Positions 1 to 64,000 of a stretch of DNA of 64,000 nucleotides are shown piece by piece. Below the pieces are notes generated by a model that saw nothing but the letters and a program-made list of their open reading frames with translations, made no database searches and had not been told where the DNA came from. Position 1 is the stretch's first letter; every line of letters starts with the position of its first letter. The DNA is from Candidatus Binatia bacterium (GTDB taxonomy: Bacteria; Desulfobacterota; Binatia; HRBIN30): the NCBI GenBank assembly GCA_937925685.1, contig CALAMI010000002.1, forward strand, positions 186,001 through 250,000, written 5' to 3'. The translations under genes were made by a program, and so were the position numbers.

Positions 1-692
1 AGTCTCTCAATTGCCTCGACAACATCAGCGCGGGAGCGTGAAGCACGGACGGTATAGGCAGCTTTCTTTTCTTGCACACTTGGGCGGTTGAAGGCCAAGT
101 TGGGATCATCGAGATCGACCGGGCGATAGGCTAAAGTCTGTTCCTCCCATGGCTCACGCCGCGCCTGATAGAACCGGTCCACGTAACGGCACAGAAGTTG
201 GGTCACGGTTTGCTGGAGCAGGGCGCGGCCGGCAAAGGATCGGGGGCAGACCACGGCTTCATCCGCCACAAGAGTGTAGGAGACCTTCTCGATAATCTGG
301 CGCGGCGTCTCAGGGCGGATGACTAGATTGTTCAAGCCCTTCCGCTCCTTGTAGGCCAAAAGGTCAAGGTAAACCGGATGCCAGTCGACCAAGGATAGAC
401 TTTCCGGCGGGATTCTGCGCGCTTGCCCGGCGCGCACATCGGCGGTGTGGAAGCTCCACCGCATGCTTGCCAGCGACTGCACACGAACGGATAGATCCAC
501 CTGCACGGAGATCGTGGGGTCGGGTTCCAACACCAGCATTGTCTCTACGGCAAAGTCGCGTCCTGCCGGCGGACGGGGTACTACCAGGCCGCGACTGAGG
601 AACTGCTCATTCGCCCAGACGAACAAGGGCAATGCAATCGGCGGTTCTACCTCCACGCCCTCGCGTTCCAGATACTCTCGGAACTGCGCCAT
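1..692 (-). CDS. C-terminal part of a helicase/restriction-type protein, partial
   Basis: An open frame of 230 codons runs leftwards off the window, so its C-terminus is missing. The first ATG is at 692. An in-frame TAG lies five codons upstream and I see no ribosome-binding site, so the visible start may be the edge of a truncated gene and not a true N-terminus. The text (VDRFYQARR, IRPETPRQIIEKV, LDDPNLAFN, YTVRASRSR) reminds me of the region after the helicase core in large DEAD/DEAH type III restriction-like proteins. No helicase motifs are visible in this piece. The family call is from memory of the C-terminal pattern and is tentative; the coding frame itself looks real. Confidence 0.45.
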   Translation of the reverse strand, partial: MAQFREYLEREGVEVEPPIALPLFVWANEQFLSRGLVVPRPPAGRDFAVETMLVLEPDPTISVQVDLSVRVQSLASMRWSFHTADVRAGQARRIPPESLSLVDWHPVYLDLLAYKERKGLNNLVIRPETPRQIIEKVSYTLVADEAVVCPRSFAGRALLQQTVTQLLCRYVDRFYQARREPWEEQTLAYRPVDLDDPNLAFNRPSVQEKKAAYTVRASRSRADVVEAIER

Positions 693-1033
693 GTAGTTGG
701 CGCGCTATGGACACTCCCCGGGCAAACGCGCGGCGTTGGTTTACGGCCTCTTTTAGACGACGGTGTTGCAGCATTGGCTGGATCCGAGTTCCACGGTGTG
801 GGTGTACTTCAACCGATCATTTATGTGGACAAAGTTGACCATCGCGCTTGGCGCGGCCCCGATTCCGAGTGTGTAGCGACTTTGCGCCAACACCACCCTT
901 GGAATTACCGTTGGGTGGGTGTATGGCGCGGCGGGCGGCCGCGACCCCCGAGCCAAGAGGCATCGGTTTGTCAGCACGTCGTTACCGTGTTAGCAAGTAA
1001 TGTAGTTTCGGGGATAAAGTCGCAGGGACAACA
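693..1033. other. Intergenic region, nothing recognised
   Basis: This is 341 bases between the leftward helicase-like fragment and the rightward lipoprotein gene. No RNA gene, repeat or clear promoter was recognised. If the helicase-like gene is truncated, its missing N-terminal part is not here, because all three minus frames are interrupted. Confidence 0.5.
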
Positions 1034-3157
1034 ATGGAGTTTCGGGAAATTCAACGCCGGTTGCGGTCCTGGCGGATGTGGTGGTGTGGTGTCCTAGCGT
1101 GCGTGGGCATCGCGTGCGGTGACGACGGGGAGGGCGGCCGTCTGTCCGTTCCCTCTACGGTGCCTATCGTCGTTCGGGCGCCTCAGCTCTTGTTGCAACG
1201 CTTGGGCCCCGTGCTTCGATCGGTTCCTCTCGACATACACCTGGAAAGCTCCGAGCGTTCCCGGCCGACAGCGGGTCGGGGTAGTGGCCCGCGCGCGACG
1301 TTGGTGCAAGACCTGCAGTGTCGTGAGTGCTTTCGGCTCGAGGGAACGCCGGTCGCTCCTATCGTTCACTGTTCTCGGGAAAATGTCCTCGGTTGCATTT
1401 ACGGACTGGCCTGCTGGTTCGAAAGTCTCGGCCTTCGGTTCTTTCACCCCTTTCATACCTTTGTGCCGGAGCGGCTCGACTTAAGCGGCGTTGGTTGCAC
1501 ATTCGGCCAAGCGGTCGAGCCGCAGATCCCGTTGCGCGGCCTGCAACTGCATACGCTTCACCCCATCGAGTCGCTCGATGACTTTTGGCTTGCCGGGCCA
1601 GGCGCTGTGGAGCGAGCGGAGCGCACGTTGGACTGGGTGGTGTGGAACCGTGGGAATTATGTGCAGTGGGTGGCGCTCAACGATATTGCCCGCGACCCTG
1701 AGCGCTACCAGCGATGGGCCGCTCACACCCGAGCGATCGTAGGCGCCGCGCATGCGCGCGGCATGCAGGTGGGAATCGCTGTGCAATTGTTCAGTTCCTC
1801 CAACCTGCAAAACGCGTTCGACTTGCTGGATCGCGCCGACGACCCCGAGCCGGATACGACCATGGTCAGTCGGTGGCGTCTTCTCTTCGATGGGGCGCCC
1901 TTCGACTGGGTGATGCTCTCATTCGGGGAATTTTTCGGCGAGAGCCCTGATGCCTTTGTGCGCATGGTGGAGCGGGCTTACGACACGCTGCAACGAGTCG
2001 CTCCCGGCGTACAGATGTCCGCATCCGTGCACCTGGGAAACTATCCGAACTTGCGGGTGGAGTACGACGGGCGGCAGCTACTTTATTATTTCCTTGTCGA
2101 TTTTGCCTCCGTACCGATCGAACCGTGGGTGCACACCGTAATGTACTTCAACTTGTTCGAGCCTGCGGCCGGAGCGTACAATTACGACGAGTTTGCTGAG
2201 CACCGTGAATATCTCCTGGAGAAGCTTCGCGAAGGTGCTCCGGTGGGTTACCATCCGGAGTCGGCCTATTGGATTGCGTTCGATAACTCCGTACCGTTGT
2301 ACTTCCCTGTTTACATCCGCTCCCGCTGGCTCGATTTGGCGGAGATCGACCGCCGGGTCCCCGGGGCGCCGTTGCGGGCCAACGTTATCTTTTCCTCCGG
2401 CTGGGAGTGGGGATACTGGCAAAACGATCTCGTGAGTTTGTGGATGTCGTTTCAAAGACCGCAACGGTGGGAAATACTGGTCGAGCGCATCTTCGAACCC
2501 CTGGGGCAAGCGGGGTTGGCAGCCGCCCGAGCGGTGATACGTTTAGCCGAACTCCAGGCACAGGCGGCGATTCACCAGCGCTTGGCGCCCTACTTAGCGG
2601 GCCGGGATGCCATTATTGACCTGGGAGACCGCCTGGGGATTCACTCGCAGCCCGATCGACCGGAATTGCGCGAGGTGCTGGCGTGGCCAGCAGAGCAAAG
2701 GGAGGGTTTTGCAAACACTGTGCTCGAGCGGCTGGCAGTGCTGGCCGAAGAATCTGCTGGCGTGAGTAGCGAATTCCAGGCTGCGGTGGGGCAAACCGAC
2801 AATGTGTGGCTGCAAGAGCTTGCCGACGGCTTGGCCATGCAGCCCTTGCGGGCGAGATTCATCGAGAGCATTTACCGCGCTGCGCTCGCTGTGGCGAACG
2901 GCGACCGCGACACAGGAGAACGACTGCGCGACACAGCCGCGGAAACGCTCGCAGCGGCGCAGTCGGTGGTCCACCGGCGCCACCGCGCCTTGCTCGACTC
3001 GAACGGGGAGCGCTTGGTTTCCGCCTGGCGCAACCCTACCCTTTACCAGTACGGTTACCTGCAAAAGGCGCACACGTTGTGCTACTGGCGGCGGGAGTTG
3101 GCGCAACTGGATCTCATGCTTGGCGGCAGCTCCGCCGTTCCCGATTGTTTTTGGTGA
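1034..3157 (+). CDS. Glycoside-hydrolase-like lipoprotein (GH67/GH20 N-terminal type)
   Basis: The product has 707 residues. The start at 1034 follows an AGGGA sequence at suitable spacing. A hydrophobic leader ends in GIAC at residues 25-28, a lipobox, so export and lipidation are likely. Around residues 120-150, the stretch GCIYGLACWFESLGLRFF resembles the N-terminal beta domain of GH67 alpha-glucuronidases and GH20 enzymes, where a similar sequence precedes the barrel. The middle part (about 170-500) has barrel-like sections such as GNYVQWVALND and HARGMQVGIAVQLF. The C-terminal 200 residues are helical. I cannot place catalytic acids, so activity on uronic-acid or hexosamine glycans is inference. 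The gene appears monocistronic. Confidence 0.6.
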   Translation: MEFREIQRRLRSWRMWWCGVLACVGIACGDDGEGGRLSVPSTVPIVVRAPQLLLQRLGPVLRSVPLDIHLESSERSRPTAGRGSGPRATLVQDLQCRECFRLEGTPVAPIVHCSRENVLGCIYGLACWFESLGLRFFHPFHTFVPERLDLSGVGCTFGQAVEPQIPLRGLQLHTLHPIESLDDFWLAGPGAVERAERTLDWVVWNRGNYVQWVALNDIARDPERYQRWAAHTRAIVGAAHARGMQVGIAVQLFSSSNLQNAFDLLDRADDPEPDTTMVSRWRLLFDGAPFDWVMLSFGEFFGESPDAFVRMVERAYDTLQRVAPGVQMSASVHLGNYPNLRVEYDGRQLLYYFLVDFASVPIEPWVHTVMYFNLFEPAAGAYNYDEFAEHREYLLEKLREGAPVGYHPESAYWIAFDNSVPLYFPVYIRSRWLDLAEIDRRVPGAPLRANVIFSSGWEWGYWQNDLVSLWMSFQRPQRWEILVERIFEPLGQAGLAAARAVIRLAELQAQAAIHQRLAPYLAGRDAIIDLGDRLGIHSQPDRPELREVLAWPAEQREGFANTVLERLAVLAEESAGVSSEFQAAVGQTDNVWLQELADGLAMQPLRARFIESIYRAALAVANGDRDTGERLRDTAAETLAAAQSVVHRRHRALLDSNGERLVSAWRNPTLYQYGYLQKAHTLCYWRRELAQLDLMLGGSSAVPDCFW

Positions 3158-3302
3158 GCGAGAAGCCTCGCAGCGCGCGTAGGCTGAACGGGGAACGGAT
3201 ACCGCCAGAGCCCACACGAGACACACTGCGACGTCGCCACCTGTTGGCTCGGGAAGGAATACCAAACCGAGCCCAATTCCGCCGAGGGGTGGGGTGCCTG
3301 GC

Positions 3303-3860
3303 TCAGTGGCCACGCATTTGCGTGGCCGCAGACGAACGAGTGCGCACGATCGTCTGCACTTCCGCAAACAGTTGATCGAGCGCAACACGTAAATCGCGGC
3401 CGTTGTTGGCGAGCTGCTCGAGCACTTCACGTTGCTGGGCAGCGCTCGACAGTTCGCATGCACGTAGAAACCGCCGCTGAAGCTCTGCCCGCTCTGCAAG
3501 TAAGCGGTCGGCGCGCGTCAACGAGAACAGGCGTACGGAACCACCGCAAAGCTCATGGGTGATCGCGATCATGCGCGCCAGCAAAGCCGCGTGATGGTTG
3601 ACGATTTCCCCGCAAAGGCGCCGCTGCCGTACCGGCTGCAAGTAAAAGCTCGCCCGTAAGCATTGTAAAGCTAAATCGAAAGCACCTGAGTGGAACCAGG
3701 TGTCAGATTGGCTCGCCCGCCGCCGGTGTTGCTCGAAGCGTCGATATTCCCACAATTGCTCGAGCGGCTCTGCCGCTGCCGAAAGCAGGAGCGAGAGCAG
3801 GTAAAACGTCAAGGCCAGGGAGAAGACAACGATGAGTGCTGAAACCAACGATGTCAGCAT
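3303..3860 (-). CDS. Small membrane-anchored hypothetical protein
   Basis: I place the start at the ATG at 3860 because AGAGG lies six bases upstream; two earlier in-frame starts lack such a site. The 185-residue product begins with one long hydrophobic segment (about residues 3-28, rich in Leu, Val, Ala). A basic, mostly helical, Arg/Leu/Gln-rich cytoplasmic or periplasmic part follows. I recognise no domain. It is convergent with the upstream lipoprotein gene, and the last codons contain a perfect 8-bp inverted repeat. Confidence 0.6.
   Translation of the reverse strand: MLTSLVSALIVVFSLALTFYLLSLLLSAAAEPLEQLWEYRRFEQHRRRASQSDTWFHSGAFDLALQCLRASFYLQPVRQRRLCGEIVNHHAALLARMIAITHELCGGSVRLFSLTRADRLLAERAELQRRFLRACELSSAAQQREVLEQLANNGRDLRVALDQLFAEVQTIVRTRSSAATQMRGH
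3308..3327 (-). terminator. Hairpin at the end of the membrane protein gene
   Basis: A perfect 8-bp stem (GGCCACGC / GCGTGGCC) with an ATTT loop overlaps the last codons of the minus-strand gene, in the convergent region with the lipoprotein gene. No T-run follows on either strand, so a terminator role is only possible. Confidence 0.25.
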
Positions 3861-4229
3861 AATCATCCTCTCGTGTGAGAAGTGGCTTGCTCGGGGAACC
3901 AACTCCTACCTGCCACGCAGGTATCAAACAGTCAAGGCCGACGGTATGTTAAGTTCGTGAGGCAGGGTGTGGGAGGGATTTCCCGACTTGCTGGGGCAAC
4001 GGCCGTGAAATCCTGCAGTTCTGGTAACCCCCTGACGATTTGCGAGCGCGATGGCTGGTGCGGCGAAGATGTGGGGCAAGAAGGATGGCTCGAGGACTAG
4101 AGGAAAACGAAAGGCGAGCGGCTCCTCTCGGCGACCAGGGACTTTCCCGGCCGCGGGCGCCAGTAGCCTGCCAGGATGTGGCTGAGGCACTCTCAGGCTA
4201 GCAGTTCCCCGGGCTTCACGTCGCCAAAC
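3861..4229. other. Intergenic region upstream of the membrane protein gene
   Basis: This is 369 bases between two minus-strand genes. It should hold the promoter of the 185-residue membrane protein. No convincing -10/-35 pair, RNA or repeat was recognised. Confidence 0.4.
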
Positions 4230-4658
4230 TCACGGCCCGAAGTGTTCGATTCTCCACTCGTCCCGCAGGACGGGGTCCGGGCGGACTCTCTCGGTTCGAC
4301 GCCCAGTTCGGTCGTACACGTCAAATTCATCTGGAAGAACCGGGCTTTTGCGAACCGTTTTTTCGCGGACGCCCAGAGGGGAGTAGACGTCGAACTCTTC
4401 CTTGAGAACCGGGTCGGGGCGGACCGATCCCGCGCGCCGACCGGTGTTGTCGTACAGGTCCCACTCGTCGCGAAGCACGGGGTTGCGGCGGATGGTTCCT
4501 TGACGAATCCCATTTTTCTCAATGATGTACTCGTCGGGAAGTACGGGATTCTTGCGAACACGAGTCTCTTCCCAACCGAGAGCCCAGCTTGCTGGGAGAA
4601 GGGCCCCGGCAAGGAGGAGAATGCGGATCCGAGAAACTCCCGTGCCCCATAGTTTCAT
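4230..4658 (-). CDS. Secreted protein made of five 23-residue PVLxDE repeats
   Basis: The product has 142 residues: a cleavable-looking signal peptide (about residues 1-28), then five consecutive copies of a 23-residue unit. The unit consensus is a basic or hydroxyl-rich strand, then PVLxDE plus an aromatic, then D-x-Y and a turn ending in G. Variants of the core are NPVLPDEY, NPVLRDEW, DPVLKEEF, SPVLPDEF and DPVLRDEW. The two strands per unit and turn glycine suggest a beta-repeat fold. The DNA copies are diverged, so the duplication is old and protein-level constraint is likely. No function is recognised. It is divergent from the GlmU-like gene. Confidence 0.75.
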   Translation of the reverse strand: MKLWGTGVSRIRILLLAGALLPASWALGWEETRVRKNPVLPDEYIIEKNGIRQGTIRRNPVLRDEWDLYDNTGRRAGSVRPDPVLKEEFDVYSPLGVREKTVRKSPVLPDEFDVYDRTGRRTERVRPDPVLRDEWRIEHFGP

Positions 4659-4807
4659 GCCGCTAGTTTGCCCTAGGGCGATGTGGCCGTCAAGGCCAAC
4701 AGTCAGCGGGCGATGGAGCGCTTGAGAAAGAACGGACGTTCAGATTATGGTGAAGGCGTTCCCGATTTGGGTATTCAGGGATAAGAGGGACGGGTACAAG
4801 GAACTGC

Positions 4808-6016
4808 ATGAAAGCTTTGGTTCTGACCGGCGGCGCCGGTCGAGCTTTGGTACCGTTTTCAGCCACGCGTCCGAAGGCAATGACGGTGGTGGCCGGCGGC
4901 TCGCTGTTGCGCCGCACGCTTGCGTACTTGCGCGAAGCAGGCATTACCGATGTCACCATCGTCTTAGGGCAGCATGGGCATGTGGTGGAGAACGCCTTTG
5001 GCGATGGTTCGGGTCTCGGTTTGAATCTTAGTTACGTGCGCCAAGAAAGCGCCCAGGGCATTGCCGACGCCATTTTGCGGGCACGTGACAAGTTCACCGT
5101 GGCGGAATACTTCGTCCTGGTTTACGGAGATGTGGTTACGTCGAGCAACCCGTTCCTGCTGCTGTTGCAATCGTTTAACACGTTCAAGAGCCCGATTGCG
5201 GGAGTCTGCCTGCCGGGACCACCGACCGCTCGTTACGGTAACGTGTATTTAAGTGGAACGCGCATCACCAAAATCGTGGAAAAGCCCCGCGCGGCTGGCT
5301 TAGGCAATTACGTGCTTTCGGGGATGTTCGTTCTCCCCACTGAGTTGTTTTCGTGGGTGGAAGAGGCGGGGCGGGATATGGAGCGGGTGTTCGATCGTCT
5401 GACGGCCGGCGTGGGCGTGCACGCCTCGATTTGGGAGGAGGGCTGGATCGACGTAGAATACCCTTGGGATGTGCTGGCAGCGAACCGCTTGGTCATGGAT
5501 ACCTGGGAAGAGGCGCAGATTTCTCGTCACGCTACCTTGGACAACAATGTGACGATCGTGGGACCGGTTCGTGTCGAAGCTGGATCGACCATTCGCGCCG
5601 GGGCCGTGCTGGCTGGTCCGTGCTACATCGGCCGTGATTGCTACGTGGGCAACAACGTGTTGGTGCGCAGTTACTCCTCGTTGGGACCGGGTTCCACCGT
5701 TGGTTACGGGGTCGAGCTGAAGAACTGCGTGGTGTTTGGCCGGGCGCGAATCGGCCGGCTTTCGTTCATTGGCGATAGCGTGGTGGGCGAAGAAGTGGAC
5801 ATCGGTTCTGGGACCATGACCGTGAACGAGACGATGGATCGCCAACCCATCGGTGTCAATATTCTCGGCTCGCGCGTCGATTCGGGACTCAAAAAGCTCG
5901 GCGCCTTTATTGGCGACCGCGCGAAAATCGGTGCCGGGAATACGCTGGCCGCGGGAACGATCGTCGACGCGGGCGCTGTGATCGAGCATCACACCACGGT
6001 GCCCCGAGCGGAGTAA
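4808..6016 (+). CDS. GlmU-like sugar nucleotidyltransferase with left-handed beta-helix
   Basis: The product has 402 residues. Residues 1-230 form a nucleotidyltransferase domain (start MKALVLTGG, then TRPKAM and LVYGDV). Residues 240-400 are hexapeptide repeats of a left-handed beta-helix, as in archaeal-type bifunctional GlcNAc-1-P uridyltransferase/glucosamine-1-P acetyltransferase. It ends 4 bases before glmS, so the pair probably makes UDP-GlcNAc from fructose-6-P in the cytoplasm. The N-terminal signature reads GGAGRALVP where the family normally has G-x-G-x-R-L-x-P: the usual Arg position is Ala and an Arg sits one place earlier. Activity of the first domain is therefore less certain. 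Confidence 0.8.
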   Translation: MKALVLTGGAGRALVPFSATRPKAMTVVAGGSLLRRTLAYLREAGITDVTIVLGQHGHVVENAFGDGSGLGLNLSYVRQESAQGIADAILRARDKFTVAEYFVLVYGDVVTSSNPFLLLLQSFNTFKSPIAGVCLPGPPTARYGNVYLSGTRITKIVEKPRAAGLGNYVLSGMFVLPTELFSWVEEAGRDMERVFDRLTAGVGVHASIWEEGWIDVEYPWDVLAANRLVMDTWEEAQISRHATLDNNVTIVGPVRVEAGSTIRAGAVLAGPCYIGRDCYVGNNVLVRSYSSLGPGSTVGYGVELKNCVVFGRARIGRLSFIGDSVVGEEVDIGSGTMTVNETMDRQPIGVNILGSRVDSGLKKLGAFIGDRAKIGAGNTLAAGTIVDAGAVIEHHTTVPRAE

Positions 6017-6020
6017 CGAT

Positions 6021-7832
6021 ATGTGCGGGATCAGCGGGGTCGCGAGTTTTCACCCCATCCATGATCGCTTGTACGAAGGTGTCCATCAGCTCGAGTACCG
6101 TGGCTACGATTCCTGTGGCGTGGCTTTTGTCGAAAACCGCCACATCGAGGTGCGCAAAGACGTTGGCACGGTAGACGAGGTCGACAGCCGCACGAATCTT
6201 CGTAACCTGGCAGCCCGTGTGGGCATCGCCCACACCCGTTGGGCCACTCACGGGAAGGTTACCCGGGAAAACGCTCACCCCCATCTGAGTTGCGACGGCG
6301 CCTTTGCCGTAGTTCACAACGGCATCATCGCCAATTACCGCGTGTTGCGGGAACGGCTGCAGCACGCGGGGCATCGCTTTCGCTCGGAAACCGACACAGA
6401 AACCATCGCCCATTTGGTCGAGGATCACCACCGGCGCACCGGGGACGTCGAGTCGGCATGGGTGGCTACCCTGCGTGAACTCGAAGGAAGTTATGCCTTG
6501 GCAATGATTTCCGTGCACGATCCGGATCGAATTTATTGTGCGCGCCAAGAAAGCCCCCTGATCATTGGTGTGGGAACCGATAGCAATTACGTCGGCTCAG
6601 ATTTCAACGCCTTCATCGAATACACGAAAAACGCTGTCATCCTCGACGACGGCGAATACGGGATCGTTTCCCAGGACAGCTACGCCATTAAACGAGTGCG
6701 CGATGGCGAAGTCGTGGAAAAACCGGTCATGGTGATCCCTTGGGACTCGGAGCTCTCCCGCAAGGGCGGATACCCGCATTTCATGCTCAAAGAAATTCAC
6801 GAGCAGCCGCAAGCGGCACGGGCCGCTCTGGCCATCGAAAACAACGCTTTTCGCGACCTCGTTGAGGAGATGGCCCAGGCCCGCCGCATTTACCTGATCG
6901 GTGTGGGTACCACTTACTATGTGGCACTCTACGGGCAATATCTCTTCGCGGAACTGGCCGATGTCGCCGTGCTCCCAGTGAGTTCCGACGAGTTCCGCTA
7001 CCTGGACAAAAGCGATCCTGACACTGTGGTGCTGGCCATCTCCCAGTCAGGTGAAACCTACGACACTTTGATGAGCTTGCGCCACGCCAAGGAGCGGGGT
7101 GCCAAAACGGCCGCCATCGTGAACGTCGTTGGGTCCTCGATTGCGCGACTCGTGGACTACGCGATCTTACAGGGGTCGGGTCCCGAGGTCTGCGTCGTCA
7201 GTACCAAGGCAGCCCTGGCACAAATGGTGTTGCTGACACGTCTGGCTATTGAACTCGGAGGCGTGCGCGGCAAGCTCGCAGCGAACGTCCGCGACGAAGC
7301 TTACACAGCCTTGCGTCGCTTGCCGGAAGAGATCGAAGCACTCCTGAACGAACGCTCGGGTTTGATCCGTGCTGCCGCCTACCGCCACGCCCACATGCGC
7401 AACTGGCTCTTTCTCGGTCGAGGCATTTACTATCCTATTGCCTTGGAATCCGCCCTGAAGATGAAAGAAGTCACATACTTGCATGTCGAAGGAATGCCGG
7501 GCGGATTTCTGAAACACGGTACCCTCTCTCTGGTCGACGAGAATTTGTACACGCTTGTGTTTGTGCCGCCACGAGACAGCGGCGAGCTCTACACACTGAC
7601 GGTTTCCTGCGTCGAGGAAGTGCGTGCTCGCGCAGGCTACGTCATTGGCCTGGCGTTCGACCCGGCGCCGGGCCTGTTCGACGAAGCCGTTCCTCTACAG
7701 GCCTCGCATTGGTTGACGGCCCCGCTGTTGCCCTTGGTGGCTGCGCAGCTGTTGGCCTATTTCACGGCCACGGCATTGAAGCGTAACGTGGATAAGCCCA
7801 GGTCTTTGGCCAAGTCGGTCACCGTCGCCTAA
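6021..7832 (+). CDS. glmS: Glucosamine-fructose-6-phosphate aminotransferase (isomerizing)
   Basis: The product has 603 residues, the usual GlmS length. It begins MCGISG, exposing Cys1, the nucleophile of the N-terminal class II glutamine amidotransferase domain (about 1-220; HTRWATHG and HNGI are also present). Two SIS sugar-isomerase domains follow (about 280-420 and 450-600; SQSGET is the phosphosugar-binding signature), ending in the conserved DKPRSLAKSVTV. The enzyme makes glucosamine-6-phosphate from fructose-6-phosphate and glutamine, the entry to peptidoglycan and LPS amino sugars. It is translationally close to the GlmU-like gene. No glmS ribozyme is expected or seen. Confidence 0.96.
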   Translation: MCGISGVASFHPIHDRLYEGVHQLEYRGYDSCGVAFVENRHIEVRKDVGTVDEVDSRTNLRNLAARVGIAHTRWATHGKVTRENAHPHLSCDGAFAVVHNGIIANYRVLRERLQHAGHRFRSETDTETIAHLVEDHHRRTGDVESAWVATLRELEGSYALAMISVHDPDRIYCARQESPLIIGVGTDSNYVGSDFNAFIEYTKNAVILDDGEYGIVSQDSYAIKRVRDGEVVEKPVMVIPWDSELSRKGGYPHFMLKEIHEQPQAARAALAIENNAFRDLVEEMAQARRIYLIGVGTTYYVALYGQYLFAELADVAVLPVSSDEFRYLDKSDPDTVVLAISQSGETYDTLMSLRHAKERGAKTAAIVNVVGSSIARLVDYAILQGSGPEVCVVSTKAALAQMVLLTRLAIELGGVRGKLAANVRDEAYTALRRLPEEIEALLNERSGLIRAAAYRHAHMRNWLFLGRGIYYPIALESALKMKEVTYLHVEGMPGGFLKHGTLSLVDENLYTLVFVPPRDSGELYTLTVSCVEEVRARAGYVIGLAFDPAPGLFDEAVPLQASHWLTAPLLPLVAAQLLAYFTATALKRNVDKPRSLAKSVTVA

Positions 7833-8242
7833 AACGGCGCCGATTTGTTCGCACGGTGGCTCAGCGGCGGCAGTTTCGCAAGACGCTTGGCCCCGTTGTG
7901 TTTGCTCGAGCTGCTGATCCCATTTCTGAGGGCACCTCGCGCACGACTTGTGCTTCAGGAAAGCAGGGCTCGCTAGACGAGCCTCGAAACCATGTCAGAT
8001 GACTTGAACATTGTCAGTAGGATCCGTGCGTCGAATTGCTCGAGGCTAGCGAAAGCCTGATGTACGCCTAGAGCTCCGACAGGGTCGCCGATCTGGCTTT
8101 GTCCCTCGGAGCAGAGCCCCAGCGATTCTGCCGGAGCGATGAACGGCATGCTTGGGTCAGGGAGCACCTTCTCGAGGCTAGATTTCGATGTGGCGGGCTG
8201 CACGCAAAAATCCCCTTTCTGGTTTCGGCATGCAGGCTCGGC
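7833..8242. other. Convergent intergenic region with one hairpin
   Basis: This is 410 bases between the ends of glmS and the ABC permease operon. A 6-bp perfect stem (GGCTCG / CGAGCC, loop CTAGA) lies at 7967-7983 and could help end transcription, though no T-run follows. Short open frames here look like chance. Confidence 0.35.
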
Positions 8243-9379
8243 CTACTGCACCTCTTTCCGGAAGATAAAACTCGCCGCCGTTAGGATGGCGACTCCAAAA
8301 ACGAGCAAGACCAAGCTTTCATCCCAGAGTTCGGCCCAGCCCGCGTTTTTCAAATAGATGCCGCGAACAATACGGATGTAATACTTCAGAGGAATGATGT
8401 GGGTGAGGTGTTGGATCATTTCGGGCATGCTGGAAATCGGGAACATGAAGCCGGAGAAAAATAAATTGGGCAGCAGCAAAAACTGGCCCAACATGGAGGC
8501 CTGCTGTTGGGTGTTAGACACAGTGGAAACCAGGAGCCCCATCCCGAGGCAAGTCATGATGAAAAGGAGACTCAGCACCAAGAGCAAGCTTAAGGAGCCC
8601 ACCATTTCCACCCCGAACCAATACCGGCCGGCAAGCATCACTGCAGCCATGTTCACGTAGCCGATCACGATAAACGGCAGTGCTTTTCCTAAGACGAACT
8701 CGCCTGCACGGATTGGCGTAACAATAATCTGCTCGATCGTCCCACGTTCTTTTTCCCGGACGATGGCAATGGCTGTGAGAACGACCAGTAACTCCATGAG
8801 CACGACGCAAAGGATTGCGGGAACCATGTAGCGGACGCTGCGCAACTCGGGGTTGAACCACACTCGTGGCTCGGCTTCGACCCGGGGATGCACCACGATG
8901 CGATCCCCGGTGCCGCGGTCGGGAAAACGCACCTGCACCGCATGCGTGAGGGTAATTTGCTCCAGGTAAGCCGAAGCGATCATGGCGATGTTGGAGTTGC
9001 TACCATCGATGAGTGCGGAGATCTCGGCGGTTTTGCCTCTGCGCAGTTTTTCGGAGAAGTCGGGTGGGATGGTGAGCACGACCTTCACGGTGCCGCGGTC
9101 CAGGAGCCGGTTGGCTTCGGCGATGTGCGTGCATGGAGCGGCGATCCGAAAATAACCGCTATGGACGAGATGGTCGACGTAATTGCGGCTCGACGCCGAG
9201 CGGTCGTAGTCGCACACGGCGAGCGCAATATCGGTGATGTCGGTGGCGACCACATAGCCGAAGATAATGAGTTCGATCACGGGCATGAGCAAAACCAAGC
9301 CGAACATGCGACGGTCGCGCGAGAGCTGGATGAACTCCTTCCACATCACGTGGGCGATCCGCGAAAGCGAAGCCCTCAT
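8243..9379 (-). CDS. ABC-2 type transporter permease (downstream copy)
   Basis: The product has 378 residues. It has the layout of the YhhJ/YbhR-like ABC2_membrane_3 family: one N-terminal transmembrane helix (about 24-46), a long extracytoplasmic part, then five or six helices in the C-terminal half. The coupling segment EKERGTIEQIIVTPI is typical of this family and contacts the ATPase. It is the third gene of an operon and overlaps its upstream partner by 4 bp. With the second permease and ATPase it should form an exporter. The substrate cannot be told from sequence; drugs, lipids or polysaccharides are all possible. Confidence 0.88.
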   Translation of the reverse strand: MRASLSRIAHVMWKEFIQLSRDRRMFGLVLLMPVIELIIFGYVVATDITDIALAVCDYDRSASSRNYVDHLVHSGYFRIAAPCTHIAEANRLLDRGTVKVVLTIPPDFSEKLRRGKTAEISALIDGSNSNIAMIASAYLEQITLTHAVQVRFPDRGTGDRIVVHPRVEAEPRVWFNPELRSVRYMVPAILCVVLMELLVVLTAIAIVREKERGTIEQIIVTPIRAGEFVLGKALPFIVIGYVNMAAVMLAGRYWFGVEMVGSLSLLLVLSLLFIMTCLGMGLLVSTVSNTQQQASMLGQFLLLPNLFFSGFMFPISSMPEMIQHLTHIIPLKYYIRIVRGIYLKNAGWAELWDESLVLLVFGVAILTAASFIFRKEVQ

Positions 9380-10521
9380 CCGAGCTTCTCCTGGAAACGG
9401 CTGGCGCTAAGCCATACGATGCCGGCGGAAAACGCTGCCAACAGGAGAGCTTGCGGCCAAAGAACCTCGAGGCCAACGCCCTTGAGATAGATCCCGCGAA
9501 TGGCCGTGACGAAATAGCGGCCCGGGAAGAAATACGAAAGAACGCGGATCCCCACCGGCATGTGCTCCAAAGGGAAGACGAATCCCGACAGCAAAACTGC
9601 CGGCAATAAGGAGATAAAGATTGCCGCCAGCATGGCTGACTGCATGGTGTCAGCAATCGTGGAAACGAAGACTCCGGTGCCGAGGGAGGCGGTCAAATAG
9701 AGCACGGAGAAGACGGCAAGCTCCCATAAGCTTCCTTTGATGGGTACGCCGAAGACGAAGTACCCAGCCGTAATCACGATGGTAAGGTCGAGCAACGCGA
9801 TGAGGACGTAGGGTACAATTTTCCCGATCATCAATTCCAACGGGCGAATGGGGGACACTAGCACCTGCTCGATGGTTCCCCGTTCCTTTTCCTTGACGAT
9901 GCTCAAGGCGGTCAGAATGGCGCCCACGATCATCATGATGACGGCGATGATCCCAGGGACGATAAAGTTCACGCTTTGAAGTTCCGGGTTGTACCACACA
10001 CGGCTCGCTACACGGATCCCCATGTCTGTCTGTGGCCGCTCCACCACAGTGGCCTCGAGCCGGGCACCGAACGTTGCGACCATGGCGAGGAGGTAACTTT
10101 GCGCTATCGTGGCCGTGTTCGAATCGGTGCCGTCGAACAAGGCCTGAAGAGTGACAGACTCCCCGGCCCGCGCTCGGCGCGCAAAATCGGGCGGAATGAC
10201 AAGGGCGGCTTGGCTCGCTCCTGTGGTCAGGTCTCGCTCTACATCGCTGTAACGCTCGCCTTGGCGAACAAGCTGAAAGTACCCGGACTGGACCATCTGC
10301 TCGATGAGCAAGCGGCTGTAGCTGCTACGATCGTAGTCGAGTACCGTTAGGGGAACGTTGTTGATATCGTAGCGGATGCCGTAGCCGTAGAGGAGCAACA
10401 TGCTCACGGGCCACAGGAACGTCAGCAACAAGCTGCGGCGATCGCGCAGAACGTCGGTAAACTCTCTTCGCATGATGGCACGGATGGTGCGGCGCGAGAG
10501 GCGATAGCGCGCGGCAATCAT
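9376..10521 (-). CDS. ABC-2 type transporter permease (upstream copy)
   Basis: The product has 381 residues, with the same layout as its neighbour: an N-terminal helix, a large periplasmic domain with LDYDRSSYSR early in it, and a C-terminal helix cluster. It also has the coupling motif EKERGTIEQVLVSPI. Both ends overlap adjacent genes by 4 bp (start inside the ATPase stop, stop inside the next permease start), showing translational coupling. The two permeases are clear paralogues and probably form a heterodimer. No HlyD-type adaptor, often found with this family, is encoded next to them. Confidence 0.88.
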   Translation of the reverse strand: MIAARYRLSRRTIRAIMRREFTDVLRDRRSLLLTFLWPVSMLLLYGYGIRYDINNVPLTVLDYDRSSYSRLLIEQMVQSGYFQLVRQGERYSDVERDLTTGASQAALVIPPDFARRARAGESVTLQALFDGTDSNTATIAQSYLLAMVATFGARLEATVVERPQTDMGIRVASRVWYNPELQSVNFIVPGIIAVIMMIVGAILTALSIVKEKERGTIEQVLVSPIRPLELMIGKIVPYVLIALLDLTIVITAGYFVFGVPIKGSLWELAVFSVLYLTASLGTGVFVSTIADTMQSAMLAAIFISLLPAVLLSGFVFPLEHMPVGIRVLSYFFPGRYFVTAIRGIYLKGVGLEVLWPQALLLAAFSAGIVWLSASRFQEKLG

Positions 10522-11465
10522 CGCTCTTGAACTCCACTTTGTTCGATAATGGCCACGAAGGCATCCTCGAGGGATGGGTCGATACGATCCACTTTGGTCA
10601 CCACGATGCCACGCTGGCCCAAGAGAACTGGCAGTTGCTGCTTGGCTAAATCGGCGTCAGCGACAGTGACGTGGAGTCGGTCGCCGAAAATGGCAACGCC
10701 GAGGACCCCAGGTGCCTGCTTCACCAGGGCGTACGCAGTCATGAGTTCCGAGGGGCTCAGCTCCAACAGGGCGTGGGGGACATGTTGCGATTTGAGTTGC
10801 GCCGGACTGCCACAGGCCACAACCTTGCCGGCATAAATCAGCGCCAGTTCGTCACAGTGCTCGGCCTCGTCCATGTAATGCGTGGTGACGAACACGGTTA
10901 CCCCTCGTTCGGAGATTTCCGCAATCATCTCCCAAAAGCGCCGCCGCGACAATGGGTCGACCCCGGAAGTCGGCTCATCGAGAAACAACAACGGCGGCTC
11001 GTGGAGGATCGCGCAACCGAGAGCGAGCCGTTGCCGCCAGCCAGCCGCCAGGTCGCGAGTGAGCACATGTTCGCGGCCGAGCAGCCCGGCCATTTCTAAC
11101 GCCCAGGCGATGCGCCGCCGCCGTTGAGCTCCGTGAACGTTGTACACCCCAGCGAAAAACTGCAGGTTTTCTTCGACGGTCAGGTCCTCGTAGAGCGAGA
11201 ATTTTTGCGACATGTACCCTAACCGGCTTTTGAGCGCTTCGCTTTCGCGCCACAAATCGAAGCCACCAACCGTGCCGCTTCCCGCAGTGGGCCGCAAGAT
11301 TCCGCAAAGCATGCGGATGGTGGTCGATTTCCCAGCGCCGTTGGGCCCGAGGAAACCGAACACCAACCCTCTCCGGACCCGCAAATCGATGTGGTCGACT
11401 GCGACGAAGTGATCGAAGGTCCGCGTCAGCCCTCGCACGTCGACGGCAAATTCGAGCTCACTCAC
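10518..11465 (-). CDS. ABC transporter ATP-binding protein
   Basis: I choose the GTG at 11465, preceded by GGGAG at five bases; a GTG 21 bases earlier lacks this. The product has 315 residues. It has a Walker A (GPNGAGKST, about 38-46), a degenerate signature region (TRDLAAGWRQRLAL, where LSGGQ is usual), Walker B (LLFLDEPTSGVDP) and a switch His (VTTHYMDEAEHCD). The C-terminal 80 residues form the extension seen in YbhF/DrrA-type ATPases. It powers the two downstream permeases. The altered LSGGQ (AAGWRQ) is a common variant in this subfamily. Confidence 0.9.
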   Translation of the reverse strand: MSELEFAVDVRGLTRTFDHFVAVDHIDLRVRRGLVFGFLGPNGAGKSTTIRMLCGILRPTAGSGTVGGFDLWRESEALKSRLGYMSQKFSLYEDLTVEENLQFFAGVYNVHGAQRRRRIAWALEMAGLLGREHVLTRDLAAGWRQRLALGCAILHEPPLLFLDEPTSGVDPLSRRRFWEMIAEISERGVTVFVTTHYMDEAEHCDELALIYAGKVVACGSPAQLKSQHVPHALLELSPSELMTAYALVKQAPGVLGVAIFGDRLHVTVADADLAKQQLPVLLGQRGIVVTKVDRIDPSLEDAFVAIIEQSGVQER

Positions 11466-11571
11466 GGCATCTCCCGATGATCCCACTGTTCAGCGAACGG
11501 ATCGCTTGCTTTGCGCAACGAACCCTGCCTGCTATGCGACGCGATAATTCCATGGTTCGGGAGGTTTCGAT

Positions 11572-12150
11572 ATGGTGCGCTGGCTGTTGGCTGTGGCCCT
11601 GGCGGCGTCTTTGCTCCCCGCGCGTTCGCGGGCCGAGGAGGCGAAACATACAATGGTGCTCGTGAAAACGTCCATGGGAGATCTCAAAATCGAATTGTTC
11701 GACGACCAAGCTCCACTGACGGTGAAAAACTTCTTGGCTTACGTCAACGACCGCTTTTACGATGGTACGATTTTCCACCGGGTGATCCCCAACTTCATGA
11801 TTCAAGGTGGAGGCTACGACAAGGACCTCCAGCAAAAACCGACGAAAGCACCGATCAAGAACGAGGCGAAAAACGGCCTGAAGAACGTGGTGGGCACGAT
11901 TGCCATGGCTCGCACCGGTGTCATCGATAGTGCCACGTCGCAGTTCTTCATCAATGTGAAGGATAACGCCTTTCTCGATCATCGCGACGAGACTCCGGGT
12001 GGTTATGGCTATGCCGTTTTCGGTAAGGTCGTCGAGGGCATGGACGTTGTTCTCAAGATTGCCGAAGTGCCGACCCAGCGTGTGGGGATGCACGAGGCGG
12101 TTCCCAAAGAGCCCGTGGTGATCCACTCCATTCGCGTGATCGGGAAGTGA
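11572..12150 (+). CDS. Periplasmic cyclophilin-type peptidyl-prolyl isomerase
   Basis: The product has 192 residues with a signal peptide (about 1-21, cleavage near SRA). The cyclophilin fold that follows contains FHRVIPNFMIQGG, including the catalytic Arg, and MARTG and SQFFINV. It catalyses cis/trans isomerisation of prolyl bonds and, with this leader, should act in the periplasm as a folding helper like PpiA. The stop overlaps the GTG start of the downstream HAD gene, so the two are co-translated. Confidence 0.93.
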   Translation: MVRWLLAVALAASLLPARSRAEEAKHTMVLVKTSMGDLKIELFDDQAPLTVKNFLAYVNDRFYDGTIFHRVIPNFMIQGGGYDKDLQQKPTKAPIKNEAKNGLKNVVGTIAMARTGVIDSATSQFFINVKDNAFLDHRDETPGGYGYAVFGKVVEGMDVVLKIAEVPTQRVGMHEAVPKEPVVIHSIRVIGK

Positions 12151-12827
12151 CCACGCTCGGGCAAAACAAGCGCGCTGCCGTGGTGTTCGACCTTGACGGC
12201 GTGCTCGTGGACTCCGAGGAGCTCCATTATCGTGCTTACAGCGAGGTGCTCGCCGCGTTTGGCGTCGTCATCGGAAGGCGAGAGTACGCCGAACACTGGA
12301 TCGGCGCTGGGCATGGTCCGGAGCACGTAGTAGAAAGGTACGCGTTACCCCTCAGCCCTGCCGAGCTGCGCTCCCGGAAAGCACCGATTTATCGCCGCTT
12401 GTTGGAATCCGGCGTTCCGCCGATGCCGGGAGCCGACGTTGTCGTTGCGCAGCTTTCTCGCCAGTTTGCCCTGGGAATTGCCACGAACTCGAGCCGGTCT
12501 GACGTCAACTGGATTTTGAACCGCTTTGGCTGGCAACGTTATTTCGACGCCGTCATTGCTCGCGAGGATTATCGGGAGGCTAAACCCGCTCCGGATGCGT
12601 ACTTGGCCGCGCAAGCTGCCTTGGCGGTGCCGCCCGAGGGTTGCCTCGTCGTCGAAGACTCACCCCGGGGCGTTCTAGCCGCTCGCTCGGCAGGCTTGCG
12701 GGTGGTGGTCGTACCCAATGCATTTACTCGCATCTGCACCTTTCCCGACGGAACGGAAATAGTCGAAGGCTTGTCGGTGATCACTCCCTCGTTCGTGCGA
12801 CAGCGCCTGCCACTAGGGCAACCTTGA
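12147..12827 (+). CDS. HAD-family phosphatase/beta-phosphoglucomutase-like
   Basis: The product has 226 residues. It starts at a GTG that overlaps the cyclophilin stop (GTGA). Motif I is FDLDGVLVDSEE with the nucleophile Asp near residue 14, motif II is ATNSSR, and motif IV is VVEDSPRG. A helical cap lies between residues 20 and 90. This is the subfamily of beta-phosphoglucomutase, phosphoglycolate phosphatase and 2-deoxyglucose-6-P phosphatase. The exact substrate, a small sugar phosphate, cannot be decided. Confidence 0.88.
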   Translation: MTTLGQNKRAAVVFDLDGVLVDSEELHYRAYSEVLAAFGVVIGRREYAEHWIGAGHGPEHVVERYALPLSPAELRSRKAPIYRRLLESGVPPMPGADVVVAQLSRQFALGIATNSSRSDVNWILNRFGWQRYFDAVIAREDYREAKPAPDAYLAAQAALAVPPEGCLVVEDSPRGVLAARSAGLRVVVVPNAFTRICTFPDGTEIVEGLSVITPSFVRQRLPLGQP

Positions 12828-12921
12828 GGAAGCTTTCCACGAAACACCGATGTGGCTAGCAAGCAATCGCCCTTAGCGATAATCACAGAAGGAAAGCGGC
12901 GCCTCGACGCCACCCCGTGCA

Positions 12922-13947
12922 ATGACAGCGACGCTTGTTTCTCCTCGCTTGCTTCGCGCTTTACTGAGTTTGTTGGCGTTGACCCTGATGCACTGCCAAC
13001 CCGAGCCGCGCCGCCTTCCCTATATTCCACCGAAATTGGAAAATTGGCCCCAACCTTACCGCGGTGTTCCTGGCCTGGCTGCGCACGTCATCGTTACCGG
13101 GTTCGTCGAGCTGCCGCAGTCCTGGGTGTATCGGGGCGGATCCTGGTTTCGTACGGCTCAATTGCCAGTCTTGGTGCTTGTCTTGCAACATCCCAGTAAG
13201 GGAGTGGTTCTCGTGGACACGGGCTTGCCGCAGGAGGTGAGCAGCAAACAGGTTTGGCCTCGGCTGTTTTTCTTCCCCAACGAAGGCTTCGTGACCATAC
13301 GGGCAAACGACGCGTTGCCGCAGCGTTTGCAACGAGCGGGTATTCGCCGAGAGGCTGTGCGCTGGGTGGTGCAGACAAACTTGCGATCCGTGCGCACCGG
13401 CTCCTTGGGGGAGTTTCCCCAGGCAAAGGTGGTCGCCACCCGGTCAGAGTTCGATCATGCCTCGCGCGGCGGGGGCACAGGCTACGCACCGGAACTGTGG
13501 TCCAGTGTCCGCAACTGGCATTGGATTGACTTTGCCGATAGCCAGCCTCTGGGCACATTCCCTCGTGCTGTCGACCTGCTCGGTGACCGCAGTATTTTTG
13601 TCATCGAGGGGGGTGGTCCAACGCCGGGTACCGTGCTCGTCTTGGCCCGTTTGCCCGAGCGCGCCTTGCTCTGGGCGAGCGACGTGGTCCTGACGCGAGA
13701 AGGGTTACGCGCGGGTGCAGAGCCACAGGGCCTTTGGGACGGTAACCAGTGGTGGCTGAAATTTTGGCAGGTCAAGCGGATGCGCGATTTGGCGCCCGAA
13801 GTGGAGGTACTGCCAGCATTCGACACCAGTGTCTACCAAGGCAAAACAGTGCCGGCGAAATTGCATCCGCTGCCGACCCCCGCCAATAGCCCGCGCGAGC
13901 GACCGACGCCGAACCGTTGGGAACGCATCTTGCCACGCCCGTGGTGA
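12922..13947 (+). CDS. Metallo-beta-lactamase-fold protein lacking metal ligands
   Basis: The product has 341 residues with an N-terminal hydrophobic leader; the sequence TLMHC gives an imperfect lipobox. The fold of lactonase-like MBL enzymes can be followed: VVLVDTGLP, then TNLRSVRTGSLGEFP where active homologues have T-H-x-H-x-D-H-x-G, then VVATRSEFDHA, then EGGGPTPGTVLVL in place of GHTPGH, and WASDVV for the later Asp region. All the metal-binding His residues of the first motif and the downstream His are gone, while the scaffold is kept. It is therefore probably a non-catalytic exported protein. It is convergent with a small Cys-rich protein gene. Confidence 0.7.
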   Translation: MTATLVSPRLLRALLSLLALTLMHCQPEPRRLPYIPPKLENWPQPYRGVPGLAAHVIVTGFVELPQSWVYRGGSWFRTAQLPVLVLVLQHPSKGVVLVDTGLPQEVSSKQVWPRLFFFPNEGFVTIRANDALPQRLQRAGIRREAVRWVVQTNLRSVRTGSLGEFPQAKVVATRSEFDHASRGGGTGYAPELWSSVRNWHWIDFADSQPLGTFPRAVDLLGDRSIFVIEGGGPTPGTVLVLARLPERALLWASDVVLTREGLRAGAEPQGLWDGNQWWLKFWQVKRMRDLAPEVEVLPAFDTSVYQGKTVPAKLHPLPTPANSPRERPTPNRWERILPRPW

Positions 13948-13962
13948 ATGCGCGCCCGGAGA

Positions 13963-14241
13963 TCAGTTGCTTTGCTGCCTGGCCTGCTTGCAAGGACAGC
14001 CGCCAGACTTTTCGCCTTGGCCGACATGGCTGCCGTGGTCCTTCGCCTCCCCTGGAGCACTCGCTTGCGCCCTCGCAGCAGTGCACGCGCCGCAACAACC
14101 TCCGTTGGGCATGCAGCCTGCGGGAGCTGACTGAGCTTCCTCGGCGACTGGAGCGGGGGCTGTGGTCGAGCCCTCTTCCGCGTGTACGGGGAAGGCGAGT
14201 AAGGCATAGGAAATTAGGGCCAGGAACGTGAACGTCTTCAC
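13963..14241 (-). CDS. Small exported Cys-rich protein
   Basis: I choose the GTG at 14241, preceded by a strong GGAGG at about five bases. The product has 92 residues with a signal peptide (about 1-20, cleavage near VHA). The mature part has an Ala/Pro/Glu-rich linker, a cluster GCMPNGGCCGACTA, a His-containing DHGSH, and GGCPCKQ. Six cysteines in about 50 residues plus His suggest metal binding or disulfides in the periplasm. No family was recognised. It is divergent from the GH31 gene. Confidence 0.65.
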   Translation of the reverse strand: MKTFTFLALISYALLAFPVHAEEGSTTAPAPVAEEAQSAPAGCMPNGGCCGACTAARAQASAPGEAKDHGSHVGQGEKSGGCPCKQARQQSN

Positions 14242-14619
14242 GAAACCTCCTTTTGACGACCGTTCGAGGTTACCCTGGGCGCTGCCTTCGTGCAACCGAC
14301 GAAGAGACACTCGTGGAAGCGATCACCCCGGCGTAACGGTTCCCTTCATGGGCCTCGCCGATAGCCGTGGTAGGCGAAGCAACATCGGTGTCCTCCGCCG
14401 TGGCGCTCGCACCAAGTCCCTCACCGGCATACCGACGTGCACTCCGACTCGGATCACAGCAGCTGCACCCAAGCCTGTCCTTTAGCTGGTACTGGCTCCC
14501 TGTGCTGAATTGGCGTTAGCCAGGCACCGAGGAATTCCTCGTCGCGGGCTTGCATATGCTTGGGCACAGCTTGTTCCGGATTGCTTGCGGAGCGCGTATT
14601 TAGGAAGCTTGCGGCTGTC
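14242..14619. other. Divergent intergenic region
   Basis: This is 378 bases between the Cys-rich protein (leftward) and the GH31 lipoprotein (rightward). Promoters for both should lie here. Only the GGAGG ribosome-binding site of the leftward gene (near 14246-14252) is clear; no operator or RNA is recognised. Confidence 0.4.
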
Positions 14620-16806
14620 ATGCGCTGGCAAGTTTTCTTGGGCATATTGGCATGCCTTGCCGTCTCCGGTTGCGCCGACGATGGGGAATTCGCCGGGGGT
14701 GCCACGGCCAAAGTGTCGGTTGGTTCAGCAGCGGTCACGGTGGCATCGCCCGTGCTGGCCGTAACCACGCAGAGAAACCCTTGGCGCGTGGAGTTCACGG
14801 CACGGGACCGCACCCGACACCTTACGCGCACCAGCACACAGGGAGGTCTTTTTTATCGCCGTGAGGGCAGCGGAGGGCAGGTTACCGCCGTCCGTGGCGT
14901 TGTAACGGAACCCCATGGTGTGCGCTTCACCGTCGAGACGAGCGAGGGGGAGCGGGGCTCAGTGACGGTTTCGTTCGTAACGGAACGTACCGTGCGCTTA
15001 GAGTTCGTCCCACCACGGGCAGCGGAAACCACCGCCTTGGGGGCAAGCTGGGAGAGCCCGAGCGATGAGCGTATTTACGGCCTGACGGAGCGCTTGCGGG
15101 ATTCGCCGCTTTTGCTTCCCGGCGTGGTGGACGTGCCCGAGGAAGAGGTGAGACCGCGCGAAGTTGGCTCGCTCGATCGCCGCGGTGAGATGGTCGAAAT
15201 GTTCATCCGACCGACCATCGCACTGTACGCGCCCTTCTATCAAAGCTCGCGTGGATACGGGTTGAGCGTGGAAGGCACGATGCCCGGCGTATACGATCTC
15301 GCGGCTACGGAGCCGAACACGCTGTCGTTTGTCTTCGAAAGCGGCAGCCGCCCAGAAAACCAACGTCTCACGCTGTTGGTGTTCTACGGTCCGGAGTTCA
15401 CCACCATTCTCGACGAGTACACACGACTGACAGGGCGACCGCTGGTTCCGCCTGCCTGGGCTTTCTTGCACTGGCGTTGGCGCGATGAACTGCCCATCGC
15501 GCCTGCGGCGGAGCTCGACGGAATACCCATCAACGCTGCGGTGGCCGAGGATGTTTCCATGTACGAGCAGTTGGGAATCCCTGCAGGAGTGTACTTGCTG
15601 GACCGCCCGGCTTTACAGGGCAACTTTGGCTTTGCTCGCTTCGCGTGGGACGAAGAACGGTTGCCGAACGCTCGCTTCATGCTGGAGGCCCTGCGCCGCC
15701 GCGGGTACCGATTGGTGACGTGGAGTGCAGCGTGGGTGTGCGGTAGTGCTCCCGGCGACAACGGCTACGAAGCACAACAGTTAGGTTTTATCGCTCCCAT
15801 GCGACGGACGGGGCCACCGTTTTGCGATGATGTCCGCGGCCGAAGTTTCGTTCTCGACGTGACCAACGCCGCCGCGCGCCAGTGGTTCGAGGAGCGTTTA
15901 GCGCGTTTTTTGCACGACGAAGGTCTCGACGGCATCAAGCTCGATCGCGGCGAGGAACACATCCCGTCGCAACCTGCAGACATTTGGGCAGATGGCCGCT
16001 CGGGCCGGGAGGTGCACAACGACTACGTGGTGCTGCAGACCCGGATGCATCGCGAGGCACTGGACCTTGCTCGGCCAGATGGCAACTATGTTTTGATCAC
16101 CCGCTCCGGCTACACCGGAACACAGGCGGATTCCATCGTGTGGGGTGGGGACACCGCGGGAAGCGAGGATTTTGGCGAGGGCCCGGGAACGGATTTGGGT
16201 TTGCGCAGCGCCATCATCTCTCAACAACGTGCCGCGTTCCTCGGCTTTCCGATTTGGGGCTCGGACACGGGCGGGTATTACCAGTTCAAAGATCGAGAGG
16301 TTTTTGCGCGCTGGATCGAATTCAGCGCCTTTTCCGGTGTGATGGAGATCGGTGGAAAAGGTTCTCATGCTCCGTGGGACATGCCCACCGAACCGCGGTA
16401 CGATGCCGAGATGGTCGAGGTTTACCGGCGCTACGCCCGTTTGCGTCATGCGTTGCAGTCCTACATCGTGGCTGCCGCCCGCGACGCCCGCCGGGGTATG
16501 CCCCTGGTACGCCCGATGATTTTTCTGGACCCAGAAGACAAGGAACTCGAGGACCGTTGGGATCAGTACCTGTTCGGGCCCGATCTCATGGTGGCTCCGG
16601 TATGGCGGGTCGGGCAAAGGGAGCGGTTGGTGTACTTTCCCCGCGGTCGCTGGCGAAATTTTTGGAACGATCGCGAAGTCTTCGAGGGACCTGCACAGGT
16701 GACTTTTCCCGTTCCACTGGACACCATTTTGGTATTTCTCCGTGACAAGGCCCCGCATCCGTTGCGAAGCCCGCTCGTAGGGCAAACGAGTACCACAGCG
16801 AGGTAG
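14620..16806 (+). CDS. Glycoside hydrolase family 31 lipoprotein
   Basis: I place the start at 14620 because the leader from there is a good lipoprotein signal ending in AVSGC; an ATG 60 bases earlier would add a non-leader extension. The product has 728 residues. The N-terminal beta-sandwich (about 40-260) is followed by the GH31 barrel. IKLDRGE (Asp about 442) fits the nucleophile, and ITRSGYTGTQ plus WGGDTAGS (Asp about 510) fits the acid/base region. A C-terminal beta domain follows. Family members cleave alpha-glycosidic bonds (glucosides, xylosides, sulfoquinovosides); the specificity is unknown. Lipid anchoring suggests action at the cell surface or in the periplasm. Confidence 0.88.
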   Translation: MRWQVFLGILACLAVSGCADDGEFAGGATAKVSVGSAAVTVASPVLAVTTQRNPWRVEFTARDRTRHLTRTSTQGGLFYRREGSGGQVTAVRGVVTEPHGVRFTVETSEGERGSVTVSFVTERTVRLEFVPPRAAETTALGASWESPSDERIYGLTERLRDSPLLLPGVVDVPEEEVRPREVGSLDRRGEMVEMFIRPTIALYAPFYQSSRGYGLSVEGTMPGVYDLAATEPNTLSFVFESGSRPENQRLTLLVFYGPEFTTILDEYTRLTGRPLVPPAWAFLHWRWRDELPIAPAAELDGIPINAAVAEDVSMYEQLGIPAGVYLLDRPALQGNFGFARFAWDEERLPNARFMLEALRRRGYRLVTWSAAWVCGSAPGDNGYEAQQLGFIAPMRRTGPPFCDDVRGRSFVLDVTNAAARQWFEERLARFLHDEGLDGIKLDRGEEHIPSQPADIWADGRSGREVHNDYVVLQTRMHREALDLARPDGNYVLITRSGYTGTQADSIVWGGDTAGSEDFGEGPGTDLGLRSAIISQQRAAFLGFPIWGSDTGGYYQFKDREVFARWIEFSAFSGVMEIGGKGSHAPWDMPTEPRYDAEMVEVYRRYARLRHALQSYIVAAARDARRGMPLVRPMIFLDPEDKELEDRWDQYLFGPDLMVAPVWRVGQRERLVYFPRGRWRNFWNDREVFEGPAQVTFPVPLDTILVFLRDKAPHPLRSPLVGQTSTTAR

Positions 16807-17399
16807 GCGCGCGTCCTCTGGCCTTTCACCGCGAGGGCACATACTCGGTTTCGGGTGCCGGATCGTTGGGAAGTCGTTGCCGGGGCCACGCACAGAAATG
16901 TTTTCGCCGCCGTCGTTTGCTCTTTGCATATCGCGGGCTACGGTAAAGGTTGCGCAACGGTCGCTTCCCGGCATCATCGCGCAAGCGATTACTAGCCAGA
17001 CGGAAACAGGCTGTGTGTCAAGAGTTGTTTGGTCACCCACGAGATTGGTGAAAACCGTCTACGGTTTTCCACACCACCGATACGATGAAAAGTCAGCCGT
17101 CGAATAGATGGTGCGTTGTTGTGTCCCACACAGCGGAGAAGCGATGGCCGAATATATCAATCGTCAGGTGTCTACCCACTGACAGATAGCCCATGATCTT
17201 GTGTGTGCCGGCGCGACTTTTTGGCTGAGGAGGGTTCTACAGCTGAATGTGGCGTCAAGCTTCGCAGCACGCGCTGCAGGCCGAGTGGCTTTCATCGCAA
17301 AAAGCACTGCGACCAGGCTGACCGCCATTGCGCTGCCTTGCCACGGGACCATGGGGCTGTCGCTCGGCTGAGCACCGAACAAACAACGGGAGGTGTGGT
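16807..17399. other. Long intergenic region, nothing recognised
   Basis: This is 593 bases between the GH31 gene and a small lipoprotein gene. Short open frames here have no ribosome-binding site or recognisable product. A GGGAGG site at its right end belongs to the next gene. No RNA or repeat was identified. Confidence 0.4.
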
Positions 17400-18104
17400 A
17401 TGGCCAACGTAACCAAGGCGCGAGGGGCACAGTGGATTGAATGGATCCTCGTTTTCTCGCTCGTTGTTGGGATCTGCGGCTGTGTGGAGCTACTTGTCAC
17501 AGGCCAGCCCGCTCGAACGGGAGCCGAACAACCGGACGAGGCGTTTGTGTCCCCAGACCTGAAATTCGAGGAAATTTCTAGCGTCGCGATATTCCCGTTC
17601 CTCCCCGTTAGAGACGAGAACGATCAGTGGGCCGACCTACTGAATGACAGCTTCGCGGGTGAGGTCCAGAGCCGCCAAGAAAACGCGTGTAGAGTCCACG
17701 TGCACCGGCAGCTTCTCGATTACATTAGCCAAAGCGGCTTGGGTCAAGGTTACAAACAACTGCAAGCCGACCATAACAGTTCCCCTATGGGCTTACTGGT
17801 CCTCACACCTTCGACCGTGCAGTTTTTCAGGACGCTTCACCAAAAACATGGGGTGGATGCGTTTTTGATCGGGTCTTACCAAATAGGCACCCGCGTGGAG
17901 CAACGAGTCAATTGCAGTACGGGGCAAATCGATTTTACCAGAATTCCTGAATATACGGTCCGGGTCGCTCTTTACTCCGTGAAAGCGAATGAGGTTTGGT
18001 GGCGTGCGAAAATCACGAGGGCTGGTAACATGAACCAGGTAGCGAGGGTTGTGAGTGCAAGCCTTGCAGCAAATATCGGCAAGGGCCGTTTGCGGAACCT
18101 ATGA
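17400..18104 (+). CDS. Hypothetical lipoprotein
   Basis: I choose the ATG at 17400, with GGGAGG upstream. The product has 234 residues. A hydrophobic leader ends in GICGC, giving a lipobox. The mature part begins with a beta-strand (SSVAIFPFLPV) like the GNA1162/CsgG-type lipoproteins that start with a conserved IAVLPF-like strand. It continues as an alpha/beta domain with DAFLIGSYQIGT and ends in a strand with VWWRAKI. The likeness to that family is weak, and its role is unknown. Confidence 0.65.
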   Translation: MANVTKARGAQWIEWILVFSLVVGICGCVELLVTGQPARTGAEQPDEAFVSPDLKFEEISSVAIFPFLPVRDENDQWADLLNDSFAGEVQSRQENACRVHVHRQLLDYISQSGLGQGYKQLQADHNSSPMGLLVLTPSTVQFFRTLHQKHGVDAFLIGSYQIGTRVEQRVNCSTGQIDFTRIPEYTVRVALYSVKANEVWWRAKITRAGNMNQVARVVSASLAANIGKGRLRNL

Positions 18105-18366
18105 GAGACAGTTCGAAGGCGCCAGCGAAAAGCCACGAAGCGCCAGCCGAACGGTAGTGTCCAAAAGGCGGCATTTGACCCGGCGGGCTGACGAGAGCCA
18201 CGCCAACGTTGATTCCTGAGAGGCTGATTTTTACTGATCAGTTTCTCCTTGATGCCAGATCCGAGGCCACGGTTCACCAGCCGCGGCTAAGCAAGTAAAC
18301 GAGGCCCTTGGCCTAAAGTCGTCGGTGCGCCTTGGCGGTCAGGGCGCGGTGCTGCGCGCAACGCCG

Positions 18367-20145
18367 TCAAAGCTTGCGGTGGCCGCTCACGACGGCCTCG
18401 TAAAGTTCGGCTGTTAAGGGAACATAAGCCTTTTGCGTCTCGTCACGAAGAAACAGAGGATCGGCAATCTGTTGCGGATCGAAGCCCTCCCGTTGGAGCT
18501 GGATCTTGCGTTGCTTCAGGGTTCCGGTGACATCCATTTCCGGTACCACGCGCACGAACAGGGGCCGAGCGTAGGTGGGCAAAACCTCTGCGGTCTCGTA
18601 AAAGCTGCGGCCGTCGAACTCGGCCCCAGGGAACAGAACGACGGCTGCCATACCGGCTCGCCCTTCGTGCCCGGGAACGTCGACGCCGTACACGTTGGTT
18701 TCGCTGACACCCGGGGCACGATTGAGGATCGAGGCAACCTCTTGTGTGGAAACGTTTTCCCCTTTCCAGCGAAAGGTGTCGCCGATGCGGTCGACGAAGT
18801 AGTAGAAATAGTCCTCGTCGCGTCGCAACAAGTCGCCGCTGCGGAAGTAGGCGTCGCCACGTTCGAAGGCATTGCGTACCACCTTGCGCTCGCTGGCCTC
18901 CCGGTCGGTGTATCCGTCATAAGGCATAAGTCCCCGGCGGCTGATCCGACCGAGTAGCTCGCCGGCCTCACCAGCCTTGCATTCGATCAGGAAGCCGTCG
19001 CCGCCCCGCACCAACTCGCCACGTTCCACGTCGTATCGTGCAAGCTTGTAGCGACGATGTTGAAAGGGGTGCGCCCGCCCCACCGAGCCAACACGGCCCG
19101 CTAAATTGATCAACGCAATGTTACCTTCGGTGGCGCCGTACATCTCGACGATGCGCGCAATTCCGAAACGCTGTTGAAATGCTTCCCAAATCTCCGGCCG
19201 TAAACCCGCCCCGACTGCCAGCCGCAGCCGGTGCTCGCGGTCCTCTGGGCGTGGGGGTTGACGAAGAAGGTAGCGGCAAAGCTCCCCCACGTACACGAAT
19301 GCTGTGGCATCGTGCCGCCTTACGTCGTTGAGGAATACACTCGCACTGAAACGGCGCCGCGAAGCGAAGCCACCCCCAGCACGCAAAGCAACGGCGAATC
19401 CCACGAAATTGCTCTCGCCATGGTAAAGCGGCAGGGGAGCGTACAGGGTATCGTCCGGACCAATGCCGAGAAGAGACGAAAGCCCGAGTCCCCCCATCAT
19501 GAAGCGTGCATGGCGCACGATGGCGGCTTTCGGAAGGCCGGTCGTGCCCGAGGTGTAGATGTACAAAAACACGTGCTTACCACGAATGTCAGGGAGCAGA
19601 GGCTCGTGGGCGTCCGCCGCTGCAAGCGCGCTTTCCAGTGGCTCGACGTGTGGCGGAAGCTCAGCCGGGTTTCCCAATGCCCAAATGGTGTACTGCGCTG
19701 CCTCTGGAAGTTCCACGAGTGCAGGGAGGCAGGCGTGGTCCACGAAGACGTGGCGAGCGCCTGAGGTGCGCAGGACATGCGCTAAAGGCTCGCCACGAAG
19801 GTGGGTATTCAGCAACGCGCCAATGGCTCCGCGCTTTGCTACCGCCCCTTCGGCAAACAAAAACGCGGGGCTGTTTTCCATCAGAATCGCGACCGCCTCG
19901 CCAGTGGAGATACCAGCTTGCCGGAACACCCAGGTCCATCGATTGACCTGCTCGTTGTATCCGGCGAACGTGATGGTTTCCTGCTCGAAGCGCAGGAAGA
20001 TGCGGTCTCCGTGCCGCTCCGCTTGTTCGCGGGCGAGAACCCCCAAGGTTTCTCGGCCCTCCGGCCCGCATCGTTGCACCGCTCGCCCGAGCCGAAGGAG
20101 GAGCGGAAGCTCACGTAAGTCCTGAACCAACAAGCGCCAGTTCAT
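18367..20145 (-). CDS. Long-chain acyl-CoA synthetase (FATP-like)
   Basis: The product has 592 residues if started at the ATG at 20145 (MNWRLL); a TTG 36 bases upstream is possible but lacks a better site. It is an adenylate-forming enzyme. The P-loop is YIYTSGTTGLPKAA, the A5 motif is YGATEGN, and the A8 region is YFRSGDLLRRDEDYFYYFVDRIGDTFRWKGENVS, split over the hinge. The short N-terminus and FRWKGENVST region match the very-long-chain/fatty-acid transport protein subgroup. It activates fatty acids to acyl-CoA with ATP. It fits with the thiolase and enoyl-reductase-like genes further on. Confidence 0.88.
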   Translation of the reverse strand: MNWRLLVQDLRELPLLLRLGRAVQRCGPEGRETLGVLAREQAERHGDRIFLRFEQETITFAGYNEQVNRWTWVFRQAGISTGEAVAILMENSPAFLFAEGAVAKRGAIGALLNTHLRGEPLAHVLRTSGARHVFVDHACLPALVELPEAAQYTIWALGNPAELPPHVEPLESALAAADAHEPLLPDIRGKHVFLYIYTSGTTGLPKAAIVRHARFMMGGLGLSSLLGIGPDDTLYAPLPLYHGESNFVGFAVALRAGGGFASRRRFSASVFLNDVRRHDATAFVYVGELCRYLLRQPPRPEDREHRLRLAVGAGLRPEIWEAFQQRFGIARIVEMYGATEGNIALINLAGRVGSVGRAHPFQHRRYKLARYDVERGELVRGGDGFLIECKAGEAGELLGRISRRGLMPYDGYTDREASERKVVRNAFERGDAYFRSGDLLRRDEDYFYYFVDRIGDTFRWKGENVSTQEVASILNRAPGVSETNVYGVDVPGHEGRAGMAAVVLFPGAEFDGRSFYETAEVLPTYARPLFVRVVPEMDVTGTLKQRKIQLQREGFDPQQIADPLFLRDETQKAYVPLTAELYEAVVSGHRKL

Positions 20146-20424
20146 GTCGTGCCGCTTACCGGCAAGCGCCTCGAACGGCAATCCTCGTCAGGCCGAGCGG
20201 ATTCGTGAAACACATAGTTATGACCTCGGGAGTCGGTTTGGCCGGCAGATCCTCTTGACCGTGCTCGGACTGCAACCGAACAACGTGATGCGGCCACCAC
20301 GCGGTGCCTCCGATCCGCGGCCATGGCGAAGGTGGAGCGGCATACCTGCGACTTGGCAGCCAGCCCCATGCCCGGCCGATAGCCAGCGCTAGAAGTGGGG
20401 GCTCCTGTGCGATATGCGGGAGCC

Positions 20425-20973
20425 ATGGCCATCCTCAAAGTTGCACGCCTCGGACATCCGGTCTTGCGCCAGGTTGCGGCCCCGGTACCCCCTGCGGAAG
20501 TTACTCGACCGGAAACGCAAAGGCTGATTGACGACATGATCGAAACGATGATCGAGTACGATGGAGCCGGCCTGGCTGCTCCGCAGGTGCACGTGAGCAA
20601 ACAAATTGCCGTCTACGCCGTAGAAGCCAATCCTCGGTATCCGCAGGCTCCTTCTATTCCGCTGACGGTTCTCATCAATCCGCGCATTATCCCGCTCGGG
20701 GAAGAGCAAGAAGAAGATTGGGAGGGGTGCCTGAGCCTACCCGACTTGCGTGGAAAGGTTCCCCGGTACGTGCGCGTTCGCGTGGAAGCGGTCGACCGTC
20801 ACGGTAAGCGCCTAGAGTTTACGGCTACAGGGTTCCACGCCCGTGTCGTCCAGCACGAAACCGACCATTTGCTGGGCAAGGTCTATCTCGAGCGTATGCG
20901 CTCCCTCGACTCGCTTTCTTTCCTGCGGGAGTTCCTTCGCTATCAGGGCCGCGGATCGGTGATCCAGGAGTAA
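20425..20973 (+). CDS. def: Peptide deformylase
   Basis: The start at 20425 gives MAILKVARLGHPVLR, the usual N-terminus; the ATG 30 bases earlier would extend beyond it. The product has 182 residues. All three motifs are present: GAGLAAPQ (motif 1), EGCLSLP with the metal-binding Cys, and QHETDHLLGK with the two metal-binding His and catalytic Glu. It removes the formyl group from nascent N-terminal Met. It appears monocistronic, in a divergent pair with the acyl-CoA synthetase. Confidence 0.95.
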   Translation: MAILKVARLGHPVLRQVAAPVPPAEVTRPETQRLIDDMIETMIEYDGAGLAAPQVHVSKQIAVYAVEANPRYPQAPSIPLTVLINPRIIPLGEEQEEDWEGCLSLPDLRGKVPRYVRVRVEAVDRHGKRLEFTATGFHARVVQHETDHLLGKVYLERMRSLDSLSFLREFLRYQGRGSVIQE

Positions 20974-21229
20974 CCCTTACAAGGCTCGCCAACAATCTCG
21001 TAAATCTGTGCGCCACGCTGGGGAAAACGCCGTGCGCTTCAGCATGTCGAAACAAGCTCCAAAGCAGCACACGATCTCGCGTGAGCCCTGAGCGAGGCGA
21101 GTGTTTCCGACAACTTTTTTGCCGGAGCGCCGTATTGATGTCGACGCCGAGGGATCGGGTGCGGCATTCAGTCGCACTGGCGCGGTGCCTTCTCGAGTGG
21201 CGTCGGACTTGCCGGGAAAGGGAGTTGTC

Positions 21230-21736
21230 ATGTGTGGGACGCGGCCATGGAACGACTGCTACGCCCGCCCTGCTTGGCATGGCTGGCCACGGGGCTACTC
21301 GCTGGTTGAACTCGTAAGCGCGCTTGCTGTTATCTCTGTGGTGGCGGCGATCGGTGTTCCGAAGCTGAGCAGCTACGCCTTGCAATACCGCTTAAGCGGC
21401 GGGGCGAACCAAATTGCCGTGGATGTTTCCGGTGCTCGGATGAAGGCGATCGGCGAAAACGTGTATGTGCGGGTGCAGTTTGGTGGCCAGAATTCCGGTA
21501 TCCTCGGTTTCGGCTCGACGTATCAGGTGAGTACGAGCGACGATGGGGTCACTTTTACGAACATCGGGCCACCGCGTTCGCTGCCCAGTGGTATAAATCT
21601 TTATGCCTTCCCGCAGCAAATCCAATTTAATCGCCAAGGGCTAGCAAGTGCTCCGCTCACTCTGTGGGTCTACAACCAATCCTCCGACTGGCGCGTGGTG
21701 ACGGTGAATTCCGTCGGCAGGGTGAGGGTGCAATGA
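21230..21736 (+). CDS. Pseudopilin, FimT/GspH type
   Basis: I choose the ATG at 21230 (AAAGGGAG upstream). The product has 168 residues. A leader of about 23 residues ends in WPRG, followed by YSLVEL, the prepilin cleavage site with Glu at +5, and a hydrophobic helix. The C-terminal domain has GspH/FimT-like strands. It is the first gene of a five-gene operon and its stop overlaps the next start (ATGA). It is probably a minor pilin or pseudopilin that starts fibre assembly at the inner membrane. Confidence 0.85.
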   Translation: MCGTRPWNDCYARPAWHGWPRGYSLVELVSALAVISVVAAIGVPKLSSYALQYRLSGGANQIAVDVSGARMKAIGENVYVRVQFGGQNSGILGFGSTYQVSTSDDGVTFTNIGPPRSLPSGINLYAFPQQIQFNRQGLASAPLTLWVYNQSSDWRVVTVNSVGRVRVQ

Positions 21737-22152
21737 CGAGGCTTAAGACGACGCACGGCATTAGTACCATGGAGGTAATGGTGGCACTGGCGTTGTTTGC
21801 CATTACTGCTGCAGGTCTGGCCGCGACCACCATTGCCGTGACGCAGCAAGCGACCAGGAGCAAACTGGCGACGGCGGCAACTGGGCTTGTGGAAGACCTT
21901 GTGGAGCAACTGCGCGCCTTGGACCCGGCGACGAAGCCATGGCAGCTCCAAGGAGGAACGTACAACGACCCGAACAATCCGATTACAGCCACCGGCGTTA
22001 GCGGGGGACAATTCTTGCGGTCGTGGACCGTTACCCCCAACACGCCCGCACTGGGATTATCCCGGGTCGAGGTACGTGTGGATTTCTCCGGACCAGCGGG
22101 TTTCCGCGCTTTTGGGGTGACTTATCTATGTACCACTGCCACTTGCAGTTGA
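21733..22152 (+). CDS. Pseudopilin, PilV type
   Basis: The product has 139 residues. The start ATG overlaps the previous stop by 4 bp. The leader MTRLKTTHG is followed by ISTMEVMVALALF, so prepilin peptidase would cut after Gly and leave Ile1 with Glu at +5. The hydrophobic helix is followed by a compact beta domain with two Cys at the C-terminus (LCTTATC) that may pair. It matches the PilV/type IV pilus modification-like minor pilins in layout and position. Confidence 0.8.
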   Translation: MTRLKTTHGISTMEVMVALALFAITAAGLAATTIAVTQQATRSKLATAATGLVEDLVEQLRALDPATKPWQLQGGTYNDPNNPITATGVSGGQFLRSWTVTPNTPALGLSRVEVRVDFSGPAGFRAFGVTYLCTTATCS

Positions 22153-22793
22153 GGGTCGGAAAATGGTGCCGCTTCCGTGGCCAACGCGGTTATTCGCTCG
22201 CAGACGCGCTGGTTGGAACGGTGTTGGGCCTGACTACGATTGCCGCGGTGCTGGGTTTGTACCGGGTGCAGTTGTTCGGTTTGCGGGGTCAGACCGCACA
22301 ACTGGACGTACAAACGACGGCCCGGAACATAGCGCAATTGGTGGTCAGCGAAATTCGTCGTGCCGGTGCCGACCCCCGTTGCGCGAAAGCGTTCGAGGGC
22401 GTGGCCGAGGCTAAGCGCGACCGGCTCCGAATCCTGAGCGACCTGGACGGAAGTGGAGCGATCGATCTTCCCGGCGAGGATGTAACCTACAAACTCGAGT
22501 CTTCTGGCTTCCTCTCGCGGACGACCGCAGGGAGTACAGAGATGCTTTCCGATTCCACGGTGCGTGTCACCGACCTACAGTTTCGTTACTTCGACGCATC
22601 CGGTGCAGAGATGAACCCTGGCGCAAATGGCTTAAACTCGACGCAGCGGGCGCAGGTACGGCGAGTGCGTGTCGCGGTCACTGTGCAACGAGCCTCGGTC
22701 GATCCCCAAAGCTCGCTGCCCTTGACGGCTATCGGGTCGTCCGGCGCTGATTTGCGCAACCGTTTTTTCGTGAACACAGTGGGTTGCCCATGA
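22128..22793 (+). CDS. Pseudopilin, PilW type
   Basis: The start is uncertain. The ATG at 22128 has GGGGTGA upstream and gives 221 residues; a TTG at 22149 overlapping the previous stop would leave a 14-residue leader. The cleavage site is GQRG followed by YSLADALVG, with Asp at +5 instead of the usual Glu. The following region contains the PilW-like segment AQLDVQTTARNIAQLVVSEIRRAGADPR, split over a strand and helix, and a C-terminal domain with RVTDLQFRYFD. It belongs to the minor pseudopilin operon. Confidence 0.75.
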   Translation: MYHCHLQLRVGKWCRFRGQRGYSLADALVGTVLGLTTIAAVLGLYRVQLFGLRGQTAQLDVQTTARNIAQLVVSEIRRAGADPRCAKAFEGVAEAKRDRLRILSDLDGSGAIDLPGEDVTYKLESSGFLSRTTAGSTEMLSDSTVRVTDLQFRYFDASGAEMNPGANGLNSTQRAQVRRVRVAVTVQRASVDPQSSLPLTAIGSSGADLRNRFFVNTVGCP

Positions 22794-23953
22794 ACTCGCT
22801 CACAGTCTTAGGCAAGAATCAGATCGGCTTCGCCTTGCCGAGCACGCTCATGCTCTTGCTGCTGTTGGTGACGATGGGGGCCGCAGCTGCGCTGTACGCT
22901 GGGCTCGAGTTCCGCTCCATGAACCACTTCCAGACGGGGAACCAGGCACTCTACGCCGCCGAGGCGGGCGCGTTGCGAGCGGTGAATGCCATGAATCAGT
23001 CGGGCGTGACCCATTTTGCCAACGATGTGGTGACGCGATGGAGCACTTTGTTTGCACCGAGCCTGCAATCGCTTGCCGGGTACCCGCAGTTTACCTTTAC
23101 CGCTGAGGTCGAGGCCGATCCCACGAATCCTGCGGATCGAGGGTGGATCACGGCCACGGGGTGGGCTCCGTACAATGCACGCCGCATTGTTCGCATTGGG
23201 GTGCGGCGTGGCCCTATTGGTCGTGGGATCGGGGCGATTTATCTGGCCGCGGACAGCGTTACACCGAGGTTTTCGGGTAACGCCTTTGACATTGACGGCA
23301 ACAACCATGACCCGTACGGGAATTTGGTAGCAGGAACCGTGGCCCCTGGAATTGCGACTCGCAACGACAATGTCTCGACGGCGGTCAAATCGGCCCTAAA
23401 TACGCAACAGAAAGACAATGTACGTGGGGCGGAGTTTTCCCTCGATCCCTTGAACCCGAGCGTGGTCACGACCGGTGGACCGGACTGGTCCGATCTGAAT
23501 CGGATCGTCAATACGATTTTGACGGATCCAAGAGTGGTGCGGGATAGCAGAAGCCGGATCAACGGGAACGTGACGTTTGGGACGCTGCAGAGCCCCCAGA
23601 TTACCTACATGACCGCTTCCGATGTCACGATCCATGCGAATGGAAATGCTTCGGGTGCCGGCATTCTCATTGTCGACGGTTCGCTCACGATCAATGGAAA
23701 TCTGAATTTCGTTGGTTGGATCATTGTGCGGGGCAGCACGGTCATTAGTGGTCCGAGCTCGGACGACGAAACGAGTGTCCTGGGCAACGCAACAGTCATG
23801 GGGTCGTTATGGACGGCACACATGGTCATCCGCGTCGGTGGCAGTGCAATTGTCGGTTTTTGCGAGTCGTGTTTGAACCTTGTCGTGCCACCGAGCGGAG
23901 GTGGTTACATGCCGAAGGCAATGATGATCACCTCGTGGCAGGAGGTGTTGTAG
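22790..23953 (+). CDS. PilX-like pilus assembly protein
   Basis: The ATG at 22790 overlaps the previous stop. The product has 387 residues. The leader has G followed by FALPSTLMLLLLLVTMGAAA: a PilX-like N-terminal helix without Glu at +5, as in non-cleaved or K-type pseudopilins. Then comes ALYAAEAGALRAVN, typical of PilX proteins. The C-terminal 200 residues are rich in Asn, Gly and Val short strands and suggest a beta-helix. The length is greater than classical PilX (about 170-200), so the extra domain is notable. Confidence 0.75.
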   Translation: MNSLTVLGKNQIGFALPSTLMLLLLLVTMGAAAALYAGLEFRSMNHFQTGNQALYAAEAGALRAVNAMNQSGVTHFANDVVTRWSTLFAPSLQSLAGYPQFTFTAEVEADPTNPADRGWITATGWAPYNARRIVRIGVRRGPIGRGIGAIYLAADSVTPRFSGNAFDIDGNNHDPYGNLVAGTVAPGIATRNDNVSTAVKSALNTQQKDNVRGAEFSLDPLNPSVVTTGGPDWSDLNRIVNTILTDPRVVRDSRSRINGNVTFGTLQSPQITYMTASDVTIHANGNASGAGILIVDGSLTINGNLNFVGWIIVRGSTVISGPSSDDETSVLGNATVMGSLWTAHMVIRVGGSAIVGFCESCLNLVVPPSGGGYMPKAMMITSWQEVL

Positions 23954-23954
23954 T

Positions 23955-24239
23955 ATGAGTCAGCTGTTCCGACGGGCCCTGCTTTGCGCACTCCTGTGCG
24001 CCGCACTGGTTCGAGGATTCACTGTTCGAGCACAAGACGATAGCCAGGTGTTCCAGCAGCCGGAAGATCCGCAAGAAACTCTGCGCTCGCTCGACGATGT
24101 GGTGCTGCAGAAGCAGAAGGCTTTGTTTGCGGCGCGCATGCGCGGGGACCCGGCGGAAATCAAAAAAGCGCAGGAAGAGTTCGAGGCCGTGCAACGGCAA
24201 CGGAGCAACGCCGCGCGGGCAATCGAAGGCATCCGTTGA
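23955..24239 (+). CDS. Small secreted helical protein at the end of the pilin operon
   Basis: The product has 94 residues. It starts two bases after the PilX-like stop. The signal peptide is about 1-27 (ending VRA), then an acidic/Gln-rich segment and a charged helix with LDDVVLQKQKALFAARMRGD. It has no recognised family. Its position makes it part of the pseudopilin operon. Confidence 0.6.
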   Translation: MSQLFRRALLCALLCAALVRGFTVRAQDDSQVFQQPEDPQETLRSLDDVVLQKQKALFAARMRGDPAEIKKAQEEFEAVQRQRSNAARAIEGIR

Positions 24240-24557
24240 GCTGCTCCGATCCGTTGACAAAACGGCATCCCGGCTGTGCGGCCGAGCCAACCCGCAGGGT
24301 TAGCCCGGTTCCCCTTGCCTTGCACCGTTTGCAGAGGAGACGAACTTGTTGGTTGCTGCCTTCGACGGCTCCATTGTTGCAATCCCTTCTGTCGCGACTT
24401 CTGAGCTCCGGTTAGACGGCAGGACTCGACAAGGCCTCTGGGGGCAGTTTCGCTGTGCGTGGCCTAACCATCGCCCGTTCTGGAATCTTCAGATTCGGAT
24501 TCGCTGTTGAGCCTTGCCAATTCTTTGGCAAAGAGGGAATGCGAGAGCTTAGGGGAG
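24240..24557. other. Intergenic region after the pseudopilin operon
   Basis: This is 318 bases between the pseudopilin operon and the TPR-peptidase gene. No terminator hairpin with a T-run or RNA was recognised. It may contain the next gene's promoter. Confidence 0.35.
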
Positions 24558-25931
24558 ATGTCAAAGCGGTTTACAGTGCACGCTGGTGTCATGCGTGCCC
24601 TGGTAGCTGGTGTTGCTTGTGGTTTAACGGTCGCTTGGTTGTTTCATTTTGTGCTTCCCCGAACCCCGTGGGAATTTGATCGGTGGCTTGGGGGCGAGAA
24701 CGCCGCAGGGCGGGAACGCCTTGGACCGCAGTTGGCCGAGCGCCCCGTGTGGGAGGTCATCGATGAAGGTAGGTCATCGGCTATCGAGGCAGCCGTCGGT
24801 CACAACAATGCCGGCGTGGCGCTGGCGCGCAATCGGGAATGGCCTCGAGCGGCCGAGCATTTACGCGCCGCTTTGCGCTCGGACCCGCACAACGCGTCGA
24901 TCCGAACAAACCTCCAGCAAGTGTTGCTGGCTTGGGGTGTGGACGAATTCCACGATGGAACGCTTGCCTCGGCATTCGAACTTTTCGGCGAGGCGTCGGA
25001 ATTACGTGCGGATCCGGAGGTAGAGTATTGGCTCGGGCGGGCATGGTGGGAGAAGGGGGAGCCCACACGAGCCCGAACCGTCTGGGAAAAAGCACTCCAG
25101 CAGTTTCCGGAGCACCCTCGTTTGCTGTTGGCCTTGGCGGATTTCTGGGAGCAGCGCGACGATCGCCCCCGTGCCTTGGAATACCTCGTGCAGGCACGTG
25201 CGGCCGGGATCGACTCCGCGGCGTTGCTGCAAAAGATCGAACGCCTGAGCCGCGAAGTGGACGCAGAATGGGATTACTTCACGACTCGCAGTGCGCGGTT
25301 CGATTTTCGGCATCCTGCTTTTGACGACCCCACAGTGTTGGACTTGATCATCTCTAGCTTCGAGAATGCTTACGACGCTTTACTGCAGCGCCTCGGGGCA
25401 GGTCCCACCGCTCCGGTGCGTGTGGTGTTGTACCCGTTAGCAGACTTTTACGCGGTTACCCGCTCGCCCGACTGGGCTGGCGGCGTGTACACCGGGCGGA
25501 TCCAATTGCCTGTGGGTGGCTTGGGCGAAAGCAGCCGTTCTCAGCTCGAGCGAGTGGCCCGGCACGAACTGGCGCATGCCTTGATCACCGAGTGGAGTGG
25601 CAGCCGAGCCCCAGCGTGGCTCCAAGAGGGTTTGGCGATGTGGTGCGAGGATGACCATCCGGGCGAACGGTGGAGGTGGGCTAAGGAACTCACGGCGCGG
25701 CACGGGGGAACTTCCTTAGACGCCTTGCCGCAGTCGTTTTCCACCTTGGAGAAACAGGTGGCGGAGGCTGCTTACGCGACGAGTTACCTTGCCGTCGTGT
25801 CGCTGGAGGAGCGGTACGGGATACGCCGGTTGCTCAGCTTCATGCGCTTGGCCGCGGAACATTCGTGGCGCGACGCATTCGTGGGGGAGTTCGGACAAAG
25901 TTTCGAGGACTTTGCCGCGTCGCTTGGTTAG
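24558..25931 (+). CDS. TPR-containing peptidase MA-like (gluzincin) protein
   Basis: The start is not certain. The ATG at 24558 (MSKRFT) has AGGGG close upstream; the ATG at 24507 is an alternative. The product has 457 residues. One N-terminal transmembrane helix (about 11-33) anchors it. TPR-like repeats span about 80-240, for example EVEYWLGRAWWEKGEP. The catalytic part has RHELAHALITEWSG and WLQEGLAMWCE, fitting HExxH plus a downstream Glu ligand of the peptidase MA-like family. It is probably a periplasmic or surface zinc peptidase; no substrate is known. Confidence 0.8.
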   Translation: MSKRFTVHAGVMRALVAGVACGLTVAWLFHFVLPRTPWEFDRWLGGENAAGRERLGPQLAERPVWEVIDEGRSSAIEAAVGHNNAGVALARNREWPRAAEHLRAALRSDPHNASIRTNLQQVLLAWGVDEFHDGTLASAFELFGEASELRADPEVEYWLGRAWWEKGEPTRARTVWEKALQQFPEHPRLLLALADFWEQRDDRPRALEYLVQARAAGIDSAALLQKIERLSREVDAEWDYFTTRSARFDFRHPAFDDPTVLDLIISSFENAYDALLQRLGAGPTAPVRVVLYPLADFYAVTRSPDWAGGVYTGRIQLPVGGLGESSRSQLERVARHELAHALITEWSGSRAPAWLQEGLAMWCEDDHPGERWRWAKELTARHGGTSLDALPQSFSTLEKQVAEAAYATSYLAVVSLEERYGIRRLLSFMRLAAEHSWRDAFVGEFGQSFEDFAASLG

Positions 25932-26139
25932 GCTGAGCGCTAGCGTGCCGCCAGTCCAGTTCAGCGGCTAAACGAAAAAACAGCGCCTGGTAGCAACGAC
26001 TCCGCAACCACCGCTGCAACGCGCAGAGGACGAGCGCGCTCCTCTTTACACTTGGCACGGGCGCTTCGTGGCAACCGCCAACCGATTGCACTACAACCCC
26101 TACACCGGCAACGCGGGGCCGAGAAGAGGGACCGAGTCC

Positions 26140-27300
26140 GTGCAGCGTGTGATCATCCATTATCACGAAATTGCCTTGAAAGGGCACAACCGGCCGATGT
26201 TCGTGCGCCAGCTCCTGCGCAACATCGAAGGCGTATTGCGCAGTACTGCCTGCTCCTTGGTGCGTTCTGCCGAGGGGCGCGTAGTAGTTCACGTTCCCGA
26301 CGCGCAGGTCTGGCCCATCGTGCGTGAACGGCTGGGTTACACCTTCGGGATTGCCAACTTTTCCCTGGCATGGAAGAGCGACAGGCGAGTGGAGAGTCTC
26401 GCCGCCACTGCCCTAGGAGCGTTAGCCGGGCGACGAGCAACCAGCTTCGCCGTGCGGGTGAAACGTGCTGACAAAAGCTACCCGCTAACATCGCCCGAGA
26501 TTGCCCGTCGAGTGGGCAAGATTGTGCAAGACCGATTGGGCTGGAAAGTCGACTTGGAGCATCCTGAAGTCGAGGTGCTGATCGAGGTTTTGGCACGTGA
26601 AGCATTTGTGTCGGTGGAGCGCCAACGCGGGCTGGGGGGCCTGCCCGTGGGGGTCAGCGGCACCGTCGTCGCGCTTTTGAGTGGAGGTATCGACTCCCCC
26701 GTTGCCGCTTGGCGCATGATGGGTCGTGGCTGTCGTGTCGAATTCATCCATTTTTCGGGAGCCCCGTACCAAGACCGCCGCAGCTTGGAAAAGGCGCAGG
26801 AACTGACGCAAGTGCTCACCCGCTACCAGTTGCACTCTCGTCTCCACGCCGTGGCGTTTGGCGAAATCCAGCGGCATATTGTCACCGCGGTTGCACGCCC
26901 CTACCGCGTGGTGTTGTACCGCCGAATGATGCTGCGCATTGCGGCCGAAGTGGCCAGGCGCGTTGGCGGGCGGGCTTTGGTGACAGGCGAAAGCCTGGGG
27001 CAAGTGGCATCGCAAACCCTGGAAAATTTGGCGGCTATCGAAGAGGCGGTGGACATCATGGTGTTGCGGCCGCTCATTGCGATGGACAAAAACGAAATTC
27101 GCGCCCAAGCCGAACGAATTGGCACTTACGAAATTTCCATCCGGCCCGACCAAGATTGTTGTCAGTTATTCGTTCCTCCTCAGCCGGCCACACGAATGTC
27201 TGCGGCCGAAGCCCGTCAGGTGGAGGAGCCGTTGGACGTCCAAGCTTTAGTGGGTCGCGCGCTAGAGGCTATGGAAACGTTCGAGTACTGCTTCCCCTGA
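26140..27300 (+). CDS. thiI: tRNA uracil 4-sulfurtransferase
   Basis: I take the GTG at 26140; the GTG at 26068 would add 24 residues not usual at the N-terminus. The product has 386 residues. The N-terminal part has HYHEIALKGHNR, the ferredoxin-like/THUMP region. The PP-loop is LLSGGIDSPVAAW, and the C-terminal segment has DCCQLFVPPQPAT. It ends without a rhodanese domain, as in Bacillus-type ThiI, so sulfur transfer would use other cysteines. It makes 4-thiouridine in tRNA and can also supply sulfur for thiamine. Confidence 0.93.
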   Translation: MQRVIIHYHEIALKGHNRPMFVRQLLRNIEGVLRSTACSLVRSAEGRVVVHVPDAQVWPIVRERLGYTFGIANFSLAWKSDRRVESLAATALGALAGRRATSFAVRVKRADKSYPLTSPEIARRVGKIVQDRLGWKVDLEHPEVEVLIEVLAREAFVSVERQRGLGGLPVGVSGTVVALLSGGIDSPVAAWRMMGRGCRVEFIHFSGAPYQDRRSLEKAQELTQVLTRYQLHSRLHAVAFGEIQRHIVTAVARPYRVVLYRRMMLRIAAEVARRVGGRALVTGESLGQVASQTLENLAAIEEAVDIMVLRPLIAMDKNEIRAQAERIGTYEISIRPDQDCCQLFVPPQPATRMSAAEARQVEEPLDVQALVGRALEAMETFEYCFP

Positions 27301-27421
27301 GATGCCGCGATCGAAAAGAAACTCGCAAGTCGCGCTGTTGCCCGAGACCTTACCGCTCTCTAGGGAAAAGGGGCAGAAATTGATTGTCGGGTGAATCACT
27401 GCCGGAAGAAGAGGAAGCACC

Positions 27422-27934
27422 ATGGCCCAAATCACTGCAAGTGAATTTCGCGAAGCAGTGTGCCTGCTGGCACGGGAACTGGGAGTGCAACGCTTGCGCG
27501 ATAAGCTAGTCCGAGTGGGCGCTCTCGTGACGCGCCGGGGCAGCCCCGAGGCTGAACGACTCGCCGAGCAGCTTTACATGCTCACCGGCGGGTTGCGCCG
27601 GCAAACTGCGGCGACGCTTGGTTTTTTCGCCGTTTGGAACGAAACGCTTCACAGCAAACTTGGCCAAGACGGTGAAGAACGCTTGGAGCAACTCGCGGAA
27701 AAGGTCAATGCATGCCTCGACGACAACGACGAGGTGATTCCGGACAAAGAAGCCGAACTCGAACCGGCACTGGCCGCCTACGAGTCGGCGCTCGAGGCTG
27801 CCGTGGGACGCGACTTGGCTTACTTCGACATGCTCCTCAAGGCGGTGCCACCAGTGGCCGAGCGATTGCGCTCGCGCCGTGTGGACATCAAGAGGGCCAC
27901 GGAGGCAGGCAGTGAGCCAACGTCCGGCGATTGA
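27422..27934 (+). CDS. Hypothetical cytoplasmic helical protein
   Basis: The product has 170 residues. It starts with a good AGGAAGCACC just before the ATG. It has no signal peptide or transmembrane helix and is rich in Glu, Ala and Leu. It looks almost all-helical, for example EAVCLLARELGVQRLR and ERLEQLAEKVNACLDD. No family was recognised. Its end lies two bases from the convergent thiolase gene, leaving no room for a terminator between them. Confidence 0.6.
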   Translation: MAQITASEFREAVCLLARELGVQRLRDKLVRVGALVTRRGSPEAERLAEQLYMLTGGLRRQTAATLGFFAVWNETLHSKLGQDGEERLEQLAEKVNACLDDNDEVIPDKEAELEPALAAYESALEAAVGRDLAYFDMLLKAVPPVAERLRSRRVDIKRATEAGSEPTSGD

Positions 27935-27936
27935 GT

Positions 27937-29112
27937 TCACAACCCAACGATGGAAACGAAGCTCACACACCGCCCTGGTGCACCACCTAGATTGTGGGTG
28001 AGCCCTAATCGGGGGTTGGGGATTTGCCGTGGCCCGGCCTCGCCACGCAGTTGGAGCCACATTTCGTACATCATACGCAGGCCGCTGGCGCCAATGGGGT
28101 GGCCGAAGCTCTTCAAGCCGCCGTCAGGGTTGATCGGTTGCGGTCCATTGCCATCGAACCGGCCATCGAGCACATCGCGCCATGCTTCTCCGCGAGGGGA
28201 AAAACCCATGTCTTCCATCAACACGAGTTCTGTCGGTGTAAAGCAGTCGTGCACCTCCGCCATGCTGATCTCTTCTCGCGGGTTGGTGACTCCGGCTTGC
28301 CGATAAGCATCCTCGGCACTGCGGACGACTTCCGGAAATGTGGTAAAGTCATAGCCTTGGCTAAAGTACCCTTCCGCTGGACCCGCGGCAAAGGCGAGTG
28401 CTTTGATGAAAATGGGCTTGTCGGTGTACTTGTGTGCGTCCTCCGCCCGGCACAGAATGGCTGCAGCCGCGCCATCGCTCACACCCGAGCAATCGAAAAT
28501 CCCGAGCATGCCGGCAACCGCGGGTGCGTTGCAGATCGTTTCCATGGACACCTCTTTGCGGAACTGCGCTTTGGGGTTGCGGGCACCGTTCTTGTGGTTT
28601 TTCCACGCGATGCGGGCGAGCACTTGCTTGAGCGTGTCCTCCGGTACGTTGTACTTCTTGGAATACGCCGGGGCGAGAAGGGAAAACGTTGCCGGTGCGG
28701 TCATACTCGAGATCGTGCCATCGTGGGGTGGGTTGGCCATCGCCAAGCCAGAGAATCCCGAGTCCTTTAGTTTCTCCACCCCAATGGCCATCACCAAGTC
28801 GTAGGCGCCACTGGCCACGGCATAGGCAGCGTTCCGCAGCGCCTCGCTGCCGGTTGCACACATGTTTTCCAAGCGGGTCACCGGCTTGTAAGGAATCTTG
28901 AGTGCTTCGGACAGCATGAGCCCGGAGAAACCACTGGCCATCGTGCCCAGCCAGTACGCGTCAACTTGGTCGGGGTCGATATTTGCCGAAGCGTACGCTT
29001 CGCGGGCCGCTTCGATGAGGAGATCTTCTGGACCTTTATCCCAATGTTCCCCGAACGGGGTGCAACCCATACCCACGATTGCCACTCGGTCTTTGATCCC
29101 CTTGCTTGCCAT
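27937..29112 (-). CDS. Thiolase family (acetyl-CoA acetyltransferase/SCP2-type)
   Basis: The product has 391 residues. The nucleophile Cys lies in RLENMCATGSEA (about residue 85), and the second His in FGHPIGASG. Its C-terminal region is GLTHNLGGAPG where classical thiolases have a Cys-containing CxGGG motif, the pattern of SCP2-type lipid-transfer thiolases. It could thiolytically cleave or condense acyl-CoAs. It lies 28 bases downstream of an HMG-CoA synthase-like/OB-fold gene, a pairing seen in actinobacterial and deltaproteobacterial lipid pathways, so a shared metabolic role is likely. Confidence 0.88.
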   Translation of the reverse strand: MASKGIKDRVAIVGMGCTPFGEHWDKGPEDLLIEAAREAYASANIDPDQVDAYWLGTMASGFSGLMLSEALKIPYKPVTRLENMCATGSEALRNAAYAVASGAYDLVMAIGVEKLKDSGFSGLAMANPPHDGTISSMTAPATFSLLAPAYSKKYNVPEDTLKQVLARIAWKNHKNGARNPKAQFRKEVSMETICNAPAVAGMLGIFDCSGVSDGAAAAILCRAEDAHKYTDKPIFIKALAFAAGPAEGYFSQGYDFTTFPEVVRSAEDAYRQAGVTNPREEISMAEVHDCFTPTELVLMEDMGFSPRGEAWRDVLDGRFDGNGPQPINPDGGLKSFGHPIGASGLRMMYEMWLQLRGEAGPRQIPNPRLGLTHNLGGAPGRCVSFVSIVGL

Positions 29113-29140
29113 GGAACTGTCCTCCCATTCGCGCCCGGAA

Positions 29141-30526
29141 TTATCGCATGGGGCGTGCCTTCCAAAAGTAATTGTGCACTCCTAGCGCCGTGTAGAGACG
29201 GCGAAAGGTCATTTCTAATTGGTCACCGATGCTCACTTGTTTCGGGTCCACATCCGTCAGCTCGCAACTGAAGCGGCCGCCCCCTTCGTAATCGGCGACG
29301 GCGACGACAACCGGTGGTTGCAGGGAGTAGGCAAGATAGTCCAGGGTGTAGGTCGCGACCCGACAGGAGGTATCGGCAAATCGCTCCTCGCGCATTTCGT
29401 CTACGGTGCCGCAGTGGATGCACACCCGTTGCGGAGGTAGATGTGCGGTCTGGCAGCGTAAGCAGCGCGAGCCAACGAAGGCCATTTTCCAGCGCTCGTG
29501 CCGCCGCATTACCGGCGCTGCCGGTCGCTCGGGATCAGGACGCCGTGGGGGCTCGAACGGCAGGATGCCACGCCATTTGAGATACGTGGGATAGGAGAGA
29601 TCGTTGCGCTTGGAGTCGATCCATCGTTGCACTGCGCGGGGCTTGGGAAACGAGCGGATTTTTTCCGTCACTTCGAACACCAGCGCATCCGCACCGTCAG
29701 CCTCGCTCACGACCAAGATGCGGTCTCCAGCTTGTGCTCGGTCGAGGACATGAGCCAACCCGAGTCCGGCATGAGCACAACCGCACCGGCCAATGGTTTG
29801 CGTAAGACCATCGACAATCTTTGCAGGATCGAGGCCGAGCACTCGCGGCAATTGTGCCAGCGTGCGGGGGTTGACTCCGTCTAGCACGACATGGGTTAGG
29901 GAAGAACCACTGACACCGGCGGCGCTGAGCGCCCGCTGGGCCGTGTCGAGCAGCGCCGGGCCCATGGTCTCTGCGGCAAAGCGTTCTTCCCAAGATCGCG
30001 GAAAACGCTCTTCGGGAATCCGCCAAATGTCAAGAATCTCGATCGTGCAGGTCGCCTTGCCGAGTAGCCTGGCGATGGCGTCGCCCTCGCTGCCGGTGAC
30101 AAAGGCCACGCCAGCATCGCCCCCTTGTGCCTCGCGGGTCCCGCCGGGGGCGCCCACGGAAATGTCACTGGCACACACGAGTGCGGTGCTGCCAGCTTTG
30201 GCTAAATCGAGGCCCAAGGCCAAGCCGGAGGCACCTGCACGTGTGGTGGCTGAAAGCTCGAAGCTGGCGATCGACTCCGGTAAGTCCAATGCGGCTTGAA
30301 TGGTCGCGGCATTGAGTTTCTCGGCATACGGCGGGCTCGTGGTGGCAAAGATCAAGCTATCCACGGCGACACCACCGCGCATCGCATCGCGGGCTGCCTC
30401 CACTGCTAGCGAGGCGGCGTCCTCGTCGTAGCTGGCAACCGCACGCTCACCGCGACCGGCTCCAATCGCTTGGCGTTGCAAACGGAAATAGGGGATGTAA
30501 CTGCCGTATCGAATAATACCGGGCAA
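29141..30526 (-). CDS. HMG-CoA synthase-like protein fused to DUF35 OB-fold
   Basis: I choose TTG at 30526 because AAGGAGGG lies at ideal spacing; no ATG fits. The product has 461 residues. The N-terminal 330 residues resemble the HMG-CoA synthase/KAS III-like fold (start PGIIRYGSYIPYFRL, IFATTSPPY, GRCGCAHAGLGL). The C-terminal 120 form a zinc-ribbon/OB-fold (CLRCQTAHLPPQRVCIHC, then TYTLDYLAY), the DUF35 type that binds acyl-CoA and supports a thiolase partner. The adjacent thiolase may be that partner. The fused form combines domains more often found as separate genes. The expected active-site Cys is not certain here. Confidence 0.8.
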   Translation of the reverse strand: MPGIIRYGSYIPYFRLQRQAIGAGRGERAVASYDEDAASLAVEAARDAMRGGVAVDSLIFATTSPPYAEKLNAATIQAALDLPESIASFELSATTRAGASGLALGLDLAKAGSTALVCASDISVGAPGGTREAQGGDAGVAFVTGSEGDAIARLLGKATCTIEILDIWRIPEERFPRSWEERFAAETMGPALLDTAQRALSAAGVSGSSLTHVVLDGVNPRTLAQLPRVLGLDPAKIVDGLTQTIGRCGCAHAGLGLAHVLDRAQAGDRILVVSEADGADALVFEVTEKIRSFPKPRAVQRWIDSKRNDLSYPTYLKWRGILPFEPPRRPDPERPAAPVMRRHERWKMAFVGSRCLRCQTAHLPPQRVCIHCGTVDEMREERFADTSCRVATYTLDYLAYSLQPPVVVAVADYEGGGRFSCELTDVDPKQVSIGDQLEMTFRRLYTALGVHNYFWKARPMR

Positions 30527-30599
30527 CGAAACCCTCCTTCCATAAAGTGGCGTAAGTGATTTTACGTGGGAGCGTTCTTCGGGCAAGCCCTCCGCCGCT

Positions 30600-31235
30600 T
30601 TAGCATCGGAGGCGGTAAATTTCGGGCACCTGTTCGGGGTGGTTGATGCTGACCTCGAGATCGCGCAAGAGGCCGTCGCCAATGTCGTAAATGAGGCCAT
30701 GAACACTGAGCTCTTGGCCGTTTGCCCAAGCTTTTTGCACGATCGTGGTATGACAGGTGTTGGCCACTTGTCGCTGCACATTGAGTTCGCAGAGGCGGCG
30801 CAACCGCGACGTTTCGTCGAGTCGATCGAGTTCTTGGGCGTGGTCTAAATAAAGGTCTTTGATGCAGCGGAGCCAATTGTCGATGAGCCCAAGTTCTCCA
30901 CGACCCATCGCGTGGGCCACGCCCCCACAGCCATAGTGCCCACACACGATGATGTGGCGCACCCGCAATACTTCCACGGCGTATTGGATGACCGAAAGGC
31001 AATTGAGGTCACCGTGCAACACGATGTTGGCGACATTGCGGTGCACGAAAATTTCGCCCGGCAAAAGGCCGACAATTTCGTTTGCCGGGACACGACTATC
31101 GGCACAGCCGATCCACAGGTATTGTGGCGCTTGTTGGCGCGACAAGCGCAGGAAAAACTGTGGATCGCGTGCCGTCATCGATCCCGCCCAAGTGCGGTTG
31201 TTTGCGAACAACGGAGCGAGTGATTCGGCTTTCAT
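30600..31235 (-). CDS. can: Beta-class carbonic anhydrase (Can-like)
   Basis: I choose the ATG at 31235, preceded by GAGGAGG. The product has 211 residues. It has the beta-class zinc ligands CADSR (Cys44, Asp46, Arg48) and GHYGCG (His and Cys about 100-103). It also has the SRVPA, FVHRNVAN and DLNCLSVIQYAV segments of the Can type. It interconverts CO2 and bicarbonate in the cytoplasm. The start overlaps the stop of the upstream dehydratase gene (ATGA), so the two are coupled. Confidence 0.95.
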   Translation of the reverse strand: MKAESLAPLFANNRTWAGSMTARDPQFFLRLSRQQAPQYLWIGCADSRVPANEIVGLLPGEIFVHRNVANIVLHGDLNCLSVIQYAVEVLRVRHIIVCGHYGCGGVAHAMGRGELGLIDNWLRCIKDLYLDHAQELDRLDETSRLRRLCELNVQRQVANTCHTTIVQKAWANGQELSVHGLIYDIGDGLLRDLEVSINHPEQVPEIYRLRC

Positions 31236-32239
31236 AGATCCTCCTCTTGGTGTTCTCTTCTGAGCGGCGGCGCGTATGGGCGGGAAACGAGCCAAGACAG
31301 CCGATCGAGGTCAACGTTTCCCCCGGTGAGGATCACGGCCACGTGCTTCCCCCGACAGTGGCGGCTGAGGGCAGGTTCGTGCAGGGCGGCGAAGGCGACG
31401 GCCGCACTGGCCTCGACCACCCACTTCGTGCGCTGCCACAGCAAGCGCATGAAGTGAACCGTAGCCGTGTCGTCGACAACGACGACATCTTCGAGATGCT
31501 GCCGTAAAATGGCGAACGTGCGCTCGCTCAGCTGAGCCCGTAAGCCATCGGCGACCGTGTCAGTTTGGCCGAGCGACTGTCGGTAGCCGCTCCGCAATGA
31601 GCGTGCGGCGTCGTCTGCACCGCGCGGTTCAGCCGCGTAAATGCGCGCACGCGGGTTCTGTGCATGTACCGCGAGACATACGCCGCTCAGCAGGCCACCG
31701 CCTCCGACAGGCGCAACCACGACATCCACTTCGGGGAGTCGTTCGAGGAGTTCCAACCCCACTGTCCCCTGGCCGGCAATGACGGAGGGGTCGTCGTAAG
31801 GATGCACCAAATGCGCTCCAGTTTCGCTCGCGACGGCGGCGGCCACTCGCTCGCGATCGTCGAGGCTGTTACCGCAACGGATGAGCTTGCCGCCAAAAGC
31901 CAGCACCGCTTCTACTTTGGTTTGCACTGCTCCCTCGGGCATGATCACGTACGCCGGGATCCGGCGCAGCGCTGCAGCTCGTGCTAACGCCTGTCCGTGA
32001 TTACCCGAGCTGTGGGTGAGCACCCCTCGTTCGGCCACCCCGGGTGGTAAGGAAAACACGGCATTGCAGGCTCCCCGAAACTTGAACGAGCCCGTCCGTT
32101 GAAAGTGTTCGCACTTGAACCAGAGCTGACAGTCGAGTTTCTGCGCAAGGCTAGCGCACGAGAGTAGCGGTGTATGGTGGATGAGCGAACAAATCCGCGT
32201 TGCCGCGTCGAGGATGTCGCTGTGGGTGACCTCTTCCAT
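31232..32239 (-). CDS. Threonine/serine dehydratase-like PLP enzyme
   Basis: The product has 335 residues with fold-type II PLP features. The Schiff-base Lys lies in GSFKFRGA, and the Ser/Asn loop is SSGNHGQALA. The phosphate-binding glycine loop is VGGGGLLSG. The C-terminal regulatory ACT-like domain of biosynthetic IlvA is absent, so it resembles the catabolic or serine/threonine dehydratase type. The product would be 2-oxobutanoate or pyruvate. It overlaps carbonic anhydrase by 4 bp. Confidence 0.88.
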   Translation of the reverse strand: MEEVTHSDILDAATRICSLIHHTPLLSCASLAQKLDCQLWFKCEHFQRTGSFKFRGACNAVFSLPPGVAERGVLTHSSGNHGQALARAAALRRIPAYVIMPEGAVQTKVEAVLAFGGKLIRCGNSLDDRERVAAAVASETGAHLVHPYDDPSVIAGQGTVGLELLERLPEVDVVVAPVGGGGLLSGVCLAVHAQNPRARIYAAEPRGADDAARSLRSGYRQSLGQTDTVADGLRAQLSERTFAILRQHLEDVVVVDDTATVHFMRLLWQRTKWVVEASAAVAFAALHEPALSRHCRGKHVAVILTGGNVDLDRLSWLVSRPYAPPLRREHQEEDL

Positions 32240-32266
32240 GCGCTTGGATCCAACCGGCGGCGAATC

Positions 32267-33109
32267 TTAGAGGGTCTCGGGATCCCACATAGGGGTCCAG
32301 TTATTCAAGGATAACGCTCCGTCGACAACGAGGACCGTACCGTTGACGTACCGCCCTGCAGGGGAACACAAAAATATCGCTGCCGCTGCAATCTCTTCCG
32401 GATCGGCGAGCCGGTGGGCCGGGATGTCCCGCACGGCAAAGGCCTCGTAGTCACTCACTTCGGCACGACTGAACTCTTCTTCCCGCAGCCCACGGGTCGA
32501 GACGGTGCCGGGTGCCAGGGCATTGATGGTGACCCCATGGCGTGCCCAATAGTAGGCCAACGACCGGGTGAGATTGACCACGCCTGCACGTGCCGCCCCG
32601 GAGTGCGCGAAAGCGGGGGCACCACGGTCGAAAGAGTAAATGTGGACAATATTGACGATGGCGCCAAACTTCCGCTCGGTCATGTGCCGGCCCACCCGGC
32701 TTAACATGTTCCACGTGCCATGCAGGTTGAGGTCGACCACGGCACGCCAGCCGCGATCGCTGATGTCAAAAGGACGGGCGGGAAACTGCCCACCGGCGTT
32801 GTTCACCAGGAAGTCGATGGCAGCAAAACGCTCAAGCGAGCGCGCCACCAGCCGCTCGACCTGATCGATTTCTCGAATATTCGTGGGTACGGCGAGGCAC
32901 TCGCCTCCGAGCGCGACAATGTCACGGGAAGTTTGCTCGAGCGGTTCCGGTGTCCGCCCTGCAATCACGACATTGGCGCCAAGCCGCGCGAAAGCGAGGG
33001 CCATGGCACGACCAATGCCGCGACCGCCACCCGTGACCAAAGCAGTCCGCCCGCGGAACAATCCGGGAGCGAAGATCCCGAGGGCCGGATGGATTTGTTC
33101 TTTACTCAC
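32267..33109 (-). CDS. SDR oxidoreductase, PECR/DECR-like
   Basis: I take GTG at 33109, which overlaps the end of the upstream gene; a start further upstream is possible but would lie inside that gene. The product has 280 residues. It has the cofactor loop TGGGRGIG and NNAGG. The usual YxxxK is replaced by HSGAARAG, matching peroxisomal trans-2-enoyl-CoA reductase (PECR) and 2,4-dienoyl-CoA reductase-like SDRs, where catalysis is arranged differently. It may reduce enoyl-CoA. It fits the nearby acyl-CoA synthetase and thiolase. Confidence 0.8.
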   Translation of the reverse strand: MSKEQIHPALGIFAPGLFRGRTALVTGGGRGIGRAMALAFARLGANVVIAGRTPEPLEQTSRDIVALGGECLAVPTNIREIDQVERLVARSLERFAAIDFLVNNAGGQFPARPFDISDRGWRAVVDLNLHGTWNMLSRVGRHMTERKFGAIVNIVHIYSFDRGAPAFAHSGAARAGVVNLTRSLAYYWARHGVTINALAPGTVSTRGLREEEFSRAEVSDYEAFAVRDIPAHRLADPEEIAAAAIFLCSPAGRYVNGTVLVVDGALSLNNWTPMWDPETL

Positions 33110-33932
33110 AGTTCTGACAACTTCCGGGTTGCGTTGCCGCCCCGGCGCGCTCCACTGGCATGCCTTTCCAACCAGCGGGAATGCGGAAATCAGCGGCATC
33201 CAAGGCTTTGGGCGTAAAGGATACGAGCTCCCGAACGATGTATTCCTTCGGCGTCAGGGCTTGAAGCCGTATCAACACTCCCTCCTGCATGCCCCGAATT
33301 GCTGCCACTTGCTCGAAAGATTCCACCGTTGGCTTGACGACGAGCTGCAGATCGGCCACCGCCCGAAGCACCGGAGCCAGGGCCTTCGGCTCCTGCGCAA
33401 TCCACAACCAAGCCGTGCCCGATTCTGCATGCAGCCGGTACCCGCGAGCGCGAAACCCGTTGATCGTCGCCTCACGGTCGAGTGGCTCGAGCCGCGGAGG
33501 GGGCGTCGGGCTTTTTGTCGGAGCAGCAGGTTTCCGCCATTCCACATAGGAGCGCTTTGCGGGGTGGACCCACTGCATGGTACTGTTTGCCAAGTCAACC
33601 AGCACATAGCTGGGCTCACGGGAAGTAATGCCGTCGATGCGAATACGGGAGCCGCGAAGACGGAAGTCGTTTTCTTCCACTTGCACGCCACTGTCAGGAT
33701 TCTTGCCCAGGGCCACGAAGCGCTCGACCGGCACGCTGAAGACTTGCTCGGGCTCGGTGGCTGCACCGCCTAAAATGGTGACCAGCCGACTGGTTTCCAC
33801 GCGCACCGAGCGGGAGCGGACGGTGCCGGAGGCGTTCATGCTTTCTTCGGCCAAACTGGGGTGCGACAGCGCCGGGCTAGCGAGGAAGCCAATCGCGAAC
33901 ACCCACACTTTGCCTTTGCTCTGCGCCTGCAT
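33102..33932 (-). CDS. Secreted hypothetical protein (DUF4412-like)
   Basis: The product has 276 residues with a signal peptide (about 1-28, ending in SLA). The mature part has a beta-rich domain with RIRIDGITSREPSYVLVDLANSTMQ, split across strands, resembling DUF4412-type periplasmic proteins that contain an x-Y-x-x-D-x pattern near a threshold strand. A Pro-rich linker lies near residue 140. A two-Cys tail (GSCQNCE) ends it and overlaps the start of the SDR gene. Function is unknown. Confidence 0.6.
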   Translation of the reverse strand: MQAQSKGKVWVFAIGFLASPALSHPSLAEESMNASGTVRSRSVRVETSRLVTILGGAATEPEQVFSVPVERFVALGKNPDSGVQVEENDFRLRGSRIRIDGITSREPSYVLVDLANSTMQWVHPAKRSYVEWRKPAAPTKSPTPPPRLEPLDREATINGFRARGYRLHAESGTAWLWIAQEPKALAPVLRAVADLQLVVKPTVESFEQVAAIRGMQEGVLIRLQALTPKEYIVRELVSFTPKALDAADFRIPAGWKGMPVERAGAATQPGSCQNCE

Positions 33933-34148
33933 ACCCAGACCTCTTTAGCACGGCGGCTTTCGGCTACTCCAGACACTTAACTGCTTCCTGGTTGGGAGGA
34001 ACCGTTGGCGGCACAGGCCTTTGCCGAACGCCGCCTTGGCGTGGTAAATTCGATCCTGGTCGTCTTCGAGCTGAGCGCAATCGAGTGCCATTCTTTTGAA
34101 GGATTGGCCAAGCGAATGCGCTGTTTTTGCGGGAAGCGGAACACACCC

Positions 34149-35069
34149 ATGGTTTTATGCTCTGAGCCACTTCTTGCCATTGTCGGCCCCACGGCTTCGG
34201 GAAAAACCGAGCTTGCCCTCGAGCTGGCGCAACGCTTCGCTGCCGAAATTATCAACGCCGACTCCCGCCAAGTGTACCGTGGCTTGGATATTGGTAGCGC
34301 GAAGCCAACAGTGGCGGAACGGCAACGGGTGCCGCATCACCTCGTGGATGTGGCAGACCCCGACGAGGAATTCCACTGCGCCAGGTTTCTAAAGCTTGCC
34401 GAGGATGCCATTCGCGGCGTCCGTGCCCGTGGCCGCCGCATTCTCGTTGTGGGAGGAACTGGTCTTTACCTGCGGGTGCTTCGCGGTGGTTTGTTTCCCG
34501 CTCCATCGCGCGATCCGCAACTGCGTGCCCAGTGGATGGCAAGGGAGCGGGCAGAACCAGGCTTTTTGCATCGACAGCTGGTGAAAGTAGACGAACAGTG
34601 TGCACGCCGCCTGCATCCCCGCGATCACGTTCGCCTCGTCCGCGCCCTTGAAGTATACTACAAGACAGGCCGACCCATGAGTGCGTGGCAAGCCGAGCAC
34701 CGGTTTGCCACCGGAAAGTACGAGGTCGTGCTGCTCGCAGTGGATCTGCCGCGTGCGGAGCTTTACCGCCGCATTGACCATCGCTGCCGCTGCATGATCG
34801 AGGCAGGGCTCGTGGAAGAGGTCCGCGATCTCTACGCACGGGGCTACGGGCCCGACCTGCCAGCGTTGCAAAGTTTGGGGTACCGTGAAATCGGCGCTTA
34901 TGTGCGCGGCGAATGGTCACTCGATGAAGCGACTGCTGCGATGGCGCGCGCAACCCGGCGCTTTGCAAAACGGCAGCTCACTTGGTTCCGGCGCGAACCG
35001 ATTGTCCGTTGGCTGCCCCCTGAGCTTCCCGCATGGGAACACGAATTCTACCGCTGGTGGCCAGGTTGA
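34149..35069 (+). CDS. miaA: tRNA dimethylallyltransferase
   Basis: I choose ATG at 34149, giving 306 residues, the usual MiaA length; an ATG at 34116 is also in frame. The P-loop is GPTASGKT (about residues 12-19). DSRQVYRGLDIGSAKP is the conserved substrate region, and VGGTGLYLRVL and the HxxDHVRLVRALE region also fit. It transfers an isopentenyl group to A37 of tRNAs that read UNN codons. Confidence 0.95.
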   Translation: MVLCSEPLLAIVGPTASGKTELALELAQRFAAEIINADSRQVYRGLDIGSAKPTVAERQRVPHHLVDVADPDEEFHCARFLKLAEDAIRGVRARGRRILVVGGTGLYLRVLRGGLFPAPSRDPQLRAQWMARERAEPGFLHRQLVKVDEQCARRLHPRDHVRLVRALEVYYKTGRPMSAWQAEHRFATGKYEVVLLAVDLPRAELYRRIDHRCRCMIEAGLVEEVRDLYARGYGPDLPALQSLGYREIGAYVRGEWSLDEATAAMARATRRFAKRQLTWFRREPIVRWLPPELPAWEHEFYRWWPG

Positions 35070-35313
35070 GTGAGCGATCGCTGGCCGCCAGCCCCTTCCG
35101 GGTTTCCCTCGGCCTTTGCCTTCAGGAACACCCGCACTGTCGTGGAAGGCAGCTCGAGCGCTAGCAGAGTGGCAAGGTCAGCCGCCTCAAATCACGTTGC
35201 AGGGTGCTGTTCGGCCTCCAGTCGTGCCGCTTCTTCGCCTGCTTCTAACCACGAACGCACGTTGTTCCTCCGCTGCGGTGCTGATAGAACCGCTGCGACG
35301 GAGTAGGCAGACC

Positions 35314-35745
35314 ATGTATGGAAAAACCTTGTTGGTCGTGGTTTCTTTGTGGGCAGTCGTCGCGGCGGCAGAAGCGCGGCTCGGCCCGCCCCCGGTCATT
35401 TTGGATCTCGGTCCCTTCCAACCTACTCCAGCGCCCACACCGGCGCCCGCGCAGAAGAAGCGCCTGATTACCACATTCACCGTCCAAAATAGCCCGAGCG
35501 GTGAAACCGTGGTCACCTTCGAAGCTACCGAGGTGGCCGAAGAGCGTGAGGGGAAAACCCGCACCTTGGCTTCCAAACAGTACTCGCTGGCGGAAGCCGA
35601 GGAAAAAGCGGAGCTCCGTCCGTTGGCGCGGAAGATTCTGGAGCAATTGCGCTCGCTCGAAGGGGAACTGCTAGAGTTCGTGGAAAAATCAGGGCCGCCG
35701 AAGCCAAGGGCGCCGCTGACCGGCGGTAGCAGCCGGCCACGTTAG
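35314..35745 (+). CDS. Small secreted hypothetical protein
   Basis: I choose the ATG at 35314 (weak GGAG about ten bases upstream). The product has 143 residues with a signal peptide (about 1-22). A Pro/Thr/Ala stretch (QPTPAPTPAPAQ) follows, then a beta-like part and a Glu/Lys-rich helix. No family was recognised. It is convergent with the 1006-residue dockerin gene, 40 bases away. Confidence 0.55.
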   Translation: MYGKTLLVVVSLWAVVAAAEARLGPPPVILDLGPFQPTPAPTPAPAQKKRLITTFTVQNSPSGETVVTFEATEVAEEREGKTRTLASKQYSLAEAEEKAELRPLARKILEQLRSLEGELLEFVEKSGPPKPRAPLTGGSSRPR

Positions 35746-35785
35746 CGCTAGCGGGTGTGAGCGGAGTCGGCTCATCTCCCACTCC

Positions 35786-38700
35786 TCAACGTGGTGTCAG
35801 TGCATCCAAGAGTTCGAGGAATGCGGTGATGTCGGCCGCACTGACGCGCCCGTCGCGGTTGACGTCGGCTTCGGGCACCTCGGGAATCTCATGGAACAAA
35901 ACGGCGAGGAGCGAGAGAAGATCGTCCTCGTCGACCATCCCATTGTTATCCACGTCGCCGACAAGGTACAGCGCTGTTGGCGTAGAGCTAGGAGTGCGCG
36001 TGGGCGTCCGCGTGCGCGTGGGGGTGGGAGTACGCGTGGCGGGGCGAGTAAACGTAGGAGTCGGAGTGCCGGTGGTCGTGGCCGTGGGCGCGGGGGTGAG
36101 TGCACTGCCGAGGAAAAATGGTGCGTAGCGGAGTAGATTCGTGGTGGCCGGTCCACTGGAACGTGGGCGACCCTCCCAACAGAAAGCCAGCGTACTCACG
36201 ATGACACGCCCATTGCCGTAAACATATTCGGCCATGCTTGGCCCATCGCTGTTCCGGAGCAGAACGATGGCCTCGGTGGGAAGGTTCGTTAGGATGCCTT
36301 CGTCGGTGCGATTCCACGCTTCAAAGTCCGTTTCCGACAGTCGCACGCCGCCAAAGCCTTCCCCCGTAAAGTAAGGATGGTCCGGGGCTTCGATCTCTTC
36401 TGCATCGTGGCTTGCCACGCGACTGTAGCCGACTCCACCCGGAGCGATGTTGTTTTGGTCGTTGAAGCGGCCACCGGCGTGGATCACAGCCACACCACCA
36501 TCGGCCACGAAGCGCTCGATCATGCCCCCGGGCGACACCAATCGTTGGAGCACAAGGTAATCGTCCAAACTCAAGTCAGGGGCAACGTAAATCACTTGGA
36601 ACAACTGCCGTTGAAAGAGCGGATCTTGGCCTTCGATTTGCGTCAGGGTTGCCACTGCCCCTTCGAAACCGAGAGAGCTTGCAAGATCGAATACGCATGA
36701 GAACTGGTTCATTCCGGATCCAAAGAGGAAAGGAATTTTCGCTGCAGGAGTCGGTGTGGAGGTGGGTGGCGAGCTGGTCGCAGTGGGGGTGGCCGTGTTT
36801 GTTGGAGTGCGCGTCGGAGTTGGCGGAACCAGAGTCTGCGTTGCCGTCGGGCTTGGGGTGGAGCTCAGGGTGGGGGTAAGCGGTGGCGTCGCCGAGGGGG
36901 TCGGTGTCGGGGTACTCGAAGGTGTCGGGGTTCCAGTCGAACTCGGTGTTGGAGTCCTGGAGGGCGATGGGGTTGGCGTTAGTGATCGCGTTGCCGTGAA
37001 GCTGGACGTCGGTGATGGGGTCGGAGTCGGTGGAGGAGAGGAGGTGGGAGTGTTGGAGGGGCGCGGCGTCGGAGTCAAACTCGGGGTGGCCGACAACGAT
37101 GGCGTCAGCGTAAACGTGAGCGTTGGGGTGGTGCTCGCGGTTAGGGTGGGGGAGAAGGTGGGCGTCGTTGACGGGCTCGGCGTGATCGAGGGGCTCGGGG
37201 TGGATGTTGGGGTTTCGGTAAACGTCAGCGTCGGCGACGCGGTGAATGTCAAGGTGAACGTCGGCGTTGTCGAAGGGCTGGACGTGGGCGTAGGACTTGG
37301 CGTGGGTACCTCCCAGCACACTTCTACCCACACGCTGGTGGTACGAACGGTGTCACCGCTGCCAACTTGGTGCGCCACCCCTGCTTGCATGCGGTTGATG
37401 TCTGCCCAGGTCCACTCCGCACCGAACGCAGGGTTCAAACAAGGCGGTGGGCCAGGCGTGGGTGCTATGCGCTGACAGAAGCGCTGCGAATAGTCCGCGT
37501 ACTGCGTCGTGAGTGCACGTGCTGGACCTTCGAAAATCGTGCTCGTTCCCCCTCGCAGCAACGGTGCCGCGGTGCTGCGGGGGCTGCCGGTGAGCGACCG
37601 AGACACAACGTGAACGTCCACGGACACGATGCGCTCCGTGCGCGCGCTGACGTCCTCGATTTGGTACATATCGATCCGTGGGCCGAGCGCCGCCGTATCC
37701 TGGTTGAAGAATACAAAGGTTGCGTCACCGTCGTCTCCGGCAACGCACTGCCAATTTTGCGTACAGTTGAAAGCAAAGTTTGCCGGTGCTTCCGCTGAGC
37801 CGTTTGGTGCCAGGGCCATGCAGTTGGGGCCCGAGGTGGGAAAGGCAATGGGCGTGTTCGTCGGCGTGGCCGTGGTTGTGGGAGTAAGTGTAACGGTAGG
37901 AGTCATGGTGAGGCACGCACCGCCAACACACAGGGCACCGTAAACCGCCGTGGCCCCCGGGGGGCAGGCGCTGCTTGCCGGCACTCCGCAAAAAAGTTGA
38001 GAGCCCGACGTGAGTTGGCAGCAATCGTTGGGTCCCAACGTTGGAGTCGCTGTAGGGGTAAAGCTCGGAGTCGGCGTAACGGTCGCTGTGTGCGTCAGGG
38101 TAGGCGACCGAGAGGGGCTGAACGTTGGGGTAAACGTGGCACAAGCTCCCGTTTCCAAACAGGTAGCCCCGTAAACGATCACTCCGGGCCCACAGTCATG
38201 ATTGACCGGTGCGGCACAAGCAAGCTGCCCCACCAGGACCACTTGGCAGCAGTCGGACTCCCCAGGGGTTTGGGTGGGTGTGGGGGTGATGGTTGGCGTG
38301 GGAGTCACACTTGGAGTTTGTGTGATCGTAGGTGTGAGCGTTCTCGTCGGCGTCAAAGTGTTCGTTGGCGTCGCCGTCCGCGTCGGCGTGCGTGTGGGAG
38401 TTGGAGTGGAAGTCGCGGTGAGTGTCAGCGTTGGTGTTGCTGTGGGTGAGGGCGTGTGGGTAGCCGTGTACGAAGGTGTCGGGCTTGGGGTGAGGGTGGG
38501 TGTCGCAGTCAATGTGGGGGTGCAGCTTGGCGTCGGCGTAAACAGCACGCACGTGCCTTGGACACAATCGGCGTTGGGGACAGGGTCGCAGCCCAGCCCG
38601 CAGTTGCCCTGCGGATCGGACATCCCGCAGAAGGAAAACACGGCGTTGTTCTCGTCGGTAAAGACACAAAGGCAACACACCGTGTCGCCGGCGGCCCGGG

Positions 38701-38806
38701 CGCCGAAGATCTGCACCGTGACGAAAATCATCCACAGCCAACGAAGCGGTGCCGTGCTTGTGATATGCCACCAAAACGATCGTGTGAGCTGCAGTGTATG
38801 CTCCAC
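35786..38806 (-). CDS. Large secreted Thr/Pro-linker protein with Cys modules and dockerin
   Basis: The product has 1006 residues. A GTG start at 38806 gives an N-terminal hydrophobic stretch (about 20-38) that serves as the signal. Three Cys-rich modules follow, each starting with CC ([24 protein letters not shown]), separated by Thr/Pro/Ser linkers. A long Thr/Pro linker (about residues 500-690) leads to a globular domain of about 200 residues with [11 protein letters not shown] and [10 protein letters not shown], resembling a GATase-like/DUF4350 fold. Finally a type I dockerin-like pair ([13 protein letters not shown] and [12 protein letters not shown]) closes it. It is probably extracellular. 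No cohesin lies in the window. Confidence 0.75.
35985..36105 (-). repeat. Thr/Pro linker low-complexity DNA (C-terminal block)
   Basis: The minus strand here encodes a Thr/Pro/Arg-rich linker before the dockerin pair. Reading the plus strand gives Gly/Val/Arg runs that are only shadows. Confidence 0.6.
36745..37310 (-). repeat. Thr/Pro linker low-complexity DNA (central block)
   Basis: A long block of degenerate Ser/Thr/Pro hexanucleotide-like repeats codes for the central linker. Slippage or length variation between strains is likely here. Confidence 0.65.
38275..38545 (-). repeat. Thr/Pro linker low-complexity DNA (N-terminal block)
   Basis: A block of Thr/Pro/Ser-rich coding sequence follows the first Cys module of the 1006-residue protein. 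Its plus-strand reading gives a long Gly/Val open frame that is not a gene. Confidence 0.6.
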
Positions 38807-38879
38807 GGGCGTGGACCGTTCGTTGACTTGCAGAAACCCCTCTGTTACCCAGCCGCACCTTGCAGCGCAAGGTCCAAAA

Positions 38880-40166
38880 ATGAAAATTGCTTCCGTTAAG
38901 GGGTTTCACGACGTCTTGCCGGGAGAGACCGCGCGCTGGGCTTGGGTGGAGCAGCGAGCTCGCGATCTCTTTGCTCGCTACCACTTTCGCGAGGTTCGCA
39001 TTCCGATTGTCGAGAAAACCGAGCTCTTTACCCGCTCGATCGGTGACACCACCGACATCGTGGAAAAAGAAATGTATACCTTCATCGACCGCGACGGGAC
39101 CTCGCTGACGTTGCGTCCTGAGGGAACCGCCGGTGTGGTGCGCGCTTACGTGGAGCACGCTTTGGCGCAGCGGGAGCCGGTTTCGAAGCTGTTTTACTTC
39201 GGGCCGATGTTCCGCCGCGAACGACCGCAAAAAGGGCGCTTGCGGCAGTTTCATCAAGTAGGTGTCGAGGTTCTCGGCCGTGACGATCCCGCCATCGATG
39301 CCGAAGTCTTGATGTTGCTCCACGACCTCCTGGTGGAACTGGACGTGCGCCGGTTCAGCATCGAGGTGAACTCCCTGGGCGATGAACAGTGCCGCCCAGC
39401 TTATCGTGAGGCCCTACGCGCCTTCGCTGAAGCGCAGCGCACGTACCTTTGCGCCAATTGTCAGCGTCGCCTCGAGCGTAATCCCTTGCGCTTGCTCGAC
39501 TGCAAGGTGCCCAGCTGCGCGGCGATCGTGGCTGAGGCACCGACAATAGAAGGCTTCTGGTGCCAGGCGTGCCGTGACCATTTTGCCCAGGTGCGGCGGA
39601 TGCTCGACTACGCGGGCGTACCGTATCAAGTGGCCCCGCGCATCGTGCGCGGCTTAGACTACTACGTACGCACTGCCTTCGAAGTCAAAGCCGAGGGTCT
39701 CGGCGCACAGAATGCTGTGGGTGGCGGCGGCCGCTACGATGGTTTGGTCAGAAGCTTGGGTGGCCCCGACGTTGCCGGGATTGGCTTCGCTTTGGGTCTC
39801 GAGCGGGTGCTCCTTGCCTTGGGTACGACTGTTGACGAACGATTGGAGCCTCCGTTGGAGGTGTTCATCGCCCCTCTCGATCGCGAGGCGGAGCTTCGCG
39901 TTCTTGCCGTGGCGCAGCGCTGGCGGCGTGAGGGCTTTAAGATCGAACTGGGTTCCGCGCATCGAAGCCTGAAAAGCCAGATGCGGCAGGCCGACAAGTG
40001 CGGTGCACCGTTTGTCTTTCTTGTTGGCGAGGCCGAACTCGAAGCGGGGGCGGCCAGCGTGCGCGACATGTTGCGCAAGCGCGATTACGGCTGCGCCGTG
40101 AGCTTTGAGTGGACGGTGTCGCAGGTGCGTGCTTACTTGAGATCTCTGGCCGAGTTGGCAGCATAA
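38880..40166 (+). CDS. hisS: Histidyl-tRNA synthetase
   Basis: The product has 428 residues from the ATG at 38880 ([11 protein letters not shown]). The long open frame upstream is the shadow of the Thr/Pro linker DNA. Class II motifs are clear: motif 2 is [10 protein letters not shown]. The His-specific signatures are RGLDYYVRT and GGGGRYDGL. Motif 3 is [12 protein letters not shown]. The C-terminal anticodon domain is present. Only 73 bases separate it from the divergent Thr/Pro gene. It is followed at 39 bases by aspS, which may form an operon with it. Confidence 0.96.
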
Positions 40167-40205
40167 GCCATTCGGCCTGAACGAAGCGAGAAATCGGGTG
40201 ATTGG

Positions 40206-42011
40206 ATGCAGGGACAAGAGCATTCTGAAGCGGTGACTCTTATGGGTCTGGGCGATTGGGTGCGCTCCCACTCCTGCGGCACGCTGCGACGGGAACATGC
40301 GGGCCAACACCTCACCTTAATGGGTTGGGTGGATGGTTGTCGCGACCATGGTGGCCTCGTCTTCGTGGATTTGCGTGACCGGACTGGCGTGGTGCAGGTA
40401 GTCTTCGATCCCGCTCGTGGCCCAGAGGCATTTGCCGTTGCCGAGGCACTGCGGAACGAGTCGGTCGTTGGGGTGCGCGGAGTGTTGACCGAGCGGAGTC
40501 CGGATACTGTCAATCCCAACATTCCGACGGGGGAAGTGGAACTGGTTGCCACCGAGGCCCGCTTGCTGAATTGTTCGCGACCCCTCCCGTTCGCCCTCGA
40601 TGCCGCTGGGGAAGTCGCCGAAGCGATCCGCTTGAAGTACCGCTACCTTGATTTGCGTCGCCCGCAGGTGCAGCAGCGTTTTTTGTTTCGCCACCGCCTT
40701 GCCAAGGCTGTGCGCGATTACTTGGACAGCGAAGGTTTCCTCGAACTGGAAACCCCGTTTCTGACCCGCAGCACTCCAGAAGGCGCACGCGACTATCTCG
40801 TGCCGAGCCGAGTGAATCCGGGAAAATTCTACGCCCTGCCCCAATCGCCGCAACTGTTCAAGCAACTGTTCATGGTTTCTGGGTTCGATCGGTATTTTCA
40901 AATCGTGCGGTGTTTTCGCGACGAAGACCTCCGTGCCGACCGCCAGCCCGAATTCACCCAAATCGATTTGGAGATGTCTTTTGCCCGCCCGGAGGATGTC
41001 ATGGGCATCACCGAGGGGATTTTGCGGGTGGCTTGCGCTCTGGCGGGGGTGGAGTTCCCGGATACCGTTCGCCGGCTCTCGTACGAAGAGGCAATTGCTC
41101 GGTACGGCATCGATCGACCGGATCTACGCTTTGGGTTGGAACTGACCGACGTGTCCGACGCCGTGCGTACCACCGAGTTCAAAGTGTTTCGTAGCGCCCT
41201 CGACGCCGGGGGAATCGTCAAGGTCCTACGGTTGCCCGAAGGCGAGCGCTTGTCCCGCCGGGAACTGGATGGGTTGCCCGCGATCGTCGGGCCGTTTGGA
41301 GCCAAAGGGGTGGCGTGGGTGCGCCTCCAAAGCGACGGATGGCAATCGCCGATCGCGAAGTTCTTGTCGGGCCAAGAGAAAGCCGCCATCGAGCAGAGCT
41401 GTGGGGCACAAGTTGGCGACCTTCTGCTGTTCCTTGCCGATAGTCCCAAGGTCGCCAATGAGTCGTTAGCTCATTTGCGCCTGCACCTGGCCCAACAACT
41501 CCAACTGATTCCACCGAACCGGTGGGAGTTCGTGTGGGTGACCGACTTTCCGCTGGTCGAATGGGACAACGACGAGCAGCGCTACGTGGCCGTACACCAT
41601 CCATTCACTGCACCGCGCGAGGAAGATTGGGATCGACTGGAAGCTGACCCGAGCAAGGTCAAAGCGCTGGCGTACGATATTGTGCTGAACGGGACGGAAT
41701 TGGGTGGCGGTAGCATCCGCATTCACCGTCCGGATATTCAAGAACGAGTCTTTCGCCTCCTCGGGATCAGCGAAGAGGAAGCCCGGGAAAAATTCGGATT
41801 CTTGCTCGAAGCCCTCAGTTACGGCGCTCCTCCCCACGGGGGCATCGCTCTTGGGTTCGACCGCCTGGTCATGTTGCTGACCGGAGCACAGTCCTTGCGT
41901 GACGTAATTGCCTTTCCCAAGACCCAAAAAGCCACCTGTTTGCTCACCAACGCTCCGAGCGAGGTCGATGCCAAGCAGCTGCGAGAGCTTGGCATCAAGA
42001 TCGCAGTCTAA
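40206..42011 (+). CDS. aspS: Aspartyl-tRNA synthetase
   Basis: The product has 601 residues if started at 40206; the ATG at 40242 (MGLGDWV) would also serve. It has the N-terminal OB-fold ([16 protein letters not shown]), class II motif 1, motif 2 ([18 protein letters not shown]) and motif 3 ([13 protein letters not shown]). The inserted GAD domain of bacterial AspRS is seen in the middle. It charges tRNA-Asp. The position directly after hisS and three bases before the lipoprotein gene suggests an operon. Confidence 0.96.
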
Positions 42012-42014
42012 GAT

Positions 42015-42635
42015 ATGGGCCGGCGATTTCCTTCTCGGGGGGGAGTACTCGGACTTTGGATCTGGGCAGCGGTGTTCGGGGGGTGTGCCTGGCTGCGCTC
42101 CGTTCCTCTGTTAGAGGAACCTGTCGAACTCATCGCGGTCCTGCCGTTAGAGCGTGTCGATAGCGCCGATGCGGGCCGCTTGCCGCCCGGGGCCGAGGAA
42201 ACGGTGACGGCACAATTGTATGGGGTGCTCACCGAATCACCGCGATTTCGCTTTGTCCCTGATCTCACCGTGGCCGAGGCTCTCCGCAAAGTGAGCCGCA
42301 ATTTGGAATTGCAACAGCGGGCGCTGGCTTTGGGTCGGGAGGTGAATGCCGACGCAGTGTTGTATGGAACGGTGGAACGCTTCATCGAACGGCAAGGTGG
42401 ACCGTACGGAGCCAAGGTTCCCGCCAGTGTGTCGTTCGGATTAGCGCTCGTTTCCGTCAAATCCGGCAAGGTGCTGTGGCAGGGACGGTTCGACCAAACC
42501 CAGCAGCCACTGGTGACTAACTTGTTGAACTGGTGGATGTTTTGGCGCGGTGGGCCGCGTTGGTTCAGCGCTGAGGAACTAGCCCGGTTCGGCGTGGAGC
42601 GCCTGCTCGACGACCTTGGTCGCCGGCTGCGGTAG
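42015..42635 (+). CDS. Lipoprotein, GNA1162-like
   Basis: The product has 206 residues. The start is three bases after the aspS stop. The leader ends in AVFGGC, a lipobox. The mature part begins with ELIAVLPLERVDS, a strand found in the DUF799/GNA1162 lipoproteins, then NADAVLYGTVERF. It resembles lipoproteins that support export or envelope assembly, but the role is unknown. It is apparently in the hisS-aspS transcript. Confidence 0.7.
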   Translation: MGRRFPSRGGVLGLWIWAAVFGGCAWLRSVPLLEEPVELIAVLPLERVDSADAGRLPPGAEETVTAQLYGVLTESPRFRFVPDLTVAEALRKVSRNLELQQRALALGREVNADAVLYGTVERFIERQGGPYGAKVPASVSFGLALVSVKSGKVLWQGRFDQTQQPLVTNLLNWWMFWRGGPRWFSAEELARFGVERLLDDLGRRLR

Positions 42636-42974
42636 CGGTTTGGGGTCGCCTGTGGGCTCTTCGGAGCCGCGGGCGCTGGAAGGACGGCTACTGGTTCGCC
42701 TGTCATAACCAGGGAAGCCATAAAGCTCCCAGTGAAAACTTTGCGCGGTGGGCGGTGGCGCCCCACGAATGGAATTCAGGACCTGTCGCTACGGCACGGC
42801 GAGCGCCCTGCGAGACGGTGCCGAGCGGGTCTGTTGCACGAGGCGTTGGAAAAGGAGCGGAGAAGGGATGCGCAAGCGGGTCTTTGCCGTGCCGTGGCTG
42901 ACTGCCCTACCCCGTATGGCCACGACGCGGACGAGCTGGACACGGAAAGGCAAAGCCCGCCAAGGTTGGTGATG
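42636..42974. other. Convergent intergenic region, nothing recognised
   Basis: This is 339 bases between the end of the aspS-linked lipoprotein and the end of the minus-strand secreted protein. No hairpin with T-run or RNA was recognised. Confidence 0.4.
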
Positions 42975-43538
42975 TCACGATCCAGGTTGCGCCGACGATC
43001 CGTTCGGGCAGGGCACCACAACGGTGCGCGGCTGCGGCAGCTCGGAAAGATCGACTGCAGCCAAAATCTTGCCCAGCTGGTCGGTGAGCGTGCCTACTGT
43101 CCGAACCGCTCGGATGGTCACGGGGCCGCAAACACTTCCTGATTGTCGGTGGCATGCCCCATCGATGGGCAACGTAAGTACGAGTTGTCCTGTGGCCCCG
43201 AGAATGTTGTGGCCGTCCACCCGCAGGCGGCACCCGCGCAATTCCGCCTGCAGGACAACACCGTTGCCGTCGCTGCGGCACTCAGGTTGGATCGTCCCTC
43301 CTTCGCTGCAAGTTGCCGCCCTTGGGGACGGGGTTGAGGCCAGGCGAAGGGTCTCGAGTGCCAAGGCGCGCAGCAAAGAGTCTCCATCAGCGCCGGGGCC
43401 ACCTGGGTCGTTGTCTGCAACTCGATGCTCGCTGTCGGAAGCATTGCTTGGCCGGGGGAAAGACTGTCCTCTGGTTTCGGCAAGGAGTTGTGCGGCGGCA
43501 ACGAGGAAAATAACGGCCCCAGCCCGCCAACGGCGCAT
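42975..43538 (-). CDS. Small secreted hypothetical protein
   Basis: I choose the ATG at 43538 (MRRWRAGAVIF). The long upstream extension in the same frame is Arg-rich and is the shadow of the MBL gene. The product has 187 residues with a signal peptide (about 1-23). The mature part has a Ser/Asp-rich linker, then a Cys-containing beta-rich domain (AATCSEGG, ECRSDGNGV, GCRLRVDG, SVCGPVTIRAV). It may be cell-surface or periplasmic. No family was recognised. Confidence 0.55.
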   Translation of the reverse strand: MRRWRAGAVIFLVAAAQLLAETRGQSFPRPSNASDSEHRVADNDPGGPGADGDSLLRALALETLRLASTPSPRAATCSEGGTIQPECRSDGNGVVLQAELRGCRLRVDGHNILGATGQLVLTLPIDGACHRQSGSVCGPVTIRAVRTVGTLTDQLGKILAAVDLSELPQPRTVVVPCPNGSSAQPGS

Positions 43539-43789
43539 CAAGGCCAGTGCCAAGCCGCGGCTCTGCACCGTGCGAAGAGAGAAGTCCCTCGTGCACACCC
43601 ACCATCGGTAGCCTCTTCGTGACCAGAACTGGCAGCCCAACGTCTGGCTCATCAGCGTCGGCTCACAGCGAGGAAGATGCCAAGCGCTAGCCCCCGAAAC
43701 CTCTGCGTTTTCCTCGGAAGGTTTACAAGCAAGATGGCGCAAAGCTGACGGAAGGCCTCTCGTACCCACGACTTTCGATCCATCCATTC

Positions 43790-44659
43790 TCAATCGACCG
43801 CGAGTTCCAACCCCTCGAACGCAACGCTGCTTGCGCGAAATTGCTTGCGTGCATCCCGTTCGAGGGCGCGCATCAAGCGATCGTCGTGGCTTGGGTCGTG
43901 GTGATAGAGCACGAGCTGCTTTACCGCTGCCGCACGGGCTGCGGCGCAAGCCATAGCCACGGTGCTGTGGCCCCAACCGACGCGACTTCGGAGGGCGTCG
44001 CGGTATTCGTCTTCCGTGTACTGAGCATCGTGCACGAGCACATCTGCGCCGCGCGCGAACTCGACGACGTCGTTGAATCCACCACGAGCGCTCTCGATGT
44101 CGGTAGCATACACGATGGCGCGGCCTTCGGCTTCGATCCGGTAAAGTGCCACGCCAAGTTTCGGATGGGCTTGGCTGATGCGGGCACGCACTTGCAGACC
44201 GATGGGCGAGTCGAAACGGACCGTGGAACCAGAGCTTACTGCCCGAAGCTCGAGCTGACCCGGTAATTCTTCGAGGGCAACGGGAAAAAAAGGCGGCGCC
44301 ATGCTGCGCGACAAAACGCGGTCGACCCGTGCCCCAGGTAAGGATGGTCCGTAAACGACCGTGCGCCATTTCCGATCGTGAACAGGGAGGAAAAAGCGTA
44401 GCCCCTCGATGTGATCATGGTGGTAGTGGCTGAGGAAAAGATGCACCGTGCCACGTTGCCGCTCCTCCACCAGCTGACGGCCAAGGCCGATCAGGCCAGT
44501 GCCGGCATCGAAGACCAGGCAGTGCTTGCCGCCTCGCACTTCCATGCAAACGGAATTGCCCCCTATGCGCATTGTCGCTGGGCCCGGCGTCGGGTAGCTC
44601 CCTCGCACTCCCCAAAAACGCAGCCGCAACAGCCCGCTCCGCTCCGCTTCCGACCCCAT
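43790..44659 (-). CDS. MBL-fold metal-dependent hydrolase
   Basis: The product has 289 residues from the ATG at 44659 (MGSEAERSG). The strand LRFWGVRGSYPTPG is a typical start. The metal motif HYHHDHIEG is intact, and DAQYTEDEY provides the later Asp ligand. This fits the RNase Z/PhnP-type MBL subfamily that includes cyclic-nucleotide phosphodiesterase-like proteins. The nucleotide or phosphodiester substrate is unknown. It is divergent from the tolQ operon. Confidence 0.85.
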   Translation of the reverse strand: MGSEAERSGLLRLRFWGVRGSYPTPGPATMRIGGNSVCMEVRGGKHCLVFDAGTGLIGLGRQLVEERQRGTVHLFLSHYHHDHIEGLRFFLPVHDRKWRTVVYGPSLPGARVDRVLSRSMAPPFFPVALEELPGQLELRAVSSGSTVRFDSPIGLQVRARISQAHPKLGVALYRIEAEGRAIVYATDIESARGGFNDVVEFARGADVLVHDAQYTEDEYRDALRSRVGWGHSTVAMACAAARAAAVKQLVLYHHDPSHDDRLMRALERDARKQFRASSVAFEGLELAVD

Positions 44660-44796
44660 GGGCTCTTCGAGCGCGTACCAAGCGAGCAAGCACCATGCAA
44701 GCGCAAATTCAGTTCGTTGCCCACATTGCGCGTCAACATGGGGCACTGCACCCGTCGTTCTCGGCATTCGGCCACATTGTCCCCGGGCAGTGGTAG

Positions 44797-44816
44797 GGGC
44801 GCACGGCAGTGCGCCC
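44797..44816. repeat. Perfect intergenic hairpin
   Basis: An 8-bp perfect stem (GGGCGCAC / GTGCGCCC, loop GGCA) sits in the divergent region. Its form resembles intergenic palindromic elements (REP-like) of high-GC bacteria; I see only this copy in the window, so family membership is a guess. Confidence 0.4.
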
Positions 44817-44856
44817 GTGGTTCCCATCGCAACGCCCGTTCCCGTGGATCGCAGGC

Positions 44857-44912
44857 AGCCCTCGCCCCTATCCCCTCTCTCGGGGGACAGGACAAACAAA
44901 GGGGTAGGGCGG
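44857..44912. repeat. Imperfect intergenic inverted repeat
   Basis: Outer arms CCCTCGCCCCTA and AAGGGGTAGGGC are approximately complementary, with an inner stem TCCCC / GGGGGA around TCTCTC. It could fold into a long stem and may be part of the same REP-like element as the neighbouring hairpin. Confidence 0.35.
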
Positions 44913-45216
44913 CACGCGAGTACACGCACGATTTTCGCTCGCCATTGAGGCTGGTTAGTGAACCGTAGAGTCACCCGCAGTGGCAGATGCCGCGAATGCG
45001 GGTTGACCATACAATGGTGGCGCGATAGCAAACGTTGCCCTGCGAGTGTGCGGGAATCAACTTATTCGATGCTCTGGGGTCGCCTTTTACGCCTGGCTGG
45101 TTTGTTTCTCTCCGAACCTTATCGCGGTCGGCCGTGACGCTCGCTAATCTTCATCCAATGAAGTCCCAGCGCCCAACCGCGGCACACAACGACACCGGTT
45201 GGCAGGAGGATGCACT

Positions 45217-45858
45217 GTGGAAGGTTTGAGTGTTCTGGACATGATCCAGCAGGGGTGGATCGCGACTTACCCACTGCTGGCGTTCTCGGTCGCGACTGTC
45301 ACCATCATTCTCGAACGTGCATGGTCGTTGCGGGGAATCATTCCCCGAACGTTGGAGTTAGCGGAGACCATTCGTGGACCGCTTGAAAAGGGGAACTTTC
45401 AAGCAGCGTTGGAAGCGACTCAGGCGCAAGCGGCTACGCCCGCAGGGCGCATCTTTGCCGACGTGATTGCACGCCACGCGTCGGACTCCCTCGAGTACCT
45501 CTCGGACCTTACGGAAGACAAACGGTTCGAGGAAATCGAGGCTTTGAAAGGGCCCCTTTGGGTCCTCGGAACCGTGAGCAGCTCGGCTCCGTTCATTGGC
45601 TTGTTCGGCACAGTGGTCGGTATCATCAAAGCGTTTCACAACATGGCGGTGATGGGTAGCGGCGGCTTCTCCGTTGTTGCTGCCGGAATTTCCGAGGCCC
45701 TGGTCGCCACCGCCTTGGGGTTGGGGGTCGCTATCGTGGCGTTGGTTTTTTACAACTTTTTTCAAACCCAAATTGAGCGCATCGAGGCTGCCCTGACGAT
45801 TGCTTGCAATCGCGTCCTCGACGCCATCCACATCGGGAGGAAAACCCGTGGCGTTTAG
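45217..45858 (+). CDS. TolQ/ExbB/MotA-family proton channel protein
   Basis: I choose GTG at 45217, with AGGAGG at seven bases. The product has 213 residues with three transmembrane segments (about 15-37, 118-140, 155-180), and the conserved GLFGTVVGIIKAF region. With the next protein it should form an inner-membrane proton-driven motor unit that energises the envelope. It is the first gene of a four-gene operon. Confidence 0.9.
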   Translation: MEGLSVLDMIQQGWIATYPLLAFSVATVTIILERAWSLRGIIPRTLELAETIRGPLEKGNFQAALEATQAQAATPAGRIFADVIARHASDSLEYLSDLTEDKRFEEIEALKGPLWVLGTVSSSAPFIGLFGTVVGIIKAFHNMAVMGSGGFSVVAAGISEALVATALGLGVAIVALVFYNFFQTQIERIEAALTIACNRVLDAIHIGRKTRGV

Positions 45859-46264
45859 TACCCGGCACCGCGGACTCAAAGGGATCGTATCCGAAATCAA
45901 CATCACCCCGTTGACCGATATTTTCCTTGTCTTGCTCATTATTTTCATGGTGACCAGCGCCGCGATGGTGGAGTCGGGTGCGAAGATTAGCTTACCGGAG
46001 GTGGACGCGACCGCCGCACAACCGCGCGAAATCACCATCACCGTGACCCCTCAAAACGATATCTACGTGAACGCCCAGCTCACCCCCTACGAGCAACTGG
46101 AGGACACCTTGCGCCAGCTGATCCAATCGCGACCAGATGTACCGGTCGTGCTCGAGGGCGATCGCGAGGTGTTGTTCGGGCAAGCAGTCAAGATTCTTTC
46201 CTTGGCGCAAAAGGCGGGTGCCACGCAGATTGCCATTGCCGCTGAGCGGCGGCGCCTGAATTAA
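45848..46264 (+). CDS. TolR/ExbD-family protein
   Basis: I choose GTG at 45848 with GGGAGG upstream; it overlaps the tolQ stop by 11 bp. The product has 138 residues. One transmembrane helix (about 20-42) contains the conserved Asp in NITPLTDIFLVLLIIF, which carries protons. The periplasmic domain has the ExbD fold. It partners with the channel protein before it. Confidence 0.9.
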   Translation: MAFSTRHRGLKGIVSEINITPLTDIFLVLLIIFMVTSAAMVESGAKISLPEVDATAAQPREITITVTPQNDIYVNAQLTPYEQLEDTLRQLIQSRPDVPVVLEGDREVLFGQAVKILSLAQKAGATQIAIAAERRRLN

Positions 46265-46278
46265 CCCCCGCATACTCC

Positions 46279-47421
46279 ATGGCCGCTGTGTCGCCTTCTT
46301 CTTCGCCAAAGCCGTTCGACCCCTGGGCTTCGCGCCCGAGCCGGACCGCCCGGTGGTTAGTGGTGTCGGGGCTCGTGCACGTAGGCCTCTTGTTTCTCTT
46401 TGCCACTGTAACCTTGACGGTTATCAAGAAGATCGAAGAAATCCGGGTTAAAGTGGAGGAAGACGCCGTACCCGGAGAAGAGATTTTCGAAGGTGCGGAT
46501 TCACTGCGCGATGTCGCCGGGGCCCTCAAGCCGGAAACAGCTTTGCCGCAACGGGCACAGGCCGGAAGCCCCAACGTGCAGGGTGTGCGCGCTCCCGAGC
46601 TTCCAAGCATTGGTGGTTTCGGACCAAAAATTGGCGGACCCACAGTGGATATGGCCGTGCCGATTGCCTTTGGTGCTGGTGGCGGCGGCATTGGCGGCCT
46701 TGGGGGGCGTTTTGGAGAATATGTTGGGGGGCTGCGCAAGGTGGGGCTCGACGTCGTGCTGGTAATCGACACCACCCATAGTATGCAATTCGTCATCGAT
46801 GAGGTGCGGAGCCGACTGAAAGAGTTCGTAGCTACCTTGCAACGCCTGGTGCCGACCACACGGGTCGGCATTGTGGTGTTCCGCGACCAGGGCGACGACT
46901 TCGTCGTCAAGTGGACAGACTTGAGCTTCAATACCCAAAAGCTGCTGGACTTTCTCTCGACCATCCAAGCCGCGGGAGGTGGCGACTGGGAAGAGGCCGT
47001 CAAAGATGCCCTTGATACTGCGGTGCATGAACTGAAGTGGCGCAAACAGGCCAAGAAGGTAATCGTCCTCGTGGGCGATGCACCGCCCCATCCGTGGGAG
47101 CTGGATGAGGTGAAACGCATCGCCCGCGAGTTCCGCCAACAAGGGGGGTATCTCAGTGCTATCGACGTGACGCAACCCTCGCATGAAATTTTCGACCGCT
47201 TCATGTGGCGCTCTTTGCATGGGAGCCAGCCCTATCGACCGTCACCTATGCCGGAGCATTACAAGGAAGTGGCTAAGGTATTCGGCGACCTGGCCAAGAT
47301 CGGCGGTGGGGAAATGACCCAACTCGGGAACAATAAGGCATTGATGCGCACCATCTTGGAACTCACCTTCGGCTCCCGTTGGAAAGTCGAAATGGCCAAG
47401 TACATCAAGGAGCTCCAGTGA
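46279..47421 (+). CDS. TonB-like N-terminal anchor fused to vWA domain
   Basis: The product has 380 residues. The N-terminal part (about 1-75) has one transmembrane helix (27-49) and a charged periplasmic stretch, as in TonB/TolA. A Pro/Gly-rich linker (80-150) follows. A von Willebrand A domain (155-300) has the MIDAS-like DTTHSM (Asp164) and GGGDWEEAV, which may bind a divalent metal. It sits where tonB or tolA would be in ExbBD clusters and overlaps the TPR gene by 4 bp. It may transmit force to a periplasmic ligand. Confidence 0.8.
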   Translation: MAAVSPSSSPKPFDPWASRPSRTARWLVVSGLVHVGLLFLFATVTLTVIKKIEEIRVKVEEDAVPGEEIFEGADSLRDVAGALKPETALPQRAQAGSPNVQGVRAPELPSIGGFGPKIGGPTVDMAVPIAFGAGGGGIGGLGGRFGEYVGGLRKVGLDVVLVIDTTHSMQFVIDEVRSRLKEFVATLQRLVPTTRVGIVVFRDQGDDFVVKWTDLSFNTQKLLDFLSTIQAAGGGDWEEAVKDALDTAVHELKWRKQAKKVIVLVGDAPPHPWELDEVKRIAREFRQQGGYLSAIDVTQPSHEIFDRFMWRSLHGSQPYRPSPMPEHYKEVAKVFGDLAKIGGGEMTQLGNNKALMRTILELTFGSRWKVEMAKYIKELQ

Positions 47422-49778
47422 GGTGGGTAGTTCGCGTTCTTGCCGCCGTTTGGGCCTTCGCTGCCCTCGGTGGCGGACAGGGTGTACGAGCACAGTCTCT
47501 GGCTGATATTCAAGCGGACGTGCGCCGCGCCACCCATGCTTGGCGAGGAAGCGAGCCGCCGAAAGACCCTGCGGCTTTGGCCAGTGCGATCGAGCAACTC
47601 GGCCAGGCAGCGTTGAAGTTTGTGGCGGTCATGGATCGCTCGATGCAAAGCGGATCGGATGCCAAAGAGCGTGCCGGCTTGTTGGAAGCTTATCGGGCCG
47701 TGAGCCAACCACTCGAAGCAGTGTACGAGAGCACCGGTGGTCAGCTGGAGCGCATGGCGCGCAAGATCATCGAAGAAGACGGCGACTTGGAGGCCTTGTA
47801 CGAATCGCCCGAGTATCGCCAAGGGCAAACCCTTGGGGCGCAAGCGCTTTACTACTTGAACTGGGTTCGCTTTTACGGTGCCCGCCTGTTCGAAGGAAGC
47901 CAACGCCGGGCTCTACTCGAGAAAGCGTTGAACGGCTTTGCAAGTTTTCTCGGTGGCGAGAGAACGAACGACTTGCAACGGGAGAGCCTGCTCGGCCGCG
48001 GTTTGTGCGCCCTCGAACTGGGTGAGTTCGACACCGCCATCGAAGACTTGCTGGCGGTTGCCGAAGATCAGCAAAACCCGCTGGAACGTCGCCAGAAAGC
48101 TCGTCTTGCCCTTCTCGATGGATTGGTGCGCAACGGCCGTTTTGCAGAAGCGGTGAAAGTGTCCTCCACGCTGGTGGGAACAGATGGGGGGGACCCGCGC
48201 ATGCTGTTCTTACGGGCGCGCGCTTTGCTCGAACTGGCCAAGAAAAGCCCCGGAGCTGACGGCGAGCGACACCGCAAGGAAGCCGTCAGCCTGCTCGAGC
48301 GAGTGCGCCGCGCCGGTGTTGCTTGGGAAGAACGAGCGCAGCAGTTGTTACTGGCTTCAGTGGACGACCCCGCCAAGTACGCAGAGGACACCACCAGCCC
48401 TCGAGCGCGGCTCGAACTGGTGAAAATGATGCTGCAAAAGAAGCAGTTCACTGAAGCCGCTCGGGTTCTGGAAGACATGGCAAAGGGTAGCTCGCGCCTG
48501 TCACCGGCGATCGACGCCGAACGCAGGTATTTGCTGGGACTGGCTCTTTTTCAACTTGGCTCCTGGGAAGCAGCGGCGGCCGAACTCGAGCAGGCCTTGA
48601 ACAGTTTAGGGAAAGAGGAAGCTGCCGAAGCGGCTTACCTGCGCTTCAAAGCACGGGAGAAGCTCGCGGCCGAAAAGCCCGAGCGTGCTGACAGCCACGA
48701 TTACGAGCGTGCTGTGCGCGAGTATGTCGACCGTTTCCCGCAACACCGCTTCGTTTACGAGGCCTATTTTCGCCTTGGCGAATTGTTGCAGCGACGGCAA
48801 CAATGCGGGGAAGCGTTGCAGTACTTTGCCCGCGTGAGCAGTGACGTAGAGTTCGCTCTGCGTGCGCGCTTCGGGGCGTTACAATGCCGAGTGACGTTGC
48901 TCGGTACCGGTGTTCGACCCAATGAGTCTGCGCTGCAGGAAGTGGGTGACGAGCTGCGTGCTCTACAGGCAGCACTGACAGCGGCAGAGGAAAAGAAATC
49001 GATGGATAAAGCTACCCTCTCCAGCATGCGCGCAAAACTCACCCTGTTAGAAGCAGCCTGGCAGAGTTGGCAGGCCGAACCGAATTGGTGGGCGATCGCG
49101 CAAGCGTTGGATGGCTTTGAACGCCGCTACCCGCAGCAAACGGAATTGTTTCCCGCGGTCGCTCGGCTCCGTCTCGTGGCCTGGGCCGAACTTGGTCGCT
49201 TCGATGAGGCGGAAGGGGAGGCCCGCCGCACCGTCATGCTTTTGCTCCAGCAATACGGCAAGGAGGAAGTGGAAAACTTGGCTGTCAAGTTCATTCGTAA
49301 GGGTACCGCGATGCGCAACTCTGGGAATGCGCAGGCGGATGTGGCGGCACAGCGTGTGGCTTTGCAATTGTACCGCGGCCTGGCAGAGGCGGGGGCATTG
49401 ACGGACAACGGGCAGCTGACCCTGGCACGCCTGTACGAAAACACTGGCGACCTCGAGCGGGCGGAGCAGTTGTACCGCACAGCATTGGCGGCCAAGCCAA
49501 ACTCGCTGCCGTTGCTGCGTTCTTTAGCGCGGCTGGTGGAAGCTCGGGGCCAACGTGACGAAGCTTTAGAGTTGTGGAAACGGTATACGCAGACGGCGCG
49601 CCCCGGAGACGCCCCCTGGTACGAGGGTCAGTATCAGTTGGCTCGGCTCGACCACGAGGCCGGCGCGATGAAGGCAGCTTGCGCCCGCTTACGCGACTTG
49701 AAGCCAGCCATGCCTGGGTTGAGCGATCAAGAACTCCGCGCCCGCCTTGATGCTCTTTACCAGGAAGCTTGCCGCTAA
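47418..49778 (+). CDS. Large secreted TPR protein
   Basis: GTG at 47418 overlaps the stop of the vWA gene (GTGA). The product has 786 residues with a signal peptide (about 1-25). About ten TPR-like helix pairs cover the rest, for example YLLGLALFQLGSWEAAAAELEQALN over two helices and LTLARLYENTGDLERAEQLYRTAL. It is a periplasmic scaffold, perhaps the partner of the vWA protein. It ends the operon and faces a convergent gene at 109 bases. Confidence 0.82.
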   Translation: MRWVVRVLAAVWAFAALGGGQGVRAQSLADIQADVRRATHAWRGSEPPKDPAALASAIEQLGQAALKFVAVMDRSMQSGSDAKERAGLLEAYRAVSQPLEAVYESTGGQLERMARKIIEEDGDLEALYESPEYRQGQTLGAQALYYLNWVRFYGARLFEGSQRRALLEKALNGFASFLGGERTNDLQRESLLGRGLCALELGEFDTAIEDLLAVAEDQQNPLERRQKARLALLDGLVRNGRFAEAVKVSSTLVGTDGGDPRMLFLRARALLELAKKSPGADGERHRKEAVSLLERVRRAGVAWEERAQQLLLASVDDPAKYAEDTTSPRARLELVKMMLQKKQFTEAARVLEDMAKGSSRLSPAIDAERRYLLGLALFQLGSWEAAAAELEQALNSLGKEEAAEAAYLRFKAREKLAAEKPERADSHDYERAVREYVDRFPQHRFVYEAYFRLGELLQRRQQCGEALQYFARVSSDVEFALRARFGALQCRVTLLGTGVRPNESALQEVGDELRALQAALTAAEEKKSMDKATLSSMRAKLTLLEAAWQSWQAEPNWWAIAQALDGFERRYPQQTELFPAVARLRLVAWAELGRFDEAEGEARRTVMLLLQQYGKEEVENLAVKFIRKGTAMRNSGNAQADVAAQRVALQLYRGLAEAGALTDNGQLTLARLYENTGDLERAEQLYRTALAAKPNSLPLLRSLARLVEARGQRDEALELWKRYTQTARPGDAPWYEGQYQLARLDHEAGAMKAACARLRDLKPAMPGLSDQELRARLDALYQEACR

Positions 49779-49887
49779 ACACCTGCCCAGTTGGCGGGAG
49801 CGAGCGGCTGGGCTCCTGGGTTGACGCCTGTGGAACCGAAGTTGCGGCACTTCGCGGTGGTCCCTGACTGCGGCAGCTTCGCCCCAG

Positions 49888-52074
49888 CTAAGGCGCGAAC
49901 GGGTCGATGATTCGCGGTGCCGGCTCTTCCAACGCCGAGCGTAAAAATGCAATTCGCTGCCGGCGTGCCTCTGCTGCAGCTTGGGCACAATAGTGCCCTT
50001 CACTACCAATGGTCGCAGGCAAAGCTGTACAGCCGGGAGTCGGTGGCAGCTCGGGAATGCCCGTGGGCACGAACTGGAAAAATGCAGCGGTGGTGTGTTC
50101 GTCGATATTTCCTTGCACTGGGCCGTGAACCACCGGCAAGAAGGGTACTCGGCGTTGCACGGGGGCTAGGTGGGGAATAGGTCCGATGAGCCAAGCCAGC
50201 GCCTCGGTGGTGTGGTTGGGCACCAGAGAATCGTCCAGGCCTTCCGTTATGAGGATGCTCGCTTTCTTGCGGGTCCCCAGAACTTCCAGGGGTTGGCGAT
50301 ACAGGAATCGCCCGTGGTTGTGTTCGTCTTGTCGGTCGAACCCGTGCTGAAACAGCGACATTGCCACCCAAATGTCGGCCGCAGTCATATTGGGGAACAC
50401 TTGACCTAAAAGGCGAACGAAGTCGTCGGGGCGCTGGTGAATCAAAGTCTCTGTTAAGCGAGCACCGCCGACGACCAATGCCGCCGCGCCGATTTCCGGC
50501 GCGTAAGGCAATAGTCCGGGGGCATAGTTCGCGCCTTGGCTAATGCCCACGTATGTAAGAGGGGACGTGGGATCGACGTCGGGAACGCCGTCGGGAGCAC
50601 CCACGGGCAAAACATCGAGGGAGTGTAGGCTCTTCAGGAGCCTCAGAAAGGCAAGCTGCTCTGCGTTCAGCTCTACCCAATAGTCAGGGATACGTCGATT
50701 TTGCACCAGGGCGAAGAATACAGCCGTGACTTGCCGCACGATGGCTTCTTCTTGGTTGGGAGCGCCAGCGCTGACTTCGCGGTTCAAGTTGTCCGTGAAA
50801 CCGGCCACAGCGAAGCCAGCACCCGCGAGGTAATCCCGGGCCTCGTTGGGCACCTCCCGTTCTGCGCTCCCAGGATTGCCGTGTTGGTACATGGTAATGG
50901 GCACGGGCCGCTCCAAGCTCGTTTTCGGTAACGCCAGCACAAAACCCACACGGTTTGTTTTCGTCTGCCACGGCTGACCGCTCGAGTCGCGGGCGAGATA
51001 CAACCCATCGCGCCAATCCGGAGCCTCCCAGCTGCCGCGTACGATGGCCGCCACCGCGCTCGTGGGCGACGATTCCGCGGTCACGGACGAGATCTCGAAG
51101 CGCGGCGGTGGCGCACTTTCTATTTGCGCCTTGATTGCCAGAAGATCCGCGGCGATATCTTCCATGCTGCGCACGGAAATGCGCACCGCCAGGGCGGCCG
51201 TGGCCGCAAGTGCAGGCTCACGCTCGGCGACCACGGCGAGAACTTCCTGGCTCAGGGTCCGCACTTGACGTAAAGCGACACTGTCGTCGCTTCGTTCCGG
51301 GCCGAGCGCTCGCCGGAAGAACGGCGAGGGCCGAAACCCTTCGCCGGTCACCGACCGCAGTGGTGCTCCGATAACCAAGCCATAACGACCCCTGGGTGTG
51401 AGCGAGATCGACGGGAAAATCAGCAGACTGTAGCTGCGGATGCCCAGCACGCTGACGTCATCGCGCACCAGCACCCGGAACGGAACGCGCTCACCGAAGG
51501 TGGGCGAGCCCGGAGTGAGATCGAAAAGCCCGATGCTGCTTCCCCGCGCTAGCGACGCAGCGGGCGAGCGCGGAAGCGACTCTAAGTCGGGAGCTTCGCT
51601 CAACTCGACGACGAAGTGAGCAATCGGGCTGAAACCATCGAGGCGATTGACCTCTTGGAGGAGGATTCGGAAAATGCCACTCACGTCGGCCGTGGCTTGC
51701 GGTGGAGCGACGTTCAGTCGAAATCCGCTGCGCTGACGTGAATCCTCGACAAGCCAAAAGTCGTCGGGGAAGGGGTTGGTGCGACGACGATCGTCACGGT
51801 CGTAGTACACTAAGGGACCGGGGCATCCTTCCAACAACGCTCGCACCGCCCGCACGATTTCGTCTACGGTCACCTGGTCGTCGCGGTTCACGTTTACGGC
51901 GACGCAAGCGGCGAGCGACTCCTCTTGCAGCAACATGCGCACGGCCAGAACAACTTCATCGACACTGACCTCGCCATCACCGTTGCAGTCGCCAGGACAC
52001 ACCGCATGGGCAGGTGGCAGCCCCAGCGCCAGTAAAAAAGCCAAACCCCATACGGTGCGAACGCCCCGAGACAT
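49888..52074 (-). CDS. Secreted dockerin-like / alpha-beta hydrolase protein
   Basis: I choose the ATG at 52074 (MSRGVRTVW), with AGGAGA upstream; an ATG 144 bases earlier is less likely. The product has 728 residues. A signal peptide (about 1-23) is followed by a Cys-flanked dockerin-like pair (CPGDCNGDGEVSVDE, then NVNRDDQVTVDE, ending EGCP). A long hydrolase-like part has the nucleophile elbow YVGISQGANY and late Asp/His candidates. It is probably extracellular and may be a lipase/esterase or peptidase-type alpha/beta hydrolase. It is divergent from the decahaem gene. Confidence 0.78.
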   Translation of the reverse strand: MSRGVRTVWGLAFLLALGLPPAHAVCPGDCNGDGEVSVDEVVLAVRMLLQEESLAACVAVNVNRDDQVTVDEIVRAVRALLEGCPGPLVYYDRDDRRRTNPFPDDFWLVEDSRQRSGFRLNVAPPQATADVSGIFRILLQEVNRLDGFSPIAHFVVELSEAPDLESLPRSPAASLARGSSIGLFDLTPGSPTFGERVPFRVLVRDDVSVLGIRSYSLLIFPSISLTPRGRYGLVIGAPLRSVTGEGFRPSPFFRRALGPERSDDSVALRQVRTLSQEVLAVVAEREPALAATAALAVRISVRSMEDIAADLLAIKAQIESAPPPRFEISSVTAESSPTSAVAAIVRGSWEAPDWRDGLYLARDSSGQPWQTKTNRVGFVLALPKTSLERPVPITMYQHGNPGSAEREVPNEARDYLAGAGFAVAGFTDNLNREVSAGAPNQEEAIVRQVTAVFFALVQNRRIPDYWVELNAEQLAFLRLLKSLHSLDVLPVGAPDGVPDVDPTSPLTYVGISQGANYAPGLLPYAPEIGAAALVVGGARLTETLIHQRPDDFVRLLGQVFPNMTAADIWVAMSLFQHGFDRQDEHNHGRFLYRQPLEVLGTRKKASILITEGLDDSLVPNHTTEALAWLIGPIPHLAPVQRRVPFLPVVHGPVQGNIDEHTTAAFFQFVPTGIPELPPTPGCTALPATIGSEGHYCAQAAAEARRQRIAFLRSALEEPAPRIIDPFAP
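51820..51999 (-). other. Dockerin-like Cys-flanked pair in the hydrolase gene
   Basis: This stretch codes for two Ca-loop motifs (GDCNGDGEVSVDE and VNRDDQVTVDE) with Cys at both ends and in the middle. The same layout occurs at the N-terminus of the decahaem cytochrome. Confidence 0.7.
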
Positions 52075-52299
52075 GCCTTTTCTCCTACCATTAATCGCCG
52101 TCGAGAGACAAATCGCGTTTTTGCCTAAGTCGCCCAAAATCCCCTTCACGGCTTTCTCAAGTCGTGGCAAAAGCATGTCGTCCCATCGATCGTGAGCGTA
52201 GATGCTGATGAGGAGCAAAGGATGTTCAGGGAAACAGCGAGAACACGGCGTTGGGTGACCGCGTTGGCGTGCCGATGCGCGTCCAGGGGGAGAAACATC

Positions 52300-54765
52300 A
52301 TGGCGAACAGAGTGTGTTCCAGGGGCATGCTGTCGTGGATGTGCGCTGTTGCGTTGCTACTTGGATCCCAGCTTTCCCTGGCGCAGGCCGCATGCGTTGG
52401 AGACTGCAGCGGCGATGGCAATGTGACAGTCGACGAGATCGTGAACGCCGTGAATATTGCTTTGGGCACCGCGAGTCTCAGTACCTGCCCTGCTGCGGAT
52501 GGCGATAACGACGGTAGCGTCGTGATTACCGAGATCTTGCAAGCGGTGGTGGCTGCATTGGAAGGTTGCCCCGCTCTCTCGCCAACCCCCACGCAAGTGC
52601 CGACGACGCCAGAGACGCCGGCGGCAACACCAACGGCTACAGCGACGCTCGCACCAACGCAGGCGGAATCCCCCACCCCGACCAGCTCTCCGACCCCCAC
52701 GGAGGTGGTGTTACCGACTCCGGTGGGTCAGGGGGTGAAGTCCGCCATCGTCGATGCCAGCTTTGGCGACGATGGCCGCCTGCGCGTCACCTTTACGCTC
52801 ACCGACGACGCCGGGGCTCCCTTGCGACCCGTGTTGGCAGCGACGCAAAACCCGCGGGAAGCACGCATTCGCCTGACGGTGGCACACATCGAGGAATACT
52901 CTGCAGGCGGTGAGTTTGGCCGCCAGTTCGATCGGTATGTCAATGATATAAACCGGACTCGGCCGGCGTACGATTCCGGCGGTACCTTGGAAACCTTGGA
53001 CGGGAGTCGCGGCCTGTACCGTTACACCTTCCGCCATGCCGTCGATCGGGTAGTGGAGGATGCCACATACACTGTGGCGATGCAGGTGGACCGTTTGCTG
53101 GACGGGGCGCAACGGAGCTCGAACCCGGTGTTCGACTTCGTGCCAAACGGCGGTGTGCCGCGGGTGCGCGCTGGCAGCACGACCGCGCAGTGCAACAATT
53201 GTCACGATCCCCTTGTAGCCCACGGCAATCGCCGCGAACTGCGTTTGTGTGCCGTCTGCCACACGAATGAGTCGGTAGACGAGCTTGGGCGCAGCGTCGA
53301 CTTGGGCGTCATGGTGCACAAGATTCATCGCGGGAAGGAACTGCCATCCATTGTCGACGGTCCCCCAGGGACGCAGTACGCCCTCTACAGTAGTTTCCTC
53401 CGCCGGGATATCGTGTTCGCCGAAAAGCGTTCCGACGGCCGCGTCGTGGGCGTGGGGTTCCCACGGGCTATCGAGCACTGTGCGGTATGCCATAGTGAAG
53501 GGCCCACGGCCAACTACCATATCACGCGCCCGAGCACGGCCGCGTGTGCCTCGTGCCATGACGACGTCAATCCTTCCACGCAACCGACCGCGGCAGGGCC
53601 CCCGGGAACAAAGCACCTTGGGGGACGGGGTTTTGAAGACGGTGATTGCGCGTTCTGTCACCAAGCAGACTCTGGCCGCGAGTTCGATGCCTCCGTGGCC
53701 GGTGCCCACGTCGTGCCCGGACGGTCGCGGCAGCTTGCCGGATTGGTGGTAGAGATCTTGGGACTGACCGACCACCTGGCGGGCGAAACCCCTACAGTGG
53801 CCTTCAAGGTGACGGAACGGGACGGCGCCGCATTGAGAGACCTTTCTGGCCTCAACCGCGTGGCGTTTGCCCTCAGTGGTCCGACCATCGAGTATTCCCA
53901 CATGCTCGTGGGCACGGCTGTGGGCGGAGGTGCTGCAGGTACGCTGACGGGCCCGGACGAGAATGGCGCGTTTACCTACCGGTTTCCGTTCCCCATTCCA
54001 GCCCAGGCGCGCGGCACCTGGGCGTTGGGCGCCGAGGCCCGACGGCAGGTTACACTTCAGGCGGTGGCACCGATCGAGGCAAAAGTTGTGCAGGAGGCAG
54101 CGCGCAATCCAGTGATCACCTTCAGTGTCGACGGATCGAGCCCGGTGGTCCGCCGTGAAGTGGTAGACGAACGACTGTGCTCGAGCTGTCACGGCGAGTT
54201 TTCCGTGGACTTCAGTGTGCATGGGAACTTGCGCAACACCATGGAGTACTGTGTCATGTGCCACAACCCGGACCAGACGGATGTAGCCCGCCGCCGTCGC
54301 GACGCTCAGGCGGTGGCCGCCGGGGATGCGACGGCGAGCATCGACATGAAAGTGCTCATTCATAAGATTCACACGGGGAAGGAGCTGGCTCAGAAGCCTT
54401 ATGTAGTATACGGCTTCGGGCTGCCTCCTCTCGGCTTTACGCGCTTCGATTTCTCTGAGGTGTTGTACCCGGGTGATCGCCGTAATTGCCGTACGTGCCA
54501 CTTGCCAGGAACGTACTTGATTCCGCCGTTTCCTGGACCGGCCCGCGGAGCGTTGCTCACGCGCCTCGACCCAGCGACGGGCAACGAAGTTGTCGTTGGC
54601 CGCGAGGGGCCGACGACTTCGGCTTGCACTTCATGTCACGACAGCGAGGTTGCTCAGGCTCATGCGGCGACGCAAACGACCTCGTCAGGGCACGAGGCGT
54701 GTGCCGTCTGCCATGCCGAGGGGCGCTCCTTCCCGGTTTCGGGGGCGCACGCGCGGGTATATTGA
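52300..54765 (+). CDS. Dockerin-like/OmcA-MtrC decahaem c-type cytochrome fusion
   Basis: The ATG at 52300 has GGGGGAG upstream. The product has 821 residues. It has a signal peptide (about 1-30), then a Cys-flanked dockerin-like pair (about 31-91: CVGDCSGDGNVTVDE and DNDGSVVITE). A Thr/Pro linker (about 92-145) follows, then an OmcA/MtrC-type domain with ten CXXCH haem motifs: CNNCH, CAVCH, CAVCH, CASCH, CAFCH, CSSCH, CVMCH, CRTCH, CTSCH, CAVCH. MVHKIHRGKEL is typical of the family. No lipobox is seen, so it is secreted rather than lipid-anchored. It probably acts at the outside of the cell, passing electrons to or from an acceptor. It heads a seven-gene cluster. Confidence 0.9.
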   Translation: MANRVCSRGMLSWMCAVALLLGSQLSLAQAACVGDCSGDGNVTVDEIVNAVNIALGTASLSTCPAADGDNDGSVVITEILQAVVAALEGCPALSPTPTQVPTTPETPAATPTATATLAPTQAESPTPTSSPTPTEVVLPTPVGQGVKSAIVDASFGDDGRLRVTFTLTDDAGAPLRPVLAATQNPREARIRLTVAHIEEYSAGGEFGRQFDRYVNDINRTRPAYDSGGTLETLDGSRGLYRYTFRHAVDRVVEDATYTVAMQVDRLLDGAQRSSNPVFDFVPNGGVPRVRAGSTTAQCNNCHDPLVAHGNRRELRLCAVCHTNESVDELGRSVDLGVMVHKIHRGKELPSIVDGPPGTQYALYSSFLRRDIVFAEKRSDGRVVGVGFPRAIEHCAVCHSEGPTANYHITRPSTAACASCHDDVNPSTQPTAAGPPGTKHLGGRGFEDGDCAFCHQADSGREFDASVAGAHVVPGRSRQLAGLVVEILGLTDHLAGETPTVAFKVTERDGAALRDLSGLNRVAFALSGPTIEYSHMLVGTAVGGGAAGTLTGPDENGAFTYRFPFPIPAQARGTWALGAEARRQVTLQAVAPIEAKVVQEAARNPVITFSVDGSSPVVRREVVDERLCSSCHGEFSVDFSVHGNLRNTMEYCVMCHNPDQTDVARRRRDAQAVAAGDATASIDMKVLIHKIHTGKELAQKPYVVYGFGLPPLGFTRFDFSEVLYPGDRRNCRTCHLPGTYLIPPFPGPARGALLTRLDPATGNEVVVGREGPTTSACTSCHDSEVAQAHAATQTTSSGHEACAVCHAEGRSFPVSGAHARVY
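52390..52572 (+). other. Dockerin-like Cys-flanked pair in the cytochrome gene
   Basis: This codes for the two Ca-loop motifs and their flanking Cys at the N-terminus of the decahaem protein. It matches the module of the divergent hydrolase gene at protein level. Confidence 0.7.
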
Positions 54766-54867
54766 TTGGAGGCAGCCTGGCCTAACCTTTGGCGCAGCCG
54801 CCCCCAAGTGTGCTCCCACAACTTTGCGGAGGGGCACGAAAGCAAACGAACGGTGCCAGTAAGGTGC

Positions 54868-56205
54868 ATGGGATTGCCGCGAAGATTCGTGCTCGGGTGG
54901 GCTGCAGTCTTGGTGCTCCGCGCCGGCGAGCTGCACGCCCTTGAGTTTTCTGGCGCCGCCCTGGTCAACAGCCAATTGCGGGAGCGTGAAGGCGCGGCTG
55001 CGATCGAAGCTCCGACCAACGCGTATGGCGCCCTGATCGGAACGAATGTGCATCATGGGATTGGCGGGGAGACGTACTTCCGCCTCGAGCGCGACTGGAG
55101 CCGAGCCGACGGTGCGTCGGACTTTTACCTCGGTTTTGCTCGTTTGCCCCTCCGTGGCTTCGAGCTTTCCTTGGGGCGGCAAGTGCTCGATGAGCTGCCG
55201 GGTGCGCTGTACGTTGTCGATGCAGGCCGCTTGCGCTTCGACCGGGGCGGCCCTGTGGGCTTTTCCCTATTCGGGGGCCAACCTCGCTACTTCGAGCCGC
55301 TCCAAGGCGCAGAGCTGGTTTCTCAGGATGAGCAAATGTTCGGTGGCTCTGCTCGGTTACGGTGGGTTGCCCTTGGGCAGGTGGTCGTCAGCTTTGCACA
55401 ACTGCAGCGGCAACAGCGGCGCCTTAACCAGCTCGGCAGCGCCACTTGGTCGCACACCTTCCGCCACCTGCGCTCGCAGCCACAAGCGTACGCTTTGGCC
55501 GCCTACGACAGCGCAGAGCGCAACGTACAGCAGGTTACCACGGGCGTTGGGCTTCTTCCTCATCCCCGCGTGTTCGCCCGCATCGAAGGAAGTTACTATC
55601 GCCCCTCCAGTCGTTCTCCCGCTGCTCTGCCGGGTTTGGACCGTTTTGTCGATCCCCTGTTTTCCCTGATTTCTGCAAGCAGCCTGCAGCAGGCGCGCTG
55701 TGGAGTCCAGTATCGATGGCGAGAGACGGTTTGGTGGTCGGCGGATTACGGGTTGCAAGCGTTCGAAGACTCGAATGGCCAGTCGATCACGGGGAACCGT
55801 GGCAGCGTCGGGCTGGTGTGGCTGCCCGAGGGAGATGGACTGGAGATCGTTCGATCGGAATTTGGGGTGACGGACAGCCGTGGAGGCAGTTTATTTGCCC
55901 TGCGGGCGTATTACGAAAACCGCGTCTATCAGCGGATTTTGTTTCGCACCAAGATGGAAGTGGGCCGGTTCGACAAGATCACCAATGAACAGGACATCGT
56001 TGTCACCAGCCGCGTCGGTGTGGCATACGAGTTAGCGCCAGGGTTCCTGATGGAGGTCAACGTCGAAGGGAATCGCTCGCCACGATTCGATTACGAGTTC
56101 CGCCTTGGAGCTTTCCTGACCTACAACCTACATTACCGCGATGGTTGGCAAGCGCCCAGCCTCGAGCGGCCTGTCCTGCGTTATCCGGGAGGCTGGGCAG
56201 GGTGA
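54868..56205 (+). CDS. Outer-membrane beta-barrel (porin of the cytochrome conduit)
   Basis: I choose the ATG at 54868 (TAAGG upstream). The product has 445 residues with a signal peptide (about 1-24) and then alternating hydrophobic/polar strands with aromatic ends (FYLGFARLPL, VGLVWLPEGDG, FRLGAFLTYNL), so it looks like an outer-membrane barrel. Its size is closer to Geobacter Omb-type porins than to MtrB (about 700). The next gene's GTG overlaps its stop. It should form a sleeve through which the haem proteins pass electrons; strand count is not attempted. Confidence 0.75.
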   Translation: MGLPRRFVLGWAAVLVLRAGELHALEFSGAALVNSQLREREGAAAIEAPTNAYGALIGTNVHHGIGGETYFRLERDWSRADGASDFYLGFARLPLRGFELSLGRQVLDELPGALYVVDAGRLRFDRGGPVGFSLFGGQPRYFEPLQGAELVSQDEQMFGGSARLRWVALGQVVVSFAQLQRQQRRLNQLGSATWSHTFRHLRSQPQAYALAAYDSAERNVQQVTTGVGLLPHPRVFARIEGSYYRPSSRSPAALPGLDRFVDPLFSLISASSLQQARCGVQYRWRETVWWSADYGLQAFEDSNGQSITGNRGSVGLVWLPEGDGLEIVRSEFGVTDSRGGSLFALRAYYENRVYQRILFRTKMEVGRFDKITNEQDIVVTSRVGVAYELAPGFLMEVNVEGNRSPRFDYEFRLGAFLTYNLHYRDGWQAPSLERPVLRYPGGWAG

Positions 56206-56855
56206 AGTACCCGGACTGGTGGGCTGCCATTCTTTGCGCCCTACTCGTCAGCGGTGCGATCGGCTGCCGCAGGTGGCTACCGACGACTTCTTACCTCCAG
56301 CCGCGTTCTGATTCGGTCTCTCGTCGCAGCACGCGCGATGCTCGGGAACGTTTCGATCACCAGCTTCACCGCAAGGCACTGCGGGCAAAAGGAATAGCCT
56401 GCATCGATTGTCACTCGTTCGCCTTACGCATCGAAACCGATGACGAGGATCTTGCCAAAACATTGTCGGCTTATGCGCTCCACCCGCGCAGTGCAGCTTG
56501 CCACTCCTGCCATTTGCCTGGGCAGCAGAAAATGTTCGCTGCACCGCGACAATGCCTTTCGTGTCACCGCAACCTCTGGCCGCTGTTGCCCGATGACCAC
56601 CGTGCTGGCTGGCAGACAGCACACGCGGTGGCATCTCATGCGGACACGGAGCGTTGTCAGGATTGCCACCACCAGCAGGAATGCGTGGATTGTCACGCTC
56701 GCCGCGATACGCTCGATACCCGGGTCCACGAGCGTGGATTCCGTTTCTTTCATTCCATCGAAGCGTGGGCAAATCCGATGCAGTGCAGCAGTTGCCATCG
56801 GGCAGATTTTTGCATTCAGTGCCATCGGTTGAGTGGTGTTCGAGGGGCAGGATGA
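56202..56855 (+). CDS. Seven-haem lipoprotein cytochrome c
   Basis: GTG at 56202 overlaps the previous stop. The product has 217 residues. The leader ends in SGAIGC, a lipobox. Seven haem motifs are seen: CIDCH, CHSCH, CLSCH, CQDCH, CVDCH, CSSCH and CIQCH. Extra His residues (DHQLHRKAL, HQQECVDCHA) may be axial ligands. It is probably a periplasmic face partner of the barrel, like MtrA or Oma proteins in position though shorter (MtrA has ten haems). Confidence 0.85.
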   Translation: MKYPDWWAAILCALLVSGAIGCRRWLPTTSYLQPRSDSVSRRSTRDARERFDHQLHRKALRAKGIACIDCHSFALRIETDDEDLAKTLSAYALHPRSAACHSCHLPGQQKMFAAPRQCLSCHRNLWPLLPDDHRAGWQTAHAVASHADTERCQDCHHQQECVDCHARRDTLDTRVHERGFRFFHSIEAWANPMQCSSCHRADFCIQCHRLSGVRGAG

Positions 56856-57160
56856 GGCGAGTTGCACCTTGGTTCCTTTCCCTCCCTTTGCTTTTCGGTT
56901 GTGGCGAGGAGGCGGCCCCGTCAGGGGAAAACTACGGTAATTTGCTCGAGTCGCCAGCCGGGCTCGTACTCATTCCTGAGGAACATCCCTCGGGATGGGG
57001 ACGTGCGGATTGCTTTTTTTGTCACCCCGCCCACAAACTCCATGTGGTCAACCGCACGGGAATCGCCGATCTGGATCTCGGCTTCGTTCGCAGCGTCGTG
57101 CGTCAGCGAGGGGAGGCGAGTTGCGCTGCGTGCCATGGGGACAACGGGGTTGGACGATGA
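56852..57160 (+). CDS. Two-haem lipoprotein
   Basis: The ATG at 56852 overlaps the previous stop. The product has 102 residues. The leader ends in LLFGC, a lipobox. Two haem motifs are seen, CFFCH and CAACH, about 45 residues apart, with a few possible axial His residues (HPAHKLHVV). It is a small electron carrier or a link in the conduit. Confidence 0.8.
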   Translation: MRRVAPWFLSLPLLFGCGEEAAPSGENYGNLLESPAGLVLIPEEHPSGWGRADCFFCHPAHKLHVVNRTGIADLDLGFVRSVVRQRGEASCAACHGDNGVGR

Positions 57161-57729
57161 GGCCGGTCGAGTTTTTGCTCTTGGCCGTATTCTTGGTGAC
57201 TACAGCTTGGGGACTGGGGAACGAGGAAAACCCCCATTGGATGCTGCGGTCGGACGGGGAACCGGACGAGGAAAAGTGCGCAATTTGCCACGACGAAGAT
57301 AAGAACCTGCTTTCGTCGAAGGAAGAAACGTGTCTCAGCTGCCACGAGCGAACGCTGCACAGTGGTTCGGAGGAACACTTGCGCGCAAGTGCAGCACAAG
57401 TGCAAACGCTGCTACCTCCGAAAGGGAAATACGGAGTGGAGTTTCCGCTTGCTGAGGACGGAAGGATGTATTGTGGCACCTGCCACCTCTTTCACGACCC
57501 ACGCGTAGACGAGGTCACCCTAGCCGCTCCCCGCACGCTGCCGAGCGAAGGGATCGCTTGGGAGATCCGGCAAGCAGTGGAGAGGCAAGTGCGCGCCATC
57601 CTGGCTCTGCGACCAGAGTCCGAAGTGCAGTGGTCGTTTGCGCAGGAGTCCACTGGGTTCCTGCGTCTGCCGCTGACGGAGAGCGAGCTTTGCGTGGCTT
57701 GCCACGAACGAGAGGGGAACGGTCGGTGA
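57157..57729 (+). CDS. Four-haem periplasmic cytochrome c
   Basis: The ATG at 57157 overlaps the previous stop. The product has 190 residues with a signal peptide (about 1-20). Four haem motifs are seen: CAICH, CLSCH, CGTCH and CVACH. The stretch MYCGTCHLFHDP resembles doubled-CXXCH-type proteins. The next gene overlaps its stop. Confidence 0.82.
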   Translation: MRPVEFLLLAVFLVTTAWGLGNEENPHWMLRSDGEPDEEKCAICHDEDKNLLSSKEETCLSCHERTLHSGSEEHLRASAAQVQTLLPPKGKYGVEFPLAEDGRMYCGTCHLFHDPRVDEVTLAAPRTLPSEGIAWEIRQAVERQVRAILALRPESEVQWSFAQESTGFLRLPLTESELCVACHEREGNGR

Positions 57730-59696
57730 AAATCTTGCGCGCTGCCCTGGTGGTAACGTTTGCCATCGTGCCCGGATGCGGCGACCCCGGGGCACCGCAG
57801 TACCGCGGAACGCCCCCCCCGATTGCTGCAGCCTTTGGTACGTGCGCCTTCTGTCACACGGAGCAAGCTCAGGGAATGCTGCCCACGGCGGCAAGCCTCA
57901 CCTGCTCCACATGTCACCCAGACGCGATACCAGGTTTCGCAGGCCGCGGACACCGCGGCGTTCCCGGGCCCGAACTCGTACCTTCCTTTCCCCGGTTCGG
58001 CCACCAACTCTTCGCGGAGGAGTCGTTTGGCTCGTGTTCCTTTTGTCACCATTCCACTGCCGTTCGCATCGTTTTGTATCGCGACGCGCTGGGTTGCGAA
58101 ACTTGCCATGTGACCGCACTTACGGCCGGGTTTGGCCCGCACCATCGCACGCTTCCTGATTCGACGCTCGTGCCGAATCCCCCCACCGAGCCTCACGCGC
58201 CTGGAAGCGAAGGCCTGTGGGGGAACTGTGCGTTGTGTCACAACGAAACCGCGCGGGACCTGCAAGCGCTGTTGGGTGCGCCCTATGCCCTCCATTGCAG
58301 CACCTGCCATGTAGAACGCACGCCGGGTCAGTTCGGCGCCGCTCATGCCAGCCTGCCGACGAGCGCCGTGGTGCCGAACCCACCCGTGCGGGCGCATCGG
58401 CCCGCGGCGGAGCGTTCCTGGGGCGCATGCGTCCTGTGTCACAACGAAGCTGCACGCAGCTTGCAGGAAGCTTTCGCCGAGCCACAGGAGGTTGGCTGCA
58501 CCACTTGCCACAGGGAGCGTACTCCTGGCCAGTACGGTGTTGGTCATGCCAGCCTGCCGACGAGCGCCGTGGTGCCGAACCCACCCGTGCGGGCGCATCG
58601 GCCCGCGGCGGAGCGTTCCTGGGGCACTTGCGCCCTGTGTCACAACGAAGAAGCGCGCAGTTTGGAAAGCTTGTTGGGCCCGCCCGATGAAGTGAGCTGT
58701 GAAAGCTGTCACGCCGATCGGTTGCCCGGAACCTTCGAACCAGGACACCGGGCGCGACCCTCTCGAGTTGTTGTGCCTGATCCTCCAGCACTTCCACATC
58801 GCCCCGGTACGGCCGCCGCCGCATCAGGCAACTGCGCGTTGTGTCACTCCCAGGTGGCGACCAACGTGGCGCCGTTCGTGGCCGAACTGAACTGTGTCGT
58901 GTGTCACGAAGATGGCAGCGGAAAACCATTCGGTCCGGGGCACCGGCAGAAACCGCAACCCACTCTTGTACCCGCATTCGTGGGCGCGGATCATGCTCCT
59001 GGCCTGGGGCAAAGGTTCGGTGTTTGTGTGTACTGTCACCGTGACATTGCAGAAAACATTGCGACCAGCGAGGCCGCTGAATTGGGATGCGTCCTGTGTC
59101 ACAACACGCAGCTCGGTAACTTTGGCCCTCAGCACCGGTCCTTACCGGGGCGCGATTTGGTGCCAAGTTTCGTCGGGAGAGCTCACTGGAGCGGCGAGCA
59201 GCGCGTGTTCGGTACTTGCAGCTTCTGCCACCAGGCGACTACCGATCGCGCACTGCGGTTGACCCATGGTGCCTTGGGTCTGCAGTGCCAGCAGTGTCAC
59301 ACCGAAAGCACGATGGAGCAGTACGGAAAAGGGCACCAATCCATCACGGCCTGTGTCGTTTGTCATGGAAGCAGCCGAAGCACGCATCAGGATCCCGCCC
59401 GGGGAACCGACTACGAGTGCGCGAACTGCCACGAGCCTCACGGGAGTCGAAACTTGTTCCTCATCCGCGAGTTCATCGCGACTCCAACAGGTCAACTGCG
59501 GGCGATTCGCTTCGAAAACTTACGTGGACACGACGACGCGGGGTTTACCAGCATGACCCAGCCTGGGACGGGCTTGTGCGAGGTTTGCCATACCACCACG
59601 CGCTTCTTTCGCGCCAATGGTACGGGCGAGGAGCACTTCGATTTCCCGTGTTTTACTTGCCACCCCCACGCTTTGGGATTTTCGGTAAGACCATGA
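57726..59696 (+). CDS. Twenty-haem tandem-repeat c-type cytochrome
   Basis: GTG at 57726 overlaps the previous stop (GTGA). The product has 656 residues. The leader ends in IVPGC, a weak lipobox. Twenty CXXCH motifs are seen, mostly in pairs within repeated modules of about 67 residues, each with a pattern like N-C-A-L-C-H-N-E, then C-x-x-C-H, then a conserved Pro-rich link (VVPNPPV or similar) with extra His residues. Two modules share an identical 82-bp DNA block. It could form an extended wire or bridge across the periplasm or outside. Closest known types would be the doubled-CXXCH and long multihaem cytochromes. Confidence 0.85.
   Translation: MKILRAALVVTFAIVPGCGDPGAPQYRGTPPPIAAAFGTCAFCHTEQAQGMLPTAASLTCSTCHPDAIPGFAGRGHRGVPGPELVPSFPRFGHQLFAEESFGSCSFCHHSTAVRIVLYRDALGCETCHVTALTAGFGPHHRTLPDSTLVPNPPTEPHAPGSEGLWGNCALCHNETARDLQALLGAPYALHCSTCHVERTPGQFGAAHASLPTSAVVPNPPVRAHRPAAERSWGACVLCHNEAARSLQEAFAEPQEVGCTTCHRERTPGQYGVGHASLPTSAVVPNPPVRAHRPAAERSWGTCALCHNEEARSLESLLGPPDEVSCESCHADRLPGTFEPGHRARPSRVVVPDPPALPHRPGTAAAASGNCALCHSQVATNVAPFVAELNCVVCHEDGSGKPFGPGHRQKPQPTLVPAFVGADHAPGLGQRFGVCVYCHRDIAENIATSEAAELGCVLCHNTQLGNFGPQHRSLPGRDLVPSFVGRAHWSGEQRVFGTCSFCHQATTDRALRLTHGALGLQCQQCHTESTMEQYGKGHQSITACVVCHGSSRSTHQDPARGTDYECANCHEPHGSRNLFLIREFIATPTGQLRAIRFENLRGHDDAGFTSMTQPGTGLCEVCHTTTRFFRANGTGEEHFDFPCFTCHPHALGFSVRP
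58343..58424 (+). repeat. 82-bp exact direct repeat, copy 1
   Basis: This block is identical to 58544-58625, 201 bp (67 codons) downstream. It codes for a His-containing linker between haem pairs in the 20-haem protein. Confidence 0.9.
58544..58625 (+). repeat. 82-bp exact direct repeat, copy 2
   Basis: This is the second copy of the block at 58343-58424. The 201-bp spacing keeps frame and equals one two-haem module, so a recent duplication or conversion is likely. Confidence 0.9.
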
Positions 59697-61195
59697 GTCA
59701 ACGGCCATCTTTGTGGGGTAACCCCATTTCCGTTGCCGGCTGGATTCTTGCTGGGGCGGCTTTTGCCTGTTTCGTTTTTCTGTGGCTGTACGATACTTTT
59801 GCCCCGGGCCCTTCCGCTCCCTACGCGGGCATCGTCATCTTCGTGATCACCCCAGCATTTTTGTTGCTCGGCCTGGCCTTGGTCGTCATCGGGTGGTGGT
59901 GGAGTTGGCGGCGTTGGCGGCGTACCGGAGTGGCATGGGCTCTTGTCTGGCCGGTAATCGACCTCAATCGTGCGGGAACGCGTGCGGCCGTCGCCTGGAT
60001 CATGGGGGGTGGCACCGCGTTTCTTTTTCTTTCCGCATTCGGTGCCTTTCAGACATACAAAATCACGGAATCGGTGACCTTTTGCGGTGCCCTGTGTCAT
60101 CAGGTCATGGGACCCGAGTATACCGCGTACCAGGTTTCACCGCATGCGCGCGTGCTTTGCGTAGATTGCCATGTGGGTTCAGGGGCGAATTGGTACATCC
60201 GCTCGAAGTTTTCCGGGTTGCGCCAACTGCATGCGTACGTCACCGACAGCTACTCGCGGCCCATCCCGGTGCCGATTCACAACTTGCGGCCGGCCACGGA
60301 GACTTGCCAAACCTGCCACTGGCCCGAGAAGTCTTATGGGATTGTTGGCCGCCGTTATGTGTACTTCCTGGCTGACGAGTCGAACACTCGCTGGGAAACC
60401 GACCTGGAGTTACTCATTGGCGGAGGGCGTCCAGGTACGCCAACGACCGGAGGAATTCACTGGCACATGCAGTTGGAAAACATAGTGGAGTACGTGGCTC
60501 GCGATCCTTCGCGGTTAGCGATTCTGTGGGTGCGGGCGACCAACCGCGCTACGGGTGAAAGCGTTCTCTATCGGTCCCCAGAGGCGCACGGCGACCCCCC
60601 GGCTGACGCTGTCTGGCGTACGATGGACTGCATGGATTGCCACAATCGTCCAGCTCACCGGTTTCAGTCGCCACGCGATGCGGTCAACGCGGCCATGGCT
60701 GCTGGGTTGCTCGACCCGCGCCTGCCCGCACTCAAAAAGGCTGCCATCGACCTCCTCGCCGAGGAGTACGGCGACACGATTACTGCCCTAGCTGCGCTCG
60801 ACCACGGCCTGCGTACCTTTTACCAAGAGAATTTCCCCGATCTTGCGAAACACGAGAGTGCGACGATCGATCGGGCCGTTGGGGAGCTGCAACGAATTTA
60901 CCGAGAAAATTTTTTTCCCGAAATGAAGGTGCGTTGGGATGCTTATCCCTCGCACGAGAGCCATTTGTTTTCGCCCGGCTGTTTCCGGTGTCACGGCGGA
61001 CAACATGCCGCCAGCGACGGAAAACTCATCCGCAGCGAGTGCAATTTGTGCCACATCGTTCGCGCACAAGGGCCTTCGGGGCAAAAAGTGTACTCCACCA
61101 CTGACACGGGGCTCGAGTACGAGCACCCGGTAGACGTCGGTGCCGACTGGAAAGAGTCTCCCTGCTACGAGTGCCACTCTGGGGCTGCGCCGTGA
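59693..61195 (+). CDS. NapC/NirT-type membrane-anchored multihaem cytochrome
   Basis: The ATG at 59693 overlaps the previous stop. The product has 500 residues. Three transmembrane helices are near residues 14-33, 45-70 and 98-120. Haem sites are CGALCH (Cys131-His136; a CX3CH variant as I recall in NapC/NirT relatives), then CVDCH, CQTCH, CMDCH, CFRCH, CNLCH and CYECH, seven in all. The segment PEYTAYQVSPHARV is typical. It should take electrons from (or give to) the quinone pool and hand them to the periplasmic chain. It ends the operon. Confidence 0.88.
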   Translation: MSQRPSLWGNPISVAGWILAGAAFACFVFLWLYDTFAPGPSAPYAGIVIFVITPAFLLLGLALVVIGWWWSWRRWRRTGVAWALVWPVIDLNRAGTRAAVAWIMGGGTAFLFLSAFGAFQTYKITESVTFCGALCHQVMGPEYTAYQVSPHARVLCVDCHVGSGANWYIRSKFSGLRQLHAYVTDSYSRPIPVPIHNLRPATETCQTCHWPEKSYGIVGRRYVYFLADESNTRWETDLELLIGGGRPGTPTTGGIHWHMQLENIVEYVARDPSRLAILWVRATNRATGESVLYRSPEAHGDPPADAVWRTMDCMDCHNRPAHRFQSPRDAVNAAMAAGLLDPRLPALKKAAIDLLAEEYGDTITALAALDHGLRTFYQENFPDLAKHESATIDRAVGELQRIYRENFFPEMKVRWDAYPSHESHLFSPGCFRCHGGQHAASDGKLIRSECNLCHIVRAQGPSGQKVYSTTDTGLEYEHPVDVGADWKESPCYECHSGAAP

Positions 61196-61451
61196 CGGTG
61201 CGGTAGCGCAGCGGTGAGCTTGCGTTGCTGCTGACGCGGCCAGTTGGGGGCATGAGCCGCGCCATGCACCATGGGGATGTCGGCTGCAGGTGCCTTCATC
61301 TCCGTAAGGCTGCACTGCCCGGGGAACGAAGGACCCGTGGAGCAAAAGCCGCCTTGGTGGGAAGGCAGAAAACACCGGTGGGATCCGCGAGCGTGCCCTC
61401 GGGGATGCGAGGAATCAAGGGGAGGCGGACAAACGTGTGCCGAAGGCTGGT

Positions 61452-62594
61452 TTAGGCGGTTCCCGTAGCGCGCGAGACACTCTCCGCGCTCGCTGCATAA
61501 ATGCGCTGGCGCTCGAGGTAGGTTTTGCGGACCAGTTCCACGTCGCGCAGGAACGGTTCCAAGTCCGATAGCAGCAGCGCCTGCGGACCATCACACAGCG
61601 CCTGTTCGGGACGGGGGTGAAAGTCCACCAACACCATGTTCGCCCCGGCAATGATTCCTTGCGCCGTAACGTGGGCAATGTCCAAGATGCCGTCGGGCGC
61701 CATCGTCTTCTTTCCCACGGAATGCGAGGGATCGATGCACACCGGCAAACGGGTCAGGCGCTTGACCACGGGCACGTGAGCGAAGTCGACAAAATTCCGA
61801 TGAGGATCGCCCAAATGGGTTTTCATTCCACGGAGGCAAAAGACGATCCGGTGGTTGCCGCCGGTGGCGAGGTATTCGCAGGCGTTGAGCGATTCATCGA
61901 GAGTAATTCCCATGCCACGCTTGAACAAAATGGGGAAATCTTGTTGCTGCCCCACCGCTTTCAGGAGTTCGAAGTTTTGCGCGTTGCGGGTGCCGATTTG
62001 CAGCATCACACCGGTTGGGTTCCCAGCGGCAGCCAGTGCGGTGCGGATCTCGTCCACGTGCGCCTCATGAGTAACTTCCATGGCAATGATCTTGATTCCG
62101 TACTTGCCAGCCAGCTCGAACACGTAAGGCAAGCAGCTTTTGCCATGGCCCTGAAAATCATAGGGGCTCGTTCGTGGCTTGTACGCGCCAGCTCGCGTCG
62201 TCGTCAGGCCGACATCGCGTAGGGCGCGGAACATCAGTTCCACGTTTTCTCGGGTGTCCACGGCACAGAGGCCAGCAAAGACGTGAAACGTATCTTGGGT
62301 AAAACGAATCCCGTTGTATTCGAAGCCAACGACCTCCGCTTGCCCTTCATGCCGGCCGATCGCCCGGTACGTCTCGCGAATGCGAATCACTTTTTCCACA
62401 GCCTCCATTTCTTCGAAGGGCTCGACCGGAACCGAGGTGGTTGGGCCAAGCAAGTACACTTCCGTTAAAACGCGGGTGGCTCCTTGGATTTTCCGCACTA
62501 CCGCACGAACTTCGGGGTAACGTTCGGCAAGCTTGACAACTTCCCCTACCTCTGGGGATTCAGGATCGACGTCAGCCTTCATTACGATGATCAT
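61452..62594 (-). CDS. aroF: 3-deoxy-7-phosphoheptulonate synthase
   Basis: I choose the ATG at 62594 (MIIVMKADV), with GGAGG about eleven bases upstream; the start 30 bases earlier is less likely. The product has 380 residues. The N-terminal ferredoxin-like regulatory domain (about 1-75) is followed by the barrel, with KPRTSPYDFQG, IGTRNAQNF and CIDPSHSVGK. This is the type I-beta DAHP synthase, the first step of aromatic amino-acid synthesis. It appears monocistronic. Confidence 0.95.
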   Translation of the reverse strand: MIIVMKADVDPESPEVGEVVKLAERYPEVRAVVRKIQGATRVLTEVYLLGPTTSVPVEPFEEMEAVEKVIRIRETYRAIGRHEGQAEVVGFEYNGIRFTQDTFHVFAGLCAVDTRENVELMFRALRDVGLTTTRAGAYKPRTSPYDFQGHGKSCLPYVFELAGKYGIKIIAMEVTHEAHVDEIRTALAAAGNPTGVMLQIGTRNAQNFELLKAVGQQQDFPILFKRGMGITLDESLNACEYLATGGNHRIVFCLRGMKTHLGDPHRNFVDFAHVPVVKRLTRLPVCIDPSHSVGKKTMAPDGILDIAHVTAQGIIAGANMVLVDFHPRPEQALCDGPQALLLSDLEPFLRDVELVRKTYLERQRIYAASAESVSRATGTA

Positions 62595-62664
62595 TTCGCT
62601 GTGTTCCTCCGGAAACGCCCGCAAATTACCGTTAGCGAGCTAGCGTGGTGTGGTGCAAGCGTGA

Positions 62665-63963
62665 TTAGAAGGCGTATTCTAGTTGCAGCGAGTAAATCAC
62701 ATCGGCACGAAGGCCGTCGCGGTTCAGAGGAAGCTGCACGTTCCCTGCAGCAACCCACTGCCCGATAGGGTTCACTTTGAAGCCTAGGGCGCTTTGCAGC
62801 ACATTATCGTTCACGCCGTCACGCCAATCGTCGTGGAAGCCCAGGAAGTCCACAGCCAAGGTGAGCCGGGGGTCGGCGCGCCAGTCCGTGCCCACGATCC
62901 ACAAAACTTGGCTCACGTCCTTGCGGCTGCGCAACGCGTACCCGAGGTTGATATGCGGTTCCCAGTCGCCAATTTGCTTGGAGAGAACGAACCAGGGTGT
63001 GAACGTGGGCTCGTGGAACCCCAGGAGATCGGCAGCGCGGCCCGTCGGCAAGGTGAGCACCTGAGCGACGGCGACAGCGGCCCAAGGAAAGTCGCTCACG
63101 TGCCATTTCGCCCGTAAATAGATGTCGCCGGTGCCAAAGGCAGCGGTGTCGAAATGGTCTACCGCGCAGAGGAATTCGCCGGGGCACGTGGTGCCGTCGT
63201 CCACGACGACGCCGCGTTGCTCCACAGTGAAAAAGGCCCCGCCATTGTTGTTGGGGTCGACAATCTCGGCATGGGCACGGGCACGCATACGTGCTCGGGC
63301 AAGCGAGAGACTCATGCTGATGTCGAGGGAATCCGTTAGTCCGTAAGCCGCCGTCAGAAACCACAAATCGAAGCCGAGGCGAAAGTCGAGCTTGGTTTCC
63401 AGCAAGTTGTCCGCAGCACGAAGCCGGTCTTCCTCGGGCAACTGTTCGAGAAAGCCAGGCGACAGTGCCGGCTGCACCGAGCGTAAATGCCGGAGCGACT
63501 GTCCTTCGAGAGTATCGAAGTCAATGCGGGTATAAGAAAACCCGAAGGATACGGTCTGTCGCCCCAGCGTCGTGGCTCGCTCCCCGAGGATCGGCCCCAG
63601 GCTTTGCGAACGGCGCACGTAGCTTTCCGAGGCATCGTCGAATTCGAAGCGAAAGGCGCCGCTGGCCGAAGGGGGTGGAACTTGTGCGCGTGCGGTGGCG
63701 AGCGCAGCAGAAAGCGTACGAAACTGATCGGCTACCCGAGGTTGCTGCACGTCGTTGAAGGCCAAGGGGGTGATCGAGGTGCGGAACGCACCGCCGAATA
63801 AGGAAGGAACTCGATCGGAAAGGGGCTGGGCGCCGAGGCGAGAGGCGGAGAAATTCAAAGCAAGGAGGCACAGGGTGACAGTTCGCCAGTAAGCCAAAGG
63901 AGCCCTTGCCGCCACGTGTGCCGCTGCCTGCCGCGTTCGTGCGCTGGCAAATCTGCACGTCAT
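62665..63963 (-). CDS. Outer-membrane beta-barrel-like protein
   Basis: The product has 432 residues with an N-terminal stretch and a signal-like helix (about 27-45, ending in RLGAQ). Alternating strands follow (VSFGFSYTRIDF, LTAAYGLTDSLDISMSLSL, WAAVAVAQVL), and the end is LQLEYAF with a C-terminal Phe, typical of outer-membrane proteins. A Cys pair is present (TTCPGEFLCAV). It may be a transporter or an adhesin-type barrel; no close family is recognised. Confidence 0.7.
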   Translation of the reverse strand: MTCRFASARTRQAAAHVAARAPLAYWRTVTLCLLALNFSASRLGAQPLSDRVPSLFGGAFRTSITPLAFNDVQQPRVADQFRTLSAALATARAQVPPPSASGAFRFEFDDASESYVRRSQSLGPILGERATTLGRQTVSFGFSYTRIDFDTLEGQSLRHLRSVQPALSPGFLEQLPEEDRLRAADNLLETKLDFRLGFDLWFLTAAYGLTDSLDISMSLSLARARMRARAHAEIVDPNNNGGAFFTVEQRGVVVDDGTTCPGEFLCAVDHFDTAAFGTGDIYLRAKWHVSDFPWAAVAVAQVLTLPTGRAADLLGFHEPTFTPWFVLSKQIGDWEPHINLGYALRSRKDVSQVLWIVGTDWRADPRLTLAVDFLGFHDDWRDGVNDNVLQSALGFKVNPIGQWVAAGNVQLPLNRDGLRADVIYSLQLEYAF

Positions 63964-64000
63964 GGAGTCTGCCTCAAGGCTTGCCAGCGATCAGCCAGCC

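Follow-up and report, generated by a model that had tools for sequence, protein, structure and literature searches.

Outer-surface cytochromes of the OmcA/MtrC family are known as lipoproteins. According to the accessible part of a previous study, Shewanella OmcA and MtrF that were made without a lipobox were exported to the medium (PMC6929479), and a decahaem cytochrome lacking a lipobox should therefore be free and need another holder. Outside the cellulosome, cohesin and dockerin proteins have been found in ANME archaea and their sulfate-reducing partners. For the ANME-type proteins, a possible role in cytochrome adhesion (PMC5244752), the fixing of proteins to the outer layer (PMC9012536) and an adhesion role (PMC10553843) were suggested in the accessible text of these papers. 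The locus presented here resembles these cases in being non-cellulosomal and in occurring in an organism with multihaem electron export. It differs from them in its cargo, since the accessible text of those papers names substrate-binding proteins, the S-layer and adhesin domains and describes no fusion of a dockerin with a decahaem cytochrome. We read it as a non-cellulosomal cohesin-dockerin surface system, in which a dockerin-fold module would bind and anchor the protein that carries it.

The window analysed here is a 64 kb stretch of a 3.70 Mb draft genome (51 contigs, 95% complete, 3.5% contaminated) that probably belongs to the order HRBin30, which is placed within the Binatota phylum, with genomes from thermal springs, in the accessible text of PMC8262859. 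An open reading frame at 52300-54765 on the forward strand (821 codons; best start ATG at 52300, stop codon at 54763-54765) encodes an OmcA/MtrC-family decahaem cytochrome, as it contains ten CXXCH motifs and its residues 157-817 match TIGR03507 (356.7 bits; cut-off 209.3). Among named relatives, Bacterium HR30 (HRbin30) is the nearest, with 80% identity over the decahaem; it and genome G058, whose decahaem protein is identical, are counted once. Similar to the OmcA, MtrC and MtrF lipoproteins, the protein has the TIGR03507 match, ten haem motifs, and porin-like and multihaem neighbours, but it carries a module and a linker where those carry a lipobox. The signal peptide region (residues 1-31; 52300..52392) ends in ...LSLAQAA, and a lipobox pattern of the PROSITE type was found neither in this leader nor in those of both orthologues from the same genus; judged by its leader, this decahaem does not appear to belong to the lipobox-bearing outer-membrane cytochrome lipoproteins. 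Residues 32-90 (52393..52569), which read CVGDCSGDGNVTVDE...C...DGDNDGSVVITE...EGC, make up a four-Cys module with two calcium loops, whose predicted dockerin fold is drawn from a genome-wide family, AlphaFold2 and structural matches. A Thr/Pro/Ser-rich linker of 54 residues follows (residues 91-144; 52570..52731), with P/T/S accounting for 65% of the 40 residues C-terminal to the module, and leads to the decahaem core with its ten CXXCH and the stop codon (52732..54765), which also matches PF22113 with 164 bits. The original prediction, namely a Cys-flanked pair of calcium-binding loops and a Thr/Pro linker at the N-terminus of a decahaem without a lipobox, was borne out on each of these points, and the calcium ligands are kept in both loops. 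It had placed the module at residues 31-145, a stretch that includes the linker, and the folded part is narrowed here to residues 32-90.

Downstream of the decahaem, the next gene 3' (54862..56202, forward strand) is a porin-like candidate by position and as a conserved neighbour, adjoining the decahaem in 7/7 compared loci; it has no Pfam match, and its AlphaFold2 pLDDT of 27.7 is too low to read a fold. On the same strand lies a group of multihaem cytochrome genes (56253..59693), recognised by Pfam, CXXCH counts and synteny, with 7 CXXCH (56253-56852), 4 CXXCH (57160-57726) and 20 CXXCH (57726-59693), as well as a small ORF between the 7- and 4-CXXCH genes (between 56654 and 57160). Next comes a NapC/NirT-type cytochrome with 6 CXXCH (59696..61192, forward strand), identified by PF03264. 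The divergent neighbour gene (49888-52098, reverse strand) has no Pfam family above cut-off and bears the same module at its N-terminus after its own leader (51823..51999, found as an hmmsearch domain). This copy is not evidently the donor of the module in the decahaem, being 51% identical to it, which is below some other copies (up to 61%). The window also contains a dockerin of a second type, which lacks Cys and ends another protein C-terminally after a Thr/Pro linker (35825..35959, reverse strand); it scores 22.8 bits against PF00404 alone and 24.9 bits with its neighbours in frame, the cut-off being 22.9.

The module is 59 residues long, with Cys at positions 1, 5, 32 and 59, and the calcium loops of the decahaem copy are DCSGDGNVTVDE and DGDNDGSVVITE. 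Its two halves are 48% identical in the decahaem copy; averaged over 34 full-length copies, half-to-half identity reaches 50% at the 32-residue offset and does not exceed 13% elsewhere between offsets 20 and 39. In an alignment of these 34 copies, all four Cys and two Val never vary, Glu 15 and 47 are almost invariant, helix positions beyond the calcium ligands are conserved in both halves, and both loops are intact in 24/34 under a strict rule. The module is comparable to type I dockerins (PF00404; CaDoc0917, 6kgc_B, of Clostridium acetobutylicum; the C. thermocellum dockerins) in having two calcium loop-helix repeats in the dockerin arrangement, a length of about 60 residues, a location near protein ends and a strong internal symmetry, with a VIA-align Z of 6.9 to 6kgc_B. 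Unlike these, it possesses the four invariant Cys, it carries Glu at loop position 12 (32 of the 34 copies, in each half), where the classical dockerin has Asp, and its decahaem copy gives no match to the Pfam Dockerin_1 model.

When the whole genome was searched with the 62-aa stretch of the decahaem, 50 matches were obtained at E<=0.01, with a best non-self E of 6.4e-18, and the module is therefore not a chance pattern. With duplicate loci removed, the family comprises 50 copies in 49 open frames of this single 3.7 Mb genome, and the module is thus a genome-wide tag. As counted from the matching loci after profile searches, 30/50 copies end within 20 residues of the C-terminus, 15/50 lie near the N-terminus (module starting no later than codon 200 of its frame and far from the frame end, leaders being judged by eye) and 5/50 do neither. 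Among the remaining copies, some are shorter, miss a Cys or carry an insertion, and the carrier MbnP has the second module half only. The first Cys of the module, which is located near the leader, was considered as a lipobox cysteine, yet it does not fit the pattern in the decahaem or the two genus orthologues. It does fit in three copies (one in L025, one of two in L018, and L050), which may be lipidated, as far as the pattern tells. Pattern matches in L092 (inside the module, on the third Cys) and in L021 and L044 (at the module end or outside a plausible leader) were also seen. A Pfam scan covered 41 of the 49 carriers (E<=0.01, or E<=1 in the case of the two window genes). Its matches include proteases of the trypsin and matrixin families, lipase/LCAT-like hydrolases, several beta-propellers, FG-GAP proteins, DUF3604 and a laminin-G domain; on the redox side they include a cytochrome P460 with NHL repeats, a dihaem MauG-like protein adjoining MbnP, and the decahaem. 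Many carriers gave only weak matches, to models of EF-hands or dockerins. Glycoside hydrolase and carbohydrate-binding-module families were absent from the 41/49 carriers scanned at these thresholds.

Structure prediction placed the module among the dockerins. With an AlphaFold2 input of four sequences, two from the window and two from L079, the best model reached a pLDDT of 95.8 and a pTM of 0.80; three of the five models exceeded a pLDDT of 93, the other two being at 54 and 52. The first 18 matches listed by Foldseek against the PDB were all dockerins (best E=0.031, TM 0.69; no match at E 0.001), and calmodulin-type chains had a TM of about 0.36. In VIA-align, 25/25 entries listed were dockerins, with Z from 7.0 (over 59 residues) down to 2.3, and, as a Z below 8 would not by itself prove kinship, the call of a dockerin fold was based on every listed match being a dockerin. 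Sequence profiles gave a different ranking. Pfam Dockerin_1 (PF00404) has no match in the decahaem protein at E<=1, and it passes for two four-Cys copies when the genome is scanned (24.5 and 23.9 bits; cut-off 22.9), which score 22.9 and 19.3 bits as whole proteins. The EF-hand model (PF00036) likewise has no match in the decahaem; it gives 14.8 bits against a cut-off of 25.4 in the divergent neighbour and passes in one other copy, L019, with 26.9 bits. The search with dockerin and EF-hand profiles that had been proposed as a check thus came out empty for the decahaem, only other copies passing. Against PDB sequences, EF-hand proteins precede any dockerin, for the single copy as well as for the module profile (2jnx, E=3e-5; best dockerin 6kge, E=0.0074). 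EF-hand was for this reason considered as a better label, but the predicted fold is that of a dockerin. On this modelling we assign the module to the dockerin fold and do not file it as a PF00404 member; the wording "dockerin-like" in the original prediction holds, given the predicted fold and the genuine cohesins of the same genome.

The cohesin family PF00963 was detected at seven genomic sites at E<=1, and two of these exceed the cut-off. The strongest is an 802-aa ORF on contig 24 with three cohesins (93.9 bits, E=1.3e-26; cut-off 24.1), which shows, in order, a lipobox (...LLAVTASLTGC), a conserved domain of about 200 residues, a Thr/Pro linker and the cohesins. Directly 3' of this scaffoldin, a 171-aa ORF encodes a cohesin and begins with a hydrophobic stretch. 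Solved cohesins are matched over their full length by a profile that combines 14 cohesins of seven genomes (best 6kgc_A, E=1.2e-10), where one cohesin sequence alone had found nothing in the PDB, and the dockerin chain of the same complex, 6kgc_B, is among the structural matches of the module in VIA-align. Contamination as the source of the cohesins was considered, given the short length of contig 24 and the 3.5% contamination of the bin; it was rejected, because the first 222 residues of the scaffoldin are matched at 84% identity within the genus and have paralogues on contigs 13 and 16. Seven genomes, which represent three families of the order (G000, G058, G082, G093, G029, G088 and G051), encode a protein that combines the lipobox pattern, the conserved N-terminal domain and cohesins; G007 has such a protein with a leader one residue off the lipobox pattern. 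The N-terminal domain of the scaffoldin is present in 12/15 genomes of the order and, weakly, in 1/130 others, and some lipoproteins with this domain have no cohesin detected by the order's profile. Proteins with a cohesin and the module on one chain (L036, L120, L122, L038, L110, L121 and L119) resemble adaptor scaffoldins, and ORFs with three to five cohesins are found in some genomes of the order. In G036, a 95% complete draft, no three-cohesin lipoprotein was found, despite its module-bearing decahaem; the cohesin-type proteins examined there have one such domain each, one of them with a second, weak one.

Within a sample of 145 genomes of the class, the module is present in 15/15 genomes of the order and in 0/130 others. 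The number of copies per genome is at least 44 in 13/15 genomes, 27 in G076 and 11 in G007. In a sample of the phylum, 3/395 genomes match the module, namely two members of the order and one genome outside it with one weak copy (E=4.5e-8). PF00963 at E<=1e-3 was found in 14/15 genomes of the order and 6/130 outside it, these six having cohesins without the module. The order's own cohesin profile was found in 15/15 genomes of the order at E<=1e-4 and in 14/15 (the exception being G036) at E<=1e-10, with 0/130 outside at the latter threshold. Because this profile was built from members of the order, PF00963 is the fairer test of distribution. Fisher's test of order membership against PF00963 gave p=5e-14, a value that ignores kinship and is therefore not independent evidence; as the order forms a single clade, finding module and cohesin together counts as one event. 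GspD, the type II secretin, is found in 15/15 genomes of the order (over cut-off in 13) and in control genomes as well.

The order contains 14 decahaems in 9/15 genomes, 13 of which have a readable N-terminus. Three of these carry the module and no lipobox in the leader, and ten carry a lipobox and no module. The three module-bearing decahaems come from G000, G036 and G058, which are the three examined members of the genus. Their closest orthologues are five loci in other genera, which are 54-59% identical and align from residue 99-143 on, i.e., without the module; the four readable ones all have a lipobox (4/4) and none has the module (0/4), while the N-terminus in G097 is unreadable and stands outside this count. 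A porin-like gene and two multihaem genes follow the decahaem in 5/5 of these loci, the NapC-type gene is present in 2/5 (once on the opposite side), and the 20-haem gene was found only in part. Among nine homologues outside the order, seven acidobacterial ones (L080-L086) lack lipobox and module alike, a lipobox is present in L087, and L088 was left out of the anchor reading.

Phylogenetically, the three module decahaems form one clade with support of 100/100. This clade is nested within the lipobox orthologues in a first tree, with modest support (90/88), and a second tree with other rows leaves the fork between the two open; constraining the five orthologues without the module to one group costs 4.35 log units, and the resulting sister-clade tree is not rejected (p-AU 0.25). 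All other readable decahaems of the order have a lipobox, and it is therefore likely, from sequence comparison, that the lipobox was the earlier state and that the module replaced it in this genus. Replacement as a proven event was rejected, because the sister-clade tree is not excluded at p-AU 0.25 and the acidobacterial homologues have neither anchor. The original claim that the module stands in place of the lipobox therefore holds as a contrast with orthologues of other genera, and as an order of events is likely. Homologues with a lipobox and no such module had been named beforehand as evidence against it, and outside the genus this is literally what is found; given that all three genus members retain the module and that it has the predicted dockerin fold, we read it as an alternative anchor and do not regard the proposal as refuted.

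Taken together, we lean towards the view that the module is a dockerin that binds cohesins of the same cell and holds the lipobox-less decahaem on the cell surface, where its relatives use lipid. The decahaem would leave the cytoplasm via its signal peptide, then probably pass the outer membrane through the type II system, and its dockerin would plug into a cohesin-bearing surface anchor, such as the three-cohesin lipobox protein of contig 24. In this mechanism the module would act as a calcium-folded and probably disulfide-stabilised plug, and the Thr/Pro linker as a flexible tether close to the putative porin-cytochrome conduit of the downstream genes. The two similar halves would permit docking in two orientations, a behaviour described for type I dockerins in the accessible part of PMC12484212. 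This reading is supported by the predicted fold, which matches dockerins and not calmodulin-type chains, by the cohesins of the same genome, including those on a lipobox protein, by the co-occurrence of module and cohesin in the order, by the contrast between module decahaems and lipobox orthologues, and by GspD in 15/15 genomes of the order. It is weakened by the six genomes outside the order that have cohesins without the module, by the failure of Dockerin_1 on this copy and the lead of EF-hands in the PDB sequence search, and by the weak Foldseek E-values and the two poor AlphaFold2 models of five.

Three further observations weaken the anchoring role and at the same time favour another one, in which the porin partner holds the decahaem, in the way MtrB holds MtrC, or the decahaem is released, and the module is a dockerin with a different purpose, e.g., linking the cytochrome to other secreted proteins or to the matrix. 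The porin-like gene beside the decahaem in all seven loci could hold it by itself, the seven acidobacterial homologues have neither lipobox nor module, and G036 yielded no three-cohesin lipoprotein for its module decahaem. Moreover, the cohesin proteins that themselves carry the module (L036 and L120) could link carriers together, and the tree leaves room for a lipobox never having existed in this lineage. We nevertheless consider this rather unlikely, given that the module occupies the site of the lipid anchor in the other readable decahaems of the order (10/10) and that cohesin proteins with a lipobox exist and could do the same job.

Two other explanations were judged less probable still. 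A calcium-stabilised end cap that protects secreted proteins or helps them fold, with no partner, would suit a module found near a protein end in 45/50 copies, with invariant Cys and two calcium loops, and led by EF-hand proteins in the PDB sequence search. It is improbable in view of the model, which is arranged like a dockerin and unlike an EF-hand pair, of the helix positions conserved in both halves beyond the calcium ligands, and of the one cohesin type that occurs in the same order and in 0/130 other genomes of the class at E<=1e-10. A sorting or export signal for the type II system or another transporter seems very improbable: the module is larger and more structured than typical sorting tags, the orthologues with a lipobox manage without it, and control genomes also have GspD, although its placement near either end of many unrelated proteins and the presence of GspD in all 15 genomes of the order would agree with such a role.

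Beyond the dockerin-cohesin reading of the single decahaem, we tentatively propose, as a possibility, that the module belongs to a general surface-mounting system of the whole order. It would consist of lipobox-bearing and other scaffoldins and of dozens, perhaps hundreds, of four-Cys dockerins, with proteases, lipases, beta-propellers and redox proteins as cargo, not cellulases. The decahaem of the hot-spring genus would be mounted there, so that the outer end of its respiratory chain might be pluggable and calcium-dependent, perhaps with several cytochromes per scaffold. Such a system would be like the cellulosome in its multi-cohesin proteins, its cohesin-plus-module proteins and its dozens of module carriers. 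It would be unlike the cellulosome in that the candidate anchor is a lipobox protein, not an SLH or sortase one, and in the lack of glycoside hydrolase or CBM families among the carriers scanned. A literature search, mostly of papers open without subscription, on dockerins of multihaem or decahaem cytochromes, on this order and on lipoprotein scaffoldins, returned no fusion of a dockerin with an OmcA/MtrC decahaem and no description of this four-Cys family, the nearest being the papers on ANME archaea and sulfate reducers; the names of the group were also absent from two papers on electron transfer. Non-cellulosomal cohesins and dockerins were thus already known, and the dockerin on an OmcA/MtrC decahaem and the four-Cys family appear to be new.

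A dockerin where the orthologues have a lipid anchor offers a natural and direct test of how such cytochromes need to be placed in order to work, and it also bears on the role of dockerins outside cellulosomes, which the ANME papers left open. Together with the cohesins of the same genome, the four-Cys dockerin would form a new coupling pair of practical use for mounting redox proteins. For the organisms themselves, a plug-and-socket mounting of respiratory proteins on the cell is suggested, in one genus of an uncultured group.

The window cluster also encodes a 20-CXXCH cytochrome (57726-59693, + strand), and the leader of its orthologue in HRbin30, another member of the genus, fits the lipobox pattern, so that the cluster is not wholly without lipid anchoring. 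Among the acidobacterial OmcA/MtrC-family decahaems (loci L080-L086), the lipobox pattern and the four-Cys module are both absent.

The module is also carried at the C-terminus of a dihaem MauG-like protein (locus L026, 4347-5801, - strand), and the adjoining MbnP protein (5705-6730, - strand) possesses only half a module, close to its N-terminus. As well, an adaptor-like protein is present in the window genome and in G036 of the same genus (locus L036, 1742-4246, and locus L120), in which a leader is followed by a cohesin, approximately 500 residues of Thr/Pro repeats and a C-terminal module. In HRbin30, cohesin and module are both held by a single frame of 859 aa.

On contig 24 of the window genome, the gene of the three-cohesin lipoprotein, the candidate surface anchor, is immediately followed by a 171-aa ORF (locus L066, 7908-8420). 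This ORF encodes a cohesin as well as a hydrophobic stretch at the N-terminus, and ORFs resembling it occur in HRbin30 and in G082, a further genome of the order. In other genera of the order, loci L161-L166 contain large ORFs that each encode three to five cohesin-like domains, and the ORFs from family f3 among them are alike in their C-terminal stretch.

A second, Cys-less dockerin type, which is preceded by a Thr/Pro linker, forms the C-terminus of another window protein (35825-35959, - strand), and further copies are located on contigs 10 and 5 of the same genome. The two dockerin types may indicate two cohesin specificities.
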